From an uncultured Pelagibacteraceae bacterium (GTDB lineage: Bacteria > Pseudomonadota > Alphaproteobacteria > Pelagibacterales > Pelagibacteraceae): a DNA stretch of 61,213 nucleotides. Both the position numbers and the translations under genes were made by a program. This document shows positions 1 through 61,213 of this stretch, in pieces (the first letter of the stretch is position 1; each line of letters starts with the position of its first letter). The notes under the pieces are model-generated. The model was not told the origin of the DNA. It worked only from the letters and a program-made list of their open reading frames with translations, and did no database searches. The stretch covers positions 1 through 61,213 of the forward strand of contig CACFTS010000003.1 in NCBI GenBank assembly GCA_902569285.1. Reading direction: 5' to 3'.

Positions 1-128
1 ATTTATTACAAAATAATAAAAATCCAAGTGATACAGAAATTAGAGAATGGTTAGAAGGTAACATTTGTAGATGTACCGGATATCAAAATATAGTAGCTGC
101 AGTTAAAGAAGCAGCTTCTAAAATGTAG
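1..128 (+). CDS. Molybdenum hydroxylase small [2Fe-2S] subunit, C-terminal end (partial)
   Basis: The window opens inside a gene. The frame ending in TAG at 126-128 reads about 41 residues, including NICRCTGYQNIV. The CxCTGY motif is the second [2Fe-2S] cluster site of CoxS/XdhA-type small subunits, which pass electrons from the molybdenum centre to FAD. The stop lies 11 bases before the large-subunit start, so the order small-large-medium is one operon. The 5' part lies outside the window, so the first ferredoxin-like domain cannot be checked. Confidence 0.85.
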   Translation, partial: LLQNNKNPSDTEIREWLEGNICRCTGYQNIVAAVKEAASKM

Positions 129-139
129 GAGAAGAAAAT

Positions 140-2515
140 ATGGCAAGTTTAGTTGGATCTAGAGTAGAAAGAAAAGAAGACAAAAAACTTTTAACAGGAA
201 GAGGAAAATACACAGCAGATGTAAATTTTATTAATCAAACATTTGCATATTTTGTACGTTCACCTCATGCAAGAGCCCAAATTAAAAAAGTTGATACAGC
301 TAAAGCAATGAAAGCTCAAGGTGTAGTATCTATACTTACAGGAGCAGATATCGCTAATGATAAAATTGGAGGATTAATAGCTGGATGGAGAATTAAAAGC
401 GAAGATGGTTCAGATATGAAAGTTCCAGCACATCCACCACTTGCAAACGAAACAGTTAACTATGTAGGAGATCATGTTGCAGTAGTAATAGCAGAGTCAC
501 TTGACGAAGCAAGAAATGCAGCAGAGCTTGTTAAAGTTGATTATAAAATATTAAAAGCCGTAGTAGATACAAATGAAGCAATGAACTCAGATCAAATCTA
601 CAAGGATATTCCAAAAAATTTATGTTTTGATTGGTTGTTAGGTGATAGAGCGAAAGTAAAAGAAGCTTTCGAAAAAGCTGATAAAATAATTAAAATTGAT
701 CTAATTAATAACAGACTTATTCCAAATGCAATGGAACCTAGAGCAGCTAATGCAGATTATAATCCATCTACTGAAGAAATTACTTTATATACAACAAGTC
801 AAAATCCACACTTAGCTAGAATAATTATTTCAGCATTTAATGGTGTTGCTCCCGAAAATAAACTTAGAGTAATAGCTCCAGATGTAGGAGGTGGATTTGG
901 ATCAAAAATTTATCCTTATGCTGAAGAAGTTGTTTGTAGTTGGGCAGCAAAAAAAATTGAAAGACCAGTAAAATGGGTTGCAGATAGAACTGAGTCTTTT
1001 TTATCAGATTGTCATGGAAGAGATCATGTTACTCATGCTGAGCTTGCGGTTAAAAATGATGGAACATTTTTGGGATTTAAAAATGAAACTATAGCAAATA
1101 TAGGTGCTTACGCCTCTGTATTTGCAACTGTTACACCAACTTATTTATTTGGACCATGTGCAACTGGTGTATATAAAATGCCAGCAGCATACAGTAATGT
1201 AAAAGCAGTTTTTACAAACACAGCACCTGTTGATGCTTATAGGGGAGCAGGTAGACCTGAAGCAACTTATACCATTGAAACATTAGTAGAAAAAGCAGCA
1301 AGAGAATTAGGTATGGATCCTGCTGAAATACGTATGAAAAACTTTCCAACTCAATTTCCATTCCAACAAACATTAGTTCATTCAGTTGACTCTGGAGATT
1401 ATGTTGCAGGTTTAAAAAAAGCCATGGAAGTAGCAGACTATAAAGGATTTGAGAAAAGAAAAAGAGATTCAGCATCTAAAGGTAAATTAAGAGGAATTGG
1501 TTTATGCTCATACTTTGAAGCTTGTGGTATAGCACCATCACCTGTTGTTATGATGTTAGGATGCGGAATAGGTTTATGGGAGTCTGCAGAAGTTAGATTT
1601 AACCCAACTGGAAATGTTACAGTATTCACAGGGTCTCATAGTCATGGACAGGGTCATGATACTACCTTTGCACAAATAGCTGCAGATCAGCTAGGAGTAC
1701 CAATAGAAAATATAGAAATTTCTCATGGTGATACAGACAAAGGACCTTTTGGTTATGGAACATATGGTTCAAGATCTTTAACTGTAGGCGGAACAGCTAT
1801 AGTAAAAGCCTGTGATAAAATAATAGCAAAAGGTAAAAGAGTTGCAGCCAAAATGCTAGAAGCAAATGTAGATGATGTAGAATTTAGCAATGGAGAATTT
1901 GTTGTTGCAAAGTCTAATAAAAAGAAAACGATAGGAGAAGTTGCTTTTGCTTGCTATTTACCAGGAACTTATGGCGAAGTTAAATCACCGTTGCCTGAAG
2001 GAGAAGAACCAGGATTAAAAGAAACATCATTTTTTGATCCTGCTAACTTTTCTTTTCCAGCAGGTTCACATATTTGTGAAGTAGAAGTTGATCCTGAAAC
2101 AGGAGAAACAAAAGTAGCCAAATATACTGCAATAGATGACTTTGGAACAATTATTAATCCTTTGGTAGTTGAAGGACAGGTTCATGGAGGAATAGTTCAG
2201 GGAATAGGACAAGCTTTATATGAAAATTGTCACTATGATAATACAGGACAGTTGGTAACAGCTTCTTATATGGATTATACAATGCCAAGAGCTGATAATT
2301 TTCCAGAATTTGATTTAGGATTTACATGTACACCTGCAACATCTAACCCTCTTGGAACTAAAGGATGTGGAGAGGCTGGAGCAATAGCGTCTCCTCCAGC
2401 TGTAATGAATGCAGTTATGAATGCAATAGGAAAAGAAATTTCAATGCCGGCAACTGCAGAAAAGGTTTGGAAAGCTTGCAATCAAAGTAAGAAAAAAAAT
2501 TCGGAAGCAGCATAA
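140..2515 (+). CDS. Xanthine dehydrogenase/CO dehydrogenase family molybdopterin-binding large subunit (form II CoxL-like)
   Basis: This is the catalytic subunit of a molybdenum hydroxylase, 791 residues, the usual length for the family. The N-terminal part is the ald_Xan_dh a/b hammerhead (GRGKYTADV, SPHARA), followed by the molybdopterin-binding domain with GGGFGSK near residue 250 and the C-terminal GCGEAGAIASPPAV containing the catalytic glutamate region. At residues 366-372 it reads AYRGAGR. True form I CO dehydrogenases have AYxCSFR there, so this is a form II enzyme and the substrate may be an aldehyde or a purine- or nicotinate-like compound rather than CO. It sits between the small and medium subunit genes; SD AGGAG lies just upstream. 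Family assignment is firm; substrate unknown. Confidence 0.93.
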   Translation: MASLVGSRVERKEDKKLLTGRGKYTADVNFINQTFAYFVRSPHARAQIKKVDTAKAMKAQGVVSILTGADIANDKIGGLIAGWRIKSEDGSDMKVPAHPPLANETVNYVGDHVAVVIAESLDEARNAAELVKVDYKILKAVVDTNEAMNSDQIYKDIPKNLCFDWLLGDRAKVKEAFEKADKIIKIDLINNRLIPNAMEPRAANADYNPSTEEITLYTTSQNPHLARIIISAFNGVAPENKLRVIAPDVGGGFGSKIYPYAEEVVCSWAAKKIERPVKWVADRTESFLSDCHGRDHVTHAELAVKNDGTFLGFKNETIANIGAYASVFATVTPTYLFGPCATGVYKMPAAYSNVKAVFTNTAPVDAYRGAGRPEATYTIETLVEKAARELGMDPAEIRMKNFPTQFPFQQTLVHSVDSGDYVAGLKKAMEVADYKGFEKRKRDSASKGKLRGIGLCSYFEACGIAPSPVVMMLGCGIGLWESAEVRFNPTGNVTVFTGSHSHGQGHDTTFAQIAADQLGVPIENIEISHGDTDKGPFGYGTYGSRSLTVGGTAIVKACDKIIAKGKRVAAKMLEANVDDVEFSNGEFVVAKSNKKKTIGEVAFACYLPGTYGEVKSPLPEGEEPGLKETSFFDPANFSFPAGSHICEVEVDPETGETKVAKYTAIDDFGTIINPLVVEGQVHGGIVQGIGQALYENCHYDNTGQLVTASYMDYTMPRADNFPEFDLGFTCTPATSNPLGTKGCGEAGAIASPPAVMNAVMNAIGKEISMPATAEKVWKACNQSKKKNSEAA

Positions 2516-2524
2516 GGAGAAATT

Positions 2525-3310
2525 ATGAAAACATTTAATTATCATTCAGCGAAAGATGTAAAAGAGGCTTCAAAACTATCATCATCTAGCTCAGCTTTCC
2601 TAGCGGGTGGAATGACAACTATTCCTTCAATAAAGTTAGGATTAGCAAGTTACAAAGATATTATTGATATAAAAGGAATAAAAAGTTTGTCAGGAATTAA
2701 AGTTACTGGCAAAACTGTAAAAATTGGTTCAACAACTAAACATGTAGAAGTTGCTAAGTCAAAAGATGTTAAAAAAACAATCCCTTCTCTTGCTGCTTTA
2801 GCAGAGGGAATTGGAGACCCTCAAGTAAGAAATAGAGGAACAATAGGAGGATCTATTGCTAACAATGATCCTTCAGCAGATTATCCATCTGCATGTATAG
2901 CTTTAAATGCAGTAATTCATACAAATAGTAGAAAGATTGATGCTGAAAAATTTTTTAAAGGAATGTTTGAAACTACTTTAAAGAGTGGAGAAATTATAGA
3001 AGCAATAGAATTTTCAATACCAGAAAAGTCTAATTATCAAAAATATCCAAATCCTGCATCAAGATATGCTGTTGTTGGAGTGTATGTAGCTAAACATAAA
3101 AGTGGAGTTAATGTTGCAGTTACTGGAGCTAAATCTTGTGTATATAATGATAAGGATTTATCAAAAGCATTAAAAAATAATTTTTCATCTTCAGCTATAG
3201 ATTCTGTTAGAATTTCCTCATCAGGAATGAACTCCGATATACATGCATCAGCAGAATACAGAGCAAACATGATAAAAGTGTTTGCAAAAAAAGCTGTTGA
3301 GGCTTGCTAG
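2525..3310 (+). CDS. Molybdenum hydroxylase FAD-binding medium subunit (CoxM-like)
   Basis: This is the FAD subunit that takes electrons from the Fe-S subunit. The 261 residues contain the FAD-binding motif around AGGMTTIPSIKL (residues 27-38), the second motif VRNRGTIGGSIANNDPSADY near residues 100-120, and a CO_deh_flav_C-type C-terminal domain. It is slightly short for the family (about 270-290). It begins 9 bases after the large subunit with SD AAGGAGAA. The gene order S-L-M differs from the M-S-L order of classical cox operons but is common among form II relatives. The natural substrate is not determinable from this subunit. Confidence 0.92.
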   Translation: MKTFNYHSAKDVKEASKLSSSSSAFLAGGMTTIPSIKLGLASYKDIIDIKGIKSLSGIKVTGKTVKIGSTTKHVEVAKSKDVKKTIPSLAALAEGIGDPQVRNRGTIGGSIANNDPSADYPSACIALNAVIHTNSRKIDAEKFFKGMFETTLKSGEIIEAIEFSIPEKSNYQKYPNPASRYAVVGVYVAKHKSGVNVAVTGAKSCVYNDKDLSKALKNNFSSSAIDSVRISSSGMNSDIHASAEYRANMIKVFAKKAVEAC

Positions 3311-3331
3311 CAAACATTTATATTTCATCAA

Positions 3332-3661
3332 ATGAAAAACTCGTTTGATGAAAAAATTCTAGAAGAAGCTCATGACTGGGTAAAAGCTAATCAAAAAGTT
3401 GTTTTAGCAACAGTAATTCAAACTTGGGGATCCTCTCCAAGACAGGTTGGGAGCAGAATGATTGTAAATGAAAAAGGTGATTTTTCAGGGTCTATTTCTG
3501 GAGGTTGTGTTGAGTCAGCTGTTGTAAGGGAATGTATTGGTTTAATTAAAGATAATAAACCTTATAAAAAAATAGAGTTCAAAGTTTCTAATGAAAGTGC
3601 TTGGGAAGTAGGACTTGCTTGTGGAGGAGAAATTGCAGTCTACTTAGAACAGATAATTTAA
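3332..3661 (+). CDS. XdhC/CoxI family protein, N-terminal-domain half
   Basis: A 109-residue protein equal to only the XdhC_CoxI N-terminal domain. It carries WGSSPRQVGSRM and SGSISGGCVESAVV, the conserved Gly/Cys motif of this maturation family, and ends with GLACGGEIAVYLE. XdhC proteins bind molybdenum cofactor and deliver the sulfurated form to the hydroxylase. The Rossmann half is encoded by the next ORF, which begins on the base after this stop codon. The clean TAA/ATG junction argues for two separate chains that presumably assemble, rather than a sequencing frameshift. Confidence 0.88.
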   Translation: MKNSFDEKILEEAHDWVKANQKVVLATVIQTWGSSPRQVGSRMIVNEKGDFSGSISGGCVESAVVRECIGLIKDNKPYKKIEFKVSNESAWEVGLACGGEIAVYLEQII

Positions 3662-4342
3662 ATGAAATATTCTCAACTTAAGGAAATAATTAAAAAAAAG
3701 GCCTCAAAGACAGAATTTGCAATTGTGACTAATCTTGGAAACGGTTTAAGTGAAATATATGAACCTGCAAAATCATTAAGTAAGGAATTTGAAACACACA
3801 AAGAGCAAATTAATGATTTTTTTAAATTAAAAAAAAATGGAGTAATCGAAAAAACAGAAATATTTGTTGAAACATATATTAGACCTATAAAAGTTATTGT
3901 TGTAGGTGCAGTTCATATAGCTCAATATTTGGTAAATTTTGCAAAAAGTTTAAATTTTGAAATTTCTATAATAGATCCACGTGGTTATTTTGCATCAGAA
4001 CAAAGATTTCCAGATATAAAAATTATTAACAAATGGCCAGATGAAGCTTTTAAAGAAATAGGAACAAATGAAAATTCTGCACTAATTGCATTAACTCATG
4101 ATCCTAAAATAGATGATCCAGCATTACAACATGCTCTTAATAAAAAATTTTATTATATAGGAGCGTTAGGTAGCAAGAAAACTCATGCAAATAGATGTGA
4201 AAGATTAAAAGTTGCAGGTTTTAGTGATACCCAAATACAATCAATACATGGACCAATTGGAATAAAATTAGGTGGAAGATCTGCACCCGAAATAGCTTTA
4301 TCTATTATTGCTCAACTAGTTTCTGAAACTTATAAAAAATGA
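3662..4342 (+). CDS. XdhC/CoxF family protein, Rossmann-domain half
   Basis: A 226-residue protein matching XdhC_C, the C-terminal NAD-binding-like domain of XdhC. It contains VIVVGAVHIAQYL (a GxGxxA-like loop), the DPRGYFASEQRFP segment, HDPKIDDPAL, YYIGALGSKKTHANR and a GPIGIKLGGRSAPEIALSI end. These are highly typical of XdhC/CoxF accessory proteins that insert or sulfurate the molybdenum cofactor. It follows the XdhC N-half with no gap and overlaps the next gene by 4 bases (ATGA), so all belong to the hydroxylase operon. Confidence 0.9.
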   Translation: MKYSQLKEIIKKKASKTEFAIVTNLGNGLSEIYEPAKSLSKEFETHKEQINDFFKLKKNGVIEKTEIFVETYIRPIKVIVVGAVHIAQYLVNFAKSLNFEISIIDPRGYFASEQRFPDIKIINKWPDEAFKEIGTNENSALIALTHDPKIDDPALQHALNKKFYYIGALGSKKTHANRCERLKVAGFSDTQIQSIHGPIGIKLGGRSAPEIALSIIAQLVSETYKK

Positions 4343-4911
4343 TTAAAGCAATTCTCCTTGCTGCTGGTCAATCTAAAAGACTTAAATTTGAAAATAAACT
4401 AATAAAAATATATAAAAAAAAACCATTAATTAATCATTCATTAAATACATTGCACAAAAGTAAAGTTGATAAAGTTGTAATTGTTCTTGGTTATCAAAAT
4501 AAAGAAGTAAGAAAAGTGATTAAAAAGAATAAAAAAAATATTTTTGTATTAAACAAAAAATTTAGATTAGGAATGTCATCTTCAATTAATACTGGGATAA
4601 AAAAAATTTCAAAAAAAGATAAAGGGTTTATAATTGTTCAGTCTGATATGCCATTTATAAAGACTTCAGATATTAATAAAATCTATAATTCAATATCTAA
4701 AAAAAGATATTTAGTTTACGCATTAAAATTTAAGAATAAAATTGGCAATCCAATAGGTTTTGATCGTTCAGTATTAACTAAATTTAAAAGAATGAAAGGT
4801 GATGTTGGAGCTAAGTTTATGGTCAAAAGATTAAAAAATAATACTAATTTTATAAAAGTTTTAAGCAAAAAAGTTTTTAAAGATTTTGATTTAATAAAGG
4901 ATTTTAATTAA
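4339..4911 (+). CDS. MocA-like molybdenum cofactor cytidylyltransferase family protein
   Basis: A 190-residue NTP_transf_3 protein with the nucleotide-binding signature LLAAGQSKRL at the N-terminus, the QSDMPF motif near residue 104 and GNPIGF later, which together match MocA/MobA-like proteins. MocA attaches CMP to molybdopterin, giving the MCD form used by CoxL-type enzymes, and genes of this type usually accompany them. It overlaps the XdhC gene by 4 bases and ends convergently with moaE, overlapping it by 4 bases. CTP versus GTP specificity cannot be read from the sequence with certainty; context favours CTP. Confidence 0.82.
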   Translation: MIKAILLAAGQSKRLKFENKLIKIYKKKPLINHSLNTLHKSKVDKVVIVLGYQNKEVRKVIKKNKKNIFVLNKKFRLGMSSSINTGIKKISKKDKGFIIVQSDMPFIKTSDINKIYNSISKKRYLVYALKFKNKIGNPIGFDRSVLTKFKRMKGDVGAKFMVKRLKNNTNFIKVLSKKVFKDFDLIKDFN

Positions 4912-5354
4912 ATAGCCTTGATAGGATTTCCTTTTAACCAAGTACTATCTTCATTTTCATAATGTTCTTTTTTCCAAATTGGAGATCTTTTTTTTATTTC
5001 TTCAATTATAAATCTAGATAAGACATAAGCTTGGTCTCGATGTTTACAAGCAACAGCTATAATAATACTTATATCTCCTAATTTAAGAAATCCTTTAGCA
5101 TGTTCAATAAAAACTGCTTTATCTGGAATATCAAGTTTTTGATTTGCTTCATTGTAAATTTCTTTAAAACTTTTGATAACCATATCATCATGACTGTCAT
5201 AAGTAATTCCAGTCACTTTTTTATTATTATTGGTATTTCTAACAGTACCTAAAAAATAAATTGATGCACCAAACTTAGAGTTTTTGATAAACTTTTCAGC
5301 GCTTGAAATAAATATTTTTTCTTTTTTATAATCTACTATTTTTGTGTGAAGCAT
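4908..5354 (-). CDS. moaE: Molybdopterin synthase catalytic subunit MoaE
   Basis: A 148-residue MoaE protein. It forms the heterotetramer with MoaD that turns cyclic pyranopterin monophosphate into molybdopterin by transferring sulfur. Typical segments are GASIYFLGTVRN, ACKHRDQAYVLSRFIIEEIKKRSPIWKKE (quoted in pieces: the HRDQAY and IKKRSPIWKKEH motifs carry the conserved Arg/Lys active-site residues), and GNPIKAI at the end. Its start overlaps the moaD stop by one base (TAATG), implying translational coupling and balanced subunit synthesis. Confidence 0.94.
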   Translation of the reverse strand: MLHTKIVDYKKEKIFISSAEKFIKNSKFGASIYFLGTVRNTNNNKKVTGITYDSHDDMVIKSFKEIYNEANQKLDIPDKAVFIEHAKGFLKLGDISIIIAVACKHRDQAYVLSRFIIEEIKKRSPIWKKEHYENEDSTWLKGNPIKAI

Positions 5355-5623
5355 TAACCTCCTCCGATAGGGGGTATAATACCAATTTTTTGATTCTTTG
5401 TGATTTTATAATTGTCGCTAATTATTTCATTATTTTCAGAACAAAAAGCTGAAGATTTTACAACTTTGATAAAACTTTCATTGCCTTTGAAATTTTTATT
5501 TAAATATTCAATAATTTCATTTCTTAAATCATCTACTGAAGCTTTATCTTGAACCTCAATCTCTAAGTGATCTTTATTACTAAAGTCTCGACTAGCTCCA
5601 AACAATTCTAATTTAATTTTCAA
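5354..5623 (-). CDS. moaD: Molybdopterin synthase sulfur carrier subunit MoaD
   Basis: An 89-residue ubiquitin-fold ThiS/MoaD protein. It ends in IIPPIGGG; the terminal Gly-Gly is adenylated and converted to the thiocarboxylate that donates sulfur in the MoaE reaction. The N-terminal beta-strand KIKLELFGASRDF fits the family. It is directly upstream of moaE with a 1-base overlap and 43 bases downstream of the thioesterase gene on the same strand. Confidence 0.92.
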   Translation of the reverse strand: MKIKLELFGASRDFSNKDHLEIEVQDKASVDDLRNEIIEYLNKNFKGNESFIKVVKSSAFCSENNEIISDNYKITKNQKIGIIPPIGGG

Positions 5624-5666
5624 TTTATTTGTTTACCTTTTTTTATTGGATCAATTAAAAGTTTTT

Positions 5667-6137
5667 TCATATTTTTAATTTTGATGAAAATTTTAAGTTT
5701 TCATTATTAAATTGGGACTTATTTTTTTCAATAAACTCATCCATTATCTTTACTTTCTCCTCTTCAAATTCTGCAACTTTTCTCTCATTAAGATCTACAT
5801 ACAAAGCTAGAATTTCAATTGTTGAGGCTAGATATTTTTTTTCTTTATGAATCATTTCCATTTTATATTGCAGTCTTTTTTTATCATGATCAAAATAAAC
5901 ACAATTAATATCTACTTCATCATTTAGTTGGAGTTCTTGATTGTAAGTTATATGAGACTCTACAATCATTGTACTTTTCTTAGTTGTTTTTGCAGACTGT
6001 TCTCCCATCTTAAAAATATTATTTAATGTATCAGCACCATATTTATCAAACATTAATAGATAATATGAAACATTCATATGATCGTTATAATCAATCCAAT
6101 CTTTAATTACTTTTTGAGAACTTAAGTAAACTGACAT
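5667..6137 (-). CDS. 4HBT-fold acyl-CoA thioesterase family protein
   Basis: A 156-residue hotdog-fold protein. The N-terminal DWIDYNDHMNVSYYL motif, with Asp and His, is typical of the 4-hydroxybenzoyl-CoA thioesterase-like family and of the carnitine-related thioesterases. It lies between moaC (7 bases away) and moaD in an otherwise pure molybdopterin cluster. I see no known role for a thioesterase in cofactor synthesis, so the placement may reflect genome packing. Specific acyl-CoA substrate unknown. Confidence 0.78.
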   Translation of the reverse strand: MSVYLSSQKVIKDWIDYNDHMNVSYYLLMFDKYGADTLNNIFKMGEQSAKTTKKSTMIVESHITYNQELQLNDEVDINCVYFDHDKKRLQYKMEMIHKEKKYLASTIEILALYVDLNERKVAEFEEEKVKIMDEFIEKNKSQFNNENLKFSSKLKI

Positions 6138-6144
6138 TTAAGAA

Positions 6145-6690
6145 TTAAAAAATATTTTTTAAAAATTCAGGTAATCCATCAGGATTAGTCCATAATCCAC
6201 TTTTTCCACCTTCTTTTATTAATAATTTTACATTATCAATTTTTAGGTGTGGATTAACTATTTTGCTTAGATCGTAAATAGTTATTAAAGCAGCATTGAC
6301 ACCCATTATAGCTTCCATCTCAACCCCAGTTTTTGCAACTGCGGATACGACACAAAAAACTTCTAACGAATTATCCTTTTCATTCATAATAATTTTAGTT
6401 GCAGTATGATCAATTGGAAGTTGGTGGCATAAAGGAATTAGTTCGCTAGTTTTTTTAACACCTAAAACAGCTGATACTTCAGCTAAAGATATAGGATCAC
6501 CTTTAGGCATTTTTTTATTTTTAATTAAATCAAAAACTTCTTTACCTACATAAATTTTTCCAGATGCTAAAGCTCTTCTAAAAGTTTCTTTTTTAGAAGA
6601 AACATCAACCATGTTAAAAGAATTTTTTTTAAAAATTTCTTCTGCCCAGTCTTTTAATTCGTTTTGATTAACTATTTTTAAATTTTTCAT
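6145..6690 (-). CDS. moaC: Cyclic pyranopterin monophosphate synthase MoaC
   Basis: A 181-residue MoaC with the conserved LIPLCHQLPIDHT segment and the KTGVEMEAIMGVNAALITIYD segment (the latter in two motifs, TGVEMEA and AALTIYD-like). It completes the GTP to cPMP conversion begun by MoaA. Its start overlaps the moaA stop by one base. The N-terminus (about 20 residues before VDVSSK) is somewhat extended relative to many MoaC proteins. Confidence 0.94.
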   Translation of the reverse strand: MKNLKIVNQNELKDWAEEIFKKNSFNMVDVSSKKETFRRALASGKIYVGKEVFDLIKNKKMPKGDPISLAEVSAVLGVKKTSELIPLCHQLPIDHTATKIIMNEKDNSLEVFCVVSAVAKTGVEMEAIMGVNAALITIYDLSKIVNPHLKIDNVKLLIKEGGKSGLWTNPDGLPEFLKNIF

Positions 6691-7682
6691 TATCCACCAG
6701 TTTTTGATAAATTTTTAGTTGAACCTGTGTCTCCAAGTTCTAAATAGTGAGACTCTTTTTTAAATTGCATTTGTTTTAAAATAAGGTCTTTTAGTTCATT
6801 AAGCTGATCATCTTTTTGTAGTAAATGCCTAACACTTATTCCAGTGTTTCCAAATAAACATAATCTTAAGTCTCCTCTAGATGTAATTCTTAAACGGTTA
6901 CAAGTTTTACAAAAATCTTTTGAATAAGGAGCAATTATTCCAAATTTACCTTTATATTTAGGGTTTATATAGTTTAAAGAAGGACCCGCATCTCTGCCTA
7001 ATGTTTGGTATATCCATTTATTCTTATTTAAATAAGTCTTAAAAATATTTGATGATACATGATATTTTTTAAAGTAATCCAAGTTATCACCTGTTTGCAT
7101 TAGTTCTATATATCTAAAGTCAACTTTATTATTTTGAATAAATTTTGACCATATGTCAAAATCTTTTTCAGATGAGTTAATTCCATTTAGTAGAACTGCA
7201 TTAATTTTAATATTTTCAAAATTTAGATCTTGTAAATTTTTTATTCCTTGTAAAATTTCAGGCAATCTATCGTGACCAGTAATATTTTTAAAAGTTTCAC
7301 GGTCAAGACTATCTATGCTTATATTTATAGCATCTAAACCACTATCTGCTAATAGCTTTGCTTTTTTATCTAGGTGATATCCATTTGTTGTAATTGCAAC
7401 TTTTCTTATTCCAGATTCAAATTTTAAAACTTTAACGATTTCAAAAAAATCCTTTCTTACAGTTGGTTCACCACCAGTAATTCTAATTTTACAAACTCCT
7501 AACTCAGAAAAGCATTTTGCAAGACGTTTAATTTCATCAAGATGAAGGAATTTTCTATTGTCACTTTTGTCAATTTGGTAACCATTAGGCAAACAATAAC
7601 CACATTTAAAATTACAAACATCTGTAATTGACATTCTAATGTATGGAAATTTTCTTCCAAAGGTGTCTCTAAGTACTTTCAT
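6690..7682 (-). CDS. moaA: GTP 3',8-cyclase MoaA
   Basis: A 330-residue radical SAM enzyme. The N-terminal cluster motif is CNFKCGYC, the C-terminal second [4Fe-4S] cluster lies in CKTCNRLRITSRGDLRLC, and the protein ends with a Gly-Gly tail (SKTGG) needed for activity in the family. It also has ITGGEPTVRKDF, the S-adenosylmethionine GGEP motif. First gene of the moaA-moaC-thioesterase-moaD-moaE run on the minus strand; the genes are spaced by -1 to 43 bases and probably co-transcribed. Other Mo cofactor genes (moeA, mog) are not in this window. Confidence 0.95.
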   Translation of the reverse strand: MKVLRDTFGRKFPYIRMSITDVCNFKCGYCLPNGYQIDKSDNRKFLHLDEIKRLAKCFSELGVCKIRITGGEPTVRKDFFEIVKVLKFESGIRKVAITTNGYHLDKKAKLLADSGLDAINISIDSLDRETFKNITGHDRLPEILQGIKNLQDLNFENIKINAVLLNGINSSEKDFDIWSKFIQNNKVDFRYIELMQTGDNLDYFKKYHVSSNIFKTYLNKNKWIYQTLGRDAGPSLNYINPKYKGKFGIIAPYSKDFCKTCNRLRITSRGDLRLCLFGNTGISVRHLLQKDDQLNELKDLILKQMQFKKESHYLELGDTGSTKNLSKTGG

Positions 7683-7735
7683 TTATATACAAAACTAGCA
7701 TAGAAGGAAAAATCTTTCCAATGCAATATATTAGT

Positions 7736-7768
7736 TTTTAACTTCCAGTTTTTCACTGGAAGTTAAAA
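7736..7768. terminator. 13-bp perfect palindromic hairpin after the GYD gene
   Basis: The arms TTTTAACTTCCAG (7736-7748) and CTGGAAGTTAAAA (7756-7768) are perfectly complementary around a 7-base loop. It lies just past the stop of the minus-strand GYD gene and upstream of moaA. Part of the flanking A/T is used in the stem rather than forming a separate U tract, so it is a less certain intrinsic terminator, usable in either direction. Confidence 0.55.
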
Positions 7769-7776
7769 CAATTAAT

Positions 7777-8100
7777 TTATTTTCCAGGACCTTTATAAGC
7801 TGCTGCAATTTTTGCAGCATTTTCCGCAACTTCATTAATGTTAATTGCTTCACAAACTGCAATATCGCAAAGAGAACCACTAGCTTCTGTTGCCATTTTA
7901 ATACCTGCGCCTTGCGCAAAAGTTCCTTCAAAAACTGCTAAGAAATCGTAAGAACCTCTTAAACCAGTATAAGAAACCAGTTTAGCACCAACAGCTTCAG
8001 CAGCAGTTCGAGCTGCTTTTGCTCTATCTGACTTTGGATCTTTACAAAAACCTTGAAATCCTTGAGCAGTATATTTGCCCAATGCATAAAATGTTGCCAT
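7777..8100 (-). CDS. GYD domain-containing protein
   Basis: A 107-residue small protein of the GYD family (named for a conserved Gly-Tyr-Asp; here LRGSYDFLAVFEG). It starts MATFYALGKYTAQGF and has a central GAKLVSYTGLRGSYD, the hallmark stretch. The function of the family is unknown; members are small dimeric alpha/beta barrels and often lie beside oxidoreductases. It has its own SD (AAAGGAG) and is followed by a hairpin, so it is probably a single-gene unit sharing the divergent promoter region with the aldehyde dehydrogenase gene. Confidence 0.85.
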   Translation of the reverse strand: MATFYALGKYTAQGFQGFCKDPKSDRAKAARTAAEAVGAKLVSYTGLRGSYDFLAVFEGTFAQGAGIKMATEASGSLCDIAVCEAININEVAENAAKIAAAYKGPGK

Positions 8101-8194
8101 ATTTACTCCTTTCTAAAAAAAGATTATAACATTCCTAAATTAAATTTTTATTAAATAAGTTAAAATAATCACAACTTAAAATAGAAAAAGTTTT

Positions 8195-9637
8195 ATGTAC
8201 GAAAAATTTGGTCAATTTATTGATGGTAAATGGCAACAATCTTCTGACAAAGGAACTTACGAAGTAATTAATCCTGCAAATGAAGAAGTTTTAGGAAAAG
8301 TATCTAAAGCTACATCAGAAGATGTTGATAGAGCGTTAAAATCTGCACAAAAAGGATTAGAGGTTTGGAAAAAAACTCCTCCATGGCAAAGATCTTATAT
8401 CATTAGACGAATTGCAGATAAGATGAGAGAAAAACAAGATGTGCTTGCTAAATGGATGACACTTGAAGTTGGAAAACCTTTTGCTGAAGCTAAAGGAGAA
8501 ATTGGTGGAGCTGCAGATATTTTTGAATGGAATGCTGAAGAAACAAAAAGAATTTATGGTCAAACAGTTGAAAGTAGATTTGAAGATACAAGGGTACATG
8601 TTTACTATCAGCCTGTAGGAGTCGTTGCTGCATTATCTCCATGGAATTTTCCAGCAGTATTATCTGCTCGAAAAATATCAACAGCTTTAGCAGCTGGTTG
8701 CTCTGTTATTATAAAACCAGATGTCATTACTCCAGGAGTTGTTATGGAAATGGTTGATATTTGTAGAGAATGTGGCGTTCCCCCAGGTGTAGTAAATCTT
8801 TTATCAGGAGATCCACCTAGCATAGCTCAGCAATTGATTGATTCTGATATAGTAAAAAAGATTTCAATAACAGGTTCTTCAAGAGTAGGTAAATTAATTT
8901 TAAAGCAGGCTGCTGATAAAGTTCAAAGAGTAACAATGGAGCTTTCAGGTCATTCACCTTTTATCGTATTTGACGATGCGGATATAAAAAAAGCTGCTGA
9001 TATGGCAATAGCCGCTAAATTTAGAAATAATGGTCAAGTATGTATCTCACCTAATAGATTTTATATTCACGACAGCAAAAAGGACGAGTTTGTAAATTTG
9101 TTTGTAGAAAAAACAAAAAAGTTAAAGATTGGTAATGGAATGGATCCAGATACTCAATTAGGCCCACTTACAACAGAGAAAAGATTAAATGAGGTTGAAG
9201 AATTAGTTGAAAAAACAAAACAAGAGGGAGCAAAAGTTTTATTAGGAGGTAAAAGGCCAGCTGGTTTCAATAAAGGATTTTTCTATGAACCAACAATATT
9301 TGATAATGTTAAAGACGATTATACTATAATGAAACAAGAACCATTTGGACCTTTAGCACCTATGCTTTCTTTTAAATCATTTGATGAAGTAATTGAGAGA
9401 GCTAACAATCATGAACTTGGTTTATGTAGTTATGTTTGTACAAATTCTATGGAGAAAGCTTATTTAGCATCAGAACAATTAGAAACTGGAACCGTAGGAG
9501 TAAATACAGGATTTATTGCAATCGCCGAAGCACCTTTTGGAGGAATTAAACAAAGTGGATACGGAAGAGAAGGTGGATCAATGGCTATAAAAGATTATTT
9601 AAATGTGAAGTATACTCACATGGGTATTAAAGGTTAA
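8195..9637 (+). CDS. NAD(P)-dependent aldehyde dehydrogenase family protein
   Basis: A 480-residue ALDH superfamily enzyme of normal length. It shows SPWNFP, the coenzyme-binding GSSRVGK, the general base glutamate in MELSGHSPFIVF, and the catalytic cysteine in NNGQVCISPNRF. It converts an aldehyde to a carboxylate; relatives act on succinate semialdehyde, lactaldehyde, glycolaldehyde or ketoglutarate semialdehyde. Placed beside sugar-acid enzymes, it may oxidise an aldehyde made during sugar breakdown. It stands alone on the plus strand, with its stop 4 bases from the convergent dehydratase gene. Confidence 0.9.
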   Translation: MYEKFGQFIDGKWQQSSDKGTYEVINPANEEVLGKVSKATSEDVDRALKSAQKGLEVWKKTPPWQRSYIIRRIADKMREKQDVLAKWMTLEVGKPFAEAKGEIGGAADIFEWNAEETKRIYGQTVESRFEDTRVHVYYQPVGVVAALSPWNFPAVLSARKISTALAAGCSVIIKPDVITPGVVMEMVDICRECGVPPGVVNLLSGDPPSIAQQLIDSDIVKKISITGSSRVGKLILKQAADKVQRVTMELSGHSPFIVFDDADIKKAADMAIAAKFRNNGQVCISPNRFYIHDSKKDEFVNLFVEKTKKLKIGNGMDPDTQLGPLTTEKRLNEVEELVEKTKQEGAKVLLGGKRPAGFNKGFFYEPTIFDNVKDDYTIMKQEPFGPLAPMLSFKSFDEVIERANNHELGLCSYVCTNSMEKAYLASEQLETGTVGVNTGFIAIAEAPFGGIKQSGYGREGGSMAIKDYLNVKYTHMGIKG

Positions 9638-9641
9638 CTAA

Positions 9642-10817
9642 CTATTCTAAAATTTTAAAATCAGATTTATATTTTTCATTAATAGAAATCCCTAATCCAG
9701 GAGTATTATCATCTAAATTTATAAAACCATTTTTAGGTTCGGGCTCTCCTTTAAACAAATAATAAAATAATTCATTTCCTATTTCAACTTGATGAACTGG
9801 AAAAAATTCTGAAAAAGGGCAGTTGTTACTTGCCATTGTTAAATGATAGTTGTGCATTTGACCTGCATGAGGAATTACTGGAACACCATATTTTTCTGCT
9901 AAAGAATTTATTTTGTGACCAGGAGTTATTCCTCCAACACGGTTAGCGTCATATTGAATAAAACTAACTGCTTTAAGTTCTAGTAGATGTTTAAACCCTA
10001 AATAACTAAACTCGTGTTCACCTCCTGCAATTGGTATGTCTCCTAAGGCATTTAGTTCAGCATATCCTGATATATCATCAGGTATTACAGGTTCTTCAAG
10101 CCATTTTGGTTTAAATTTTATCAATTCAGGTATTATTTTTTTTGAATATTCCAAATCCCAACCCATGTAAGCTTCAAGCATAAGATCATTGTCATATCCA
10201 ACAACTTCTCTAACAGCATTTACTAACTCGACATTTTTTTTTATTCCATCTGTGCCATCTTTTGGTCCCCAACCAAAACGCATCTTAAACATTTTAAAAC
10301 CTTCATTTAAATATTTTTCGGCCTCTATCTGTAGATCTTTAATTGGCTGGCTATATAGTTTTGAGGCATATACTGGAATTTTTTCTTTAGTTCTTCCTCC
10401 TAGTAACTCAAATACTGGTTTTTTTTTTAATTTACCCATTAAGTCCCAAATCCCAAGATCAATTGCTGAAATACCAATCATTCCAATTCCTTTTCTTCCC
10501 CAGGCCATGGTACTTCTATACATTTTGTCCCATAAATAATCGTAATCAAAAGGATCTTCACCAATTATTAAATCTTTTAAATAACAATCTATTGCCTTTT
10601 TAGTTACCTCTGGTGCGAGCGCAGCATTACCTAAACCTACGGTCCCATCATCTGCTATAACTTCACAAATCATCCATTGATGAAATCTAAATGATTTCAT
10701 TTTATCTCCTGATTCTCTAAGAGCATCAGTTGGATTTGTACAAAAGTTTTGAGCTGGTGGAACTATTTCACCTGTCCATTTATAAATGGAAGTTTTGACA
10801 TCTATTATTTTACTCAT
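9642..10817 (-). CDS. Enolase-superfamily sugar-acid dehydratase (L-rhamnonate dehydratase-like)
   Basis: A 391-residue mandelate racemase/muconate lactonizing enzyme family protein. Features in order: an N-terminal capping domain, [11 protein letters not shown] (the KxR-like strand), [10 protein letters not shown] and WLEEPVIPD and GGEHEF (metal-ligand strands), and [12 protein letters not shown] containing the catalytic histidine. This layout, including GGEH and PHxxxxxxYH, is close to the rhamnonate dehydratase group. The first metal-ligand strand reads LMLEAYM, with Glu where Asp is more usual. It would dehydrate an aldonic acid to a 2-keto-3-deoxy acid. Overlaps the PdxA-like gene by 4 bases, so the two probably act in one pathway. 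Exact sugar acid unknown. Confidence 0.82.
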
Positions 10818-11812
10818 AGTTTAGATTTATTTTCTGCCATCGTTAATGCAATCTTAAATGAATTCAACGTAGGTTCTAAATTTGCTTTATTTTTTCCGGC
10901 AATATCGAAAGCAGTACCATGTGCTGGTGTTGTAATAGGTAATGGTAAACCACCTTGAACGGTTACACCTCTATCAAAACCAAAAGCCTTGAGACCAGAT
11001 TGTAATGCATCATGATACATACCAACTATACAATCATGATTTTTATTTTTAAAAGCTGTAATAAAAGAAGTATCGCAAGGTAAAGGACCTTCTGCATTAA
11101 TACCTTCTTTTTTTACCTCTTCAATAGCTGGAATTATTTCATTTTTTTCTTCCTCACCGAATTCTCCATGAGGATTTAAGGCTTGAACTGCAACGCGTGG
11201 ATTTTTAATTCCATTAAGTTTCATTGCTTCGTTTATTAGTTTTATTGGTTTAATAATATTTTCTTTTTTAATATGATTAGGAACCTCACTAATAGGAATA
11301 TGAGATGTAACTCTAGCAGTCCAGAAATTGTCTACAACATTAAATTCACAGAAAAAATTTTTTACATCTAATTTTTCAGCCATTAAATGAAGTTCATCTG
11401 AGTGCGTATTGCCACCCATTTTCATACTTGTTTTATTGAAAGGACCAAAGTTAATAGCATCTATTTGATTTTGTTTTGCAAGATCTAAAGCGAGATTAAG
11501 AGACTCTAAAACACTTTTTCCAGATTCTTTAGAACACTCTGCTAAGTTGTAATTGTGATTTTTACCTTTTGAAATATCTAAAAAAAACTTATCTTCTTCT
11601 TCAAAATTAATCTGTTCAAATTTTTCAACAAATTTTAAATTTTGTGATTTTCCTGAGATCTTATTTCCTTGTTCTAAAATTTTTTTTTCACCAATTATAA
11701 CTATATTTGCTTTATTGGTAATTTCTTCACATAATAACTTTGAGACCAATTCGGGTCCAATACCTGATGGATCACCTAATAATACAGCAATTTTAATTTT
11801 ATTTTTACTCAT
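10814..11812 (-). CDS. PdxA family 4-phospho-hydroxyacid dehydrogenase (PdxA or PdxA2-like)
   Basis: A 332-residue PdxA-family NAD-dependent dehydrogenase with [14 protein letters not shown] at the N-terminus, [12 protein letters not shown] and [15 protein letters not shown], which contain the metal-binding histidines, and [15 protein letters not shown] at the end. Classical PdxA oxidises 4-phosphohydroxy-L-threonine in vitamin B6 synthesis; PdxA2 paralogues oxidise 4-phospho-threonate or erythronate in acid-sugar catabolism. The 4-base overlap with a sugar-acid dehydratase and the neighbouring organic-acid transporter favour a catabolic role, but no kinase for a four-carbon acid (DUF1537) is seen here, and it could be the genome's only pdxA. 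Confidence 0.85.
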
Positions 11813-11880
11813 TTTGTTCTTAAACTTTGTAACAGATTATGCTTAAATAATTAATTATAAATTAACCAAAGAGGAAAATA

Positions 11881-12852
11881 ATGAAAAAAAGTTTTAAACT
11901 TTTATTAGCCGCTGTATTTTTAGTGACTGAATTTTTTGTTATAGCAATACCTTTAATGACTGTATCTGCAAGAGCAGATGGTGCTATACAAGCAATTACT
12001 CACGCTGGATTTGGTGGTGGTACTGACGTTACAACTAGAATGATGCTTTTAAGAGCTAGAAGAGTTCTTAAACAAGACATGCAATTAGTTAACAAAAAAG
12101 GCGGTGGTGGAGCTGTATCTATGGATTATATGATGAGCTTACCTGCAGATGGTCAACATACTTTAACATGGACTACAGGACACGCTGTTTCTATGGCTTT
12201 AGGTAAAACTAAAGTTAAAATAAGTGACATGCAACCACTTGCAAGAGGAACTGATGATCCTCAATTGTTTGTAGTAAACTGTAAAGCAGACATCAAAGAT
12301 GCTAAAAAATTTATTAGCACTCAAAAATCAAAATCACTAAAATATGGAACAACCCATGTTGGTGGAATTGACGATGTTAGTGCAATTGCTTTCACAAAAA
12401 AAGGTGGATTAAAAGATCCAACTATTGTTGCATATAAAGGTGTAGCACCAATTAAAACAAACTTAATCAAAGGAGATATTGATGTGGGTGTTTTAAACTT
12501 AGGTGAAGCATTAACAGAAATTAATGATGGAACTTTATGTGTATCTATTGTTTTAGCAAATAATAGAATGGCTAAAATTAAAGACTCTCCAACAGCTAAA
12601 GAATTAGGGATACCTGTTTCTTTGTCTACTGTTAGAGGTTTTGTAACTAAAAAAGGAGCTCCAGCTGCAAGAGTTAAAGAGTTAGAGGCTGGAATGATGA
12701 AAGCAATGAGTCACAACTATTACAAAAATTTCTTAACAGAAATTGGTCTTGATGAGACTAGTGTAGTTGGTGCTGATGAATGGGGTAAGCAAATGGAAGA
12801 AATGCTTACTGAAATGACTGCACAGCTTAAAGCTTTAGGTTACATTAAGTAA
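11881..12852 (+). CDS. Tripartite tricarboxylate transporter substrate-binding protein (TctC/Bug family)
   Basis: A 323-residue periplasmic binding protein with an N-terminal signal sequence (hydrophobic LLLAAVFLVTEFFVIAIPL, predicted cleavage near SARAD). GFGGGTDVTTR near residue 45 and VAPIKTNLIKGDIDVGV are Bug-family ligand-loop features. Bug proteins bind carboxylates or sugar acids and feed the TctAB permease encoded next. The upstream region has SD AGAGG, and the divergent pdxA-like operon shares the 68-base spacer. It is followed by an intrinsic terminator, which suggests the binding protein is made in excess over the permease. Confidence 0.9.
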   Translation: MKKSFKLLLAAVFLVTEFFVIAIPLMTVSARADGAIQAITHAGFGGGTDVTTRMMLLRARRVLKQDMQLVNKKGGGGAVSMDYMMSLPADGQHTLTWTTGHAVSMALGKTKVKISDMQPLARGTDDPQLFVVNCKADIKDAKKFISTQKSKSLKYGTTHVGGIDDVSAIAFTKKGGLKDPTIVAYKGVAPIKTNLIKGDIDVGVLNLGEALTEINDGTLCVSIVLANNRMAKIKDSPTAKELGIPVSLSTVRGFVTKKGAPAARVKELEAGMMKAMSHNYYKNFLTEIGLDETSVVGADEWGKQMEEMLTEMTAQLKALGYIK

Positions 12853-12878
12853 TTATAAAAAATAAGTACATTTAATTT

Positions 12879-13388
12879 ATGAATAATGTACAAAAACAAA
12901 AAAGGGCAAACAAAAGTTTGCCCTTTTTTTTTAAAGATGAATTTAAAGTTTCGTTTATAATTATATTTGTTTCAACTATCTTATTAATTAGTACTTTTAC
13001 ATTTGATATTGTTCCACCAATTTTAAATAGAGGTATACAGCCAGCTACTTTTCCAAAAGCATTACTAGTTATAATAATTAGTTTAACTTTGGTTGTTTTT
13101 TATTTATCTATAAAAAAACCTTGGAAAATTGAGAAAAAATTACCAAGAACTTTTTTTTTAACATTGTTAAATTTTATATTATTTGTAATTGTATCAAAAA
13201 CATTAGATTTTTTTTTGGCAATAGCTTTATTGTCAGTTCTCGTCTCGTATTTCTGGGGTGAAAGAAGAATATTATATTTAATATTAGTAAGTATAATTTT
13301 TCCTATAATTGTATTTATTTTTTTTGAGACAATTTTAGGATTAAGATTTCCTCCAGGTATAATTACCAATATTTACTATCAAGTATAA
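12879..13388 (+). CDS. Tripartite tricarboxylate transporter small membrane subunit (TctB)
   Basis: A 169-residue TctB protein with four predicted membrane helices, starting FKVSFIIIFVSTILLI and including the PPILNRGIQPATFPKAL loop characteristic of the family. It acts with TctA. The ATG at 12879 is the only plausible start in frame, and codons 8-18 fall within a perfect terminator hairpin (12898-12932), so tctB expression depends on transcripts that read through. No internal start downstream of the hairpin is evident. Confidence 0.85.
   Translation: MNNVQKQKRANKSLPFFFKDEFKVSFIIIFVSTILLISTFTFDIVPPILNRGIQPATFPKALLVIIISLTLVVFYLSIKKPWKIEKKLPRTFFLTLLNFILFVIVSKTLDFFLAIALLSVLVSYFWGERRILYLILVSIIFPIIVFIFFETILGLRFPPGIITNIYYQV
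12898..12932 (+). terminator. Intrinsic terminator for tctC, embedded in the tctB coding sequence
   Basis: The arms AAAAGGGCAAAC and GTTTGCCCTTTT flank an AAAA loop and are followed by more T residues (nine T in all). It lies 46 bases after the tctC stop, inside the first codons of tctB. Its form is that of a strong Rho-independent terminator. A likely effect is a high SBP to permease ratio. Confidence 0.85.
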
Positions 13389-13389
13389 A

Positions 13390-14859
13390 ATGGAAAACCT
13401 TTCTTTAATGTTTGCACCTTTAGTGAGCTCGAAATTAATGATTGTTTTAGTTTTTGGTACACTATTTGGTTTGATACTAGGAGTATTACCTGGTCTTGGT
13501 CCAACAACTGGTGGTGCTTTAATTTTACCTTTCACAATGACATTAGATCCATTATCAGCAATTGTTTTATTGACAGCAATTTATTGTGCAGGAACTTATG
13601 GTGGAGCAATAACTGCAATCTTAATTAATACACCAGGAACGCCAGCAGCTGCAGCAACCTGTCTAGATGGTTATCCACTTGCACAAAAAGGAGAAGCTGG
13701 CAGAGCTTTAGGAATGGCCACAGTTTCAAGCACTATAGGTGGTATTTTTAGCGTGATTGTTTTAGTTTTTTTTGCTCCACTACTTGCACAGTTGGCTTAT
13801 GAATTTGGCCAACCAGAATACTTTGCTTTAGCAATTTTTGGTTTAACTATGCTTGCATCTATTGGCGAAGGAAGTCCTATAAAAAATTTAATAGCTGGAG
13901 CTTTTGGAATTTTGATATCTACTATTGGCAAAGATTTTATGACATCAATAGATAGATTCACTTATGGCATTAATGAACTGTCAGTGGGAATAGGGTTTAT
14001 CCCAGTTGTTGTAGGATTATTTGCAATAAGTGAAATGTTAACACAGTCAACTTTACTAGATCAAATTTTTAAGAGAGTAGCTTTAAAAGCTGTAAAACTT
14101 CCATCACTGTTAGATTATAAAAAAACCTGGAAAACTATTTTAAGATCTTCAGGTATAGGATCTTTTATTGGAGTATTGCCAGCAGAAGGCGGAACTGTTG
14201 CATCTCTGATTGGTTATTCAGAGGCAAAAAGATGGTCCAAAAATCCTAAAGAATTTGGAAAAGGTTCCGTAGAAGGAATTGCAGGAGCTGAAGCAGCAAA
14301 TAATGCAGCTACAGGAGGGGCTATGGTTCCAACATTAGCTCTTGGAATACCAGGTAGTGCTACAACAGCAGTTATTTTAACTGGCTTAATTATACATGGG
14401 GTTAGACCAGGACCCGATCTATTTAGGGAACAACCTGAATTTTTATACGGTATTTTTGGTTCAATGTTGATTGCTAATATTCTATTTTTTGTATTTGGTT
14501 TTTTTGGTGCAAAGATATTTGCTAGAATTACTTTAGTTCCTAATAAATTACTCTGGCCGATGATTTTTACTGTTTCAGTTTGTGGAATATATTCACTTAA
14601 TCAATCAATGTTAGACGTTTGGATAATGTTATTATTTGGAGTCATAGGTTTTTTTATGAGACGATATGGTTTTTCTGTTGTACCTGTGATTATAGGTTTA
14701 ATTTTAGGAGAATTGGTAGAGGGAACTTTAAGACAATCTTTAGTAATTTTTGAGGGAAATTGGTTACAATTTTTAACTAGACCAATTGTAGTTATGTTTT
14801 TTGTTTTATCTTTAATTGCTTTAATTTTTCCATTAATAAGAAAGAAAAAAACAAGATGA
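13390..14859 (+). CDS. Tripartite tricarboxylate transporter large permease (TctA)
   Basis: A 489-residue polytopic permease with the signature segments GLILGVLPGLGPTTGGALIL and GTYGGAITAILINTPGTPAAA, plus the second, internally related motif IGVLPAEGGTVASLIGYSEAK and GIPGSATTAVILTGL. These duplicated TctA motifs form the substrate site. It follows tctB after one base and overlaps the SDR gene by 4 bases, which ties transport to oxidation of the imported compound. The substrate is likely a carboxylate or sugar acid. Confidence 0.93.
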   Translation: MENLSLMFAPLVSSKLMIVLVFGTLFGLILGVLPGLGPTTGGALILPFTMTLDPLSAIVLLTAIYCAGTYGGAITAILINTPGTPAAAATCLDGYPLAQKGEAGRALGMATVSSTIGGIFSVIVLVFFAPLLAQLAYEFGQPEYFALAIFGLTMLASIGEGSPIKNLIAGAFGILISTIGKDFMTSIDRFTYGINELSVGIGFIPVVVGLFAISEMLTQSTLLDQIFKRVALKAVKLPSLLDYKKTWKTILRSSGIGSFIGVLPAEGGTVASLIGYSEAKRWSKNPKEFGKGSVEGIAGAEAANNAATGGAMVPTLALGIPGSATTAVILTGLIIHGVRPGPDLFREQPEFLYGIFGSMLIANILFFVFGFFGAKIFARITLVPNKLLWPMIFTVSVCGIYSLNQSMLDVWIMLLFGVIGFFMRRYGFSVVPVIIGLILGELVEGTLRQSLVIFEGNWLQFLTRPIVVMFFVLSLIALIFPLIRKKKTR

Positions 14860-15605
14860 TAAATTTTGATTTAACAAATAGAGTTGCTATTGTGACTGGT
14901 GGAGCACAAGGATTTGGATTAGCAATAACTGAGAGATTTATTAAGTCTGGTGCAAAAGTTGTAATATGGGATATTGATGAAAATGAAGCAAAAAAAGCTA
15001 AAGAAAAAATTTCATCAAATAATTTAAGCTATCAGATTGTTGATGTAAGTAATTATAAAATTATTAATAAAAATCTTTTAGAAACAGAAAAAAAAAATGG
15101 AAAAATAGATATCTTTATCAATAATGCTGGAATGGCAGGTATGAATAAAGCAGTTTCAAAATATCCAATTGAAGAATGGAATAAAGTAATAAATTTAAAT
15201 CTAAATTCAGTTTTTTATTGTTGTAAAGCAATTGTTCCACACATGATTAAGAATAACTATGGAAGAATAGTAAATATAGCATCAATAGCCGGTAAAGAAG
15301 GAAACCCGAATGCAAGCGCATATAGTACTTCTAAAGCTGGAGTTATTGGTTTGACAAAGTCTTTAGGCAAAGAACTCGCGGATAAAAATATTGCCGTTAA
15401 TTGTGTGACACCAGCGGCTGCAAAAACAAGAATTTTTGATCAAATGACTGAGGAACATATAAATTATATGTTATCTAAAATTCCAAGAAATAGATTTGCT
15501 AAAGTTAATGAATTAGCATCTCTAGTAACTTGGTTATCTAGCGAAGAAAATTCTTTTTCAACTGCGGCTGTATTTGATTTAAGTGGAGGAAGGGCAACCT
15601 ATTAA
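14856..15605 (+). CDS. SDR family NAD(P)-dependent oxidoreductase
   Basis: A 249-residue classical short-chain dehydrogenase. It has VAIVTGGAQGFGLA (cofactor loop), the NNAGMAGM segment, catalytic Ser in NIASIAGKEG and YxxxK in ASAYSTSKAGV. The catalytic set is complete. It is translationally coupled to tctA by a 4-base overlap, and the ROK gene starts 2 bases after it, so it likely acts on the imported substrate or its product. Substrate undetermined. Confidence 0.9.
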   Translation: MINFDLTNRVAIVTGGAQGFGLAITERFIKSGAKVVIWDIDENEAKKAKEKISSNNLSYQIVDVSNYKIINKNLLETEKKNGKIDIFINNAGMAGMNKAVSKYPIEEWNKVINLNLNSVFYCCKAIVPHMIKNNYGRIVNIASIAGKEGNPNASAYSTSKAGVIGLTKSLGKELADKNIAVNCVTPAAAKTRIFDQMTEEHINYMLSKIPRNRFAKVNELASLVTWLSSEENSFSTAAVFDLSGGRATY

Positions 15606-15607
15606 TT

Positions 15608-16510
15608 ATGCAAATTGGATTTGATGTTGGTGCAACAAAAATAGAAAGTGTTGTATTAAAAGATAATGGCGAAGAAACAAATAGAATCAGAATAGCTAGT
15701 CCAAAAGATTATAATTTAATAATTCAATCAATAAAAGAAATAGTTTTTAATTTAGAAAAAGAATTTAATAAAACTTTACCAGTAGGTGTATGTCATCCTG
15801 GTGTTCATTCTCCTCAAACAGGATTAGTAAAAAATGCACCCAATTGCATTTGGATAGAAAAAAAACCTTTTCAAAATGATTTAAGAAATGCATTAAGCAG
15901 AGAGGTTTTTTGTGAAAATGATGCAAATTGCTTTGCATTATCTGAAGCAATTGATGGAGCAGGCAAACATTATAAAATTGTTTATGGAATTATATTGGGA
16001 TCTGGAGCAGGAGGAGGATTAGTTATAGATAAAAAAATTGTTTCTGGTCTTAATGGAGTAGCAGGCGAATGGGGCCATAATCAGTTACCATATTTGGCAG
16101 CTAAAAAAGAAGAACTTAACACAACAAATTTAAGAGAATCAGAAATTGAAAGTTTTATTTCTGGATTAGGTATAGCTAAAAAATATAATAAAAAATATGG
16201 AAAAAATTTAAAAACAAATGAAATATTTAAATTGTATAGAAGCCATGATTTAGACGCTGAAAATATCATAGATAATTTTAAAGTTAATCTTGCAATGTCA
16301 TTATCAACTATAATCAATATACTTGATCCTGATGCTTTCGTATTTGGCGGAGGAGTTACAAATGAAATTGATTTTTTTGATGAAATAGAAAATTTAGTTA
16401 AAAAATATGTTATTGGAAAAGAGTATGAGGGTGTATTTTTAAAACCAAAGTATGGAGATGCTAGCGGAGTTAGAGGAGCAGCAAGATTAGGTAGAAAAGT
16501 AAGTTATTAG
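15608..16510 (+). CDS. ROK family sugar kinase
   Basis: A 300-residue ROK-family protein with no N-terminal DNA-binding domain, hence a kinase rather than a repressor. It has the phosphate-binding GFDVGATKIESV, VCHPGVHS, END at the catalytic Asp region (CENDANCFAL), GSGAGGGLV, and GEWGHNQLP (ExGH). The usual zinc-binding CxCGxxGCxE that follows ExGH is absent and is replaced by a Lys/Glu-rich stretch leading to ESFISGLG, so the structural zinc site appears to be lost. It follows the SDR by 2 bases; likely phosphorylates a hexose or related sugar. Confidence 0.85.
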   Translation: MQIGFDVGATKIESVVLKDNGEETNRIRIASPKDYNLIIQSIKEIVFNLEKEFNKTLPVGVCHPGVHSPQTGLVKNAPNCIWIEKKPFQNDLRNALSREVFCENDANCFALSEAIDGAGKHYKIVYGIILGSGAGGGLVIDKKIVSGLNGVAGEWGHNQLPYLAAKKEELNTTNLRESEIESFISGLGIAKKYNKKYGKNLKTNEIFKLYRSHDLDAENIIDNFKVNLAMSLSTIINILDPDAFVFGGGVTNEIDFFDEIENLVKKYVIGKEYEGVFLKPKYGDASGVRGAARLGRKVSY

Positions 16511-16691
16511 ACAGATCATATACCAAAAAGTGAATTTGAAAAATTTTGTTTAAGATATTTCCTATATAAAGCGTTATTTAATTCATCAAAAAAAAAATCA
16601 ATTATAGGTTGAATAGATTTTTTTTATTTTCTTTATTTGTTCATAATTTCTATACTCATTTTAAATAACTAAAACTAATAGGGGAAATATA

Positions 16692-17948
16692 ATGAGAAAA
16701 TTGTTAATTGCTTTAGTTGCATTTGCATTTACTTCTAGTGCATCCTTTGCAGGACCAAAGATTGAGGTTTTGCACTGGTGGACTTCAGGTGGTGAAGCTG
16801 CTGCACTTAAAGTTTTAAAAGATGATTTTGCTGCAAATGGCGGAGAATGGATGGACATGCCTGTAACGGGAGGCGGTGGTGACGCTGCTAATGTTGCATT
16901 AAAAGCAAGAATAGTTGCTGGTGATCCTCCTTCTGCATCACAAATCAAAGGTCCTACAATTCAAGAATACGATCAAGAAGGAGTAGTAGCGCCTTATAAT
17001 ATTGACGCAATTGCTAAATCAGAAGGTTGGGATAAATTATTAGATCCAATGATAGCTGCTGTACATAAATGTCAAAATAACAGCGGTCCTTACTGTGCTG
17101 CTCCAGTAAATATTCATAGAATAGACTGGTTGTGGGCAAACAAATCAGTATTTGATGCCAATGGTATTTCTGTACCAAAAACTTGGGATGAGTTAAATGC
17201 TGCAGCTGACAAACTAAAAGCAGCAGGAATAATTCCTTTTGCTCACGGAGGTCAAGCTTGGCAAGATGCTACAGTATTTGAAGCGGTAGCTTTAGGCGTA
17301 GGTGGAAACAATTATTACAAAAACTGTTATGTAAAATTGGATGAAAATTGTTTAAGAAGCTCCACTACTGTTAAAGTTTTTGATCAAATGAGAAAACTAC
17401 AAAGTTATACTGATGAAGGTAGTCCAGGTAGAGACTGGAACGTTGCAACTGGTATGGTTATAGAAGGTAAAGCTGGTTTCCAAATTATGGGAGACTGGGC
17501 TAAAGGAGAATTTACAGCTGCTGGTAAAAAACCAGGTGTAGATTATTACTGTGCTGCAACTCCATCAAATAATGGATACTTGTACAATGTCGATAGTTTT
17601 ATTTTTTATAAAACTAGCGATCCTGATAAACAAGCAGGTCAAAAACTATTGGCTAAGCTTATGATGGGTAAAAACTTTCAAAAAGTTTTTAACTTATATA
17701 AAGGTTCAATACCTGCACGTTTAGACGTACCAATGGATGAGTTTGATTCTTGTGCAAAAACATCTAATGCTGATATTAAAACTGCTGGTGCAAAAGGTGG
17801 ATTAGTTCCAAGTTTTGCTCACGGTATGGCTCAAGGCAACACAATGAAAGCTGCTCTTCAAGACGTTATTACAGAGCACTTTAATTCTAGCATGTCTTCA
17901 AAAGACGCTGCTAATGCTTTAGCTGACTCAGTGTTATCTAATATGTAA
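16692..17948 (+). CDS. Carbohydrate ABC transporter substrate-binding protein
   Basis: A 418-residue family 1 extracellular solute-binding protein. A signal peptide is clear (MRKLLIALVAFAFTSSASFA then GPKIEVLHWW). The mature start with VLHWWTSGGEAAAL is the common pattern of glucose and other sugar binders of the UgpB/MalE group. SD AGGGGAAA precedes the start. It is first of a sugar-uptake operon and is followed by a terminator before the permeases. Two permeases and an UgpC-like ATPase come next, and the downstream enzymes suggest an aldose or deoxy-sugar ligand. Confidence 0.92.
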   Translation: MRKLLIALVAFAFTSSASFAGPKIEVLHWWTSGGEAAALKVLKDDFAANGGEWMDMPVTGGGGDAANVALKARIVAGDPPSASQIKGPTIQEYDQEGVVAPYNIDAIAKSEGWDKLLDPMIAAVHKCQNNSGPYCAAPVNIHRIDWLWANKSVFDANGISVPKTWDELNAAADKLKAAGIIPFAHGGQAWQDATVFEAVALGVGGNNYYKNCYVKLDENCLRSSTTVKVFDQMRKLQSYTDEGSPGRDWNVATGMVIEGKAGFQIMGDWAKGEFTAAGKKPGVDYYCAATPSNNGYLYNVDSFIFYKTSDPDKQAGQKLLAKLMMGKNFQKVFNLYKGSIPARLDVPMDEFDSCAKTSNADIKTAGAKGGLVPSFAHGMAQGNTMKAALQDVITEHFNSSMSSKDAANALADSVLSNM

Positions 17949-17960
17949 GCAAAAAAATAT

Positions 17961-17995
17961 AAAAGGCCACTTTATAATAAGTGGCCTTTTTTTTT
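17961..17995 (+). terminator. Intrinsic terminator between sugar SBP and permease genes
   Basis: Perfect 10-bp stem AAAAGGCCAC / GTGGCCTTTT with a 10-base loop, then a run of T. It lies 12 bases after the SBP stop and ends 15 bases before the permease start. Partial readthrough would give more binding protein than permease, parallel to the tctC case. Confidence 0.87.
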
Positions 17996-18009
17996 ATAAA
18001 ATTCAAAAA

Positions 18010-18885
18010 ATGTTAAAGTCTTTAGAAAAAAATTTACCTAAAATAGTTTTAGCCCCAGCTGTTGGTTTAATAAGTTGGTTTGTTTATGGTTTTGTTCTTT
18101 GGACTTTTTATATTTCATTTACAAATTCAAAAATTCTTCCAAAATATGAACTTTGGGGTGTTGGCCAATATGTTAAACTATGGGCATCTAGAAAATGGTT
18201 GATAGCTGTAGATAATTTACTAATTTTTACAGCACTTTTTTTAATTATTTGCATTGTTTTAGGAATTATTCTCGCAATATTTCTTGATCAAAAAATTAGA
18301 GCAGAAGGTGTTCTTAGAACCATCTATCTTTATCCTATGGCGCTTTCTTTTATTGTTACTGGAACTGCATGGAAATGGATTTTAAATCCAAGCCTTGGTA
18401 TACAAAAAATGTTTATTGACTGGGGTTTTGAAAATTTTACTTTTGATTGGTTGGTTAATAGGGAAATGGCGATTTACACCATTGTAATTGCTGGGGTATG
18501 GCAATCAGCAGGATTTGTAATGGCATTATTTTTGGCAGGTTTAAGATCTGTTGAGGATGAAATTGTAAAAGCTGCAAAAATTGATGGAGCTGGATTGTTC
18601 ACTGTATATTGGAAAATACTTATACCAATGATGAGACCCGTATTTTTTACCAGTTTTGTTATTTTGGTTCATATATCAATTAAAAGTTATGACTTAATTG
18701 TAGCTCTTACACAAGGAGGTCCTGGAATATCAACAACAATGCCTGCTCTTTATATGACACAAACAGCTTTTCATAAAAGTCAAGTTGGGTTATCTGCAGC
18801 AAGTGCGATGATGATGTTTATGGCAGTTGCAGCGGTCATTATTCCTTATCTTTACTCTGAATTGAGGAGGGAAAATGCAAACTAA
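18010..18885 (+). CDS. Sugar ABC transporter permease (MalF/UgpA-like)
   Basis: A 291-residue inner-membrane permease with about six helices. The EAA loop that docks the ATPase reads EIVKAAKIDGAGLFTVYWKI, near residue 182. Its final residues overlap the next permease by 11 bases. It is one of two permease subunits of the sugar importer. No distinct specificity is deducible. Confidence 0.92.
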   Translation: MLKSLEKNLPKIVLAPAVGLISWFVYGFVLWTFYISFTNSKILPKYELWGVGQYVKLWASRKWLIAVDNLLIFTALFLIICIVLGIILAIFLDQKIRAEGVLRTIYLYPMALSFIVTGTAWKWILNPSLGIQKMFIDWGFENFTFDWLVNREMAIYTIVIAGVWQSAGFVMALFLAGLRSVEDEIVKAAKIDGAGLFTVYWKILIPMMRPVFFTSFVILVHISIKSYDLIVALTQGGPGISTTMPALYMTQTAFHKSQVGLSAASAMMMFMAVAAVIIPYLYSELRRENAN

Positions 18886-19780
18886 TATAACCGCATCTTC
18901 ATATAAGGAGCTTGAACAAAAATCAAAAGTAACAAATATGCTTTTGAGGTGGTTTTTGTATTTTGTTTTAATACTTTTTGCTTCTTATTTTATATTTCCA
19001 TTATATGTGATGGTTGTAACTTCTCTTAAAACAATGGAGGAGATTAGACAAGGAACATTACTTACATGGCCAAGTGCTTTAAATTTTGAATCATGGGCTG
19101 TGGCTTGGGGAGGCAGAGGTTATGGAGCAGGAGATACTTTTTTAAAACCTTATTTTTGGAACTCAATCAAAATGGTTATTCCTGCTGTTTTTTTTTCAAC
19201 TTTTATCGGAGCAATTACAGGGTATGTTTTGACAAAGTGGCGGTTTAAAGGAGATCAATGGATCTTTTTATTTTTGTTATTTGGTTGTTTTATACCTTTT
19301 CAAGCAATTTTACTTCCAATGGCAAGAACGTTGGGAGTTTTAGGAATTTCAAATTCAATTTTAGGATTGGTAGTAGTTCACACAGTTTATGGAATACCTT
19401 TTACAACATTATTTTTTAGAAATTATTATGTTTCTATACCTACCGAGCTAGTTAAAGCTGCTAGGATAGATGGTGCTGGATTTTTTAAAATATTTTTTAA
19501 AATATTGCTTCCAATATCAGCACCAATAATTGTTGTAACTGTAATTTGGCAATTTACACAGATATGGAATGATTTTTTATTTGGATCAACTTTTTCATTT
19601 GGAGAGGCTGCACCAATACAAGTAGCTTTAAACAATATGGTTTTATCTAGTACTAGTGTTAAAGAATATAATGTAGATATGGCATCAGCAATTATTGCCG
19701 GCATCCCAACACTTATTGTTTATGTATTAGCAGGTAAATATTTTATAAGAGGATTAACTTCAGGAGCAGTAAAAGGATAA
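18875..19780 (+). CDS. Carbohydrate ABC transporter permease (MalG/UgpE-like)
   Basis: A 301-residue permease with six predicted helices. The EAA loop is ELVKAARIDGAGFFKIFFKI, near residue 189, and the family-typical FPLYVMVVTSLK motif follows the first helix. It pairs with the preceding permease; the ATP-binding protein starts 2 bases after this stop. Start overlaps the upstream gene and has SD GGAGGGAAAA. Confidence 0.92.
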   Translation: MQTNITASSYKELEQKSKVTNMLLRWFLYFVLILFASYFIFPLYVMVVTSLKTMEEIRQGTLLTWPSALNFESWAVAWGGRGYGAGDTFLKPYFWNSIKMVIPAVFFSTFIGAITGYVLTKWRFKGDQWIFLFLLFGCFIPFQAILLPMARTLGVLGISNSILGLVVVHTVYGIPFTTLFFRNYYVSIPTELVKAARIDGAGFFKIFFKILLPISAPIIVVTVIWQFTQIWNDFLFGSTFSFGEAAPIQVALNNMVLSSTSVKEYNVDMASAIIAGIPTLIVYVLAGKYFIRGLTSGAVKG

Positions 19781-19782
19781 AA

Positions 19783-20880
19783 ATGAAAACATTAAGAATT
19801 GAAGATTTATCAAAAAATTTTGGAACTACAGAAGTTTTAAAAAAAATAAATTTAGAAATAGATGAAGGTAATTTTTTAGTACTTTTAGGTCCTTCTGGAT
19901 GTGGTAAATCAACTTTATTAAACATAATTGCGGGTTTAGAAACGATTAATGAAGGAAATGTATATATAGACGATTACAATGTGAGCAAAGTTGAACCAAA
20001 AGACAGAAATATTGCAATGGTTTTTCAATCTTATGCTCTTTATCCATCAATGAACGTAAAAGAAAATATGATTTTTGGTCTTAAACAAGCAAAAGCATCA
20101 AAAGAAAAAATTAAAGAACAGCTTAAAAAAGTCTCATCTTTTTTAAAAGTAGATGAACTATTAAATAGAAAGCCTTCACAACTATCAGGAGGTCAAAGAC
20201 AACGTGTGGCAATAGGAAGAGCTTTAGTTAGAGAACCTAGAATATTTTTATTTGATGAACCTTTATCAAATTTAGATGCTAAATTAAGAGTAGAAATGAG
20301 ACGTGAAATTAAAAAATTACACCAAACATTAAAAACAACTGTTGTTTATGTTACGCATGATCAAACAGAAGCAATGAGTTTGGGAACAAAAATTGCAATA
20401 ATGAATCAAGGTGTTATTCAACAAAACGATACACCAGAAATTATTTATAATAAGCCAAGCAGTACATTTGTGGCTGATTTTATTGGATCACCTTCAATGA
20501 ACTTAATTAAAGGGAAAATTATAAAAAAATCAGATCAATTTTCATTTGTGGTAGAAGATTCTAATTCTACTCAAATACCAATAAATAATTATAATTTTGA
20601 TAATAAAATAGAATTAGACAGCAAAGAAGTTTATTTCGGAATTAGACCAGAGCATATTTATTATAAAAAAAGCAATGAAAATGATTTTGAAATTAAATTA
20701 AAAGCCGAATTGAGTGAGTATATAGGTAACGAGCAAATCATAACGTTCAACTATTCTGATCAAGAAATTTTAGCCAAATTTCCATCAACAGTAAAAATAG
20801 AAATAAATAAAGAAATGAATTTATATTTTGATTTAAGTCAAATTTCTTTATTTGATAAAAATTCAAAAAAAAGGATATAA
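19783..20880 (+). CDS. ABC transporter ATP-binding protein, UgpC/MsmK/MalK type
   Basis: A 365-residue ATPase for the sugar importer. Walker A is GPSGCGKS, the Q loop follows as FQSYALYPSMNV, the ABC signature is LSGGQRQRVAIGRAL, and Walker B is IFLFDEPLSNLDAKLR, with H-loop THDQTEAM. The C-terminal part (from about residue 240) is the TOBE/OB regulatory domain typical of MalK-like subunits. Immediately followed by the SDR gene with no gap. Confidence 0.94.
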   Translation: MKTLRIEDLSKNFGTTEVLKKINLEIDEGNFLVLLGPSGCGKSTLLNIIAGLETINEGNVYIDDYNVSKVEPKDRNIAMVFQSYALYPSMNVKENMIFGLKQAKASKEKIKEQLKKVSSFLKVDELLNRKPSQLSGGQRQRVAIGRALVREPRIFLFDEPLSNLDAKLRVEMRREIKKLHQTLKTTVVYVTHDQTEAMSLGTKIAIMNQGVIQQNDTPEIIYNKPSSTFVADFIGSPSMNLIKGKIIKKSDQFSFVVEDSNSTQIPINNYNFDNKIELDSKEVYFGIRPEHIYYKKSNENDFEIKLKAELSEYIGNEQIITFNYSDQEILAKFPSTVKIEINKEMNLYFDLSQISLFDKNSKKRI

Positions 20881-21642
20881 ATGAAAGTTAAATATTTTGA
20901 TCTTGAAAATAAAAGAGTTTTTATAACAGGCGGTGGATCGGGTATAGGAGCTTCAATAGTTGAACATTTTTGTGAGCAAAATTCTGAAGTTTATTTTATT
21001 GATATAAATGAAGAAGCTTCAAATAAATTAGTATCAAAATGTAAAAATAAAAAATTAGCTATCCCAAACTTTATTAAATGTGATTTGCTAAATATTAAAG
21101 AACTTCAAAACACAATATCAAAAATAATTTCTGAAAAAGGACCTATTGAAATATTAATAAATAATGCGGCTAATGATGAAAGACATAAAATTGACGATGT
21201 TACAGAAGAATTTTGGAATAATAGAATGAATATAAATCTTCGACATTATTTTTTTACTGTTCAATCTGTAAGAGAGGCTATGATTAAAAATAATAGTGGA
21301 GCTATTGTTAATATTGGATCAGCTTCATGGATGATTGGCCAAGGAGGAATGGCGGCATATACTGCTGCGAAATCTGGGGTAGTTGGACTTACAAGATCTT
21401 TTGCAAGAGATTTAGGAGAATATAATATAAGAGTAAATTCTGTAGTACCTGGCTGGACAATAACTGAAAGACAACTTGAAAAGTGGCTTACACCTGAATC
21501 TGAAGCTGATATGATGAAAAAACAATGTATTAAAAGGCGATTAATGCCCTCAGATATATCTAAAGCAGTTTTATTTTTTTCATCTGATCAATCATCGGGA
21601 TGTACAAATCAATCTTATGTAGTTGATAACGGCTGGCTATAA
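20881..21642 (+). CDS. SDR family oxidoreductase, probable aldose dehydrogenase of the sugar pathway
   Basis: A 253-residue classical SDR with ITGGGSGIGASI, NNAANDERH, Ser in IGSASWMIGQ and the YxxxK motif AAYTAAKSGVV. Its place right behind the ABC importer and before the dehydratase suggests that it oxidises the incoming sugar to a lactone or aldonate. Close families include gluconate and L-fucose or galactose dehydrogenases, which cannot be told apart reliably by eye. Confidence 0.85.
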   Translation: MKVKYFDLENKRVFITGGGSGIGASIVEHFCEQNSEVYFIDINEEASNKLVSKCKNKKLAIPNFIKCDLLNIKELQNTISKIISEKGPIEILINNAANDERHKIDDVTEEFWNNRMNINLRHYFFTVQSVREAMIKNNSGAIVNIGSASWMIGQGGMAAYTAAKSGVVGLTRSFARDLGEYNIRVNSVVPGWTITERQLEKWLTPESEADMMKKQCIKRRLMPSDISKAVLFFSSDQSSGCTNQSYVVDNGWL

Positions 21643-21657
21643 TAATTTTTAATTGTT

Positions 21658-23433
21658 ATGAAAAAAAAAGATTTAAGAAGCAAAGAGTGGTTTGATAATC
21701 CTAAAGATCCAGGACTTACAGCGCTATATTTGGAGAGATATTTAAATTACGGATTAAAAAAAGAAGACCTTCAATCAGGAAAACCTATAATTGGTATTGC
21801 ACAATCTGGTAGTGATCTTTCTCCATGTAATAGACATTTTCAATCACTTAGCAAAACAATTAAAGATGGTATAAGAGAAGCTGGCGGGGTTCCAATGGAA
21901 TTTCCAACACATCCAATTCAAGAAACTGGAAAAAGACCAACAGCAGCTTTGGATAGAAATTTGTCATATTTATCTTTAGTAGAAGTTCTTTATGGTTATC
22001 CAATTGATGGTGTGATATTGACAACAGGATGTGACAAGACAACTCCAGCAGCATTAATGGCAGCAGCAACAGTAAATATACCTTCGATTGTTTTATCAGG
22101 TGGACCAATGTTAGACGGATCTTACAAAGGAAAGAAAGCTGGCTCAGGAACAATAATATGGGAAGCAAGAAAATTGCATGCAAAAGGAGAAATTAATTAC
22201 GATGAATTTATGGATATGGCTGCAGCATCTGCTCCAAGTGTAGGACATTGTAATACAATGGGAACAGCGTCTTCAATGAATTCAATTGCTGAAGCTCTTG
22301 GAATGTCATTAACAGGTGGAGCAATTATTCCAGCACCATATAAAGAAAGAGAAAGTATTTCTTTTGAAACAGGAAAAAGAATAGTTGATATGGTACACGA
22401 AGACCTTACACCTTCAAAAATTATGACCAAAGAAGCTTTTGAAAATGCAATATATGTTGCTAGCGCCATTGGTGCGTCTAGTAATTGCCCTCCGCATCTT
22501 ACCGCAATAGCAAAACACATGGGCATTGATTTTGGAATAGATAATTGGGAAAAACTTGGTCATGATATTCCATTACTTGTTAATTGTCAGCCAGCTGGAG
22601 AATATTTAATGGAAGGTTTTTTTAAAGCTGGTGGAGTTCCTGCTATAATGAAAGAATTACTTAAAAATAATAAATTAAATAAAAATATTATGACAGTGAC
22701 TGGCAAAACTGTTGAAGAAAATCTTAAAGTAAAAATTAACGTAGATGAAAATATTATAAAATCTTTTGATAATCCTTTGGTTAAAAATGCAGGATTTATA
22801 GTAATGAAAAGTAATTTTTTTAGTTCGGCAGTTATGAAAACATCAGTAATTAGTTCTGAATTTAGAGAGAGATATTTGTCTGATCCAAAAAATCCAAATG
22901 TATTTAAGGCAAATGCAGTAGTATTTGAAGGGCCAGAAGATTATTGTTCGAGAATTAACGATGAAAACTTAAAAATTGATGAAAATTCAATCTTAATGAT
23001 CAGAGGATGTGGACCAGTTGGTTATCCTGGTTCAGGAGAAGTTGTAAATATGCAACCACCAGATAAACTTTTAAAAAAAGGAATTAATACACTGCCTACA
23101 CTTGGAGATGGAAGGCAAAGTGGCACTTCTGAAAGCCCATCTATACTTAACGTCTCTCCAGAATCTGCAATTGGTGGGGCTTTGTTAATTGTTCGAACAG
23201 GGGATAAGATTAAGATAGATTTAAACAATAGTAGAATTGATCTTTTGATTTCAGATAAGGAAATAGAGAAAAGAAAAAAAAATGTTAAAATTCCTAAATT
23301 AAAAAACCAGACGCCATGGCAAGAAATTTCAAGAAAAATGGTAGGCCAATTAGAAACAGGAGCTTGTTTAGAGACAGAGTCTATATATTTAGATATAACC
23401 AAAACTAAAGGAATGCCTAGACATTCCCATTAA
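21658..23433 (+). CDS. IlvD/Edd family aldonic acid dehydratase
   Basis: A 591-residue Fe-S dehydratase. Three cysteines sit at 57 (SDLSPCNRH), 125 (TTGCDKTTPA) and 198 (SVGHCNTMGTASSM), the layout of the [2Fe-2S] sugar-acid dehydratases such as arabonate and xylonate dehydratases. It removes water from an aldonate to give a 2-keto-3-deoxy acid. With flanking SDRs, FAH-type hydrolase and SMP-30 lactonase it makes a complete non-phosphorylative route. It could also accept more than one aldonate. Confidence 0.91.
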   Translation: MKKKDLRSKEWFDNPKDPGLTALYLERYLNYGLKKEDLQSGKPIIGIAQSGSDLSPCNRHFQSLSKTIKDGIREAGGVPMEFPTHPIQETGKRPTAALDRNLSYLSLVEVLYGYPIDGVILTTGCDKTTPAALMAAATVNIPSIVLSGGPMLDGSYKGKKAGSGTIIWEARKLHAKGEINYDEFMDMAAASAPSVGHCNTMGTASSMNSIAEALGMSLTGGAIIPAPYKERESISFETGKRIVDMVHEDLTPSKIMTKEAFENAIYVASAIGASSNCPPHLTAIAKHMGIDFGIDNWEKLGHDIPLLVNCQPAGEYLMEGFFKAGGVPAIMKELLKNNKLNKNIMTVTGKTVEENLKVKINVDENIIKSFDNPLVKNAGFIVMKSNFFSSAVMKTSVISSEFRERYLSDPKNPNVFKANAVVFEGPEDYCSRINDENLKIDENSILMIRGCGPVGYPGSGEVVNMQPPDKLLKKGINTLPTLGDGRQSGTSESPSILNVSPESAIGGALLIVRTGDKIKIDLNNSRIDLLISDKEIEKRKKNVKIPKLKNQTPWQEISRKMVGQLETGACLETESIYLDITKTKGMPRHSH

Positions 23434-23441
23434 GAGATAAA

Positions 23442-24185
23442 ATGAGTAAAAGATTAGAAAATAAAAAAATTTTAGTAACTGCCGCTGGGCAAGGAATAGG
23501 TAAAGCTACAGCAGTAGCTTTTCATAATGAAGGTGCAAAAGTTTTTGCAACTGATATTAATGAAAAAACTTTAAAAACTCTTAAACAAGAATATCCAAAT
23601 ATAGATGTTTATAAGTTAGACTCCACAAATAAAGCTGCCGTAGAAGAATATTGTTCACAATTAATAACTATAGATGTTTTATTTAATGCTGTTGGTTTTG
23701 TACATCATGGAACAATTTTAGAGTGTGATGAAAAAGATTGGGATTTTTCTTCCAATGTAAATGTAAAGTCGATGTATTTTATGTGCAAGGCAATCCTACC
23801 ATTGATGATAAAACAAAAAAGTGGATGCATAATTAATGTTGCCTCATGTGCTTCTAGTTTAAAAGGTTTTCCAAATAGGTTTGTTTATGGGACCACAAAA
23901 GGAGCAGTAATTGGTTTAACTAAAGCTATTGCAGCTGATTTTGTTAAACAAAATATAAGATGCAATTCAATTGCACCAGGAACAGTTTTTTCACCTTCAT
24001 GGCAAGATAGAGTTAATCAAAGTCCAGACCCTGTTCAGGCTAAAAAAGATTTTATAGCAAGACAACCAATGGGAAGATTAGGCACAGCAGAGGAAATAGC
24101 TGCTGTTGCAGTATATTTAGCGAGTGATGACGCGACATTTACTACAGGAACAACAATTTCTGTTGATGGAGGAATTTCAATATAA
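23442..24185 (+). CDS. SDR family oxidoreductase, probable 2-keto-3-deoxy-L-fuconate dehydrogenase type
   Basis: A 247-residue SDR. It contains VTAAGQGIGKATA, the segment NAVGFVHHGTILECDEKDW and the YxxxK motif FVYGTTKGAVIGL. The FVHHGTIL-x-C-x-EKDW segment is, from memory, shared with the BDH2/DHRS6 and bacterial 2-keto-3-deoxy-L-fuconate dehydrogenase group. In that pathway the enzyme oxidises the dehydratase product to a 2,4-diketo acid. The neighbours (dehydratase before, FAH protein after) fit that step exactly. Substrate stereochemistry remains inferred. Confidence 0.85.
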   Translation: MSKRLENKKILVTAAGQGIGKATAVAFHNEGAKVFATDINEKTLKTLKQEYPNIDVYKLDSTNKAAVEEYCSQLITIDVLFNAVGFVHHGTILECDEKDWDFSSNVNVKSMYFMCKAILPLMIKQKSGCIINVASCASSLKGFPNRFVYGTTKGAVIGLTKAIAADFVKQNIRCNSIAPGTVFSPSWQDRVNQSPDPVQAKKDFIARQPMGRLGTAEEIAAVAVYLASDDATFTTGTTISVDGGISI

Positions 24186-24207
24186 TTAATTAATAAAAAG
24201 GAAAATT

Positions 24208-25050
24208 ATGAAATTATTAAGAGTAGGTCAAAAAGGTAAAGAAAAACCAGCGATATTAGATAAAGATGGTAAAATAAGAGATATTAGTTCTCATATTAAA
24301 GATTTAAATTCTGATCATTTAAATTTTAATACTATTTCTAAACTACAAAGTGTTGACCTATCTTCTTTACCAGAATTATCTTCTGGTGAACGAATAGGTT
24401 CTTGTATTACTAAGCCAGGTAAATTCGTTGCTATAGGGCTTAATTTTTCTGACCATGCTGCAGAGTCAGGTTTACCAGTTCCATCTGAACCAATCATGTT
24501 TATGAAAGCAACTAGCTGTATAAGTGGGCCAAATGATAATATTGAAATGGTACAGAATTCTAAAAAGTTAGATTGGGAAGTAGAACTTGGAATTATCATT
24601 GGTAAAGAAGCTAAACATATTGAGCAAAATCAATCCCAAGATCATATATTAGGTTACTGTTTGGTTAATGATGTTAGTGAAAGAGAATGGCAAATTGAAA
24701 AAATGGGTCAATGGGTTAAAGGAAAGTCTCACGATACTTACGGACCTATTGGACCGTACTTGGTCACAAAAGATGATATCAAAGATGTAAATAATTTGAA
24801 TATGTCTTTAGATTTAAATGGTAAAAGAATGCAAACAGGTAATACAAGTACAATGATATTTAATGTAGATGTAATTGTATCTTATGTGAGTAAATTCATG
24901 TCATTACAAGCTGGAGACATTATAACAACAGGAACTCCTCCAGGAGTTGGTATGGGAAGGAAACCACAACTATTTTTAAAAACTGGAGATGAAATTAAAT
25001 TATCAATAGATAATTTAGGTGAACAAAAATCGAAAGTTGTATCACTGTAA
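24208..25050 (+). CDS. Fumarylacetoacetate hydrolase family protein, probable 2,4-diketo-3-deoxy acid hydrolase
   Basis: A 280-residue FAH-fold metal enzyme. It has the metal-ligand region EVELGIIIGKEAKHI, the downstream motif DVSEREWQ, then KGKSHDTYGPIGPYLVT and ITTGTPPGVGMGRKP. This set is typical of the bacterial ureidoglycolate-lyase/diketo-fuconate-hydrolase subgroup. In the fucose route it cleaves 2,4-diketo-3-deoxy-L-fuconate into pyruvate and lactate. It is preceded by SD AAAAGGAAA and is in line with the SDR and dehydratase. Confidence 0.88.
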   Translation: MKLLRVGQKGKEKPAILDKDGKIRDISSHIKDLNSDHLNFNTISKLQSVDLSSLPELSSGERIGSCITKPGKFVAIGLNFSDHAAESGLPVPSEPIMFMKATSCISGPNDNIEMVQNSKKLDWEVELGIIIGKEAKHIEQNQSQDHILGYCLVNDVSEREWQIEKMGQWVKGKSHDTYGPIGPYLVTKDDIKDVNNLNMSLDLNGKRMQTGNTSTMIFNVDVIVSYVSKFMSLQAGDIITTGTPPGVGMGRKPQLFLKTGDEIKLSIDNLGEQKSKVVSL

Positions 25051-25058
25051 ATTTTTAA

Positions 25059-25949
25059 ATGCAGACTATCAAAACAACTAAACCAAAGGTTATTTGGAAA
25101 TTAAATTGTATTCTTGGTGAAGGGACTTTATGGGTTAAAGAACATAATTCTATATATTTTGTAGATATAAAAAAAAGAAGAATTTATGTTTTAAATATCA
25201 ATAATAAAAAAAAAAAAATTATTAAACTTAATAAACAAATTGGATTTTTAGCACATATTAAAAAAAATTTATTTATATTAGGTCTCGAGAGAGAATTAAG
25301 AATAGTAAATTTAAAATCAAAAAAGATTATCAAATCTATTTCAATAGAAAAGAATCTTACAAAAAATAGAATAAATGATGGAAAGACAGATCCAAAAGGT
25401 AGGCTTTGGTTTGGAACAATGGATAACCCTGAAAGATTAATTAAGAAAGGATCATTATATTGTTTAGACAAAAATTTAAAACTTAAAAAGATAGATAAAA
25501 ATTATTTGATTACTAATGGTCCTGCTTTTTTAGATGAAAATAATTTTTATCATACAGATAGTAGAAAGAAAACAATCTATAAAATCAAGATTAATAAAAA
25601 ATTAAAAATTATTAAAAAAAAAATTTTTATTAGATTTAATTCTGAAGACGGATCACCTGATGGAATGACATTGGACAGTAAAAAAAATTTATGGGTATGT
25701 CATTTTCATGGTGCGACTATCTCTGTTTTTAATAAAAAAGGTGAAAAGATACATAAAATAAATTTTCTAGCTAAAAATATTACTAATTGTACATTTGGTG
25801 GAAAAAATAATAATGAACTTTTTGTTTCAACAGCTACCAAGTCCATGTCAAAGGTGGATTTTAAAAAATATAAATATTCTGGTGCACTTTTTAGTGTAAA
25901 AACAAATATGAAAGGAAAATTATCAAAATCCTATAAAGCTAAATTATGA
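25059..25949 (+). CDS. SMP-30/gluconolactonase/LRE family protein, probable aldonolactonase
   Basis: A 296-residue beta-propeller lactonase. Family landmarks are LGEGTLWVKEHNSIYFVDI at the start, RINDGKTDPKGRLWFGTMD (central metal site), NGPAFL with YHTDS, and GSPDGMTLDSKKNLWV. It opens the sugar lactone to the aldonic acid before dehydration. It is unusually Lys-rich for the family. It overlaps the ccdA gene by 4 bases, which is probably packing rather than function. Confidence 0.87.
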   Translation: MQTIKTTKPKVIWKLNCILGEGTLWVKEHNSIYFVDIKKRRIYVLNINNKKKKIIKLNKQIGFLAHIKKNLFILGLERELRIVNLKSKKIIKSISIEKNLTKNRINDGKTDPKGRLWFGTMDNPERLIKKGSLYCLDKNLKLKKIDKNYLITNGPAFLDENNFYHTDSRKKTIYKIKINKKLKIIKKKIFIRFNSEDGSPDGMTLDSKKNLWVCHFHGATISVFNKKGEKIHKINFLAKNITNCTFGGKNNNELFVSTATKSMSKVDFKKYKYSGALFSVKTNMKGKLSKSYKAKL

Positions 25950-26653
25950 TTGAATTAGTAATAGCTCTTGGTGCAGGTCTGATAAGTTTTCTATCTCCAT
26001 GTGTTTTGCCACTTATTCCTGGATATATCTCCTATATTTCCGGTAGCTCCATAAATGAATTAGTAGAAAAAAAGAATATAAAACTATTCCCAATTATTTT
26101 ATTCACTGTAGGATTTTCTATAGTTTTTATTATTTTTGGGGCTGCATCAACTTATTTGGGTCAAGTATTACTTCAAAACTCATACGAACTTAGAGTAGCA
26201 GCTGGATTGGTCATAGTTATTCTTTCACTACATATTATTGGATTAATAAATCTTAAATTTTTAAATTATGAAAAAAGAATTCAAACAAATATAAACATTA
26301 ACTTTTTTAGCCCTATATTAATTGGTATGGCTTTTGCTTTTGGTTGGACGCCTTGTATAGGTCCTATTTTGGGTTCAATTTTAATACTTGCAGCAACTGA
26401 AGAAAGTATAAACAAAGGTCTTTTACTTTTATTTTTTTATTCTTTAGGATTAGCTTTACCATTTATTTTGTCAGGTTATTTAATTCAAAAATTTTTAATA
26501 TTTTCTAAAAATTTTAAAAAAAATATTAATTTAGTATCTAAAATAGGTGGAATAATTTTATTAATTACTGGTATTTTAATACTTACTAATCAACTACAAG
26601 CATTAGGATATTATTTATTAAACATTTTTCCTTTCATACAAAATTTTGGCTAA
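25946..26653 (+). CDS. ccdA: Cytochrome c biogenesis protein CcdA
   Basis: A 235-residue membrane protein with six helices. The conserved cysteine pair is present in FLSPCVLPLIPGYISYISG (first helix) and GWTPCIGPILGS (fourth helix). CcdA moves reducing power from cytoplasmic thioredoxin to periplasmic thiol proteins for cytochrome c maturation. It overlaps the SMP-30 gene at its start and is followed by the possible 28-residue ORF and TPP riboswitch. Confidence 0.92.
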   Translation: MIELVIALGAGLISFLSPCVLPLIPGYISYISGSSINELVEKKNIKLFPIILFTVGFSIVFIIFGAASTYLGQVLLQNSYELRVAAGLVIVILSLHIIGLINLKFLNYEKRIQTNININFFSPILIGMAFAFGWTPCIGPILGSILILAATEESINKGLLLLFFYSLGLALPFILSGYLIQKFLIFSKNFKKNINLVSKIGGIILLITGILILTNQLQALGYYLLNIFPFIQNFG

Positions 26654-26732
26654 GCATAATTATGAACATTCATCAGAATGGTGGATATATGCAACTAAAT
26701 GTATGATTGAAATAATGGATAACAAGGTGTAG
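26646..26732 (+). CDS. Possible small protein of 28 residues between ccdA and the TPP riboswitch
   Basis: Reading from a TTG at 26646, which overlaps the end of ccdA by 8 bases, a frame runs without stop to TAG at 26730-26732. It encodes KHNYEHSSEWWIYATKCM and an acidic/polar end. The two tryptophans and lack of the A/K-rich monotony of random A+T-rich sequence suggest coding, but there is no SD and the only ATG codons are close to the end. It may instead be an untranslated leader. I could not identify a family. Confidence 0.3.
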   Translation: MAKHNYEHSSEWWIYATKCMIEIMDNKV

Positions 26733-26739
26733 TTAAAGA

Positions 26740-26806
26740 GCCTAAGGGGTGTCTTAACAGACTGAGATTAAACCCTAAGAACCTGTCCGGTAATTCAGAA
26801 AGGGAA
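26740..26806 (+). promoter_or_regulatory. TPP riboswitch (THI element)
   Basis: The stretch contains the conserved thi-box pieces in order: AAGGGGTGTC, the GACTGAGA pyrimidine-sensor helix, ACCCTAAGAACCTG, TCCGGTAATTCAG and AAAGGGA. CCT (26741-743) and AGG (26801-803) can close P1. It lies directly in front of the ATG of the sodium symporter gene, with the closing helix covering the ribosome binding site (AGAAAGGGA). Thiamine pyrophosphate would therefore repress translation. Confidence 0.92.
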
Positions 26807-26808
26807 AA

Positions 26809-28251
26809 ATGGATAAAACATATTTTATAAATCAATCTACATCACTAATATTAGTTATTGTTTTAAGTTTAATATTTGTATTTTTAGGTATTTATTATTC
26901 AAAAAAATACCAAGGACTTAGTAATTACTTAACTGCCAATAGGAACGTTGGATTATTTTCATTAACTACAAGTTTAAGCGCATCTGCTTTAGGTACATGG
27001 GTTTTGTTTGGCCCAGTATCTGCCGCAACCTGGGGAGGATTAGGTGCGGTAATAGGTTATTCATTAGGAACTGCATTTCCAATGTTTTTTTTAATTTATT
27101 TAGGAAAAAAAATAAGAAATGAATTTCCTAAAGGATCTTCATTGATTGAGTTTATGAGAAAAAAGTTCGGAAAAAGTTTATTCAAATTAATTTTATTAAT
27201 GACTATTTTTTATATGTTTATTTTTTTATGTGCTGAGGTTACAGCGGTAGCAGTCTTAATTAATTATATATCAGGAGTTGAGCTTTGGATAACTGCTTTA
27301 TTAGTGTTGTTAGCCACACTAACCTATACTTTATATGGAGGATTAAGAGCTTCTATATTTACAGATAATATTCAAATGATTGTAATAGGAATTTTATTGT
27401 TGATTTTTTTATCATGTATAGATTCTTTTACTGGATCTCAATTTTCTTTTGATTTTGTAAAAGAGAAAAATCCTCATCTTTTAAGTGGATCTTATATTCC
27501 AAGTTATACAGCTGGTTTAACTTTTTTTATTGCAGTTGCGGCAACTAATTTATTTCATCAGGGTAATTGGCAACGTGTTTATGCTGCAAAAAATTTTCAA
27601 ACGTTAAGAAAAAGTTTAATTATATCTTTTTTTATAATTGTACCGATTGTTTTCTTTATGGGTTTTGCAGGAATGGTAGCTTTCTCAATAGACTCATCTG
27701 TAAGACCTGATCTTGGTTTTTTTTTATTACTACTTAAAGAACAAACAAAACTACTATCTTTATTAGTAATTGTACTTGCTTTAGCTTTAACTATTTCTAC
27801 TGTAGATACATTAATAAATGCAATATCAAGTATAATTGTAGTAGATGGTAAGGCAACTTTTAAATTAAAAAAGAAAACAGATTATTTAAAATTTTCTAAA
27901 TATATAATTTTGGTTTTATCTATAATTTCTTTTATTGTTGCATCAAAAGGATTTGATATTTTATATTTATTTTTACTAGCTGATTTATTTTGTTGTGCTT
28001 TTGTTTTAACTGTTTTTTATAGTTTTTATAATAAAAACATTAATGAAAAAACTGCATATATTTCGATTATTATAGGCTTGATTGGAGGCTTTTTAATGTT
28101 TCCGGTTCCTGACTTTTCAAAAAGTTTATTAGTAGGAATTTTAATACCCATAGAATTGTTTACACCTTTTGTAATTCAATCCTTATTATTTTTATCTTTT
28201 GTTACTGCAACTTTTTTACCTTTATTAGTTTTTAAAGTTAAAAAGTTTTAA
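26809..28251 (+). CDS. thiV: Sodium:solute symporter family transporter, probable thiamine-precursor (HMP) importer ThiV-like
   Basis: A 480-residue SSS (SLC5-like) permease with about 13 helices and motifs such as ALGTWVLFGPVSAATWGG, TALLVLLATLTYTLYGGLRA and IVLALALTISTVDTLINAIS. It sits directly under a TPP riboswitch. In SAR11 a symporter in this position was proposed to import the thiamine pyrimidine precursor HMP (ThiV), needed because these cells lack thiC. Function here is inferred from family and riboswitch; the gene name is used in that sense. Confidence 0.82.
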   Translation: MDKTYFINQSTSLILVIVLSLIFVFLGIYYSKKYQGLSNYLTANRNVGLFSLTTSLSASALGTWVLFGPVSAATWGGLGAVIGYSLGTAFPMFFLIYLGKKIRNEFPKGSSLIEFMRKKFGKSLFKLILLMTIFYMFIFLCAEVTAVAVLINYISGVELWITALLVLLATLTYTLYGGLRASIFTDNIQMIVIGILLLIFLSCIDSFTGSQFSFDFVKEKNPHLLSGSYIPSYTAGLTFFIAVAATNLFHQGNWQRVYAAKNFQTLRKSLIISFFIIVPIVFFMGFAGMVAFSIDSSVRPDLGFFLLLLKEQTKLLSLLVIVLALALTISTVDTLINAISSIIVVDGKATFKLKKKTDYLKFSKYIILVLSIISFIVASKGFDILYLFLLADLFCCAFVLTVFYSFYNKNINEKTAYISIIIGLIGGFLMFPVPDFSKSLLVGILIPIELFTPFVIQSLLFLSFVTATFLPLLVFKVKKF

Positions 28252-28297
28252 TATTAGTTGATTGTATTAAGAGTATTAATAGCTATATACTTGGTCA

Positions 28298-29233
28298 ATG
28301 TCAGATAATCAAATCGTAATAAACGGTCTTAACAAAGTTTATAACAATGGCTTTAATGCTCTTAAAAATATTAATTTAAATATTAAAAAAGGTGAAATTT
28401 TTGCGATGCTTGGCCCTAACGGTGCAGGCAAGACAACCTTAATAAGTATTATTTGCGGTATAGTAAAACCATCTACAGGTAAAGTAACTGTTGAGGAATT
28501 TGATATTATTGATGATTATCGAGAAACAAGATCAAGGATAGGTTTGGTTCCTCAAGAATTAACTTTAGAACAGTTTGAGACAGTTTTTAATAATGTTTCT
28601 TACTCGAGAGGTCTTTATGGAAAAAAACCTGATCCTTTACATATTGAAAAAATTTTAAAACAATTAAGTCTTTGGGATAAAAAAGATATTATATTACGTC
28701 AATTATCTGGAGGTATGAAACGAAGAGTTTTAATTGCTAAAGCTTTATCACATGAACCAACCATTTTATTTTTGGACGAGCCTACAGCAGGAGTGGATGT
28801 AGAGTTAAGAAAAGAAATGTGGAATGTAGTTGAAAAATTGAGAAAGACTGGTGTTACAATAATTTTAACAACTCATTATATAGAAGAAGCAGAAGCTATT
28901 GCAGATAGAGTGGGGGTTATTAACCAAGGTGAGATTATTGTAGTTGATGAAACAAAAGAACTTCTTAAAAAAATGGGACATAAAAAACTCACAGTTGATT
29001 TACAAGAAGAAATTAAAGAGATACCAAGCAGTTTAGAAAAATATAATCTTGAAATTAGCAAAGATAAAATGTCTGTAGATTATACTTATAACGTTCAAGC
29101 TAAACAAACTGGTATTACTAATTTATTACAAGATCTTAAAGATGCTGGTTTACAATTAAGAGATTTAAAAACTGAACAAAGTAATTTAGAAAAAATATTT
29201 GTATCATTGGTGAAGGAGAATAATGAAGTTTAA
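28298..29233 (+). CDS. ABC-2 type transporter ATP-binding protein
   Basis: A 311-residue ABC ATPase. Walker [14 protein letters not shown], signature [15 protein letters not shown], Walker [17 protein letters not shown] and H-loop THYIEEAE are intact. A C-terminal extension after residue 220 is typical of drug or polysaccharide exporters (DUF4162-like). The nearest pattern is the YadG type. It overlaps its permease gene by 11 bases. Cargo unknown. Confidence 0.9.
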
Positions 29234-29990
29234 CTTTTATGGATTTAAAGCGATTTATCTACATGAGATGGATCGTTTTAGAAGAACTTTGGGGCAATCA
29301 CTTTTATCTCCAGTAATTTCTACATGTTTATATTTTATAGTATTTGGTTCTGTTATTGGAGGTTATGTTGAAAATATTGATGGTGTAAGTTATGGATCTT
29401 ATATAGTCCCTGGTCTTTTAATGTTAACATTATTGACACAGTCAATAAGCAACACTTCTTTCGGAATTTTTTTTCCTAAATTCAATGGGACAATTTATGA
29501 AATACTAGCTGCTCCAATCTCAACATTTGAAGTTGTTTTAGCTTTTGTTGGAGCTGGGGCAACTAAAACTCTTATTGTAGGTATAATAATATTTATTACA
29601 TCAATGTTTTTTGTTGAAGTTAAAGTTCAATATCCATTGTTAATGGTTTTTTTATTAATTTTAGTATCTTTTACTTTTGCATTATTTGGATTTCTAATTG
29701 GTTTGATGAGTACAAATTTTGAGCAAATGTCTATCATTCCTTCTTTAGTTATTACGCCAATGGTTTTTTTAGGAGGTAGTTTATATTCTTTAGATATGTT
29801 ACCTGAATTTTGGCAAATGGTTACATATTTTAACCCAGTTGTTTATCTAATAAATGGTTTAAGATTTTCTTTTTATGGAGTATCTGACTTTAATATCTGG
29901 ATAAGTATTTTTTTAATGGTTCTTTTTTTAATTATCTGTGTAATGTCTGTCTCATTTCTTCTAAAAAAAGGTTATAATATTAAGTCTTAG
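29223..29990 (+). CDS. ABC-2 type transporter permease (YadH-like)
   Basis: A 255-residue membrane protein with six helices. It has the N-terminal motif [25 protein letters not shown] and the internal [21 protein letters not shown] and [20 protein letters not shown], both characteristic of the ABC2_membrane family (YadH/DrrB). It pairs with the overlapping ATPase gene. A weak hairpin with T-rich tail follows at 30026. Confidence 0.9.
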
Positions 29991-30025
29991 CCCTAAAAAA
30001 CGTTGTTTTATATGCTATTTTAAAC

Positions 30026-30047
30026 GTTGTAATTTTACAACATTTTT
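30026..30047 (+). terminator. Probable terminator after the ABC-2 exporter genes
   Basis: Stem GTTGTAA / TTACAAC with a 2-base loop followed by A and five T residues. The stem is short and A+T-rich, so confidence is moderate. It lies 36 bases after the permease stop and separates this unit from the outer-membrane protein gene. Confidence 0.45.
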
Positions 30048-30167
30048 GGATTTTTTTAATAAATACAGTGTTTTTTTAAATAGAATCATTGATTAATAGA
30101 CAAATTTAATTCATAAATTACTGAATAATTAATTATTAATAACATAAAGTAATAATAAAGGGTTAAA

Positions 30168-30806
30168 ATGAAGAAAATAATATCGATATTATTTGTATCT
30201 TTACTACTCACTGTATCAGCTCATGCCGGTGGTATGATTGGTGTTAAATATGGTAATGGTGAGTTAGAAGCTACAAAACAAGCTTATACAGCAGGAAGTA
30301 ATTCTTACTCTGCTCAGACTCAAGCTGAAAGCCATGAGTTTGCTGCAGTTTTTGCTGAAGTAAATCTTCCTAACCATCCACTATCTTTAGGAATAGAATA
30401 TATTCCTTATACTGCAACTGTTTCAGTTGATGGTAGTTCATCTGACTCACATTTAGAAATAAGTGAGCATACTACTATATACGCACTATTAACAAATGAC
30501 ATAGGTAGCGGTGAAGCTAGCGCATATTTTAAAGTTGGTTATGCTATGGCTGATATAGGTGGTGTTTCAGCTAATTATGCTACTACTACTCTTAACTCAC
30601 ACGATGATACATTGGAAGGTCCAATGATAGGTATTGGAGTTCAAAGTGGTGAATTTGGTATTGGCATGGTTGGTAGATTAGAATGGACAATGACTGATTA
30701 TGATGATGTAAGCGCTACAACTACATCAAATGGTTCTACAAGTGTTAAGAAAACAGCAGATGCTGACTTAACAACGATTACTATTTCATTAGCTAAAACG
30801 TTTTAA
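30168..30806 (+). CDS. Outer-membrane beta-barrel protein (OmpW/porin-like small barrel)
   Basis: A 212-residue secreted protein. The signal peptide is MKKIISILFVSLLLTVSAHAG. The rest has alternating Gly/aromatic strands (YAMADIGG, GIGVQSGEFGIGMVG) and ends in a C-terminal phenylalanine after TTITISLAKTF, the usual BAM recognition ending. Length fits an 8-stranded barrel. It has a long leader (177 bases) and a strong terminator. Specific transport role unknown. Confidence 0.75.
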   Translation: MKKIISILFVSLLLTVSAHAGGMIGVKYGNGELEATKQAYTAGSNSYSAQTQAESHEFAAVFAEVNLPNHPLSLGIEYIPYTATVSVDGSSSDSHLEISEHTTIYALLTNDIGSGEASAYFKVGYAMADIGGVSANYATTTLNSHDDTLEGPMIGIGVQSGEFGIGMVGRLEWTMTDYDDVSATTTSNGSTSVKKTADADLTTITISLAKTF

Positions 30807-30824
30807 TTATCATTAAAAAAATTT

Positions 30825-30860
30825 AAAAACCCCTCTAATTTTTTAGAGGGGTTTTTTTTT
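30825..30860. terminator. Bidirectional intrinsic terminator between convergent genes
   Basis: Perfect stem AAAAACCCCTCTAA / TTAGAGGGGTTTTT with extra T. It serves the outer-membrane protein gene and, on the other strand, the nucleotidyltransferase gene, whose last codons and stop (30843-30845) lie inside the stem. Confidence 0.9.
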
Positions 30861-31526
30861 ATTTAAATTTTTATAGTTATTTAAATTATCAACTGTAAAC
30901 CATTTTTTAGGTGTTATATCTGATACATATAGTTGGTTAATTTTTATTAATCTTTTCCATAGAATATTAAAATCATCAGTTTTTTTAATTTTTTTATAAA
31001 TTTTATTAGGATTTAAAACTTGTATACCAGTACAATAAATGTCAGTTTTATTTTTTCTAGATAGTTTTTGTATAATATTTTTTTTTCTAAAGATATAATC
31101 ACCATCTAATCCCTCTATAGGTTTAGTAGGAATAATCATGCATAAAGGCTGGCCTTTTTTATTATAGTCTTTTTCAATTTTTTTAAAGTTTATTTCTGTA
31201 ACATTATCGCAAGTTAAAACATAGATAGGATTGTTAAAGTTTTTAAAAATAGAATTAAAAATCCACCATGCATTTCCTTTATTATTAGTATTAATTATAG
31301 AAGAAACATTTTTTTCTATTAAATGTTTAGCTAAGATAGGACCTTTATAGCCAACTGAAATATGAATATAATTAATATATTTTCTTAATTTTTTTATTCC
31401 ATTAGCAATTAAAGAAGATTGCTTATATTTAACAAGTCCCTTTGGAATTTTTTTTGTTAGAGGCATTAATCTTATGCCTCTACCAGCAGCCATTATAAAA
31501 GCATGATCTATTTTTTTATAACTCAT
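30843..31526 (-). CDS. Sugar-phosphate nucleotidyltransferase family protein
   Basis: An NTP_transferase-fold protein. It has MAAGRGIRLMPLTKKIPKGL (N-terminal nucleotide-binding motif with Gly-x-Arg), a substrate region around IINTNNKGNAWWIFNS and the Asp-containing VLTCDNVTE. It would activate a sugar phosphate to an NDP-sugar for surface polysaccharide. The start at MSYKK (31526) overlaps the upstream epimerase-like gene by 11 bases and gives a better N-terminus than the track start 15 bases further on. It ends inside a terminator stem. Confidence 0.8.
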   Translation of the reverse strand: MSYKKIDHAFIMAAGRGIRLMPLTKKIPKGLVKYKQSSLIANGIKKLRKYINYIHISVGYKGPILAKHLIEKNVSSIINTNNKGNAWWIFNSIFKNFNNPIYVLTCDNVTEINFKKIEKDYNKKGQPLCMIIPTKPIEGLDGDYIFRKKNIIQKLSRKNKTDIYCTGIQVLNPNKIYKKIKKTDDFNILWKRLIKINQLYVSDITPKKWFTVDNLNNYKNLNKKKPL

Positions 31527-32469
31527 GAGAGTTAAGACCAAATCTAATTATTTTTTCAATTTCATTATTGTTTAATTGTTTTGCATTTTGAGAAGAAACA
31601 ATTTTTTTGAGTGGTTTTTTTGATAATATATTAAAATCGATTATAAAAAATTTTTTGTTTTTAATTTTAAATTCTTTTGCATATTTTAATTCATCCTCAC
31701 CAATAAGGTATTCATCTAATCTATCACCTTTTCTCGTTTTAATTATTTTATATTTTCCACCATATTTTTTTACCCATACTTTAAGAATATCTATCATCTT
31801 AGAAGATTTCATTTCTGCAGAAAGAATTTTACCTGACAATTTATCTTTAAGTTTTAATGCTTGATCAATTAAATTCACTGCTTCTTCGACTGAGAAAAAA
31901 AATCTTCTCATATTAGGACCAGTGGTTAAAATAGTTTTATTTTTATTAAACATTTGTTTCCAAATTGGCAGAACTGATCCAGTTGACCATGTTACATTTC
32001 CATATCTTACACAAATAAATTTTGTTTTTCCGTAAGGTTGTATTGATGAAAAAAGTCTTTCCATACAAGATTTACTTAGGCCATAAATATTTTTTATTGG
32101 TGGAGAAGCTTTATCGGTAGATACACCAATTACTGTAGGTATTTTTTTATTTATACACGCTCTTGCAATATTTGCAGAACCTACAATATTTATATCTATA
32201 CATTCAAAAGGAAACTTTTCTGATAAATCTACAAATTTAGTTGCTGCAGCATGTATAACAATATCTGGTTTTGCATAATTTAAACAATCATTTACAGATT
32301 CAATATTAGAAACATCGAGAGGTATTACTTCGCAGTTCGTAAGATTTTTAACTAGAAAATTTTGTTTATTATTTCTAGCACCTATAAAAACTTTATATTT
32401 TTTTTTATAAAAAAGAGCTAAATTTCTCCCCAGATATCCGGTTCCACCTGTTATTAGAATTTTTTTCAT
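31516..32469 (-). CDS. NDP-sugar 4,6-dehydratase-like SDR (PseB/CapD type)
   Basis: A 317-residue extended SDR. ILITGGTGYLGRNLA is the nucleotide loop, the active-site region is STDKASPPIKNIYGLSKSCM with the YxxxK motif, and TWSTGSVLPIWKQMF plus MRRFFFSVEEAVNLI match polysaccharide-biosynthesis 4,6-dehydratases that act on UDP-GlcNAc. First gene of a two-gene unit with the nucleotidyltransferase. Likely makes a modified sugar for lipopolysaccharide or a capsule. Confidence 0.83.
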   Translation of the reverse strand: MKKILITGGTGYLGRNLALFYKKKYKVFIGARNNKQNFLVKNLTNCEVIPLDVSNIESVNDCLNYAKPDIVIHAAATKFVDLSEKFPFECIDINIVGSANIARACINKKIPTVIGVSTDKASPPIKNIYGLSKSCMERLFSSIQPYGKTKFICVRYGNVTWSTGSVLPIWKQMFNKNKTILTTGPNMRRFFFSVEEAVNLIDQALKLKDKLSGKILSAEMKSSKMIDILKVWVKKYGGKYKIIKTRKGDRLDEYLIGEDELKYAKEFKIKNKKFFIIDFNILSKKPLKKIVSSQNAKQLNNNEIEKIIRFGLNSHEL

Positions 32470-32509
32470 TATTAAATGTATTAAATTTGTTTATAATTTT
32501 AATTATAAA

Positions 32510-33433
32510 ATGTCTATATCTATTCATATACCTTTTTACAATCCAAATCCTGAAAAAAAGGAAGGATACAGAAATTTAACAAGATTTGATTATTTAAATG
32601 AAAATATTTTAAATTTAAAAAATTTATCTTTTCAAACTGACATATTTATACATACCCACAATGATTTTTTAGATAATAAAAATTTAGATGCGCATGTGAT
32701 TAATCATAAAATAAGCAATGAAGATTTAGAAAAAGGATATTTAACTTGGTTAACTAGACCTGAAATGGAAAAACAAAAAAATGATTATGAATATTTTATG
32801 TATCTTGAGCATGATATAAAATTCACGGAAAAAAACTTACAATATTACCTAAAATATCAAAAAATTTTTTTAAATAAAAAATTTAATTTAGGATTTTTAA
32901 TTTACGAAAAGAACAATGAAAATAATGAAAATTATAGTATCCACATTACTAATAAATTGAATAATTTTTTTTATATTGATAACCAAAAGTTTATGATTAA
33001 TGATTGGGATACTTATTGTTGTTTTTGGATTTATAATAAAAAACAATTTGTAGATTTTATTAAATCAAAGTGGTGGAATTTTGAAAATAAAGTTCACAAT
33101 TTTAGGCATAATTATGGAATAACCGAAAGATCATCAATAGGATTTAATGCTCCAAATATAAATTATTTTAAAGCAACTTTATTACCGGAAATTAATAAAA
33201 AGCCTCATCCAGATTGTTTTGTAGAACATATTACCAATAATTATTTTGAAAAATTTAAAGAATTTAAAAATAAAGGGTACAAAGATATTAGAGGAGTTTG
33301 TACATATAAAATAGATGAAGTTTTTGAGGAAACCACTAATCATAAAAAATCAATTAATCATTTTTATATAAAAAGATTTTTTAAAATAATCTTTTGGAAA
33401 CTAAGATTCTTGACAAGACTCTTTAGGAATTAA
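32510..33433 (+). CDS. Glycosyltransferase-like protein of unknown specificity
   Basis: A 307-residue protein beginning SISIHIPFYNPNPEKKEGY, with a LEHDIKF segment near residue 102 that resembles the aspartate-containing metal/nucleotide site of GT-A glycosyltransferases. The C-terminus is Lys/Arg and aromatic rich (KIIFWKLRFLTRLF), compatible with membrane attachment. It lies divergent from the sugar-nucleotide genes, supporting an envelope role. No family can be named with confidence. Confidence 0.55.
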   Translation: MSISIHIPFYNPNPEKKEGYRNLTRFDYLNENILNLKNLSFQTDIFIHTHNDFLDNKNLDAHVINHKISNEDLEKGYLTWLTRPEMEKQKNDYEYFMYLEHDIKFTEKNLQYYLKYQKIFLNKKFNLGFLIYEKNNENNENYSIHITNKLNNFFYIDNQKFMINDWDTYCCFWIYNKKQFVDFIKSKWWNFENKVHNFRHNYGITERSSIGFNAPNINYFKATLLPEINKKPHPDCFVEHITNNYFEKFKEFKNKGYKDIRGVCTYKIDEVFEETTNHKKSINHFYIKRFFKIIFWKLRFLTRLFRN

Positions 33434-33870
33434 TGAAAATGAAAAAAGAATTTGAATGGACATGTCGGCACACTTGGAAACGTAGTGCTTATAATACCTT
33501 ATGGTGTTTAATTGGATGCTCGATTGGAGATTTTGGAACAATTTTATTTTTTCAATTACAAAATATTCTTTGGCCTACTCTTTATATAATGATTTTGGCA
33601 ATCATTAATGGCTTGATTACAAGCATAATATTAGAAACTTTTATTCTATTGAAACAAATGAATTTTGGTCAAGCCTTAAGGACAGCGCTTGGAATGAGCT
33701 TTATTTCTATGATTAGCATGGAAATTGTTATGAATACTGTTGACTGGTGGTTAACGGGAGGAGCTAATCTAAACTGGTGGATAATACCTGTTATGCTAAT
33801 AGCTGGCTTTATTACACCTTGGCCATATAATTATTGGCGATTGAAAAAATTTGATCTATCCTGTCACTAA
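33433..33870 (+). CDS. DUF4396-like membrane protein
   Basis: A 145-residue protein with about four helices. It shows TCRHTWKRSAYNTLWCLIGCSIGDF near the N-terminus (quoted short: CRHTWKRSAYNTLWC), and WWIIPVMLIAGFITPWPYNYWRL near the end. This pattern corresponds to the DUF4396 family, whose function is unknown; the Cys-His content hints at metal or redox binding. Start overlaps the preceding stop by one base. Confidence 0.7.
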   Translation: MKMKKEFEWTCRHTWKRSAYNTLWCLIGCSIGDFGTILFFQLQNILWPTLYIMILAIINGLITSIILETFILLKQMNFGQALRTALGMSFISMISMEIVMNTVDWWLTGGANLNWWIIPVMLIAGFITPWPYNYWRLKKFDLSCH

Positions 33871-34032
33871 TATGAAAAAGATTTTAGGGATCTTGGTTTT
33901 GGTGGTCAAGCAATTTTAATTGATATGGATAACTCAAGAATAGTTATAATAAATTCTGCTCACTACAATCACGAAAAATATAAATATAATCATAAAAAAC
34001 TTTTAATTGATCCAATAAAAAAAGGCAAATGA
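33871..34032 (+). pseudogene. C-terminal remnant of a serine hydrolase (beta-lactamase family)
   Basis: Directly after the DUF4396 stop, in the same frame, a 53-codon stretch reads DFRDLGFGGQAILIDMDNSRIVIINSA and ends at TGA 34030-34032. This GYGGQ-like, DxxNSRIVV-like pattern is the C-terminal end of beta-lactamase-fold serine hydrolases. No start codon or catalytic SxxK part precedes it, so it is a decayed fragment. It ends within the start of the autotransporter-like gene. Confidence 0.6.
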
Positions 34033-36338
34033 TGAAAAAACTTTTAGGAATTGTATTTTTATTTTTACTTTTTTATAGTAGTTCTGCTTGGGCGAGTTGT
34101 GATACCACTTTAGCTTCGGACTCAACTACTCAGCTCATATGTGATTCAAATGATGAATTAACAGTTAATGAAGGTGTGACTTTAAATAGAAATGGCAAAT
34201 ATGCCGTATATGCAGTTAACGATGACAATGTAAAAGTAACAAATCACGGAACTATAACTAATAATAACCATTTCACACTTCATATGCGAAATACAACGAG
34301 CGCTACTATTGATAATAAAAGTACAGGCATAATACAAACAACAGGGGGATGCTGTACTATTGATTATAAAGGTTCTGACGGTACATTCACTCTTACAAAT
34401 GCGGGAACTATAATTTCTAAAACACACGGCACAATTATTAATTGGGGGACAAGCAGTTCAATTGTAAATATTACAAATTCAGGAACAATTAGAATGAGAG
34501 GAGAAAGTGTCAGTCAAAGTGATGTGAAAGCACTTTGTGCAATTTGTACCGCAGGTTCAACAGGAGCTGTAACTATTACAAACTCTGGAACAATTGAAAC
34601 TATAGGAGATGATAGGCCAGCGATTTATACTAATGATGAAACTGCTTCAACCATAATCAACTCAGGAACAATTTCTGGACATGGCACTGCTAAAGATATT
34701 TTAGTTGCTGATGATTCTTCTGGTACAGCTACAACTACAATCAAGATTAGTGGAGAAGGAAGTTTTAACAATGGAATTGAATTAAATGATACAACTGTAC
34801 AGCTAGTTTTAGAATCTGATATTAAAAGAGATACTACAGTAACAATTTATAATAAGGACAATCTTACAATTGTAAACAATCTCACAGGAAATGATACTTA
34901 CTCAATTACAAGTGAAAACTTGGATAGTGGTGAGGGTGATACTACTCTTGGAGATGGAGTTCTGACAATATTTGGTGAAGATCTTGAGATAGCTCAAGAC
35001 AATCCAAAATATAGAAGTGAAAATGTTTTAACTAAGCTACGTGGTTTATTTGATGCTGTAAATTATATTAATTGGCATGCCCCAGAAGATAAATTCTTTA
35101 AAATATTTCATAGCACACAGAAGAGAGAAGGAACCTATAAGGGAGAAATGTCAGGTGTTGTTGGTCAGTTAAGTCCTTTTATTTTAGGAGATATTAGAAA
35201 TAATATTTTTCTCGGCTATACAAGACAAGATGGAAACTTTGACAATGGTGAATTCTTAGGAGGAGATAACTTTGCATTAGGTTTAAAGAGTGTTTATGAA
35301 AATAATGGATTTAAAGCATCTTTCACACCTATGATTGGTTTGAATGATCTAACTGTTACTGATTTTGATACAGATACAAAAACAAAAATAAGCACAAATT
35401 TATTATCGGAATTTGCTGGGTTTAATACAAAATTTGGAAAAGAAATAAAAACAAGCGAAGATAGCTCGTTAAGTTTAAACGTACAGTCAACTTTAGGGGT
35501 GCAAAGATTTCCTGATTATCTTGCAAAATTTAGTGAAGGAGATTTGTCAGTCGATGAAGCAATAGAACAAGTTCTTGGTGTTGGGTTTGAAGTAAGATAT
35601 GTAGAAGAACTTGGTAATAGCTTTATTATTCAGCCTTATATTGGAGCCAATTTTAATAACAATCTTAATAATTCTATAAAGATAACAGCAGATGGAGAAA
35701 ATAAAAATGTAACTCCTGCTAATGAAATGACAACTGGATACTTTGCCGGTGTTTCTTTTACAAAAAAAACCAAAGATATGAACTTTGATCTGGAATTAAT
35801 GTATGGCAATGAAGACGGTTTAATTAATCAAATTGCAGCTTTATCATTAACTAAAACATTTGGAAAAATTAAGGAAGCAAAATTACAAAAAGAATCTGAT
35901 ACATCAAAGGATGTTAAAATTTTAACTTCCAAAGGTTATGATATAGATCTAAAAGAGATCGAAGAATTAAGAAAAGCAAACGAAACATTAAATGCTAAAA
36001 ATGAAGAATTAATAGCTCAAAACGAAAAGCTTAAATTATTAACTCAAAAAACTCTTGAAGAAAATGCAACAAGCAAAAGATTAATTGTTGAATTAATTAA
36101 AGATAATGAAAAATTAAAATTAGAGAAACAAATATTTAAAAATAAAATTTTAGAAAACGAAAATAAAGATCTGCAAAAACAAATTGATAATGTTGATCAA
36201 AAAAATAATAAAACTTTATTATTCAATATAATATTAAGTATTATATTATTTGTAATCTTTGCCGTCATATATCTTATTATCAATTTTATATTTGGAATTT
36301 ATAAAAGGAAAGCTTTTAAAATTGCTCAGATTCAGTAG
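34029..36338 (+). CDS. Autotransporter-like outer-membrane protein with C-terminal coiled coil and membrane helix
   Basis: A 769-residue protein with a signal peptide (KKLLGIVFLFLLFYSSSAWA). Residues about 25-310 contain beta-helix-type repeats of the form TNSGTI (VTNHGTITN, FTLTNAGTII, VNITNSGTIR, VTITNSGTIE). Residues about 330-620 resemble a 12-strand autotransporter barrel, ending QIAALSLTKTFGKI. Unlike ordinary autotransporters, it continues with a Lys/Glu-rich coiled coil (about 640-720, KEIEELRKANETLNAKNEEL) and a hydrophobic segment at 729-755, then a basic tail. The extension would lie in the periplasm and could insert in the inner membrane. ATGATG start; either Met possible. Confidence 0.75.
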   Translation: MMKKLLGIVFLFLLFYSSSAWASCDTTLASDSTTQLICDSNDELTVNEGVTLNRNGKYAVYAVNDDNVKVTNHGTITNNNHFTLHMRNTTSATIDNKSTGIIQTTGGCCTIDYKGSDGTFTLTNAGTIISKTHGTIINWGTSSSIVNITNSGTIRMRGESVSQSDVKALCAICTAGSTGAVTITNSGTIETIGDDRPAIYTNDETASTIINSGTISGHGTAKDILVADDSSGTATTTIKISGEGSFNNGIELNDTTVQLVLESDIKRDTTVTIYNKDNLTIVNNLTGNDTYSITSENLDSGEGDTTLGDGVLTIFGEDLEIAQDNPKYRSENVLTKLRGLFDAVNYINWHAPEDKFFKIFHSTQKREGTYKGEMSGVVGQLSPFILGDIRNNIFLGYTRQDGNFDNGEFLGGDNFALGLKSVYENNGFKASFTPMIGLNDLTVTDFDTDTKTKISTNLLSEFAGFNTKFGKEIKTSEDSSLSLNVQSTLGVQRFPDYLAKFSEGDLSVDEAIEQVLGVGFEVRYVEELGNSFIIQPYIGANFNNNLNNSIKITADGENKNVTPANEMTTGYFAGVSFTKKTKDMNFDLELMYGNEDGLINQIAALSLTKTFGKIKEAKLQKESDTSKDVKILTSKGYDIDLKEIEELRKANETLNAKNEELIAQNEKLKLLTQKTLEENATSKRLIVELIKDNEKLKLEKQIFKNKILENENKDLQKQIDNVDQKNNKTLLFNIILSIILFVIFAVIYLIINFIFGIYKRKAFKIAQIQ

Positions 36339-36420
36339 AGCCTTTCCTGCACTACATAAAAAATTTGATGTAGATATTAATTTAAGAGGAGTTTCTGTTT
36401 ATGTTGGTGATAAAAATTAA
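36339..36420 (+). pseudogene. Possible coding remnant in an alternate frame after the autotransporter-like gene
   Basis: In the frame with TAA at 36418-36420, the sequence reads AFPALHKKFDVDINLRGVSV then YVGDKN, continuing open for at least 30 codons upstream into the autotransporter-like gene in another frame. Its composition is protein-like, with no start codon. It may be the tail of an older gene cut off by insertion or recombination of the upstream gene. I could not name the family. Confidence 0.3.
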
Positions 36421-36466
36421 TAAATAGAAATTCTAATTTATTAAAGTGTTTATTTAATTATATTTT

Positions 36467-37039
36467 ATGAAAGAAATTTTAAAAAAAAAATTTAAACCTC
36501 GAATTAAAGCTCGAATTAGAAAAAACAAACAAATTATAAATAAGAATATAGATAAATTTTTTGATTGGATCAAAGGTGCTGAACTAGTTGAACTTAAAGA
36601 ATGCAAAACACAAGAAGATCCAGTTAGACCAGAATTAGATAATGTTTTTAGAAGAAGTTATGGGAGAAAAATTTATGGAGTTAAATATATGGGAGAAATT
36701 AAAGCAGTAATGTGTTTTGTTTATACAAATGAAATTCCAAAAAATGTTGAAGAATTAGATAAGTTTAGCCATGACGCTTATTTAAAAAGCGCACAAAGAG
36801 ACCAAAATATTGGGAAAATTGCTATTGCATATACAGTATGGTCAAAAAAAAAGGGTGGTGGTAAATTGATTGTTAAAGAAGTTTTTAAAAAGATTAAAAA
36901 ATCAAATCACCTTAACAGATTAGTTACATTGTCGCCTTTAACTGAAATGGCAACGCGGTTTCATAGTAAAAATGGAGCAAAGCTTTTAAGAATAAACGAA
37001 ACAACCCAGAATTTTGAGTATCATATAGATAAGAAATAA
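36467..37039 (+). CDS. GNAT-like protein of unknown function
   Basis: A 190-residue protein with a very basic N-terminus (KKKFKPRIKARIRKNK), then KIYGVKYMGEIKAVMCFVYT and a GNAT-like pattern: IAYTVWSKKKGGGKLIVKEVF, resembling the acetyl-CoA pyrophosphate loop, then NRLVTLSPLTEMATRFHSKNGAKLL. Similar proteins are common in phages, but this is from memory. Single gene between the autotransporter-like gene and the MORN gene. Confidence 0.5.
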   Translation: MKEILKKKFKPRIKARIRKNKQIINKNIDKFFDWIKGAELVELKECKTQEDPVRPELDNVFRRSYGRKIYGVKYMGEIKAVMCFVYTNEIPKNVEELDKFSHDAYLKSAQRDQNIGKIAIAYTVWSKKKGGGKLIVKEVFKKIKKSNHLNRLVTLSPLTEMATRFHSKNGAKLLRINETTQNFEYHIDKK

Positions 37040-37075
37040 AAAAATTAATTAAATAATAATCAATTAAATAAATAA

Positions 37076-37666
37076 TTAATCAACTCTTTTGCTTGCTTTC
37101 CATTCACCACTATAAGTTTTTCCAGAATTGTAAACAGATTTTCCTTGACCATGTTTTCTGAAAGCTTTCATTTCACCTGTGTATGTACCATTTGAATACT
37201 TACATATTTTAATTTTTGGATCATTAGTATTTTTACAATAGGGAGATAATTTATAAATTTTTTCTCCATAAAAAAGTGAATAGATAATTATAAATGAAAT
37301 TATGAATGGAGTCGTAATAGCAATGATTGGAAGTTTTAGTATCAATAAATTTTTTATTCCTGCAACTATGAAAATTTCATCAAACATTGTGGTAAATATT
37401 TTTGCTAAATAAACATAAACACCGATCATTAATAAGCTAAAAAATAGATCTAAATTTAATAAGTAACCAGCTGAAAATAAAAAGATTATAATTATTGAAG
37501 AAAGAATTGAAGCTCCTACGACCCCTAAATAGTAGATAATAATTAAAGATATATTTAAAATTACTGTATTAGATTTTAAAAATGAACCCAACCAACCTAA
37601 AAGAAACATAACTAAAATAAATGTATTTAGATGATATATGTATGGATGTACTAGACCTAAGTTCAT
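37076..37666 (-). CDS. Membrane protein with C-terminal MORN repeats
   Basis: A 196-residue protein with about four hydrophobic segments in residues 10-140 and, at the C-terminus, two MORN-type motifs: YSNGTYTGEMKAFRKHGQG and YNSGKTYSGEWKASK. MORN repeats bind lipids or mediate protein contacts. The start overlaps the stop of the LRR-like gene by 4 bases (ATGA), so the two are likely co-translated. Confidence 0.75.
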   Translation of the reverse strand: MNLGLVHPYIYHLNTFILVMFLLGWLGSFLKSNTVILNISLIIIYYLGVVGASILSSIIIIFLFSAGYLLNLDLFFSLLMIGVYVYLAKIFTTMFDEIFIVAGIKNLLILKLPIIAITTPFIISFIIIYSLFYGEKIYKLSPYCKNTNDPKIKICKYSNGTYTGEMKAFRKHGQGKSVYNSGKTYSGEWKASKRVD

Positions 37667-40575
37667 TTTTTATTTTCTTTTTTTTCTTTAATTCTCTTTT
37701 TTAGTATATGAAAAATAATACTACTATTTATTGTTAATTCACTTTCTTTCTCTTCTTCAATTTTATTATAATTTTCTTCATCTTTCCCTTCAAGATGATA
37801 ACTGGTAATATCTTTATCTAAATTTTTTCTTTGCAAATTCAATAAAAATTTTTCTCTTTTAGTTCCAATTTTTTCAAATATTTCCTCAAGCTCTTTATTA
37901 GAAATGTTTTTTTCAGCAAATCCAATTTGAAGATTCAAATTTGTGTTTGCTAATTCAATAGTATTTTTTAATCTTGTACCTATATTTTCATCAAAAGAAA
38001 ATCCAAGTTTCTCAATATTTTTGATATTATTAATCTTTTTAAAGTCTAAAATTATGGGGTTTTTTGCATTTTTCTCTCTACGTCTTTTTTCTTTTTGATA
38101 AGCTGAGTTTTCATCATTGTCCCAATCGTATTTAATTTCACAATCTTTACATCCAACATCTAATGTAATTTTTTTAGCTTTTTTAAATTTTGTAATTAGT
38201 TCATTGTACCATTCATGGACTAAATTCAGTTCTTTTTTTTCATAATTACACAAAATTTCGATTTGCTCTAAATCTTTATTTATAAGTTTGAAAAATTTAA
38301 TAATATTTACATTAATTTTTTCATTACCAAATCTTGGAAAATAAATCTTTAATATTTTCAATTTTTTTGAATATTGTAAAAAATCAAAGTCATTCTCAGT
38401 TAATGGTTTGTGAATTATACCATCAGTAGAATTCATTTCTTTGGTTATCATGCATGGATTAACTATTTCGAGTTCCTCTAAATTTTCAAGGTTTGATAAA
38501 TTTTTGATCAGGGTTTGATCAATTGATTTTATTTCCAACTTTTTAAGATTTTTCAAATTATTAAAATTTGTTAAATCAACATCAGTTGTATTCCACCACG
38601 TATCTTCATAATTGTAAGTAAGGCCAATATCCAAATTAATTTCCTCAAGTTTATTTGATTTATCAATGTTCATTACTTTTTTTGTCACATTAGGTTTATT
38701 ATCTTTCATAAAAGGATAGCGAGTGGTAAGCGAAAGTTTTTTTAAATTTTTAAAAGTAGGAAACTCCCAACATAGTGGATCTTTCTGATTTATATAATTA
38801 TTAAAATGTAAATCTTCTAAATTTTCTAAAATTTTAAGAGAATTTAAAGAACAAGGTGGAGATGATCGAAGGCCAAACTTTTTAACTTTTAAATAATTTA
38901 TAGATTTTGGAAACTGAAATGTTTTATTTTCAAACAATTTTTCATGATTAGGATATTGTTCCTTGTCAACGTAAAAGAAATTAATATTTTCTAGATTGTT
39001 AAAAATTATCTTTTTGGATTGATCTAAAAAACTTTTTTTTATTATAGGAACACAGCACCCTGGATTTTTTTCAAAATCAGAAATACTCCAAGATCCCTCA
39101 AAATAATCATATTCATAAAATTCTTTAAATGATTCTTCACTTTTCTTCTTTAATTTATCAAAATCTATTGGACCTTCGAATATCGACAAATAATAAGGAT
39201 CATCAAGATTAATATCTAAAAGCTCTATATCTTTAAATTTTTTAAGAGTTTCTGAATTCGATTGATCATCAACAACAATTACTGATTTAATTTCATTTAA
39301 ATAAATTTCATCAACAAATTTTTCTATATCTGAGTTTTTTAAATTTTTAATTTCAATAAATTTTTTGTAAGTATCTTTATTTTGACAATTGAGGAAAAAT
39401 TTAAATATCTCAATAAATTTATGATAATTTGAATTAAAATCATCAAATGAATTTAAATCTTTAAAGTTTATTGAACAAAAAATTTTTTTTTCAATTATAT
39501 CTTTTATTAACCGAATAGAATATTCTGAACAACTACGACCTACTGTTTCCCAGAAGTCATTAAAATCTAATTCTAATGTAATTTTTTTGATTGATTTATT
39601 TTTTATAATTTTTTCACTTATAAAATCATAAGTAGTATCAAAGTATTCAAAATGATTATCTAAAAAACTTCCAACTGTATTAATGATTACATGATCTAAT
39701 TTTGATTTTATAATTTCATTAAAAATATTGGAGTAACCATTGTAATTTTGTGATGGCCAATGAACTTCCAAGGTATCTTTTAATTCTTCATGTTTTTTAA
39801 CTTGTGTTCTATTTCTTTCCTCAGCTTCTAAGTATTCATAATCTAGAAGTAAGGTTTTTGACTTAGTTATTGTCTCTCTATATTTTGATATTTTTTTACT
39901 ATTAATGTTTATTTTTTGAGTGTTAGGAAGTGATAAGAGTTTCTCAAATATTATTTTTTTTTCAAAAATATCCTCATCAATCTCTGTTAGTTTTATATTT
40001 TTTAAATTTTTTAGCCTTAATAAATTATAAATATCGCATTGAAAAAAAATATCCTTTCCTTCATATATTTCAGAATAATAATAATCATAATCCTGCTCTT
40101 TAAGATTTTTTAAAAAAATATCATAATTAATTAGCTCTATTTCACTTAATCCTTGATATGCATTAGGGTAATTAGGAAAAGCATTAATAAAATTATTAAA
40201 GTTATTCTGTCTGTCATATAATTCTAACATACTTAAGTTTGGACTATCTTCACTTGGAAAAGCAAAAGCTATCTTATTTAATTGAGGTATCTTTATATTA
40301 ATTTTTGTATCAGATTTTTTTATTATACAGTCATAATCATATTTTAATATTTTTAAACTTTGTATTTTTGAAATAGCCTTAAAAAAAATATTATTATCAA
40401 ATAGGCAATTTTCTAATTGAATTTCATTAAGTTGAGTAAATTTAGTAAGTTCATCCCAGTTTGTTTCATTATTAAAATTTTTGAGAATTAAAATTGTGAT
40501 GTTATCTGGATTTTTTACTTCATTTATAAACGATTTAGAATTTACAGTTTTTAATTGATCAACTATAGTTTCCAT
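37663..40575 (-). CDS. Very large leucine-rich-repeat-like protein
   Basis: A 970-residue protein without signal peptide. Leu/Asn-spaced repeat units occur, mainly from residue 540 on: NLENINFFYV, ILENLEDLHFNN, FKNLKKLSLTTRYPF, LKNLKKLEI, LENLEELEIVNP and KKLKILKIYFPRFGN. N-terminal units (LTKFTQLNEIQLENC) also match. LRR folds bind proteins, so this may be a sensor or scaffold. It is divergent from the Hsp70-like gene with only 26 bases between starts, suggesting shared control. Exact domain limits cannot be set by eye. Confidence 0.7.
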   Translation of the reverse strand: METIVDQLKTVNSKSFINEVKNPDNITILILKNFNNETNWDELTKFTQLNEIQLENCLFDNNIFFKAISKIQSLKILKYDYDCIIKKSDTKINIKIPQLNKIAFAFPSEDSPNLSMLELYDRQNNFNNFINAFPNYPNAYQGLSEIELINYDIFLKNLKEQDYDYYYSEIYEGKDIFFQCDIYNLLRLKNLKNIKLTEIDEDIFEKKIIFEKLLSLPNTQKININSKKISKYRETITKSKTLLLDYEYLEAEERNRTQVKKHEELKDTLEVHWPSQNYNGYSNIFNEIIKSKLDHVIINTVGSFLDNHFEYFDTTYDFISEKIIKNKSIKKITLELDFNDFWETVGRSCSEYSIRLIKDIIEKKIFCSINFKDLNSFDDFNSNYHKFIEIFKFFLNCQNKDTYKKFIEIKNLKNSDIEKFVDEIYLNEIKSVIVVDDQSNSETLKKFKDIELLDINLDDPYYLSIFEGPIDFDKLKKKSEESFKEFYEYDYFEGSWSISDFEKNPGCCVPIIKKSFLDQSKKIIFNNLENINFFYVDKEQYPNHEKLFENKTFQFPKSINYLKVKKFGLRSSPPCSLNSLKILENLEDLHFNNYINQKDPLCWEFPTFKNLKKLSLTTRYPFMKDNKPNVTKKVMNIDKSNKLEEINLDIGLTYNYEDTWWNTTDVDLTNFNNLKNLKKLEIKSIDQTLIKNLSNLENLEELEIVNPCMITKEMNSTDGIIHKPLTENDFDFLQYSKKLKILKIYFPRFGNEKINVNIIKFFKLINKDLEQIEILCNYEKKELNLVHEWYNELITKFKKAKKITLDVGCKDCEIKYDWDNDENSAYQKEKRRREKNAKNPIILDFKKINNIKNIEKLGFSFDENIGTRLKNTIELANTNLNLQIGFAEKNISNKELEEIFEKIGTKREKFLLNLQRKNLDKDITSYHLEGKDEENYNKIEEEKESELTINSSIIFHILKKRIKEKKENKK

Positions 40576-40601
40576 ATATTTAACTTATCATATTAAAAAA
40601 A

Positions 40602-42143
40602 ATGTCAAAAGTAATTGGAATAGACCTTGGTACAACCTTTTCTGCAATTGCAAGTCTAGATGATCTTGGAAATCCTGAAGTATTAGCAAGTATAGAAGAT
40701 AATAGAAAAATTACAGCTTCAGCGGTTTATGTTAAAGAGAAAGAAGTTATTGTCGGTGATAAAGCTCTTAATTTTGTAAAAGATGAATCTAAAAATGTAA
40801 TTCTTCAAACTAAAAGAGAAATGGAAAATGATGTTGTTTACTCAACTGAACAAGGTAGATGGGTAAATGATAAAAATTTAGTTGACACATATACACCTGC
40901 ACAAATTAGTGCATTGATATTAAAAAAATTAAAAGAATATACAAATGATGTAAAAAAAGCTGTAATCACGGTACCTGCTATGTTTGCAGAAAGAGCCCGT
41001 CAGGCAACTTTAGATTCTGCAAAAATTGCTGATATAGAAGTTATTGAATTAATAAATGAACCCACAGCAGCAGTATTACATTACGCAAGTTTGCCTGGTG
41101 TTGAGGTTGGGGGAAGAGTTATGATTTTTGATTTGGGTGGGGGAACTTTTGATGTTACCTTTGCTGAAGTCAAGAATAAGAAAGTAGATGTATTAACCTC
41201 AAGAGGAGACAAATACTTAGGTGGAAGAGATTTTGATAAAGAAATTACAAAATTAATTAAAAAAAAATATTCTGATATTCATAAGGTTGAATTGGATATT
41301 GAAAATAACAAAGAGTATATTCATAAAGCTGAAGAAGTTAAAAAAATTCTTTCTGTTAAAAATATTGCAAGTGTAGACATAAATGGTCCAAAAGGGTTAC
41401 AAAAAATTGAAATTACCCGAGAAGAATTTGAAGAATCTATACAAACTTATATAGAAAAAATTAAAATGCTTATTGAAGAGGCGATGGAAGCATCGAATAT
41501 GAAACCTTCTAGAATAAACCAAACATTGTTAGTAGGAGGTAGTACAAGAATTCCGATTATCACAAAAGTATTGACAGAATTAATGGGTAAGCCTCCTGTA
41601 AAGGGAGTTAATGTAGACGAAGCAGTTGTTTGTGGAGCTGCAATTTATGCAGGGTTGAAAACTGAAAATAAAACTCTTAGTGATGGACAACAAGAAGCTT
41701 TAAAAGATGTTAAATTAACTGATGTTTGTAATTTTTATATGGGTACTTTCGCAGTAATACTCGATCCTTTAACAAAAAGACAAATAATGGCTAATACTAT
41801 AATAATAAAAAGAGATCAAAAATTGCCTGTTAGTGTTACTAAAAGATATACAACTATGAACGAAGGGCAAGAGGAAATTGAGTGTTCAGTTACTCAAAGT
41901 GAAGGACCTGAGGACAACAAAGAATTTGTAAATGTTATTCATGACGCAATGTTAAAACTTCCAAAAGGAAGAGCGGCTGGTCAACCTATTGATATAACAT
42001 ACTCTTATGATGAGTCTGGTAAAATGCACTGCATGTTTACTGATGTAGAGTCTGGCAACACTCATGAAATTGAATTATCACCTGAAACAACAGAATCTAT
42101 AGATAATGCCAGAAAACAAATTGAAGAAATTTCAATTGAGTAA
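40602..42143 (+). CDS. Short Hsp70 (DnaK/HscC-like) chaperone variant
   Basis: A 513-residue Hsp70. The full ATPase domain is present: IGIDLGTTFSAIA, INEPTAAVLHYA, DLGGGTFDVTF and LLVGGSTRIPI. It then has a shortened substrate-binding beta domain and no long helical lid; standard DnaK is about 640 residues. Right behind it are a membrane TerB/J-like protein (next base after the stop) and an M48 peptidase. It is not the housekeeping DnaK. Confidence 0.9.
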   Translation: MSKVIGIDLGTTFSAIASLDDLGNPEVLASIEDNRKITASAVYVKEKEVIVGDKALNFVKDESKNVILQTKREMENDVVYSTEQGRWVNDKNLVDTYTPAQISALILKKLKEYTNDVKKAVITVPAMFAERARQATLDSAKIADIEVIELINEPTAAVLHYASLPGVEVGGRVMIFDLGGGTFDVTFAEVKNKKVDVLTSRGDKYLGGRDFDKEITKLIKKKYSDIHKVELDIENNKEYIHKAEEVKKILSVKNIASVDINGPKGLQKIEITREEFEESIQTYIEKIKMLIEEAMEASNMKPSRINQTLLVGGSTRIPIITKVLTELMGKPPVKGVNVDEAVVCGAAIYAGLKTENKTLSDGQQEALKDVKLTDVCNFYMGTFAVILDPLTKRQIMANTIIIKRDQKLPVSVTKRYTTMNEGQEEIECSVTQSEGPEDNKEFVNVIHDAMLKLPKGRAAGQPIDITYSYDESGKMHCMFTDVESGNTHEIELSPETTESIDNARKQIEEISIE

Positions 42144-43724
42144 ATGAAAATAATTTCATTAATTGTAATATTATTCTTTTTTTGTTTTAATATATACGCT
42201 GATGATGAATTTAATCGAAATTTAGAGATAATCAAAAAATTTGAAAAAGATATAAAAGAGAGGAATGATCAAATTCAGCTAGATGATAAAAGAATAGAAG
42301 ATATAATTAAAAAAATACAAAAAAACCCTTCGCTAACTCGAAAAACAACAAATGAAGATTGGTCTCAAAAATTAAGACCATTTATAATCCCTTTATTAAT
42401 TGTTCTTTGGTTGATCTTTAGAAGTGATGATCAAAAAACAGATAAACCAAGAAAAAAAAGAGATAATCAATCTAAAATTGATGAATTTATAAATAAATCG
42501 AATAGGAAAAATAAAAACAATAAGAGTGAAGATGAATTTGAAGAAAATTTTAATGATTACTTTGGAATTAATCAAGACAAAAAAGAGGACCTACCTGAAA
42601 ATTCTTTTAGAGACAATTTAAATATTAAGATTGAGGAAAGAAATCATGAAAATAGTTTTTGGTATTTTATTTTAGGCTTTGGAACATTTAATTTAGAAAA
42701 CAAATATTATAAATTAATAGATAAAGAAAATAGCGAAGCTAAGTTCACTGTTTATGTTTTTGATATTACTGATGAAAAAGAAGAAATAGCAATACAAGGG
42801 TTAATAGATCCATTTAAGGATGAAAACTATTTATTATCAATGAATAGATCAATGAAAGTTGGACCTGGATACGGTTACTTTGAATGGACACCAATTTTTT
42901 TATTTCCAAAAAATCAACTTATTCCACCATATAGGGGAGAAAGAAAATTAAAATTTAAACTCTTTATGACTAATAAGAAAGCTAAATTTGATAAAGCTAA
43001 TATTATCAATAAAAAGGATCTTTATTATTCAACAGAATGTATATTTAATCTTAATTTTGAAGAGCCAGGCTACTTAGAGGAAGATAAATATGAAGAACAG
43101 GTAAACGAAAAAATTGTCCAACTTGGATTAGCTGTTGCATACTCTGAAAAGAAAATTAATCAAAAAGGAGTTGAAGCTATAAAAAGTTGGATTAATCAAA
43201 AAGTAATTTTAAAGAATTTTTTTTTAGAAAATACTGAAGAGGAAAATAAAAATAAAATTAAATATTCATTTTTATTAAAAAATACATACGAATTATTAAG
43301 AAATAATAAATTATCTTTGTCTGAAATAGTTAAGGAACTCAATCATAAATCAAGTTCATCTAAAAGATATGATGCAATGAATTTACTGTTAAATATAGCA
43401 GGGTCTGACGATCGTTTAAGTTCGCAAGAGGACAAGTTGTTAAATCAGACAGCAAGAGCTCTTGAATTAGACATGAATAGATTTCAACAGATGAAAACCT
43501 CAACTATTGCAAATATTGATAGCATTGAAGAAAATGGTGATGATAATGAAGAAACTATATTCAATTTTTCTCCTGATATGACTGATGCTGATAAATGTAA
43601 AAAATTAAGAGAGGAATATACTAGATGGAATAGACAAACTAACAATTCTAATGAAAATATTAAAAAACAAGCTAAAAAAATGGTTGAGTTGACAGCAAAA
43701 CTTAGAAAGAAATATAATTGTTAA
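42144..43724 (+). CDS. Membrane-anchored TerB-domain protein with J-like C-terminus
   Basis: A 526-residue protein. Order: signal-anchor-like hydrophobic start (SLIVILFFFCFNIYA), a coiled region, second membrane helix (FIIPLLIVLWLIF, about residues 78-91), charged linker, a beta-rich middle domain, a TerB-like domain (from VQLGLAVAYSEKKINQKGVE to AGSDDRLSSQEDKLLNQTARAL) and a C-terminal helical segment TDADKCKKLREEYTRWN resembling a J domain that lacks HPD. TerB plus J layouts are known in DjlA-like Hsp70 partners. It directly follows the Hsp70 gene, so it may recruit it to a membrane. Confidence 0.65.
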   Translation: MKIISLIVILFFFCFNIYADDEFNRNLEIIKKFEKDIKERNDQIQLDDKRIEDIIKKIQKNPSLTRKTTNEDWSQKLRPFIIPLLIVLWLIFRSDDQKTDKPRKKRDNQSKIDEFINKSNRKNKNNKSEDEFEENFNDYFGINQDKKEDLPENSFRDNLNIKIEERNHENSFWYFILGFGTFNLENKYYKLIDKENSEAKFTVYVFDITDEKEEIAIQGLIDPFKDENYLLSMNRSMKVGPGYGYFEWTPIFLFPKNQLIPPYRGERKLKFKLFMTNKKAKFDKANIINKKDLYYSTECIFNLNFEEPGYLEEDKYEEQVNEKIVQLGLAVAYSEKKINQKGVEAIKSWINQKVILKNFFLENTEEENKNKIKYSFLLKNTYELLRNNKLSLSEIVKELNHKSSSSKRYDAMNLLLNIAGSDDRLSSQEDKLLNQTARALELDMNRFQQMKTSTIANIDSIEENGDDNEETIFNFSPDMTDADKCKKLREEYTRWNRQTNNSNENIKKQAKKMVELTAKLRKKYNC

Positions 43725-44863
43725 TGTATAATGTTTTAGATAAATTTAGATATTCGAAAGATGATCCATCTCAATTAAATATTTCTCTTAAAAAAGATCC
43801 ATATGAAAAAGTTAATAATAATAATTCAAATAATTTAAACCAATTACTTTCAACTTCTGTAAAAGTTTCAAAAGAAATATTTCCAAATATTAATTCAGCA
43901 ATCGATAAAGTATTTGAGAGATTAGAGATAAAAAATAATCTTAATTTTTTTGTTACTGCTAATCATTTTCAAACTCAAGCCTCATGTAGTGCAATGCCTT
44001 TAGGAGATAGTGCTGAAATTATTTTAACTTCAAAACTTATTGAATTATTAAATGATCAAGAACTTCAATCTGTAATAGCTCATGAAGTTGCTCATTTTTA
44101 TTATCAACATGCTTTATATCCACAAGCAAGTAGTTCAAAAAATAGAACACAGATCTTAAACCTTCTAAATTTTTCAAGGGCAGCTGAAATAAGTGCTGAT
44201 CGAATTGGATTTATCGGTTGTGGAAGTTTAGAAGCATCTCTACGAGCTATGCTCAAGATTACATCTGGACTAGATGAAAAGCATCTTAAATTTAATTTTA
44301 GTTCATATTTAAATCAATTAAGGGAACTTAAAGAAATAAAAGGAGACAAAAATTTAATGTACTCAACACATCCAAATTTTTTAAATAGAATGCAAGCACT
44401 TATATGGTTTTCAATGTCTAATGAATACAATGATCATTTTGATACAGGTAAAAAGGGTACTTTTAATCTTAAGGCTGTTGATGATAAAATTTATGATAGT
44501 ATTAAAAAAGTAATAGGTGATGAGGTTGATTATTCTAATAAAGAGGTTGTGAGTAGAGCTTTAATGTGGGGCTCTATAGATGTTTTTTTATCAGATAAAA
44601 AATTCTCAAAAAAAGAACAAGAAATATTTAAAAAAAATTTTGGTGACAAAAGTACAGAAAGTATTCTTTCATTAATAAAAATCTCTAACCCAAAATCTAT
44701 TCATGAAAAAATAAAGAATACATTTGAAGAAGCATCTAAATTATTAAATAAGGATAAAGAAAAAATTGTTAATGAACTCACAAAATTATTAAAAATTGTT
44801 GATGGAGAAAAAAAAATAGCTGAAAAAGTAATAAAAAAAATAAAGACAAATCTTAAAATATAG
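43724..44863 (+). CDS. M48 family metallopeptidase, soluble
   Basis: A zinc peptidase with the HEVAH (HExxH) motif at about residues 120-124 and a third-ligand glutamate in AAEISADRIGF. No membrane helix is visible, unlike HtpX. The C-terminal 120 residues are helical and contain a TerB-like acidic pattern (SIDVFLSDKKFSKKEQEIFKK). The track starts at TTG 43718; I prefer ATG 43724, which overlaps the upstream stop as TAATG. Third gene in the chaperone cassette, so it may degrade clients delivered by the Hsp70. Confidence 0.85.
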   Translation: MYNVLDKFRYSKDDPSQLNISLKKDPYEKVNNNNSNNLNQLLSTSVKVSKEIFPNINSAIDKVFERLEIKNNLNFFVTANHFQTQASCSAMPLGDSAEIILTSKLIELLNDQELQSVIAHEVAHFYYQHALYPQASSSKNRTQILNLLNFSRAAEISADRIGFIGCGSLEASLRAMLKITSGLDEKHLKFNFSSYLNQLRELKEIKGDKNLMYSTHPNFLNRMQALIWFSMSNEYNDHFDTGKKGTFNLKAVDDKIYDSIKKVIGDEVDYSNKEVVSRALMWGSIDVFLSDKKFSKKEQEIFKKNFGDKSTESILSLIKISNPKSIHEKIKNTFEEASKLLNKDKEKIVNELTKLLKIVDGEKKIAEKVIKKIKTNLKI

Positions 44864-44876
44864 GTTTAAATTAGTA

Positions 44877-45533
44877 ATGAGTAATCAAGTATTAGGAACT
44901 TTGCATGGATTTTGTAATACTAAAACTGAAGATGGAGAAATAGAAAAAGTATATAAAAATTTTACAGAAGGTAAATTAACTTCATATTTAAAAAAACAAG
45001 AAAATTATCTAAAAATATCTGATAAAAAAGTTTCAGATAAGATGAACCTTATAGAATTAAAAGGAACTTATATAGGACACTTTGTTTATCCAATTAACTC
45101 TTTAAAAAGAGATAGGGTTCAGTCATATAGAATTGATGAAATGGAAGATAGATTTATTCCAGAGTCTATGGGTGGAAAAGGATGGGAAAAAGGAAATTTT
45201 AATTGTTTACAAATATTTAATGTTGAAAAGCCTTTAAATGAATTAACATTAGGCAATCACATAGGTCGTAAAGTTTTCATGCAATTAATAGATTTAGATG
45301 ATGAAGAGTATAATTTTATAAAAGATTATGATGATAAAATTAAACAACTAGTATTAGTAGTTAAAAATAACAAACCTTTGCCAAATCTTTCAGTTAAAAA
45401 AGCGACTGAAGAATTAGAAACTAGCTACACAGATATGAGAGATGCTATTCATGATGGAATGTTTAAAACTGAAAAAAGAAAAAAGTTTCCAATAAATAGA
45501 TATGACTCTTATGTCAGTTGGAGTGATGGATAA
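44877..45533 (+). CDS. Unknown protein, paralogue A of a tandem pair
   Basis: A 218-residue soluble protein with no recognised family. It starts LGTLHGF, has YIGHFVYPINSL, QLIDLDDEEYNFIKDYDDKIK and ends TEKRKKFPINRYDSYVSW. The last two motifs are shared with the next gene, so the two arose by duplication. No signal peptide or membrane helix. It lies 13 bases after the M48 gene and 10 before paralogue B, in one operon. Confidence 0.6.
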   Translation: MSNQVLGTLHGFCNTKTEDGEIEKVYKNFTEGKLTSYLKKQENYLKISDKKVSDKMNLIELKGTYIGHFVYPINSLKRDRVQSYRIDEMEDRFIPESMGGKGWEKGNFNCLQIFNVEKPLNELTLGNHIGRKVFMQLIDLDDEEYNFIKDYDDKIKQLVLVVKNNKPLPNLSVKKATEELETSYTDMRDAIHDGMFKTEKRKKFPINRYDSYVSWSDG

Positions 45534-45543
45534 AAAATAAGTT

Positions 45544-46245
45544 ATGGGAATATTTGATATTTTTAATTCTAAAAAGACTAGTAATGTAGGTTCACTGGGT
45601 GTTTATCATGGTATGGATTTAAGAGAGTGGAATGATGGATATAAGTCTGATGAAAAAGGAATATTAAAATTTATTAAAGCTAAATTAAAATCAATGTCTG
45701 ACGATGAGTTTATAAAATTTCTTAAGAATAGAGATCTTTACAGAAAATTTACTCATCATGAAGCTAATGATGAAATGAATAAATTAAAAGTCACAGAACC
45801 AAAAGGTCTATCTTCACTAGCATTAACAAAGTTTGATTGGGTTTTTTATCCAAAAATATTACTAGAGCGAGATTCTAATATAATTGGATTTAAGATTACA
45901 GACAGTGATGTTGCTTATGAAGGGAAAAAAAAGGGAATGAAATTTAAAAAAGGAAAAACTTTAGTTATGTTGTCACAAGATAGAAAACAAGAATACCTTA
46001 AGTATTGGGAAAAAAATTTATCTTGGCAAAAAACAGTTCATATGATGGGTTTTCAGTTTGTTGATTTAGACGACGATGAGTATAAATTTTTAAAACCTTA
46101 TGAAAATAAGTTTAAAAATAAAAATTTTAATAATGAGGCATGGGATGATTTTATAAGTAATGGTCATAATCCCTTATTTGCTACAGAAAAAAGAAAGGCT
46201 TATCCAATCAATAGATTTCAAACATATCTAGTTTTCGAGGAATAA
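45544..46245 (+). CDS. Unknown protein, paralogue B of a tandem pair
   Basis: A 233-residue protein. Shared motifs with paralogue A are LGVYHGMDL, FVDLDDDEYKFLKPYENKFK and TEKRKAYPINRFQTYLVF, while an extra middle part (SALALTKFDWVFYPK to LSWQKTVHMMGFQ) differs. The copies have diverged widely. It ends the chaperone cassette; its stop is 12 bases from the convergent 59-residue ORF. No function can be assigned. Confidence 0.6.
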   Translation: MGIFDIFNSKKTSNVGSLGVYHGMDLREWNDGYKSDEKGILKFIKAKLKSMSDDEFIKFLKNRDLYRKFTHHEANDEMNKLKVTEPKGLSSLALTKFDWVFYPKILLERDSNIIGFKITDSDVAYEGKKKGMKFKKGKTLVMLSQDRKQEYLKYWEKNLSWQKTVHMMGFQFVDLDDDEYKFLKPYENKFKNKNFNNEAWDDFISNGHNPLFATEKRKAYPINRFQTYLVFEE

Positions 46246-46257
46246 GTGAGATTAACC

Positions 46258-46437
46258 TTATTCTATTAAATCTTTCCAATTTTTTTCAGTTTCAGATTTT
46301 GAGTTACTATTATTTTTATTATTATCTTTTTCTTTTTTCATTTCTTTGTAAAGATTAATAAAATCTTGTCTGGAACCTTTTTTCTTTCCCATTTCCCTAA
46401 ATTTATTTGTCCATTTGTTTCTATCTTTTTTTTCCAT
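46258..46437 (-). CDS. Small Lys-rich unknown protein (59 residues), not in the ORF track
   Basis: The ATG at 46437 follows directly on the stop of the DUF2130 gene (46438-46440). The product MEKKDRNKWTNKFREMGKKK continues with RQDFINLYKEMKK and an Asn/Ser/Glu-rich end (NWKDLIE). The abutting position and coherent operon argue that it is real. Very hydrophilic, probably helical. Last gene of the nuclease operon. Confidence 0.6.
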   Translation of the reverse strand: MEKKDRNKWTNKFREMGKKKGSRQDFINLYKEMKKEKDNNKNNSNSKSETEKNWKDLIE

Positions 46438-47499
46438 TTATCTAGTCTTGTTCCATTTATCTAAAAATCCAGAAATTCCAATTTTATTTATTTCTTTAAA
46501 TAGTTCCTCTAAACTTTCATCCATTGACTCATTTAACTCAATTACGTCCTCTAAATTTTGTAATGTTAATTTCAGTTTTTTCTTTTTTTTCTCCGAAATA
46601 TTTATTTTTTGCATAATAATATTCTTAATTATTGGATTTTCTAAAAAATCAATTGCCGAAAGAAGATTTTCTTTATTATTTCCTTTATGTTGATCAATCA
46701 AGACATGGGCCCATCTTTGTGTGGTAGCGAGATTTCTTAATGTTGGAAAATCATATTTACAGATAAAAATATTACCTTTGTGATCCCAAGGAACATCTTT
46801 AGGAAAATCTTTTGGGGTTGCTCTTGTAAATATTACACCAATATTTGATTTTGAATCCTTCATATCATCTTGTATTTTTTTAATCCACTCATTACTCCAA
46901 CTTTTTGTATTTTTTCTTTCATACAAAATTTTACAAATAGTATGATTGTTTTCTATTACTTCTTGTAACCAATCTCCACCAGCAGCTCCTTTTGCATATG
47001 CAGTAATTTTGTCGTCTTTATCTTTGAATATTTTTTTTAAAAATTCTCCAAGTGAAATTTCTGCTCCAGAACCTTGATCTACAGTAGCTCCTTGATTTAC
47101 AGTTTGATTTAATGTTTGAATTTGTTTGTTTAATCTATTCTTTTCTAATTCCCATTTATTTTTATCTTCACTATGTTTGTTAAGTTGATTTTCTCGATCT
47201 TTTTTAATAGCATTCTCCATTATAGCATCATAGTGCTCCTTGTTTGCTGCTCTGTCTTTCTCTAAAGCCTTCTTAATTGCTTCTGATTTCTCTAAATCAC
47301 TTTTTTTAATTTGTGCTTCTAATTTTTTATTTTTTTCCTCTTGATTTTTTTTATCCTCTTCAAGTTTTTGAATTCTATCTTGCTCTTGTTTTTTAGCATC
47401 ATTTATTACTGTCTGTGTTAAATCATTAAAATGGCTCTCTAGTCCTTGTTTCATTGGAAACTCTTTTTTGCAATGAGGACACGTTATTTTTTGGCTCAT
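46438..47499 (-). CDS. DUF2130 protein, PD-(D/E)XK nuclease-like
   Basis: A 353-residue protein. It opens with a zinc-finger-like CPHCKKEFPMKQGLESH, then a long coiled coil (about residues 30-145), then a DUF2130 domain. Candidate catalytic segment: CKILYERKNTKSW, giving E-x-K of a PD-(D/E)XK fold, preceded by GGDWLQEVIE. Members of this family are poorly characterised. It starts one base after the DUF2779 stop, so both proteins are likely made together. Confidence 0.8.
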   Translation of the reverse strand: MSQKITCPHCKKEFPMKQGLESHFNDLTQTVINDAKKQEQDRIQKLEEDKKNQEEKNKKLEAQIKKSDLEKSEAIKKALEKDRAANKEHYDAIMENAIKKDRENQLNKHSEDKNKWELEKNRLNKQIQTLNQTVNQGATVDQGSGAEISLGEFLKKIFKDKDDKITAYAKGAAGGDWLQEVIENNHTICKILYERKNTKSWSNEWIKKIQDDMKDSKSNIGVIFTRATPKDFPKDVPWDHKGNIFICKYDFPTLRNLATTQRWAHVLIDQHKGNNKENLLSAIDFLENPIIKNIIMQKINISEKKKKKLKLTLQNLEDVIELNESMDESLEELFKEINKIGISGFLDKWNKTR

Positions 47500-47500
47500 A

Positions 47501-49012
47501 TTAGTTGTTTTTAGTTTTTTCCATTAAATATCTTATCAGATAATAGACTGCCAAGGTATCTTTAGAACAATAATCTATTAAAAGTTTTTTCTGATTTTCT
47601 ATTTCTTTTTCATCAGTTTTAGGATCTGTACAAATAAACCAAGCTAATTGTGCATCATTGCCAGATACTATATTATCTTTTTTTTCATAACTAATATCGC
47701 TAATTGGTATAACTTTATTAATTACTTTTAATTTATATTTACATTTCATAATTGGATTATAAAATCCTTTTTTAACAATTTTTTCACTATCTAATATTCT
47801 TGGTTCTAATTTATTAATTTTATTTTCTAAATCTTTGCAGCTATCTTTTTTCTTTAAATTTTTTAAAATTGTCTTTTCGTAAGGAGAATGAATAAATATA
47901 GTTCCTTTATCACCTAGCTCATTTAAAAGACTTTCAGCAAATTTTCTTTCTATATTTTGATCTAAAAATTCTAAAAACCAATTTGCATCATTTATTTTGA
48001 TTTTTTCGTCCAAGGATGACCATTTGTGTACTGACCACTGAAAAGGTAACTGGGTGAAAGGTTTTGTTCCCTTTATTTTTGGAACTACTTGTTGTACAGT
48101 TTCAAAGTCCATAAAATAAATTGGCCAACTTAAATCTTTAAATTCGTAGCTTAAGATTTCACGATCAAGCAAGATTATATTTTCTTTATGACATTTTTGA
48201 ATTTTTTTTTGATTCTCATTTAACAGATCTGCAGGTACATCTTCTAATTTTTTAATTCCATTCGCTTTACAGTGTTTTTCTATTTTTGTGCCTTTTATTC
48301 TTCCAGGCAACATTTCATAAGAAATTATATTTGATTTAGGTTTACATCTATCTATATAATCACATTCATGAGGTTCATTGCAATGATCTCCAATTTTTAT
48401 GTTAGGACATGGTGATTCTTTAGTTAAAGGTAATAATTTTTTAATTAGACTTGGTATTTCTTTTTCTTTTTCAACAACTTGATTTGTAACATCAATCTCT
48501 AAAGGTAAATCTCTATAATCTCTTTCAGTTTTAAAAATAAAATTATTATTAACGTGAATTAATTTAATGTTAGTTAAATTAATACCCAATTTTTTAAGAA
48601 TATAAGATTGAATTGCTAAATCTGTTATATAATAATTTTTTAGTTCTCCTGATGACTTTATTTCTAAAAGTTCCCATCCTTTATTTTTTCTAATTAAAAT
48701 ATCTGGCCTTATATAAGTATCAAAAAAAATGAACACACCTTCAAAAATAACATTTATATCTTTAGAATTAATAGCTTGTTCAGTTTTTTCTTTAGATTTT
48801 ATCCATTCCTCTTCTTTGGAAGGTAGGTCTAAAACATTTTGATCTTTAGAATAAATTTTTTTGACTTCATTTTCAAAGAGATAAGCTCTTAATAAAATAT
48901 TATTAACTTCAGATTTTTTGGATTTATAAATATCAAACCAAAGTTTTTTTTCACATTGATGACCACTCATAATTTTAGTCTTTGTAAGCTTGTAACTTTT
49001 ATTGTTCATCAA
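47501..49012 (-). CDS. DUF2779 protein: RecB/Cas4-like nuclease plus DEDD exonuclease-like domain
   Basis: A 503-residue protein. N-terminal half: RPDIL (D104), LLEIKSS (E117, K119) and LAIQSYI (Q134) form the RecB/Cas4 motif, and C20 with the later CPNIKIGDHCNEPHEC and DYIDRC could ligate a Fe-S cluster as in Cas4/AddB. C-terminal half: MDFET, SPYEKTIL and DYCSKDTLAVYYL match a DnaQ/RNase H-type DEDD layout. Overlaps the 90-residue gene by 14 bases. Two catalytic domains on one chain suggest DNA or RNA end processing. Confidence 0.8.
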   Translation of the reverse strand: MMNNKSYKLTKTKIMSGHQCEKKLWFDIYKSKKSEVNNILLRAYLFENEVKKIYSKDQNVLDLPSKEEEWIKSKEKTEQAINSKDINVIFEGVFIFFDTYIRPDILIRKNKGWELLEIKSSGELKNYYITDLAIQSYILKKLGINLTNIKLIHVNNNFIFKTERDYRDLPLEIDVTNQVVEKEKEIPSLIKKLLPLTKESPCPNIKIGDHCNEPHECDYIDRCKPKSNIISYEMLPGRIKGTKIEKHCKANGIKKLEDVPADLLNENQKKIQKCHKENIILLDREILSYEFKDLSWPIYFMDFETVQQVVPKIKGTKPFTQLPFQWSVHKWSSLDEKIKINDANWFLEFLDQNIERKFAESLLNELGDKGTIFIHSPYEKTILKNLKKKDSCKDLENKINKLEPRILDSEKIVKKGFYNPIMKCKYKLKVINKVIPISDISYEKKDNIVSGNDAQLAWFICTDPKTDEKEIENQKKLLIDYCSKDTLAVYYLIRYLMEKTKNN

Positions 49013-49271
49013 GTTCTCTAGTAAGAATTTTTATTTCAACTTGGTTTTTATTATATTCATGAACCATTTTTAAATAACTAATAAATTTAAGTATATTGTA
49101 TGGAATAAAGTAGATATTTAAAATCAACTTAAGTAAAGGTTTCGATTTATAATATTCTTGATCAGCTTTTTTAGTTATTTCCTTATTAGCCAAATAAAAA
49201 TCTACTGAATTCTTCCACTCATGGCAGTAAGTTAGTCGATCTTTCATTTTATTTTTAAAATATTTTCTCAT
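48999..49271 (-). CDS. Small unknown protein (90 residues)
   Basis: No recognised family. The product is basic and helical, with a moderately hydrophobic stretch KPLLKLILNIYFIPYNILKF (about residues 44-63) that could be a membrane-associating helix, and a charged end. The ATG overlaps the stop of the preceding 53-residue ORF (ATGA), and its 3' end overlaps the DUF2779 gene by 14 bases, so it is part of the nuclease operon. Confidence 0.6.
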   Translation of the reverse strand: MRKYFKNKMKDRLTYCHEWKNSVDFYLANKEITKKADQEYYKSKPLLKLILNIYFIPYNILKFISYLKMVHEYNKNQVEIKILTRELDEQ

Positions 49272-49429
49272 TTTAAGTACCTCGCAATTTGTCTATAGCA
49301 TTGTGGTTTAACAGAAGATTTGCCTATTATTTTAATTTCTTCATTTTTATAATAGTAAATCCAAAAATAGTGTTGATCATTTTCTTCATCAAAAATTTCT
49401 TCAATTCTAATTTCAGTTATTTCATCCAT
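49268..49429 (-). CDS. Small acidic protein (53 residues), not in the ORF track
   Basis: The frame begins at ATG 49427-49429, which overlaps the upstream gene's stop as TAATG, and ends in TGA overlapping the next ATG. The product MDEITEIRIEEIFDEENDQH continues with FWIYYYKNEE and KPQCYRQIARYLK. The two flanking overlaps strongly suggest a real, translationally coupled gene. No family known to me. An antitoxin- or regulator-like role is only a guess. Confidence 0.6.
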   Translation of the reverse strand: MDEITEIRIEEIFDEENDQHYFWIYYYKNEEIKIIGKSSVKPQCYRQIARYLK

Positions 49430-49689
49430 TAGTGATAAGTCCTTTCTTTCTTTAAATATTCGAAATACAATTTAAAGATAGCTAGTCTTACTTTTCTCAT
49501 CACAATATTCCATTCTTCTTCAGAATTATTTGATAACCACGGTAGATCTTTTTGTTCTAAATTAAATACTTCTATAAATACCCGATCTACTGATTGAAGT
49601 AGGTAATTTACATCCTTTTCGCCCTGGATAGCGATGAGATTAATAAGTTTATTGTGATCTGATAACTTTGATATTTTTTTGTTTTTCAT
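49429..49689 (-). CDS. Small unknown protein, first gene of the nuclease operon
   Basis: A protein of about 86 residues (95 from the track start at 49716). The later Met at 49689 is preferred because AGAAAGG lies just in front of it. It has no hydrophobic helix and reads LIAIQGEKDVNYLLQSVDRVF and LPWLSNNSEEEWNIVMRKVR. No recognised family. Its stop overlaps the 53-residue ORF by one base. Confidence 0.6.
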   Translation of the reverse strand: MKNKKISKLSDHNKLINLIAIQGEKDVNYLLQSVDRVFIEVFNLEQKDLPWLSNNSEEEWNIVMRKVRLAIFKLYFEYLKKERTYH

Positions 49690-49716
49690 CTTTACCTTTC
49701 TGAACGTGAAGTTCAT

Positions 49717-50039
49717 AAAAGATAAATCTATTCAGTCTGCTGACTATATACATTTTTACCATATAAAAACTTTCGTTCTTAATTGTTTATTTTAGGTAAA
49801 ATGATTAAAAACCATTGTAGTTATTCTATCCCAATCTCCGATAAAACAATAATTCGATTTACCGTTGGGGTAAGTAGGCGCTACAATTGATGGCTGCACA
49901 TATACACCAATAAGTCAGCAAGATTAAATGTATATATGTAGCCATCATATAGTATTCAATTCTTACCTAGACTATATATATGATATTTTTGATTAAAATT
50001 CAATATTGATAATTTTTAATAATAATCTAGATTCTTTTT
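49717..50039. other. 323-base intergenic region between the nuclease operon and rseP
   Basis: This is the longest gene-free stretch of the window. It should hold the promoters of the divergent nuclease operon and rseP. It is less A-rich than the surroundings near 49860-49890 (CCGTTGGGGTAAGTAGGCGC) and carries a long inverted repeat. No ORF of note and no tRNA cloverleaf were found. Confidence 0.7.
49889..49946. repeat. Long imperfect inverted repeat
   Basis: Arms GATGGCTGCACATATACA (49889-49906) and TGTATATATGTAGCCATC (49929-49946) pair at 15 or 16 of 18 positions around a 22-base loop. The loop holds CAATAAGTCAGCAAG. There is no T-run after it, so it is not a plain terminator. It may be a structured RNA, a protein site or a recombination site. 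Confidence 0.7.
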
Positions 50040-51224
50040 ATGATTGAATATTTGGAGCTTTTAAGAATAATTTTAAGTTATTTAGTACCTTTTTTAATAC
50101 TTCTTACAATTGTGGTTTTTATTCATGAATATGGACATTATTATTTTGCAAGAAAATATCGAGTAGGGGTGACTATTTTTTCAGTTGGTTTTGGAAAAGA
50201 ATTATTTGGCTGGACAGATAAAAATGGAACTCGATGGCGATTTTCAGCAATTCCATTTGGTGGTTATGTTAAGTTTTTTGGGGATCATAGCATTTTTAGT
50301 GATTTTAATAGAGATAAACTTAGAAAAAAATATAATGAAGAAGAGCAAAAAAAATTACTCGCTTTTAAACCTTTATATCAAAGAAACTTAATTGCTTTTG
50401 GTGGACCATTAGCTAATTTCATATTAGCTTTTATAATTTTCGTTTCTGTCTTCATGTTTGTTGGTAAAGACATGACTCCCGCTTCAATATCTGAAGTTCA
50501 AAAAGAAAGCCCCGCAGAGATATATGGTTTAAAGCAAAATGATATTTTACTCAATATTGATGGTAACAAGGTTGAGAGTTTATTAGATGTTTCTAAATTT
50601 ATTATGCTTTCAACAGGTGATTTTGTTGAATTTGTCGTATCAAGAAATGATCAAGAATATAAACTAAAAGTAAAACCTAACTTAGTTGAAACGGTAGATG
50701 ATTTTGGCAATCCCTTAGAAAAGAGAATAGTTGGGATAATAATAGGCCCAAATAATAATAAAATTAATCATGTTAAATTAGGCCCAACAAAAGCTGCATA
50801 TTATGCAGTAAAAGAAATATTCTTTGTAAGTCAAAAAACTTTAGAAATGCTTTGGGGGTATATTCAAAAATTATGGGGTAAAGGTTATGGAGATTTAAGA
50901 CAATTAGGTGGACCAATTAAAATTGCTCAAATTTCAGGTGAAGTTGCTAAAATGGGAATATTGCCATTCATTATGATTATTTCTTATATTTCAATAAGCC
51001 TTGGTTTATTTAATTTATTTCCAATACCTTTATTAGATGGTGGTCATATTGCCTTAAATACTATTGAAAAATTTAGGGGTAAAGAATTTCAAATAGAAAC
51101 TCTTGAAAATACTTTTCGAATCGGAATTATAATTATTGGAAGTTTGATGATTTTTACAGTTTTTAATGATGTTAATAGCAATCTAAATAAGATAATTGGC
51201 TATTTTGGAAATTTTTTAAATTAA
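50040..51224 (+). CDS. rseP: Site-2 intramembrane zinc metalloprotease RseP
   Basis: A 394-residue M50 protease. HEYGH (residues 29-33) lies in the first helix, and the other zinc ligand is in the LLDGGH motif (331-336). A single PDZ-like domain lies between them (SPAEIYGLKQNDILLNIDG, about 155-175). RseP cuts transmembrane anti-sigma factors and leftover signal peptides. Here it is not next to dxr or bamA, the usual partners; HU follows. Confidence 0.92.
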   Translation: MIEYLELLRIILSYLVPFLILLTIVVFIHEYGHYYFARKYRVGVTIFSVGFGKELFGWTDKNGTRWRFSAIPFGGYVKFFGDHSIFSDFNRDKLRKKYNEEEQKKLLAFKPLYQRNLIAFGGPLANFILAFIIFVSVFMFVGKDMTPASISEVQKESPAEIYGLKQNDILLNIDGNKVESLLDVSKFIMLSTGDFVEFVVSRNDQEYKLKVKPNLVETVDDFGNPLEKRIVGIIIGPNNNKINHVKLGPTKAAYYAVKEIFFVSQKTLEMLWGYIQKLWGKGYGDLRQLGGPIKIAQISGEVAKMGILPFIMIISYISISLGLFNLFPIPLLDGGHIALNTIEKFRGKEFQIETLENTFRIGIIIIGSLMIFTVFNDVNSNLNKIIGYFGNFLN

Positions 51225-51265
51225 AAAAAACCCTTATAAATTAAGCTTTTTTTAAAATTACAATA

Positions 51266-51293
51266 TCTTGTGTATAACTTTTAACGATATACT
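51266..51293 (+). promoter_or_regulatory. Candidate promoter for the HU gene
   Basis: TCTTGT (51266-51271), a 16-base spacer and TATACT (51288-51293) resemble a sigma-70-type promoter 69 bases ahead of the HU ATG. Because the region is A+T-rich, chance matches are common, so confidence is low. The HU start has a good SD (CCGGAG). Confidence 0.35.
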
Positions 51294-51361
51294 AAAAAAA
51301 GTCTTGATTTATCAATACTTTTGATAAAAATAGCAAATAACCTAATAAAACCGGAGCTAAA

Positions 51362-51637
51362 ATGAATAAAAAACAATTGATAGTCAAGCTTTCAGGGGCT
51401 TTAAATCTAAGTAAAGCAGATGCTGAAAGAACTTTTGACACGATTACCAACACTATTTTGGATGCTTTAAAAGGTGATGATTCAGTTAAGATAGCTGGAT
51501 TTGGTACTTACAAAGTAGCTAAAAGAAAAGCTCGAGTTGGAAGAAATCCTAGAACTGGTGAGCAGATTCAAATCGCTGCATCACAAAAGGTTAAATTCTT
51601 ACCTGCTAAAGCTTTAAAAGAAGTATTCAATAAATAA
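51362..51637 (+). CDS. HU family DNA-binding protein
   Basis: A 91-residue histone-like protein. It starts MNKKQLIVKLSGALNLSKAD and includes IAGFGTYKVAKRKARVGRNP and GEQIQIAASQKVKFLPAKAL, the arm and DNA-binding motif of HU/IHF proteins. HU compacts DNA. It is monocistronic, followed by a strong terminator. Single HU subunit type rather than IHF, judged by the residues at the arm. Confidence 0.95.
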   Translation: MNKKQLIVKLSGALNLSKADAERTFDTITNTILDALKGDDSVKIAGFGTYKVAKRKARVGRNPRTGEQIQIAASQKVKFLPAKALKEVFNK

Positions 51638-51644
51638 TATTATT

Positions 51645-51679
51645 AAACAGCCTTAACGAAAATAACGTTAAGGCTGTTT
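51645..51679 (+). terminator. Intrinsic terminator after the HU gene
   Basis: AAACAGCCTTAACG (51645-51658) and CGTTAAGGCTGTTT (51666-51679) are perfectly complementary with a 7-base loop. The T-run is short (TTTCTAT), but the 14-bp stem is strong. Confidence 0.75.
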
Positions 51680-51781
51680 CTATATGCAAATTATGCATAC
51701 CTATTTTTAATCAATAACATTAGTTTTTAGAATTTATAAAATTAAAAGCTCTTAAATAGATAATTTTAATTAGGAGTTTAT

Positions 51782-53074
51782 ATGAAAAAACATTTATTAA
51801 TTTTTACATTAACAGGGATTTTATTTTTCTCTCTAATAGAATCCAGTTCTGCAGCAACAACAATATCTGAAGAAGGTCAATATATATTCAATACCTTAGC
51901 TTTTTATATTGGTGGAGTTTTAGTTGCTTTGATGGCTGCTGGATTTTGTATGTTAGAAAGTGGTTTAGTTACTACAAAAAGTGTATCTACAATTGCAGCA
52001 AAAAATGTTGGAAAATTTGCTATTGCTTCATTAGTATTCTTTTTTTGGGGATATAATTTAGCTTATGGTATTCCAGAAGGTGGATATATAGGAAAATTTT
52101 TAATTTGGAGTGAAGCTTCAAAAATTAGCACTGGTTATTCTGATAGTTCTGATTGGTTTTTTCAAGCAATGTTTGTTTGTGCAACAGTTTCAATAGTTTC
52201 AGGTGCGGTAGCAGAAAGAATAAAGATTTGGCCTTTCTTTTTCTTTGCAATTGCTATGGCTGGATTTATTTACCCAGTATCTATGGGATGGCAATGGGGT
52301 AAAGGTTGGTTATATACTTCAGGTTTTTCTGATTTTGCTGGATCTACTTTAGTTCATGCTTGTGGTGGAGCAGCGGCTTTGGCTGGTGTTATTGTATTAG
52401 GAGCAAGAAATGGAAGATTTGGCGCTAAAGGTCAAAAAATATCTATGGAACCTTTTGCAGCTTCTTCAATTCCTTTAGTAACGCTTGGCACTTTTTTGCT
52501 TTGGTTTGGATGGTTTGGTTTTAATGGTTTTAGTCAATTAGCAATGGGTACTTTTAGTGATGCTACTGCAATAACTAAAATTGCAGTTAATACTCATCTT
52601 GCTGGAGCAGCTGGTTGTGTAACCGGAGCTATTATTACTAGATTAATTGGAGGTAAAACTGACATTATAATGATGTTGAACGGTGCATTAGCAGGTTTAG
52701 TTTCAATTACCGCTGAACCTTTAACACCAACACCACTTCAAGCAATTATAATTGGTTCGATTGGTTCAATAATTATGTACTACGGTACAAAATTTTTAGA
52801 AAGTCAAAGACTAGATGATGTTGTTGGAGCAATTCCTGTTCACATGTTTGCTGGTATTTGGGGTACATTAGCTGTACCAATTACTAATGCAGAAACATTA
52901 TTTGGAACTCAAATGATGGGAGCACTTTCAGTTTGTGTGTTTAGTTTTATTCTTTCTTATATCGTTTTTAAAGCAATGAAAGAAACAATTGGTATAAGAA
53001 TTAGTAAACAAGCTGAAAAACTCGGAACAGATGTATCTGAAATTGGTGTTGCAGCATATGCAATACGTGATTAA
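51782..53074 (+). CDS. amt: Ammonium transporter AmtB
   Basis: A 430-residue Amt family channel with signal peptide (MKKHLLIFTLTGILFFSLIE then SSSAA) and 11 predicted helices. The twin histidines are visible in STLVHACGGAAALAG and PVHMFAGIWG. CMLESGLVTTKS and GAVAERIK are also typical. It takes up ammonium, the main nitrogen source in this lifestyle. SD TAGGAG precedes the ATG; there is no glnK beside it. A terminator follows. Confidence 0.95.
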   Translation: MKKHLLIFTLTGILFFSLIESSSAATTISEEGQYIFNTLAFYIGGVLVALMAAGFCMLESGLVTTKSVSTIAAKNVGKFAIASLVFFFWGYNLAYGIPEGGYIGKFLIWSEASKISTGYSDSSDWFFQAMFVCATVSIVSGAVAERIKIWPFFFFAIAMAGFIYPVSMGWQWGKGWLYTSGFSDFAGSTLVHACGGAAALAGVIVLGARNGRFGAKGQKISMEPFAASSIPLVTLGTFLLWFGWFGFNGFSQLAMGTFSDATAITKIAVNTHLAGAAGCVTGAIITRLIGGKTDIIMMLNGALAGLVSITAEPLTPTPLQAIIIGSIGSIIMYYGTKFLESQRLDDVVGAIPVHMFAGIWGTLAVPITNAETLFGTQMMGALSVCVFSFILSYIVFKAMKETIGIRISKQAEKLGTDVSEIGVAAYAIRD

Positions 53075-53092
53075 TTGTTAATAATAACAATA

Positions 53093-53156
53093 AAGGGACT
53101 CTTCACTCTCTGTGTATTCTCCGCGATTACTCTTATTGAAGGGTCCCTTATTTTTA
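53093..53156 (+). terminator. Hairpin terminator after amt
   Basis: The arms AAGGGACTCTTCA (53093-53105) and TGAAGGGTCCCTT (53137-53149) pair with one G-T mismatch around a 31-base loop, then TATTTTTAT. It lies 18 bases after the stop of amt and ends 3 bases into the convergent heptosyltransferase gene's last codon. Confidence 0.75.
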
Positions 53157-54143
53157 TAAATTATTAACTATGTGTTCAAAAACTTCATTTGGTTTAAGTT
53201 TTTTCATTCCACTTCTGTCTCTAATCCATATATTATCAACATAATCCTTGGGTGTTATTGGTTTAATTTTACTATATTTTAATTCACTTACAGGATCAGT
53301 TGCAATTAGACCAAAAGTTTTTATTCCTAAAGCTGCAGATAAGTTTAAAGGACCTGAATTGTTACCCACATAAAAGTCAGAATTTTTAATTGCTAAAATC
53401 AGTCCCTGAAGATCTTTATTGGAACAATCTATAAAATACTCTCTTTTTGAGTCATTTTTAATTTTTTTAGCTATATGAGATTTGTCAGGACCACAAATTA
53501 AATAGATATAATCAAATAGTTTTTTTTCATATAACAAATCAGCTAGTTTTATAAAATCTTCTTCATACCACATCTTAAAATCTTCAAATGAGTCAACACC
53601 AAATGCTATTTTTTTTCCATCAACCAAAAGATCATCATTGTTCTCTTTAAATCGTTCAATATTAACTTCTAAGTTTGGAAATTTATTATTTAAAGTTATA
53701 GAATTAATTTTTAATAATTTTTGAGATTGTTCAGAGTAATTTAATTTCCAGTCTTCTTCATTTAAGTAATTTTTGGTAGTGATCCATTTTTTTTGATTTT
53801 TAAATCCTGGTCCTATTATATTTTTGATCCCAGCTAATTTTGCAGCAATTGCAGGTTTATTTACTTTGTCTAAAATATAAACGTAATCGTATTTTTCTGA
53901 ATTAAATATTTTTTTTAATTTAAAAACATCTATCCAATAAGCCAAACCTTTTCGAAATTCATTATAATAAATTTTATTAACATGGTTTAAGTCTTTTAAA
54001 ATATTTTGTGCTTGAGTTTTTTTTCTAACAATTAAATCAACTTTACCATTATAATGTTCGCTAATTGCTTTAATGTAAGGTAATTGCCAAATTAAATCAC
54101 CTAATTTGTGATGTGTATAAACTATACAAATTTTTTTATTCAT
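53154..54143 (-). CDS. Glycosyltransferase family 9 (heptosyltransferase-like)
   Basis: A 329-residue protein. It starts with CIVYTHHKLGDLIWQLPYIK and has, near the C-terminus, the ligand loop DFYVGNNSGPLNLSAALGIKTFGL, which match GT9 ADP-heptose:LPS heptosyltransferases. It probably adds a sugar to the lipopolysaccharide core. It overlaps the upstream methyltransferase gene by 8 bases. Confidence 0.85.
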   Translation of the reverse strand: MNKKICIVYTHHKLGDLIWQLPYIKAISEHYNGKVDLIVRKKTQAQNILKDLNHVNKIYYNEFRKGLAYWIDVFKLKKIFNSEKYDYVYILDKVNKPAIAAKLAGIKNIIGPGFKNQKKWITTKNYLNEEDWKLNYSEQSQKLLKINSITLNNKFPNLEVNIERFKENNDDLLVDGKKIAFGVDSFEDFKMWYEEDFIKLADLLYEKKLFDYIYLICGPDKSHIAKKIKNDSKREYFIDCSNKDLQGLILAIKNSDFYVGNNSGPLNLSAALGIKTFGLIATDPVSELKYSKIKPITPKDYVDNIWIRDRSGMKKLKPNEVFEHIVNNL

Positions 54144-54918
54144 TAAATTTTAATTCAATATCTGGTCCACGTTTACGATTTTTAAAATCCAAACCTTCAA
54201 TTGGATAGGTTCTTTTCGTCCTTTCATCGGTTATTTCAAATTTTTTTGGATTTATAAGTGTCATCTCAATTACCTGTGGAATACCATTTTCATCTAACAT
54301 TCCATAGTTATTTGCATTAATATGTATATTTTTAAGTTTAGTATTTTCAATAAAGTTCTCAACTTTTTTTAAATTTTTTTGCAGATCATGAAATTCAATT
54401 ATAAGTAAATTTATCTTATCCAAGTTTTTATCTATTTCTTCTAGAATTTTGAATTCATCTCCCTCAATGTCTATTTTCAAAAGTATATTTTTATTATTAC
54501 CAATTGCTTCTGAAATAGTTGCTTGGTTTTCTACATCTTCTTTTTGTGAAACAATCTTTTTAATATGATGTTTATTTTTTCCTTTAAAAAAATTTAGATA
54601 ACTTACATATTTAAAAATATCTAATATTTGATTAGGTGTAATTTTTTTTAATAATAGAAATGAAATAAAATCTTTTTTAAATCTTTTTAACCAGAACTGA
54701 CTATCAACTGTGTGGTCATAGGCTTCAACTCTAGAATTCACATTTTTACTGAGAAAATCTTTTTCAAATTCCCAATCATCATTTAGACCACACGTAATTA
54801 TTACTTCAGATTTATCTATTACTCTTTTATCAATGATATATCCCCCATCTTTTTTAGGACCTATCCTAACTAGATTTGATTTGTCTAAATGATAGGGTTT
54901 TAATATTTTAGGTAGCAC
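54136..54918 (-). CDS. FkbM-family-like methyltransferase
   Basis: A 260-residue protein. ITCGLNDDWEFEKDF resembles the SAM-binding loop, and LLKIDIEGDEFKILEEI is the characteristic FkbM motif; the C-terminal NLLIIEFHDL also fits. FkbM proteins O-methylate sugars or antibiotics. The 8-base overlap with the GT9 gene suggests methylation of a surface sugar. Confidence 0.78.
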   Translation of the reverse strand: MLPKILKPYHLDKSNLVRIGPKKDGGYIIDKRVIDKSEVIITCGLNDDWEFEKDFLSKNVNSRVEAYDHTVDSQFWLKRFKKDFISFLLLKKITPNQILDIFKYVSYLNFFKGKNKHHIKKIVSQKEDVENQATISEAIGNNKNILLKIDIEGDEFKILEEIDKNLDKINLLIIEFHDLQKNLKKVENFIENTKLKNIHINANNYGMLDENGIPQVIEMTLINPKKFEITDERTKRTYPIEGLDFKNRKRGPDIELKFNE

Positions 54919-54967
54919 AATTTTTATTTATGATTATATTAAAAATTATATAATAAATAATTTAATT

Positions 54968-55351
54968 ATGAATATAAAATCATCTCAAACCTTAGTTTCT
55001 GAAGCTTTAGATCAAATTAAAACGATTTCAACAGACGAAGCTCATAAAATGGTTAGTGAAAATCAATGTAATCTTATTGACATAAGAGATATTCGAGAAC
55101 TTGAAAAAGAAGGGAGAGTTGAAAATTCACAACATATTCCAAGAGGAATGTTAGAATTTTGGCTAGATCCTGAAAGTGTTTATTTTAAAGAAGGTAAATT
55201 GGATTTAAATAAAGAAATGGTTTTATTTTGTGCTGGTGGATTAAGATCTGCTTTGGCTGCTAAATCATTAAAAGATATGGGTTTTGAAAAAGTATCACAT
55301 ATCGATGGTGGTTTTGGAGCAATCAAACAAAGTAAATTTAAGATTGTCTAA
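54968..55351 (+). CDS. Rhodanese-like domain protein
   Basis: A 127-residue single-domain rhodanese. LIDIRDIRELEKEG is the first motif; the active-site loop is LFCAGGLRSALAA, with the catalytic cysteine. It likely carries persulfide sulfur. Ends 19 bases before the convergent ABA4-like gene. Which sulfur pathway it serves cannot be told here. Confidence 0.9.
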   Translation: MNIKSSQTLVSEALDQIKTISTDEAHKMVSENQCNLIDIRDIRELEKEGRVENSQHIPRGMLEFWLDPESVYFKEGKLDLNKEMVLFCAGGLRSALAAKSLKDMGFEKVSHIDGGFGAIKQSKFKIV

Positions 55352-55369
55352 GAATTATATTCATCTGAT

Positions 55370-55843
55370 TTAGTCATATAGATTTATGCTTTTGGCATGA
55401 AATATTCTTATTAACCAATAGACAAATAAACCCACAGGACCAATTAAATACGTAACAATCAAAGGTATTATTATTAGAATTTTATTAATGGATAGTTTTT
55501 GGGCATCTTTAACAATCCAACCTCCAGTAAAAAGATTAATGGCAATAAAATGTATCCAAAAAATTATTAAATAAGAATTATTTGAAAATAAATTTGATAA
55601 GTTTTCTAGTCCAAGATAAAGACTAAAATTATCAATAAAATCATAAGAATTTAGATAGGATTTATAAAGCACAAAAATGTAAGCTGTACTAAGAATAAAA
55701 ATGGGAAAAATAGAAGTTACAAAAAATCTACAAAGATGTGATTGTGGAAAAAAAATTAAAATTAGCCAAAAAGGAAGAACCCCTAAATTCACCCAGTAGT
55801 AGAGCATTTCAATTGTAAAATAATTATAAATTTGTTCGATCAT
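55370..55843 (-). CDS. ABA4-like (DUF4281) membrane protein
   Basis: A four-helix membrane protein of about 157 residues from the preferred Met at 55843 (MIEQIYNYF); the track start 30 bases upstream would nearly meet the recX start. Motifs are NLGVLPFWLILIFFP, IFWIHFIAINLFTGGWIVKDAQK and GPVGLFVYWLIR, which match the ABA4 family, linked in plants to carotenoid isomerisation. Bacterial role unknown; carotenoid or retinal connection is possible. Confidence 0.75.
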   Translation of the reverse strand: MIEQIYNYFTIEMLYYWVNLGVLPFWLILIFFPQSHLCRFFVTSIFPIFILSTAYIFVLYKSYLNSYDFIDNFSLYLGLENLSNLFSNNSYLIIFWIHFIAINLFTGGWIVKDAQKLSINKILIIIPLIVTYLIGPVGLFVYWLIRIFHAKSINLYD

Positions 55844-55871
55844 TTTAAAATATATTATATTAAATCTACTC

Positions 55872-56435
55872 ATGATTCCTATAAGAAATAGAAAAAAAAC
55901 ATTACAGTTAACCGTTGAGGAAATGAGAAATTTTGCGTTTGCTTATACTGAAAAATATGCTCCTTCTAAACAACAACTTAAAACTTACCTTTTGAAGAAA
56001 TATCTTAAAGCTTCAATACCAAATGTTAAAAAACAAGATATAACCAATTTAATTGATATTGTTTTATCTGATCTGGAAAAAAACAAATTTATTAATGATC
56101 AATTTTATTCTGATAGCAAAGCAAAAAGTATGATTCAAAGAGGAAGTTCAATTAATAAAATAAGAAATTACTTAATTGGAAAAGGTATAAATAATGAATT
56201 TATTAAAGATACAGTTAATAAAATCCAAGATCAAAATTCTGATCAAGATTTTTTTTCTGCAATAAAAATTTGCAAAAAGAAAAGAATTGGACCTGCGAGA
56301 ACTGAAGATAATAGGCCTTTATTTTATAAAAAAGATGTTTCTTTATTAGCAAGAAATGGTTTTGATTTTGAAACTTCAAAAAAAGTAATGAATATTAGTA
56401 AAGATGATTATTTAAAAATAATTAAATTACTTTAA
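55872..56435 (+). CDS. recX: Regulatory protein RecX
   Basis: A 187-residue RecX family protein, an inhibitor of RecA filaments. It has AFAYTEKYAPSKQQLKTYLLKKY and FINDQFYSDSKAKSMIQRGSS, KIRNYLIGKGI, all typical RecX helices, and a C-terminal third repeat. recA is not next to it here. The start is 28 bases from the preferred ABA4-like start on the other strand. Confidence 0.85.
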   Translation: MIPIRNRKKTLQLTVEEMRNFAFAYTEKYAPSKQQLKTYLLKKYLKASIPNVKKQDITNLIDIVLSDLEKNKFINDQFYSDSKAKSMIQRGSSINKIRNYLIGKGINNEFIKDTVNKIQDQNSDQDFFSAIKICKKKRIGPARTEDNRPLFYKKDVSLLARNGFDFETSKKVMNISKDDYLKIIKLL

Positions 56436-56570
56436 TTTTGTCTCTTTTTCTTTTTTAGCCAAGAAGTCAATTTTACTTTTAAGATAATTTCTTACAAAAA
56501 CAAAAACCAATAATCCAAAAATTGAGACAGATATGATTATGATCAATATTATTCTTAACTGTTCATCCAT
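56427..56570 (-). CDS. Small single-helix membrane protein (47 residues), not in the ORF track
   Basis: ATG at 56568-56570 overlaps the stop of the CysQ-like gene (TAATG), and TAA is at 56427-56429. The product MDEQLRIILIIIISVSIFGL then LVFVFVRNYL has one hydrophobic helix and a basic C-terminal tail. Translational coupling supports reality. It overlaps recX by 9 bases on the other strand. Confidence 0.6.
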   Translation of the reverse strand: MDEQLRIILIIIISVSIFGLLVFVFVRNYLKSKIDFLAKKEKETKLK

Positions 56571-57343
56571 TATAAAATGTTTTTACTTTTTAAAATTAAA
56601 CTGGGGTTTTTAAAATTTTTTTTTCCATATTTTATTTCTTTATTTTCAAAATCTGTAACAATTCCTCCTGCATGTTTTAAAATTGCATGACCAGCAGCGA
56701 TATCCCATTCATAAGCTCTTGGTTCAGCTACATAACCATCATATTCTCCAGCAGCTATAACACAAAATTTTAAAGAACTTTTCATTCTTACAGATTTTTT
56801 AACATTAAATTTTTCATGAATTTTTTCTATCTCTGGTTTAATTTTATTTGAATAAGATACAAATTTAATTTCATTTTTATCAAAATTTTTCGAACAATTT
56901 AGTTCAACTGTTTTTCCATTTACAATTTCAAAAGCAGAATTTTCTCCATATGAATAAAACATTCTTTTTTTTGATGGTGCATAGATTAATCCGGCAGCAG
57001 GATTTTTATTTATAATCAAACCAGCATTTATAGTAAATTCTTCTAAGTTATTAATGTAATCATGAGTACCATCTATAGGATCAACTAACCAAAAATCTTT
57101 TAGATCGTTTAATGATTTATTGTCCGATGTTTCTTCAGAAATAATTGGTAAGTGAGGTGTAATTTCTTTTAATTTTTGTGTAATGATTTTATTTACTTCT
57201 AAGTCCCCATTACTAACAGGTGTATTATCAGATTTAATTTTTTTTATTAGTCCTTTATCTCTAAGATCTAAAGATACTTTGCCAGCATAAAGAAAAGTAT
57301 CTATTAATTCTTCAACAGTTTTTTTTATATTTAGTTCAGTCAT
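56570..57343 (-). CDS. cysQ: Inositol monophosphatase-fold 3'(2'),5'-bisphosphate nucleotidase (CysQ-like)
   Basis: A 257-residue phosphatase. Key motif WLVDPIDGTHDYINN (DPIDGT) binds two metals, EETSDN supplies another acid, and the C-terminal YEWDIAAGHAILKHAGG is the second metal motif. CysQ removes phosphate from PAP during sulfate assimilation. It overlaps the DUF3553 gene by 8 bases. It might also be an inositol or other phosphatase. Confidence 0.85.
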   Translation of the reverse strand: MTELNIKKTVEELIDTFLYAGKVSLDLRDKGLIKKIKSDNTPVSNGDLEVNKIITQKLKEITPHLPIISEETSDNKSLNDLKDFWLVDPIDGTHDYINNLEEFTINAGLIINKNPAAGLIYAPSKKRMFYSYGENSAFEIVNGKTVELNCSKNFDKNEIKFVSYSNKIKPEIEKIHEKFNVKKSVRMKSSLKFCVIAAGEYDGYVAEPRAYEWDIAAGHAILKHAGGIVTDFENKEIKYGKKNFKNPSLILKSKNIL

Positions 57344-57506
57344 TTAATTTCATTAATTCTATATTTTGTGCGTTTATTACTTTTTTCCCAACATTTTCGA
57401 AATTTACAGTCACTTTATCTTTAATAATTGATTGGACTTGACCTATTCCCCATTCTTTATTTAATGGATTTACTACTTTATCACCCGGTTCATAATCTAA
57501 TATCAT
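57336..57506 (-). CDS. DUF3553 domain-containing protein (56 residues), not in the ORF track
   Basis: From ATG at 57504-57506 the product reads [20 protein letters not shown] then [17 protein letters not shown], a good match to DUF3553: PGD-V-P-EWG-GQV-S-I-D-VTVNFEhxGKK. DUF3553 proteins are small alphaproteobacterial proteins of unknown function and resemble CarD or UvrD-like SH3 folds. The gene lies opposite the over-extended start of the track's mnmA ORF and overlaps cysQ by 8 bases. Confidence 0.8.
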
Positions 57507-57547
57507 TTAATTTAACTTATATTAGAAATAAGTATAAATACCATCAA

Positions 57548-58666
57548 ATGAATAGAGAATTAAATTCTATAGGTTTTAATAAAAAACCTTCAGATACAAC
57601 AGTGGTTGTGGCAATGTCAGGTGGTGTAGACTCATCTACTGTAGCAGGCATGATGAAGAAAGAAGGTTACAATGTTATTGGTATAACATTAAAACTTTAT
57701 GATGATGGTAAAGAAGTTGCAGCTTCAAAACAATGTTGTTCTGGTCAAGATATAATGGATGCAAAAAGAGTAGCTAATAAATTAGATATAGAACATAAAA
57801 TTTTATATTACCAAAATAAATTTAAACAAGGAGTTATTGATAATTTTGTCGAAAGTTATTTAAAAGGCGAAACACCAATTCCATGTATTCAGTGTAATCA
57901 GACAGTTAAATTTAAAGACTTATTTGAAGTTTCAAAAGATCTAAATGCTGATGCTTTAATTACTGGTCATTATGTTAAAAGTATTACCACTAATGATACA
58001 ACCAACATGTATAGAGCAATTGATGAGAATAGGGATCAAAGTTATTTTTTATTTAACACAACGAGAGAACAATTAGATTATTTAAGATTTCCATTAGGGG
58101 GTTTGCTGAAAAATGAAACTAGAGAAATTGCAAAAAAACTTGATCTAAATGTTGCAGATAAACCTGATAGTCAGGATATTTGTTTTGTTCCAAATGGTGA
58201 TTATGCTTCTGTAATACAAAAATTTAAACCTAACTCTTTTAAAAAGGGAAATATTAAAAATTTAAATGATCAAGTTATAGGTGTTCATGACGGAATTATA
58301 AATTTTACAATAGGTCAAAGAAAAGGAATTAAAGTTTCTGATAAAGATCCTCTCTATGTTTTAAAAATAAATTCTGAAAAAAATGAAATCGTAGTAGGTC
58401 CAAAAGAAAATTTAGCTAAAAAGCATATTCTACTGAAAGAATTGAATTTACTTTCTGATAAGAAAGAATTTGAAAAAAATATCTACGTTAAAGTTAGATC
58501 TACCGGCAAATTATTAGATGCAAAAGTAATTTTTAACGATCAAAATAAAGCTGATGTAGAGCTTGTAAATTCAGAGGATGGAATCTCACCTGGACAAGCA
58601 TGTGTTTTTTACAATAAAGACCCTATTGGCTATAAAGTTTTAGGAGGTGGCTGGATTCTTGAATAA
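57548..58666 (+). CDS. mnmA: tRNA-specific 2-thiouridylase MnmA
   Basis: A 372-residue enzyme from MNRELNSIG. The P-loop is [15 protein letters not shown], the catalytic cysteines are in [10 protein letters not shown] and [10 protein letters not shown], and C-terminal GGGWI is usual. It inserts sulfur at U34 of Lys, Glu and Gln tRNAs. The track ORF begins 40 codons earlier, but that extension crosses the antisense DUF3553 gene and has no match to MnmA. Confidence 0.94.
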
Positions 58667-58667
58667 G

Positions 58668-58751
58668 CTATTTTTTCTTATTTTTCTTTCTAGCTCTTCT
58701 TTTTTTTGAGCCCATTTTTCTTCGGCCTCTATGTTTTTTTGGGTAACTCAT
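58668..58751 (-). CDS. Tiny highly basic protein (27 residues), not in the ORF track
   Basis: On the minus strand a strong SD (ATAGGAG) precedes ATG at 58749-58751. The product MSYPKKHRGRRKMGSKKRRA ends in RKKNKKK and stop TAG 58668-58670, one base after the mnmA stop. It has 16 or more Lys/Arg. It could be a ribosome-associated or nucleic-acid-binding peptide. No family identified. Confidence 0.55.
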   Translation of the reverse strand: MSYPKKHRGRRKMGSKKRRARKKNKKK

Positions 58752-58824
58752 TAACTCCTATTCATTAATTTATTGAATTTTCTACTGGGATATAGCATTG
58801 TCTTTTAAGCATATCAATTTTTTT

Positions 58825-60000
58825 ATGAAAAAATCTTTTAAAACTTTTTTAAAACATACTGCAAAAGACTTTCATAATCAGTCAGTAAACCCACCAGTTG
58901 TTAGAGCTTCGACTATTATATTTAAGTCAATGCAACATATTAGAAAGACTCAAGCAAAAGCACAAAAAAATCCAACAGGTGGCCATTACGATTATGGCAG
59001 ACAAGGAACCTCAACATCACACATATTACAAAAAATTTTAACTAAGCTTGAAGAAAGTTATCATGTATTCACAACTCCAACAGGTTTTGGATCTGTCTTT
59101 TTAGCAATATTTAGTGTTGTCAGACCTGGAGATGAAATGATAGTTGCAGATCCTGTTTATAGTCCTACAAGAGATTTAACTCAAGATTATCTTAAGGAAT
59201 TTAAAATAAAAACAGTTTTTTACAATCCACATGATTTAAAAACATTAGAAAATAATATTACAAAAAAAACTAAATTAATTTTTGTTGAAAACCCAGGAAG
59301 TAATTCTTTTGAATTTCAAGATCTAGGAAAAATTATATCAATAGCCAAAAAAAATAAAATTTATACAGCAATAGATAATACTTGGGCAACACCTTATTAT
59401 TTTAAACCAATTAAACTTGGTTTTGATATGTCAATTGTATCAGCAACAAAATATTACTCGGGTCATTCAGACGTGATGGGAGGAAGTTTAGCGGTTAATA
59501 AAAAAGTTTTTAATAAAGTAAGAGCTGCTGAAAGAATAACAGGTTTAAGATTAGGACCTGATGATGCATATTTAATTACTAGAGGGTTAAGAACTCTTGA
59601 TGTTAGACTAGATAGGCATAGAGAAAATGCAAAAAAAGTTGCTGGTTTTTTATCTAAAAATAAAAAATTTAAATTACTTTATCCTTATAAAAAAGACTCT
59701 TTTAATTTTAGAATGTGGAAAAAATATTATTCAGGTGCTTCAGGTTTAATGGGATTAAAAATTAAAGCAAAAAATGTAAATTCAGTTAGGAAATTTGTTA
59801 ACTCACTTAAACTATTTGGATATGGTTATAGCTGGGGTAGTTTTGAAAGTTTAGCATTACATCAAGAATTTAGAGAAACTGGAAACAGAAAATATCTGAA
59901 TTTAGCTAAAGATGAACACCTTGTTAGACTACATATAGGTCTTGAAGATCCTAATGACTTAATTGCTGATATCAAGCAAGCTTTGAGACATTTAAAATGA
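58825..60000 (+). CDS. PLP-dependent trans-sulfuration family enzyme (cystathionine beta-lyase-like)
   Basis: A 391-residue Cys/Met metabolism PLP enzyme. YDYGRQGTSTSHILQ and ENPGSNSFEFQD occur in the N-terminal half, and the PLP lysine is in SIVSATKYYSGHSDVMGGSL. It is of the cystathionine beta-lyase type, releasing homocysteine for methionine. ATG 58825 (MKKSF) is preferred over the track's TTG start at 58798. Overlaps the MFS gene by 4 bases. Confidence 0.87.
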   Translation: MKKSFKTFLKHTAKDFHNQSVNPPVVRASTIIFKSMQHIRKTQAKAQKNPTGGHYDYGRQGTSTSHILQKILTKLEESYHVFTTPTGFGSVFLAIFSVVRPGDEMIVADPVYSPTRDLTQDYLKEFKIKTVFYNPHDLKTLENNITKKTKLIFVENPGSNSFEFQDLGKIISIAKKNKIYTAIDNTWATPYYFKPIKLGFDMSIVSATKYYSGHSDVMGGSLAVNKKVFNKVRAAERITGLRLGPDDAYLITRGLRTLDVRLDRHRENAKKVAGFLSKNKKFKLLYPYKKDSFNFRMWKKYYSGASGLMGLKIKAKNVNSVRKFVNSLKLFGYGYSWGSFESLALHQEFRETGNRKYLNLAKDEHLVRLHIGLEDPNDLIADIKQALRHLK

Positions 60001-61213
60001 GCTTGGAAAAATTTATTCCAAATAAAACAGCTTTAATTACATTAATCGCTGCTTGCTTAATAGTAATTATATCTCTTGGAATTAGACAAACTTTTGGTCT
60101 TTTCTTTTTTGACTTTGAAATTGATCTTGGTTGTACCCAAACTCAATTTGGATTTGCAATGGGTATTCAATTACTTTTTTGGGGCTTATTGGGTCCTGTT
60201 TTTGGAATAATTACTGATAAATATGGTGGAAGAATAGCTGTGATTATTGGATTTTTATTTTATCTAGCTGGAATATATTTTTTAAACTATGGACCTAATA
60301 CTGGCTCTTGGTTTATATTTGATATTGGACTTCTTATTGGAGTAGGTCTAGGTGCTACTGCAATTAGTATTCCTGTTTCAATTGTAGCAAAACATTTTCC
60401 TCTAAATACTAGAACTATGGCAACCGGTATTGTAACAGCCGCAGGTTCATTTGGATATTTTATTTCTCCAATGTACACAAGATATACATTGCTTGAATTT
60501 GGTTGGAACACAACATTAGTTATTTTTGGAATAATGATTATTGCAGGTTTAATTATAGCTTTTTTTCTATCAACACCAATGGAACAAACCAATCAAGAAA
60601 ACGAAATGAATCAAACAGCCACAGAAGCAATCAAAGAGGCTTTTTCAAATAAAAGTTTTAATTATTTAACCTTAGGTTTTTTTGTTTGTGGATGGCATAT
60701 TGCACTTGTCGCAACACATATACCAATGCATATTAGAGACAAAGGTCTAGAAGACTGGACGGCAACAGCAATATTAGCATTAATTGGGCTATTTAATATT
60801 TTTGGAACATTAAGTAGCGGTTATTTGTCTACAAGAATTAGTAAGAAAAAACTATTGAGTGCAATTTATCTATTAAGAGGTGTTTCACTAATTTATTTTG
60901 TCTTCATGCCACCTAGCGTAATTAATGCCCTGATCTTTGGAATTACATTTGGGTATCTTTGGTTAGCAACAGTACCTCCTACCAATGGTATAGTTGGCCA
61001 CATATTTGGAACTAAGTACATAACTTTATTGTATGGATTTGTTTTTTTAAGTCATCAAGTTGGATCATTCTTAGGAGCTTATCTTGGTGGTTTATTTCAT
61101 GATTTATATGGCTCACTTGATTATGCTTGGTATATTTCTATTGCTTTATCTTTGTTTGCAGGCTTGATACATTTACCTATAAAAGAGAAAGCAATTGAAA
61201 GACAACAGCTTGC
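59997..61213 (+). CDS. MFS transporter (partial, runs off the window), not in the ORF track
   Basis: Open frame from ATG at 59997 to the window end, at least 405 codons. Begins MSLEKFIPNKTALI, then LGIRQTFGLFF, FGFAMGIQLLFWGLLG, and DKYGGRIAVIIGF, which is the MFS A-motif loop. Further helices continue to the end. The family resembles OFA-type or monocarboxylate MFS importers. The start overlaps the PLP gene's stop by 4 bases, suggesting co-expression. Confidence 0.85.
   Translation, partial: MSLEKFIPNKTALITLIAACLIVIISLGIRQTFGLFFFDFEIDLGCTQTQFGFAMGIQLLFWGLLGPVFGIITDKYGGRIAVIIGFLFYLAGIYFLNYGPNTGSWFIFDIGLLIGVGLGATAISIPVSIVAKHFPLNTRTMATGIVTAAGSFGYFISPMYTRYTLLEFGWNTTLVIFGIMIIAGLIIAFFLSTPMEQTNQENEMNQTATEAIKEAFSNKSFNYLTLGFFVCGWHIALVATHIPMHIRDKGLEDWTATAILALIGLFNIFGTLSSGYLSTRISKKKLLSAIYLLRGVSLIYFVFMPPSVINALIFGITFGYLWLATVPPTNGIVGHIFGTKYITLLYGFVFLSHQVGSFLGAYLGGLFHDLYGSLDYAWYISIALSLFAGLIHLPIKEKAIERQQL

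What the first reader, a model, noticed from the sequence alone, without database searches (positions are those of the whole stretch)
37076..40575. LRR-like giant coupled to a MORN-repeat membrane protein, divergent from the chaperone cassette
The 970-residue LRR-like protein and the MORN protein overlap by 4 bases. The LRR gene shares a 26-base divergent spacer with the Hsp70-like gene, so control may be shared. LRR sensors beside chaperone and peptidase genes suggest ligand recognition upstream of the cassette. Such large LRR proteins are unusual in streamlined genomes.
Basis: partly seen in the sequence, partly recalled or inferred. Interest (0 to 1): 0.65.

Follow-up and report, generated by a model that had tools for sequence, protein, structure and literature searches.

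The report
Swappable LRR protein beside chaperone-protease-nuclease island
In some SAR11-type ocean bacteria a large repeat protein that looks like a recognition surface sits next to a private chaperone, protease and predicted nucleases, and is exchanged between strains separately from its neighbours, as expected of the sensor part of an undescribed, probably anti-virus, system.

Summary
In detail: a 970-aa protein (37663-40575, -) and a 196-aa membrane protein with a MORN-like tail (37076-37666, -) overlap by 4 bases. A 26-base divergent spacer separates them from a lidless Hsp70. The host groups with Pelagibacteraceae (SAR11).

Sequence profiles support LRRs only below threshold. AlphaFold2/Foldseek and a PDB profile search return almost only LRR proteins, so an irregular, cytosolic LRR solenoid is likely.

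The LRR gene travels with Hsp70-TerB-M48: 15 distinct cassettes, divergent in 14 and collinear in one. MORN occurs in only 2 of 15. Eight cassettes show no LRR, five of them with both flanks readable.

(1) All 16 LRR loci with readable flanks adjoin nuclease/helicase genes (DUF2130 with an invariant D..ExK motif, DUF2779, RmuC, SbcB-like, PD-(D/E)XK), including two loci without Hsp70. (2) LRR alleles are swapped as units between cassettes: dS 1.26 against 0.31-0.53 for neighbours in one pair, 0.58 against 1.6-2.4 in another.

Best reading: the LRR protein is the exchangeable recognition subunit of an undescribed island-borne system coupling a chaperone-peptidase module to nucleases. Anti-phage defence is likely but unproven.

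The parts
37663..40575 (-). 970-aa cytosolic LRR-type solenoid protein; proposed exchangeable recognition subunit
   Evidence: fold; linkage and allele swapping; no TM segment or signal
37076..37666 (-). 196-aa polytopic membrane protein with MORN-like C-terminal repeats; optional accessory, overlaps the LRR gene by 4 bases
   Evidence: orthologue in G202 (49% identical); absent from the other LRR loci
40576..40601 (.). 26-base divergent spacer between LRR and Hsp70 genes
   Evidence: about 26 in type A, about 54 in most type B loci; no complete pair of promoters fits, candidate hexamers lie inside the genes
40602..42143 (+). Hsp70 of 513 aa: complete NBD motifs and beta-type substrate domain, no alpha lid
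42144..43724 (+). TerB-domain protein with N-terminal hydrophobic segment, beta-sandwich, TerB bundle and a strongly conserved C-terminal two-helix hairpin
43718..44863 (+). M48-family Zn metallopeptidase, HEVAH motif intact
44877..45533 (+). 218-aa protein of unknown function, paralogue of the next gene
45544..46245 (+). 233-aa protein of unknown function; copy number varies among type A loci
46438..47499 (-). DUF2130 protein: CxxC N-terminus, coiled coil, predicted PD-(D/E)XK nuclease (D176, E194, K196 of the protein invariant)
47501..49012 (-). DUF2779 protein with Cas4-like segment, predicted nuclease
48999..49271 (-). 90-aa small protein (s90) of the nuclease module
49429..49716 (-). 95-aa small protein (s95) of the nuclease module
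26809..51224 (.). hypervariable slot between an SSF symporter gene (26809) and an M50 peptidase gene (50040); the two are adjacent (about 20-50 bases apart) in several relatives

Best explanation
The 970-aa protein is the exchangeable recognition subunit of an island-borne multi-gene system found in Pelagibacteraceae. It lies in the cytosol and offers an irregular LRR solenoid surface. Its partners are a dedicated lidless Hsp70, a TerB co-factor that is membrane-anchored here (PDZ-bearing in another lineage), an M48 metallopeptidase and, on the far side, predicted nucleases (DUF2130 and DUF2779 here; RmuC, SbcB-like and PD-(D/E)XK proteins elsewhere). Proposed mechanism: the LRR surface binds a phage-made or stress-exposed protein; the Hsp70/TerB pair loads or remodels the complex and the M48 peptidase cleaves a target; the outcome is release or activation of the nucleases, i.e. 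anti-phage defence. Shown here: gene content, linkage, predicted fold, intact HExxH and D..ExK motifs, unit-wise exchange of the LRR gene. Inferred: physical contact, direction of signalling, ligand, defence role. The MORN protein is an optional membrane accessory.
For: (a) LRR-type fold. (b) Linkage: 15 distinct cassettes with LRR beside Hsp70-TerB-M48 in two sequence classes (LRR about 22% identical between them, Hsp70 57%), divergent in 14 and collinear in G378; 4 of 6 full-length-LRR genomes carry the M48 gene that is present in 8 of 297, p = 3e-6, 8e-5 without the home genome. (c) Nuclease module next to all 16 LRR loci with readable flanks, including two without Hsp70 (G109, G442), against 0 of 5 LRR-free Hsp70 cassettes with both flanks readable; the five best DUF2130 matches among 297 genomes are in genomes with LRR-family matches, one of them a decayed LRR copy beside DUF2130 in G078. 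(d) Unit-wise LRR exchange: L004 vs L036 dS Hsp70 0.31, TerB 0.36, M48 0.53, LRR 1.26, with DNA identity jumping from 59-69% to 86-97% at the LRR/Hsp70 boundary; L018 vs L029 dS Hsp70 1.9, TerB 1.55, M48 2.4, LRR 0.58. (e) LRR dN/dS 0.12-0.40 against 0.03-0.12 for Hsp70 and M48. (f) Island setting: DrmB-like, AspBHI-type restriction enzyme, C5-methylase, Z1/HATPase, RmuC and Mokosh-like helicase genes nearby; empty sites in relatives. (g) Precedents for the parts: TerB in the tested anti-phage system Shango (PMC10250203); DnaJ/DnaK needed by the NLR-like bNACHT25 (PMC12169576).
Against: No PADLOC model matches LRR, MORN, Hsp70 or TerB. LRR motif counts are not above shuffle and AF2 confidence is moderate. 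Eight Hsp70-TerB-M48 cassettes show no LRR (five of them with both flanks readable), so the chaperone module can act without it. No NACHT/STAND NTPase, TIR or other classical switch or effector domain was found. The J-like nature of the TerB tail was not confirmed. Housekeeping controls also gave some PADLOC hits, so PADLOC hits alone do not prove a defence island. The loci share ancestry, so the p-values overstate independence. No viral, phage or plasmid relative was found.
Confidence: 0.5

Rival explanations
1. The LRR protein is a substrate adaptor of a private protein-quality-control machine: it delivers particular client proteins to the lidless Hsp70/TerB pair and the M48 peptidase under stress. 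The nucleases are unrelated island neighbours.
For: Hsp70, GrpE-like, TerB and M48 form a self-sufficient chaperone-protease set that also exists without LRR; the HEVAH site is intact; the LRR gene is last in a collinear GrpE-Hsp70-TerB-M48-LRR array in G378.
Against: The LRR gene stays beside the nuclease genes even without Hsp70 (G109, G442), while LRR-free Hsp70 cassettes with readable flanks lack them; a client adaptor would not be expected to be exchanged as a swapped unit.
Confidence: 0.27
2. The genes are only co-residents of a hypervariable integration slot; LRR, chaperone cassette and nucleases have separate functions and linkage reflects shared hot-spot traffic.
For: The SSF-M50 interval is a variable slot; many unrelated genes pass through it; LRR alleles move independently of the cassette.
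Against: Linkage survives in different slots (beside an rpoD-like gene in another genus), different gene orders and two deep sequence classes; LRR-free Hsp70 cassettes do not carry the nuclease module where both flanks can be read.
Confidence: 0.18
3. The 970-aa protein is not an LRR protein but another alpha/beta repeat or low-complexity AT-rich coding product.
For: Sub-threshold Pfam scores, motif count not above shuffle, moderate pLDDT.
Against: Foldseek and the PDB profile search return LRR proteins almost exclusively; purifying selection across the family.
Confidence: 0.05

Closest known systems
bNACHT25 and other bacterial NLR-related proteins (PMC12169576)
   Same: recognition of infection depends on DnaJ/DnaK chaperones; NLRs classically pair a repeat sensor with a switch
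   Different: no NACHT/STAND NTPase here; the chaperone is a dedicated, linked gene rather than the housekeeping DnaJ/K; separate peptidase and nuclease genes
Shango (TerB, ATPase, helicase; PMC10250203)
   Same: TerB-domain protein in a chromosomal defence hot spot
   Different: no Hsp70, M48 or LRR in the published gene set; no PADLOC model matched our TerB
CoCoNuT type III systems (PMC11090510)
   Same: Hsp70-like proteins and, in some, LRR elements in nuclease-bearing defence loci
   Different: no McrB GTPase or CnuC seen here; CoCoNuT Hsp70s have degenerate motifs, ours keep the NBD motifs
E. coli HscC with the membrane J-protein DjlC; DjlA
   Same: non-canonical Hsp70 beside a co-chaperone gene; the TerB region matches the DjlA model weakly
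   Different: HscC 29% identical, DnaK 30%; no HPD J domain; no similarity to DjlC
RmuC/SbcB accessory nucleases of defence reverse transcriptase loci (PADLOC RTasRmuC, RTasSbcB)
   Same: homologous nucleases next to the LRR
   Different: no reverse transcriptase was identified in the regions searched

Membership tests
LRR proteins | Pfam LRR-clan model above gathering score | tested here: not met
   LRR_14 12.9 bits against cutoff 40; up to 19.9 in homologues
LRR proteins | solenoid of short strand-loop/helix repeats | tested here: met
   AF2 model and Foldseek hits to LRR proteins; moderate confidence
LRR proteins | LxxLxLxxN consensus enriched | tested here: not met
   7 against 9.2 expected in the window protein; 56 and 61 of 1000 shuffles reach the count in two relatives
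MORN-repeat proteins | MORN model above gathering score | tested here: not met
   none in window copy; 16.2 bits, cutoff 22.5, in G202 copy
Bacterial NLR/STAND proteins | NACHT or other STAND P-loop NTPase domain | tested here: not met
   no such Pfam match in the LRR protein or its relatives
DnaK/HscC Hsp70 | NBD with ATPase motifs | tested here: met
   PF00012 E = 6.6e-82; GIDLGTT and DLGGGTFD intact
DnaK/HscC Hsp70 | alpha-helical lid after the beta substrate domain; DnaK equivalog score | tested here: not met
   protein ends before the lid; 285 bits against cutoff 822
DjlA-type J-proteins | J domain with HPD motif | tested here: not met
   C-terminal hairpin has TNN/NHKD instead; no J-domain hit by fold
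M48 peptidase | HExxH plus downstream E | tested here: met
   HEVAH and RAAEISADR conserved
PD-(D/E)XK nucleases (DUF2130) | D..ExK active-site triad | tested here: met
   D176, E194, K196 invariant in 7 sequences; activity not tested
Known anti-phage system in PADLOC | match to a system's core genes | tested here: not met
   no model for LRR, MORN, Hsp70 or TerB; only a weak CapP hit (E 0.017) for M48
Anti-phage system | protection from phage | not testable with these tools
   needs plating assays

The most novel reading that the evidence does not exclude
A bacterial immune system of a kind not yet described, in which an LRR protein acts as a modular, horizontally exchanged sensor and works through a dedicated Hsp70-TerB chaperone pair and a metallopeptidase, with no STAND NTPase, to switch on PD-(D/E)XK nucleases, in SAR11 bacteria.
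Probability: 0.3. Interest if true: 0.85.

Novelty: new variant of a known kind. Interest (0 to 1): 0.6.

Why it matters
SAR11 bacteria are among the most abundant cells in the ocean, are heavily infected by phages and have small genomes in which few known defence systems are expected (established knowledge, not tested here). A several-kilobase, allele-swapping recognition gene kept next to a private chaperone-protease and nucleases is a concrete candidate for how they sense infection. It would also extend the link between chaperones and LRR-type immunity, known from plants, animals and bNACHT25, to a system in which the chaperone is part of the locus. The pattern is testable: the swapped LRR alleles predict a change of specificity.

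Tried and rejected
(1) Viral or plasmid origin of the LRR gene: no match in viral contigs, phages or plasmids. (2) A scan of genome contigs with the single LRR sequence found nothing; the M48 profile scan succeeded. (3) Spread beyond SAR11: 289 genomes drawn from the class gave one marginal LRR match besides the home genome; the M48 scan gave one unclassified Proteobacteria MAG outside the records named Pelagibacter(aceae) (L054). (4) MORN as an obligate partner: rejected. (5) J domain in the TerB protein: suggested by sequence (TNN/NHKD where HPD would be), not confirmed by fold or by profile against DjlC. (6) Truncated MORN gene: rejected, since the orthologue ends at the same place. (7) LRR motif counting: not informative. 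(8) Promoters in the 26-base spacer: fewer sigma-70-like sites than shuffles in the region (25 against 36), no conclusion. (10) Searches of open-access papers found no description of this gene set.
Full report
OBSERVATION. The two ORFs, their 4-base overlap and the 26-base divergent spacer to the Hsp70 gene are exactly as reported. The window is one contig of an 839,570-base, 59%-complete genome. The closest named relatives of its cassette are Pelagibacteraceae single-cell genomes and MAGs, so the host is SAR11-like. The LRR protein has no signal or TM segment; the MORN protein has 4-5 hydrophobic segments and a short C-terminal tail with MORN-like repeats.

IS IT AN LRR PROTEIN? Sequence alone is weak: Pfam LRR_14 E = 0.048 in the window protein, 5e-4 and 3.4e-4 in relatives, all below the curated cutoff, and the LxxLxLxxN motif is not enriched over shuffles. 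A family profile searched against PDB sequences matches only weakly, but mostly LRR proteins such as internalins. AlphaFold2 with a 15-sequence alignment gives mean pLDDT 72.8, best in residues 20-110 and 560-900, with short strands recurring mostly every 21-36 residues. Foldseek finds COI1, LRRC8A, internalin A and SDS22 in PDB and 41 hits at E<=1e-3 among viral models, nearly all annotated LRR or F-box/LRR proteins. I conclude: irregular LRR solenoid, likely but not proven.

WHERE ELSE IS IT? Among 297 genomes drawn from the order, 6 carry a full-length relative and 5 a partial or decayed one; 289 genomes from the class add only one marginal hit besides the home genome. A profile scan for the adjacent M48 peptidase gave 22 named loci, nearly all Pelagibacteraceae. 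Type A (window, L004, L036, L037; L038 is cut off before the LRR): LRR of about 970 aa, divergent from Hsp70-TerB-M48. Type B (L018, L029, L031, L040-L043, L045, L046, L048, L049): LRR of about 1073 aa, Hsp70-TerB (PDZ domains shown in L018)-M48, some with a GrpE-like gene; divergent in all except L031 (G378), where the order is GrpE-Hsp70-TerB-M48-LRR on one strand. Type C (L014-L017, L051, L052, L054, L055): no LRR seen, GrpE-like gene upstream where the flank can be read; L015, L017 and L054 lie at contig ends. So the LRR gene is coupled to the chaperone cassette, but not obligatorily. MORN is present only in the window and in G202. Two further LRR proteins (G109, G442) carry a 430-aa N-terminal extension and have no Hsp70 neighbour.

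THE MISSING HALF: A NUCLEASE MODULE. In all 16 LRR loci with readable flanks the neighbours include either s95-s90-(DUF2779 or an unnamed 237-aa protein)-DUF2130, or PD-(D/E)XK, SbcB-like, s144, RmuC, DUF2130 or an RNaseH-helicase protein, including G109 and G442 without Hsp70. None of the five type C cassettes whose two flanks can be read has it (L014, L016, L051, L052, L055); L017, cut at one side, has RmuC-SbcB. Fisher for 16/16 against 0/5 is 4.9e-5 by hand; one search gives 5e-5 and, after collapsing related loci, 4e-3, with slightly different counts (17/17 and 1/7; 10/10 and 1/5). Relatedness inflates these numbers. DUF2130 has an invariant D176..E194-x-K196 signature and a CxxC N-terminus. 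Of 15 genomes with DUF2130 among 297, the five best matches all have LRR-family matches; in G078 the LRR copy carries six stops and lies at the DUF2130 gene.

ALLELE SWAPPING. Synonymous divergence separates fast evolution from replacement. L004 and L036 have dS 0.31 (Hsp70), 0.36 (TerB), 0.53 (M48) but 1.26 in the LRR; L036 and L037 have dS 0.34 in the LRR but 0.89 in Hsp70. In a window profile the identity of L004/L036 jumps from 59-69% to 86-97% at the LRR/Hsp70 boundary, apart from a further dip at the 5' part of TerB. The reverse occurs in type B: L018 and L029 have LRR dS 0.58 against 1.9, 1.55 and 2.4 in the neighbours, with the drop near the 5' end of the LRR gene. LRR genes are therefore exchanged as units. 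LRR and TerB also have higher dN/dS (0.12-0.40 and 0.15-0.32) than Hsp70 and M48 (0.03-0.12).

SETTING. In several relatives the SSF symporter gene and the M50 peptidase gene that bracket this region (window 26809 and 50040) are adjacent, so the cassette occupies a variable slot. Flanks of other copies hold a DrmB-like protein, an AspBHI-type restriction enzyme, a C5-methylase, Z1/HATPase and a Mokosh-like helicase. A control set of 39 mostly housekeeping proteins gave six PADLOC families at the same threshold, one member each, so the contrast is real but PADLOC hits alone are not proof.

PARTNERS. Hsp70 keeps the NBD motifs but ends before the alpha lid; it is 30% identical to DnaK and 29% to HscC. 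The TerB protein has an N-terminal hydrophobic segment in types A and C and PDZ domains in L018; its structure model shows a beta-sandwich, a TerB bundle (match to 2h5n, probability 0.99) and a conserved C-terminal two-helix hairpin that resembles a J domain without HPD but was not recognised as one. M48 has HEVAH.

MECHANISM. Most likely: LRR = recognition; Hsp70/TerB (with GrpE in some) = loading and remodelling at the membrane; M48 = proteolytic switch; DUF2130/DUF2779 or RmuC/SbcB = nucleases that act on invading or cellular DNA. Precedents: TerB in Shango (PMC10250203), DnaJ/DnaK dependence of bNACHT25 (PMC12169576). I hold functional coupling of LRR with its neighbours at about 0.8, a recognition role at about 0.65, and anti-phage defence at about 0.5. 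The main rival is a client adaptor for protein quality control.

NOVELTY. No PADLOC, Pfam or NCBIfam model covers the LRR protein, and eight literature searches in an open-access library found no description of this gene set. Absence from that library is not proof of novelty. I file it as a new variant of the known kind 'multi-gene defence-island system', unproven.

Noticed in passing
window 44877-46245; L004 8223-9552: Two paralogous 218-233-aa proteins downstream of M48, one or two copies in type A cassettes, 25-40% identical between loci; no family known.
   Followed up: partly
window 48999-49716; L018, L030, L033, L034, L036, L038, L040, L041, L043, L048, L049: A pair of small proteins (90 and 95 aa, no family) marks the edge of the nuclease module in many islands, also beside the short N-term-LRR proteins.
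   Followed up: partly
L003 178-4464; L030 8174-12466: LRR proteins of about 1430 aa with a 430-aa N-terminal domain (weak DUF4241 match) and no Hsp70 nearby; about 690-700-aa proteins in L032-L034 share the N-terminal domain with a short LRR part.
   Followed up: partly
G078:C1:1088836-1090670: Decayed LRR copy (six stops in the matched stretch) at a DUF2130 gene in a complete genome.
   Followed up: no
L014, L016, L050-L052, L054, L055, L057: GrpE-like protein (N-terminal hydrophobic segment in L014) upstream of the Hsp70 in LRR-free cassettes; a more diverged GrpE-like gene also occurs in three type B loci.
   Followed up: partly
L005 6597-15476: Z1-DUF4420-HATPase-C5-methylase restriction-type locus, with an RNA polymerase alpha-CTD-repeat protein, directly upstream of the G109 LRR operon.
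   Followed up: no
window 34029-36338 and 36467-37039: 769-aa protein without family and a 190-aa protein with relatives in the same slot of other genomes (L079, L080).
   Followed up: no
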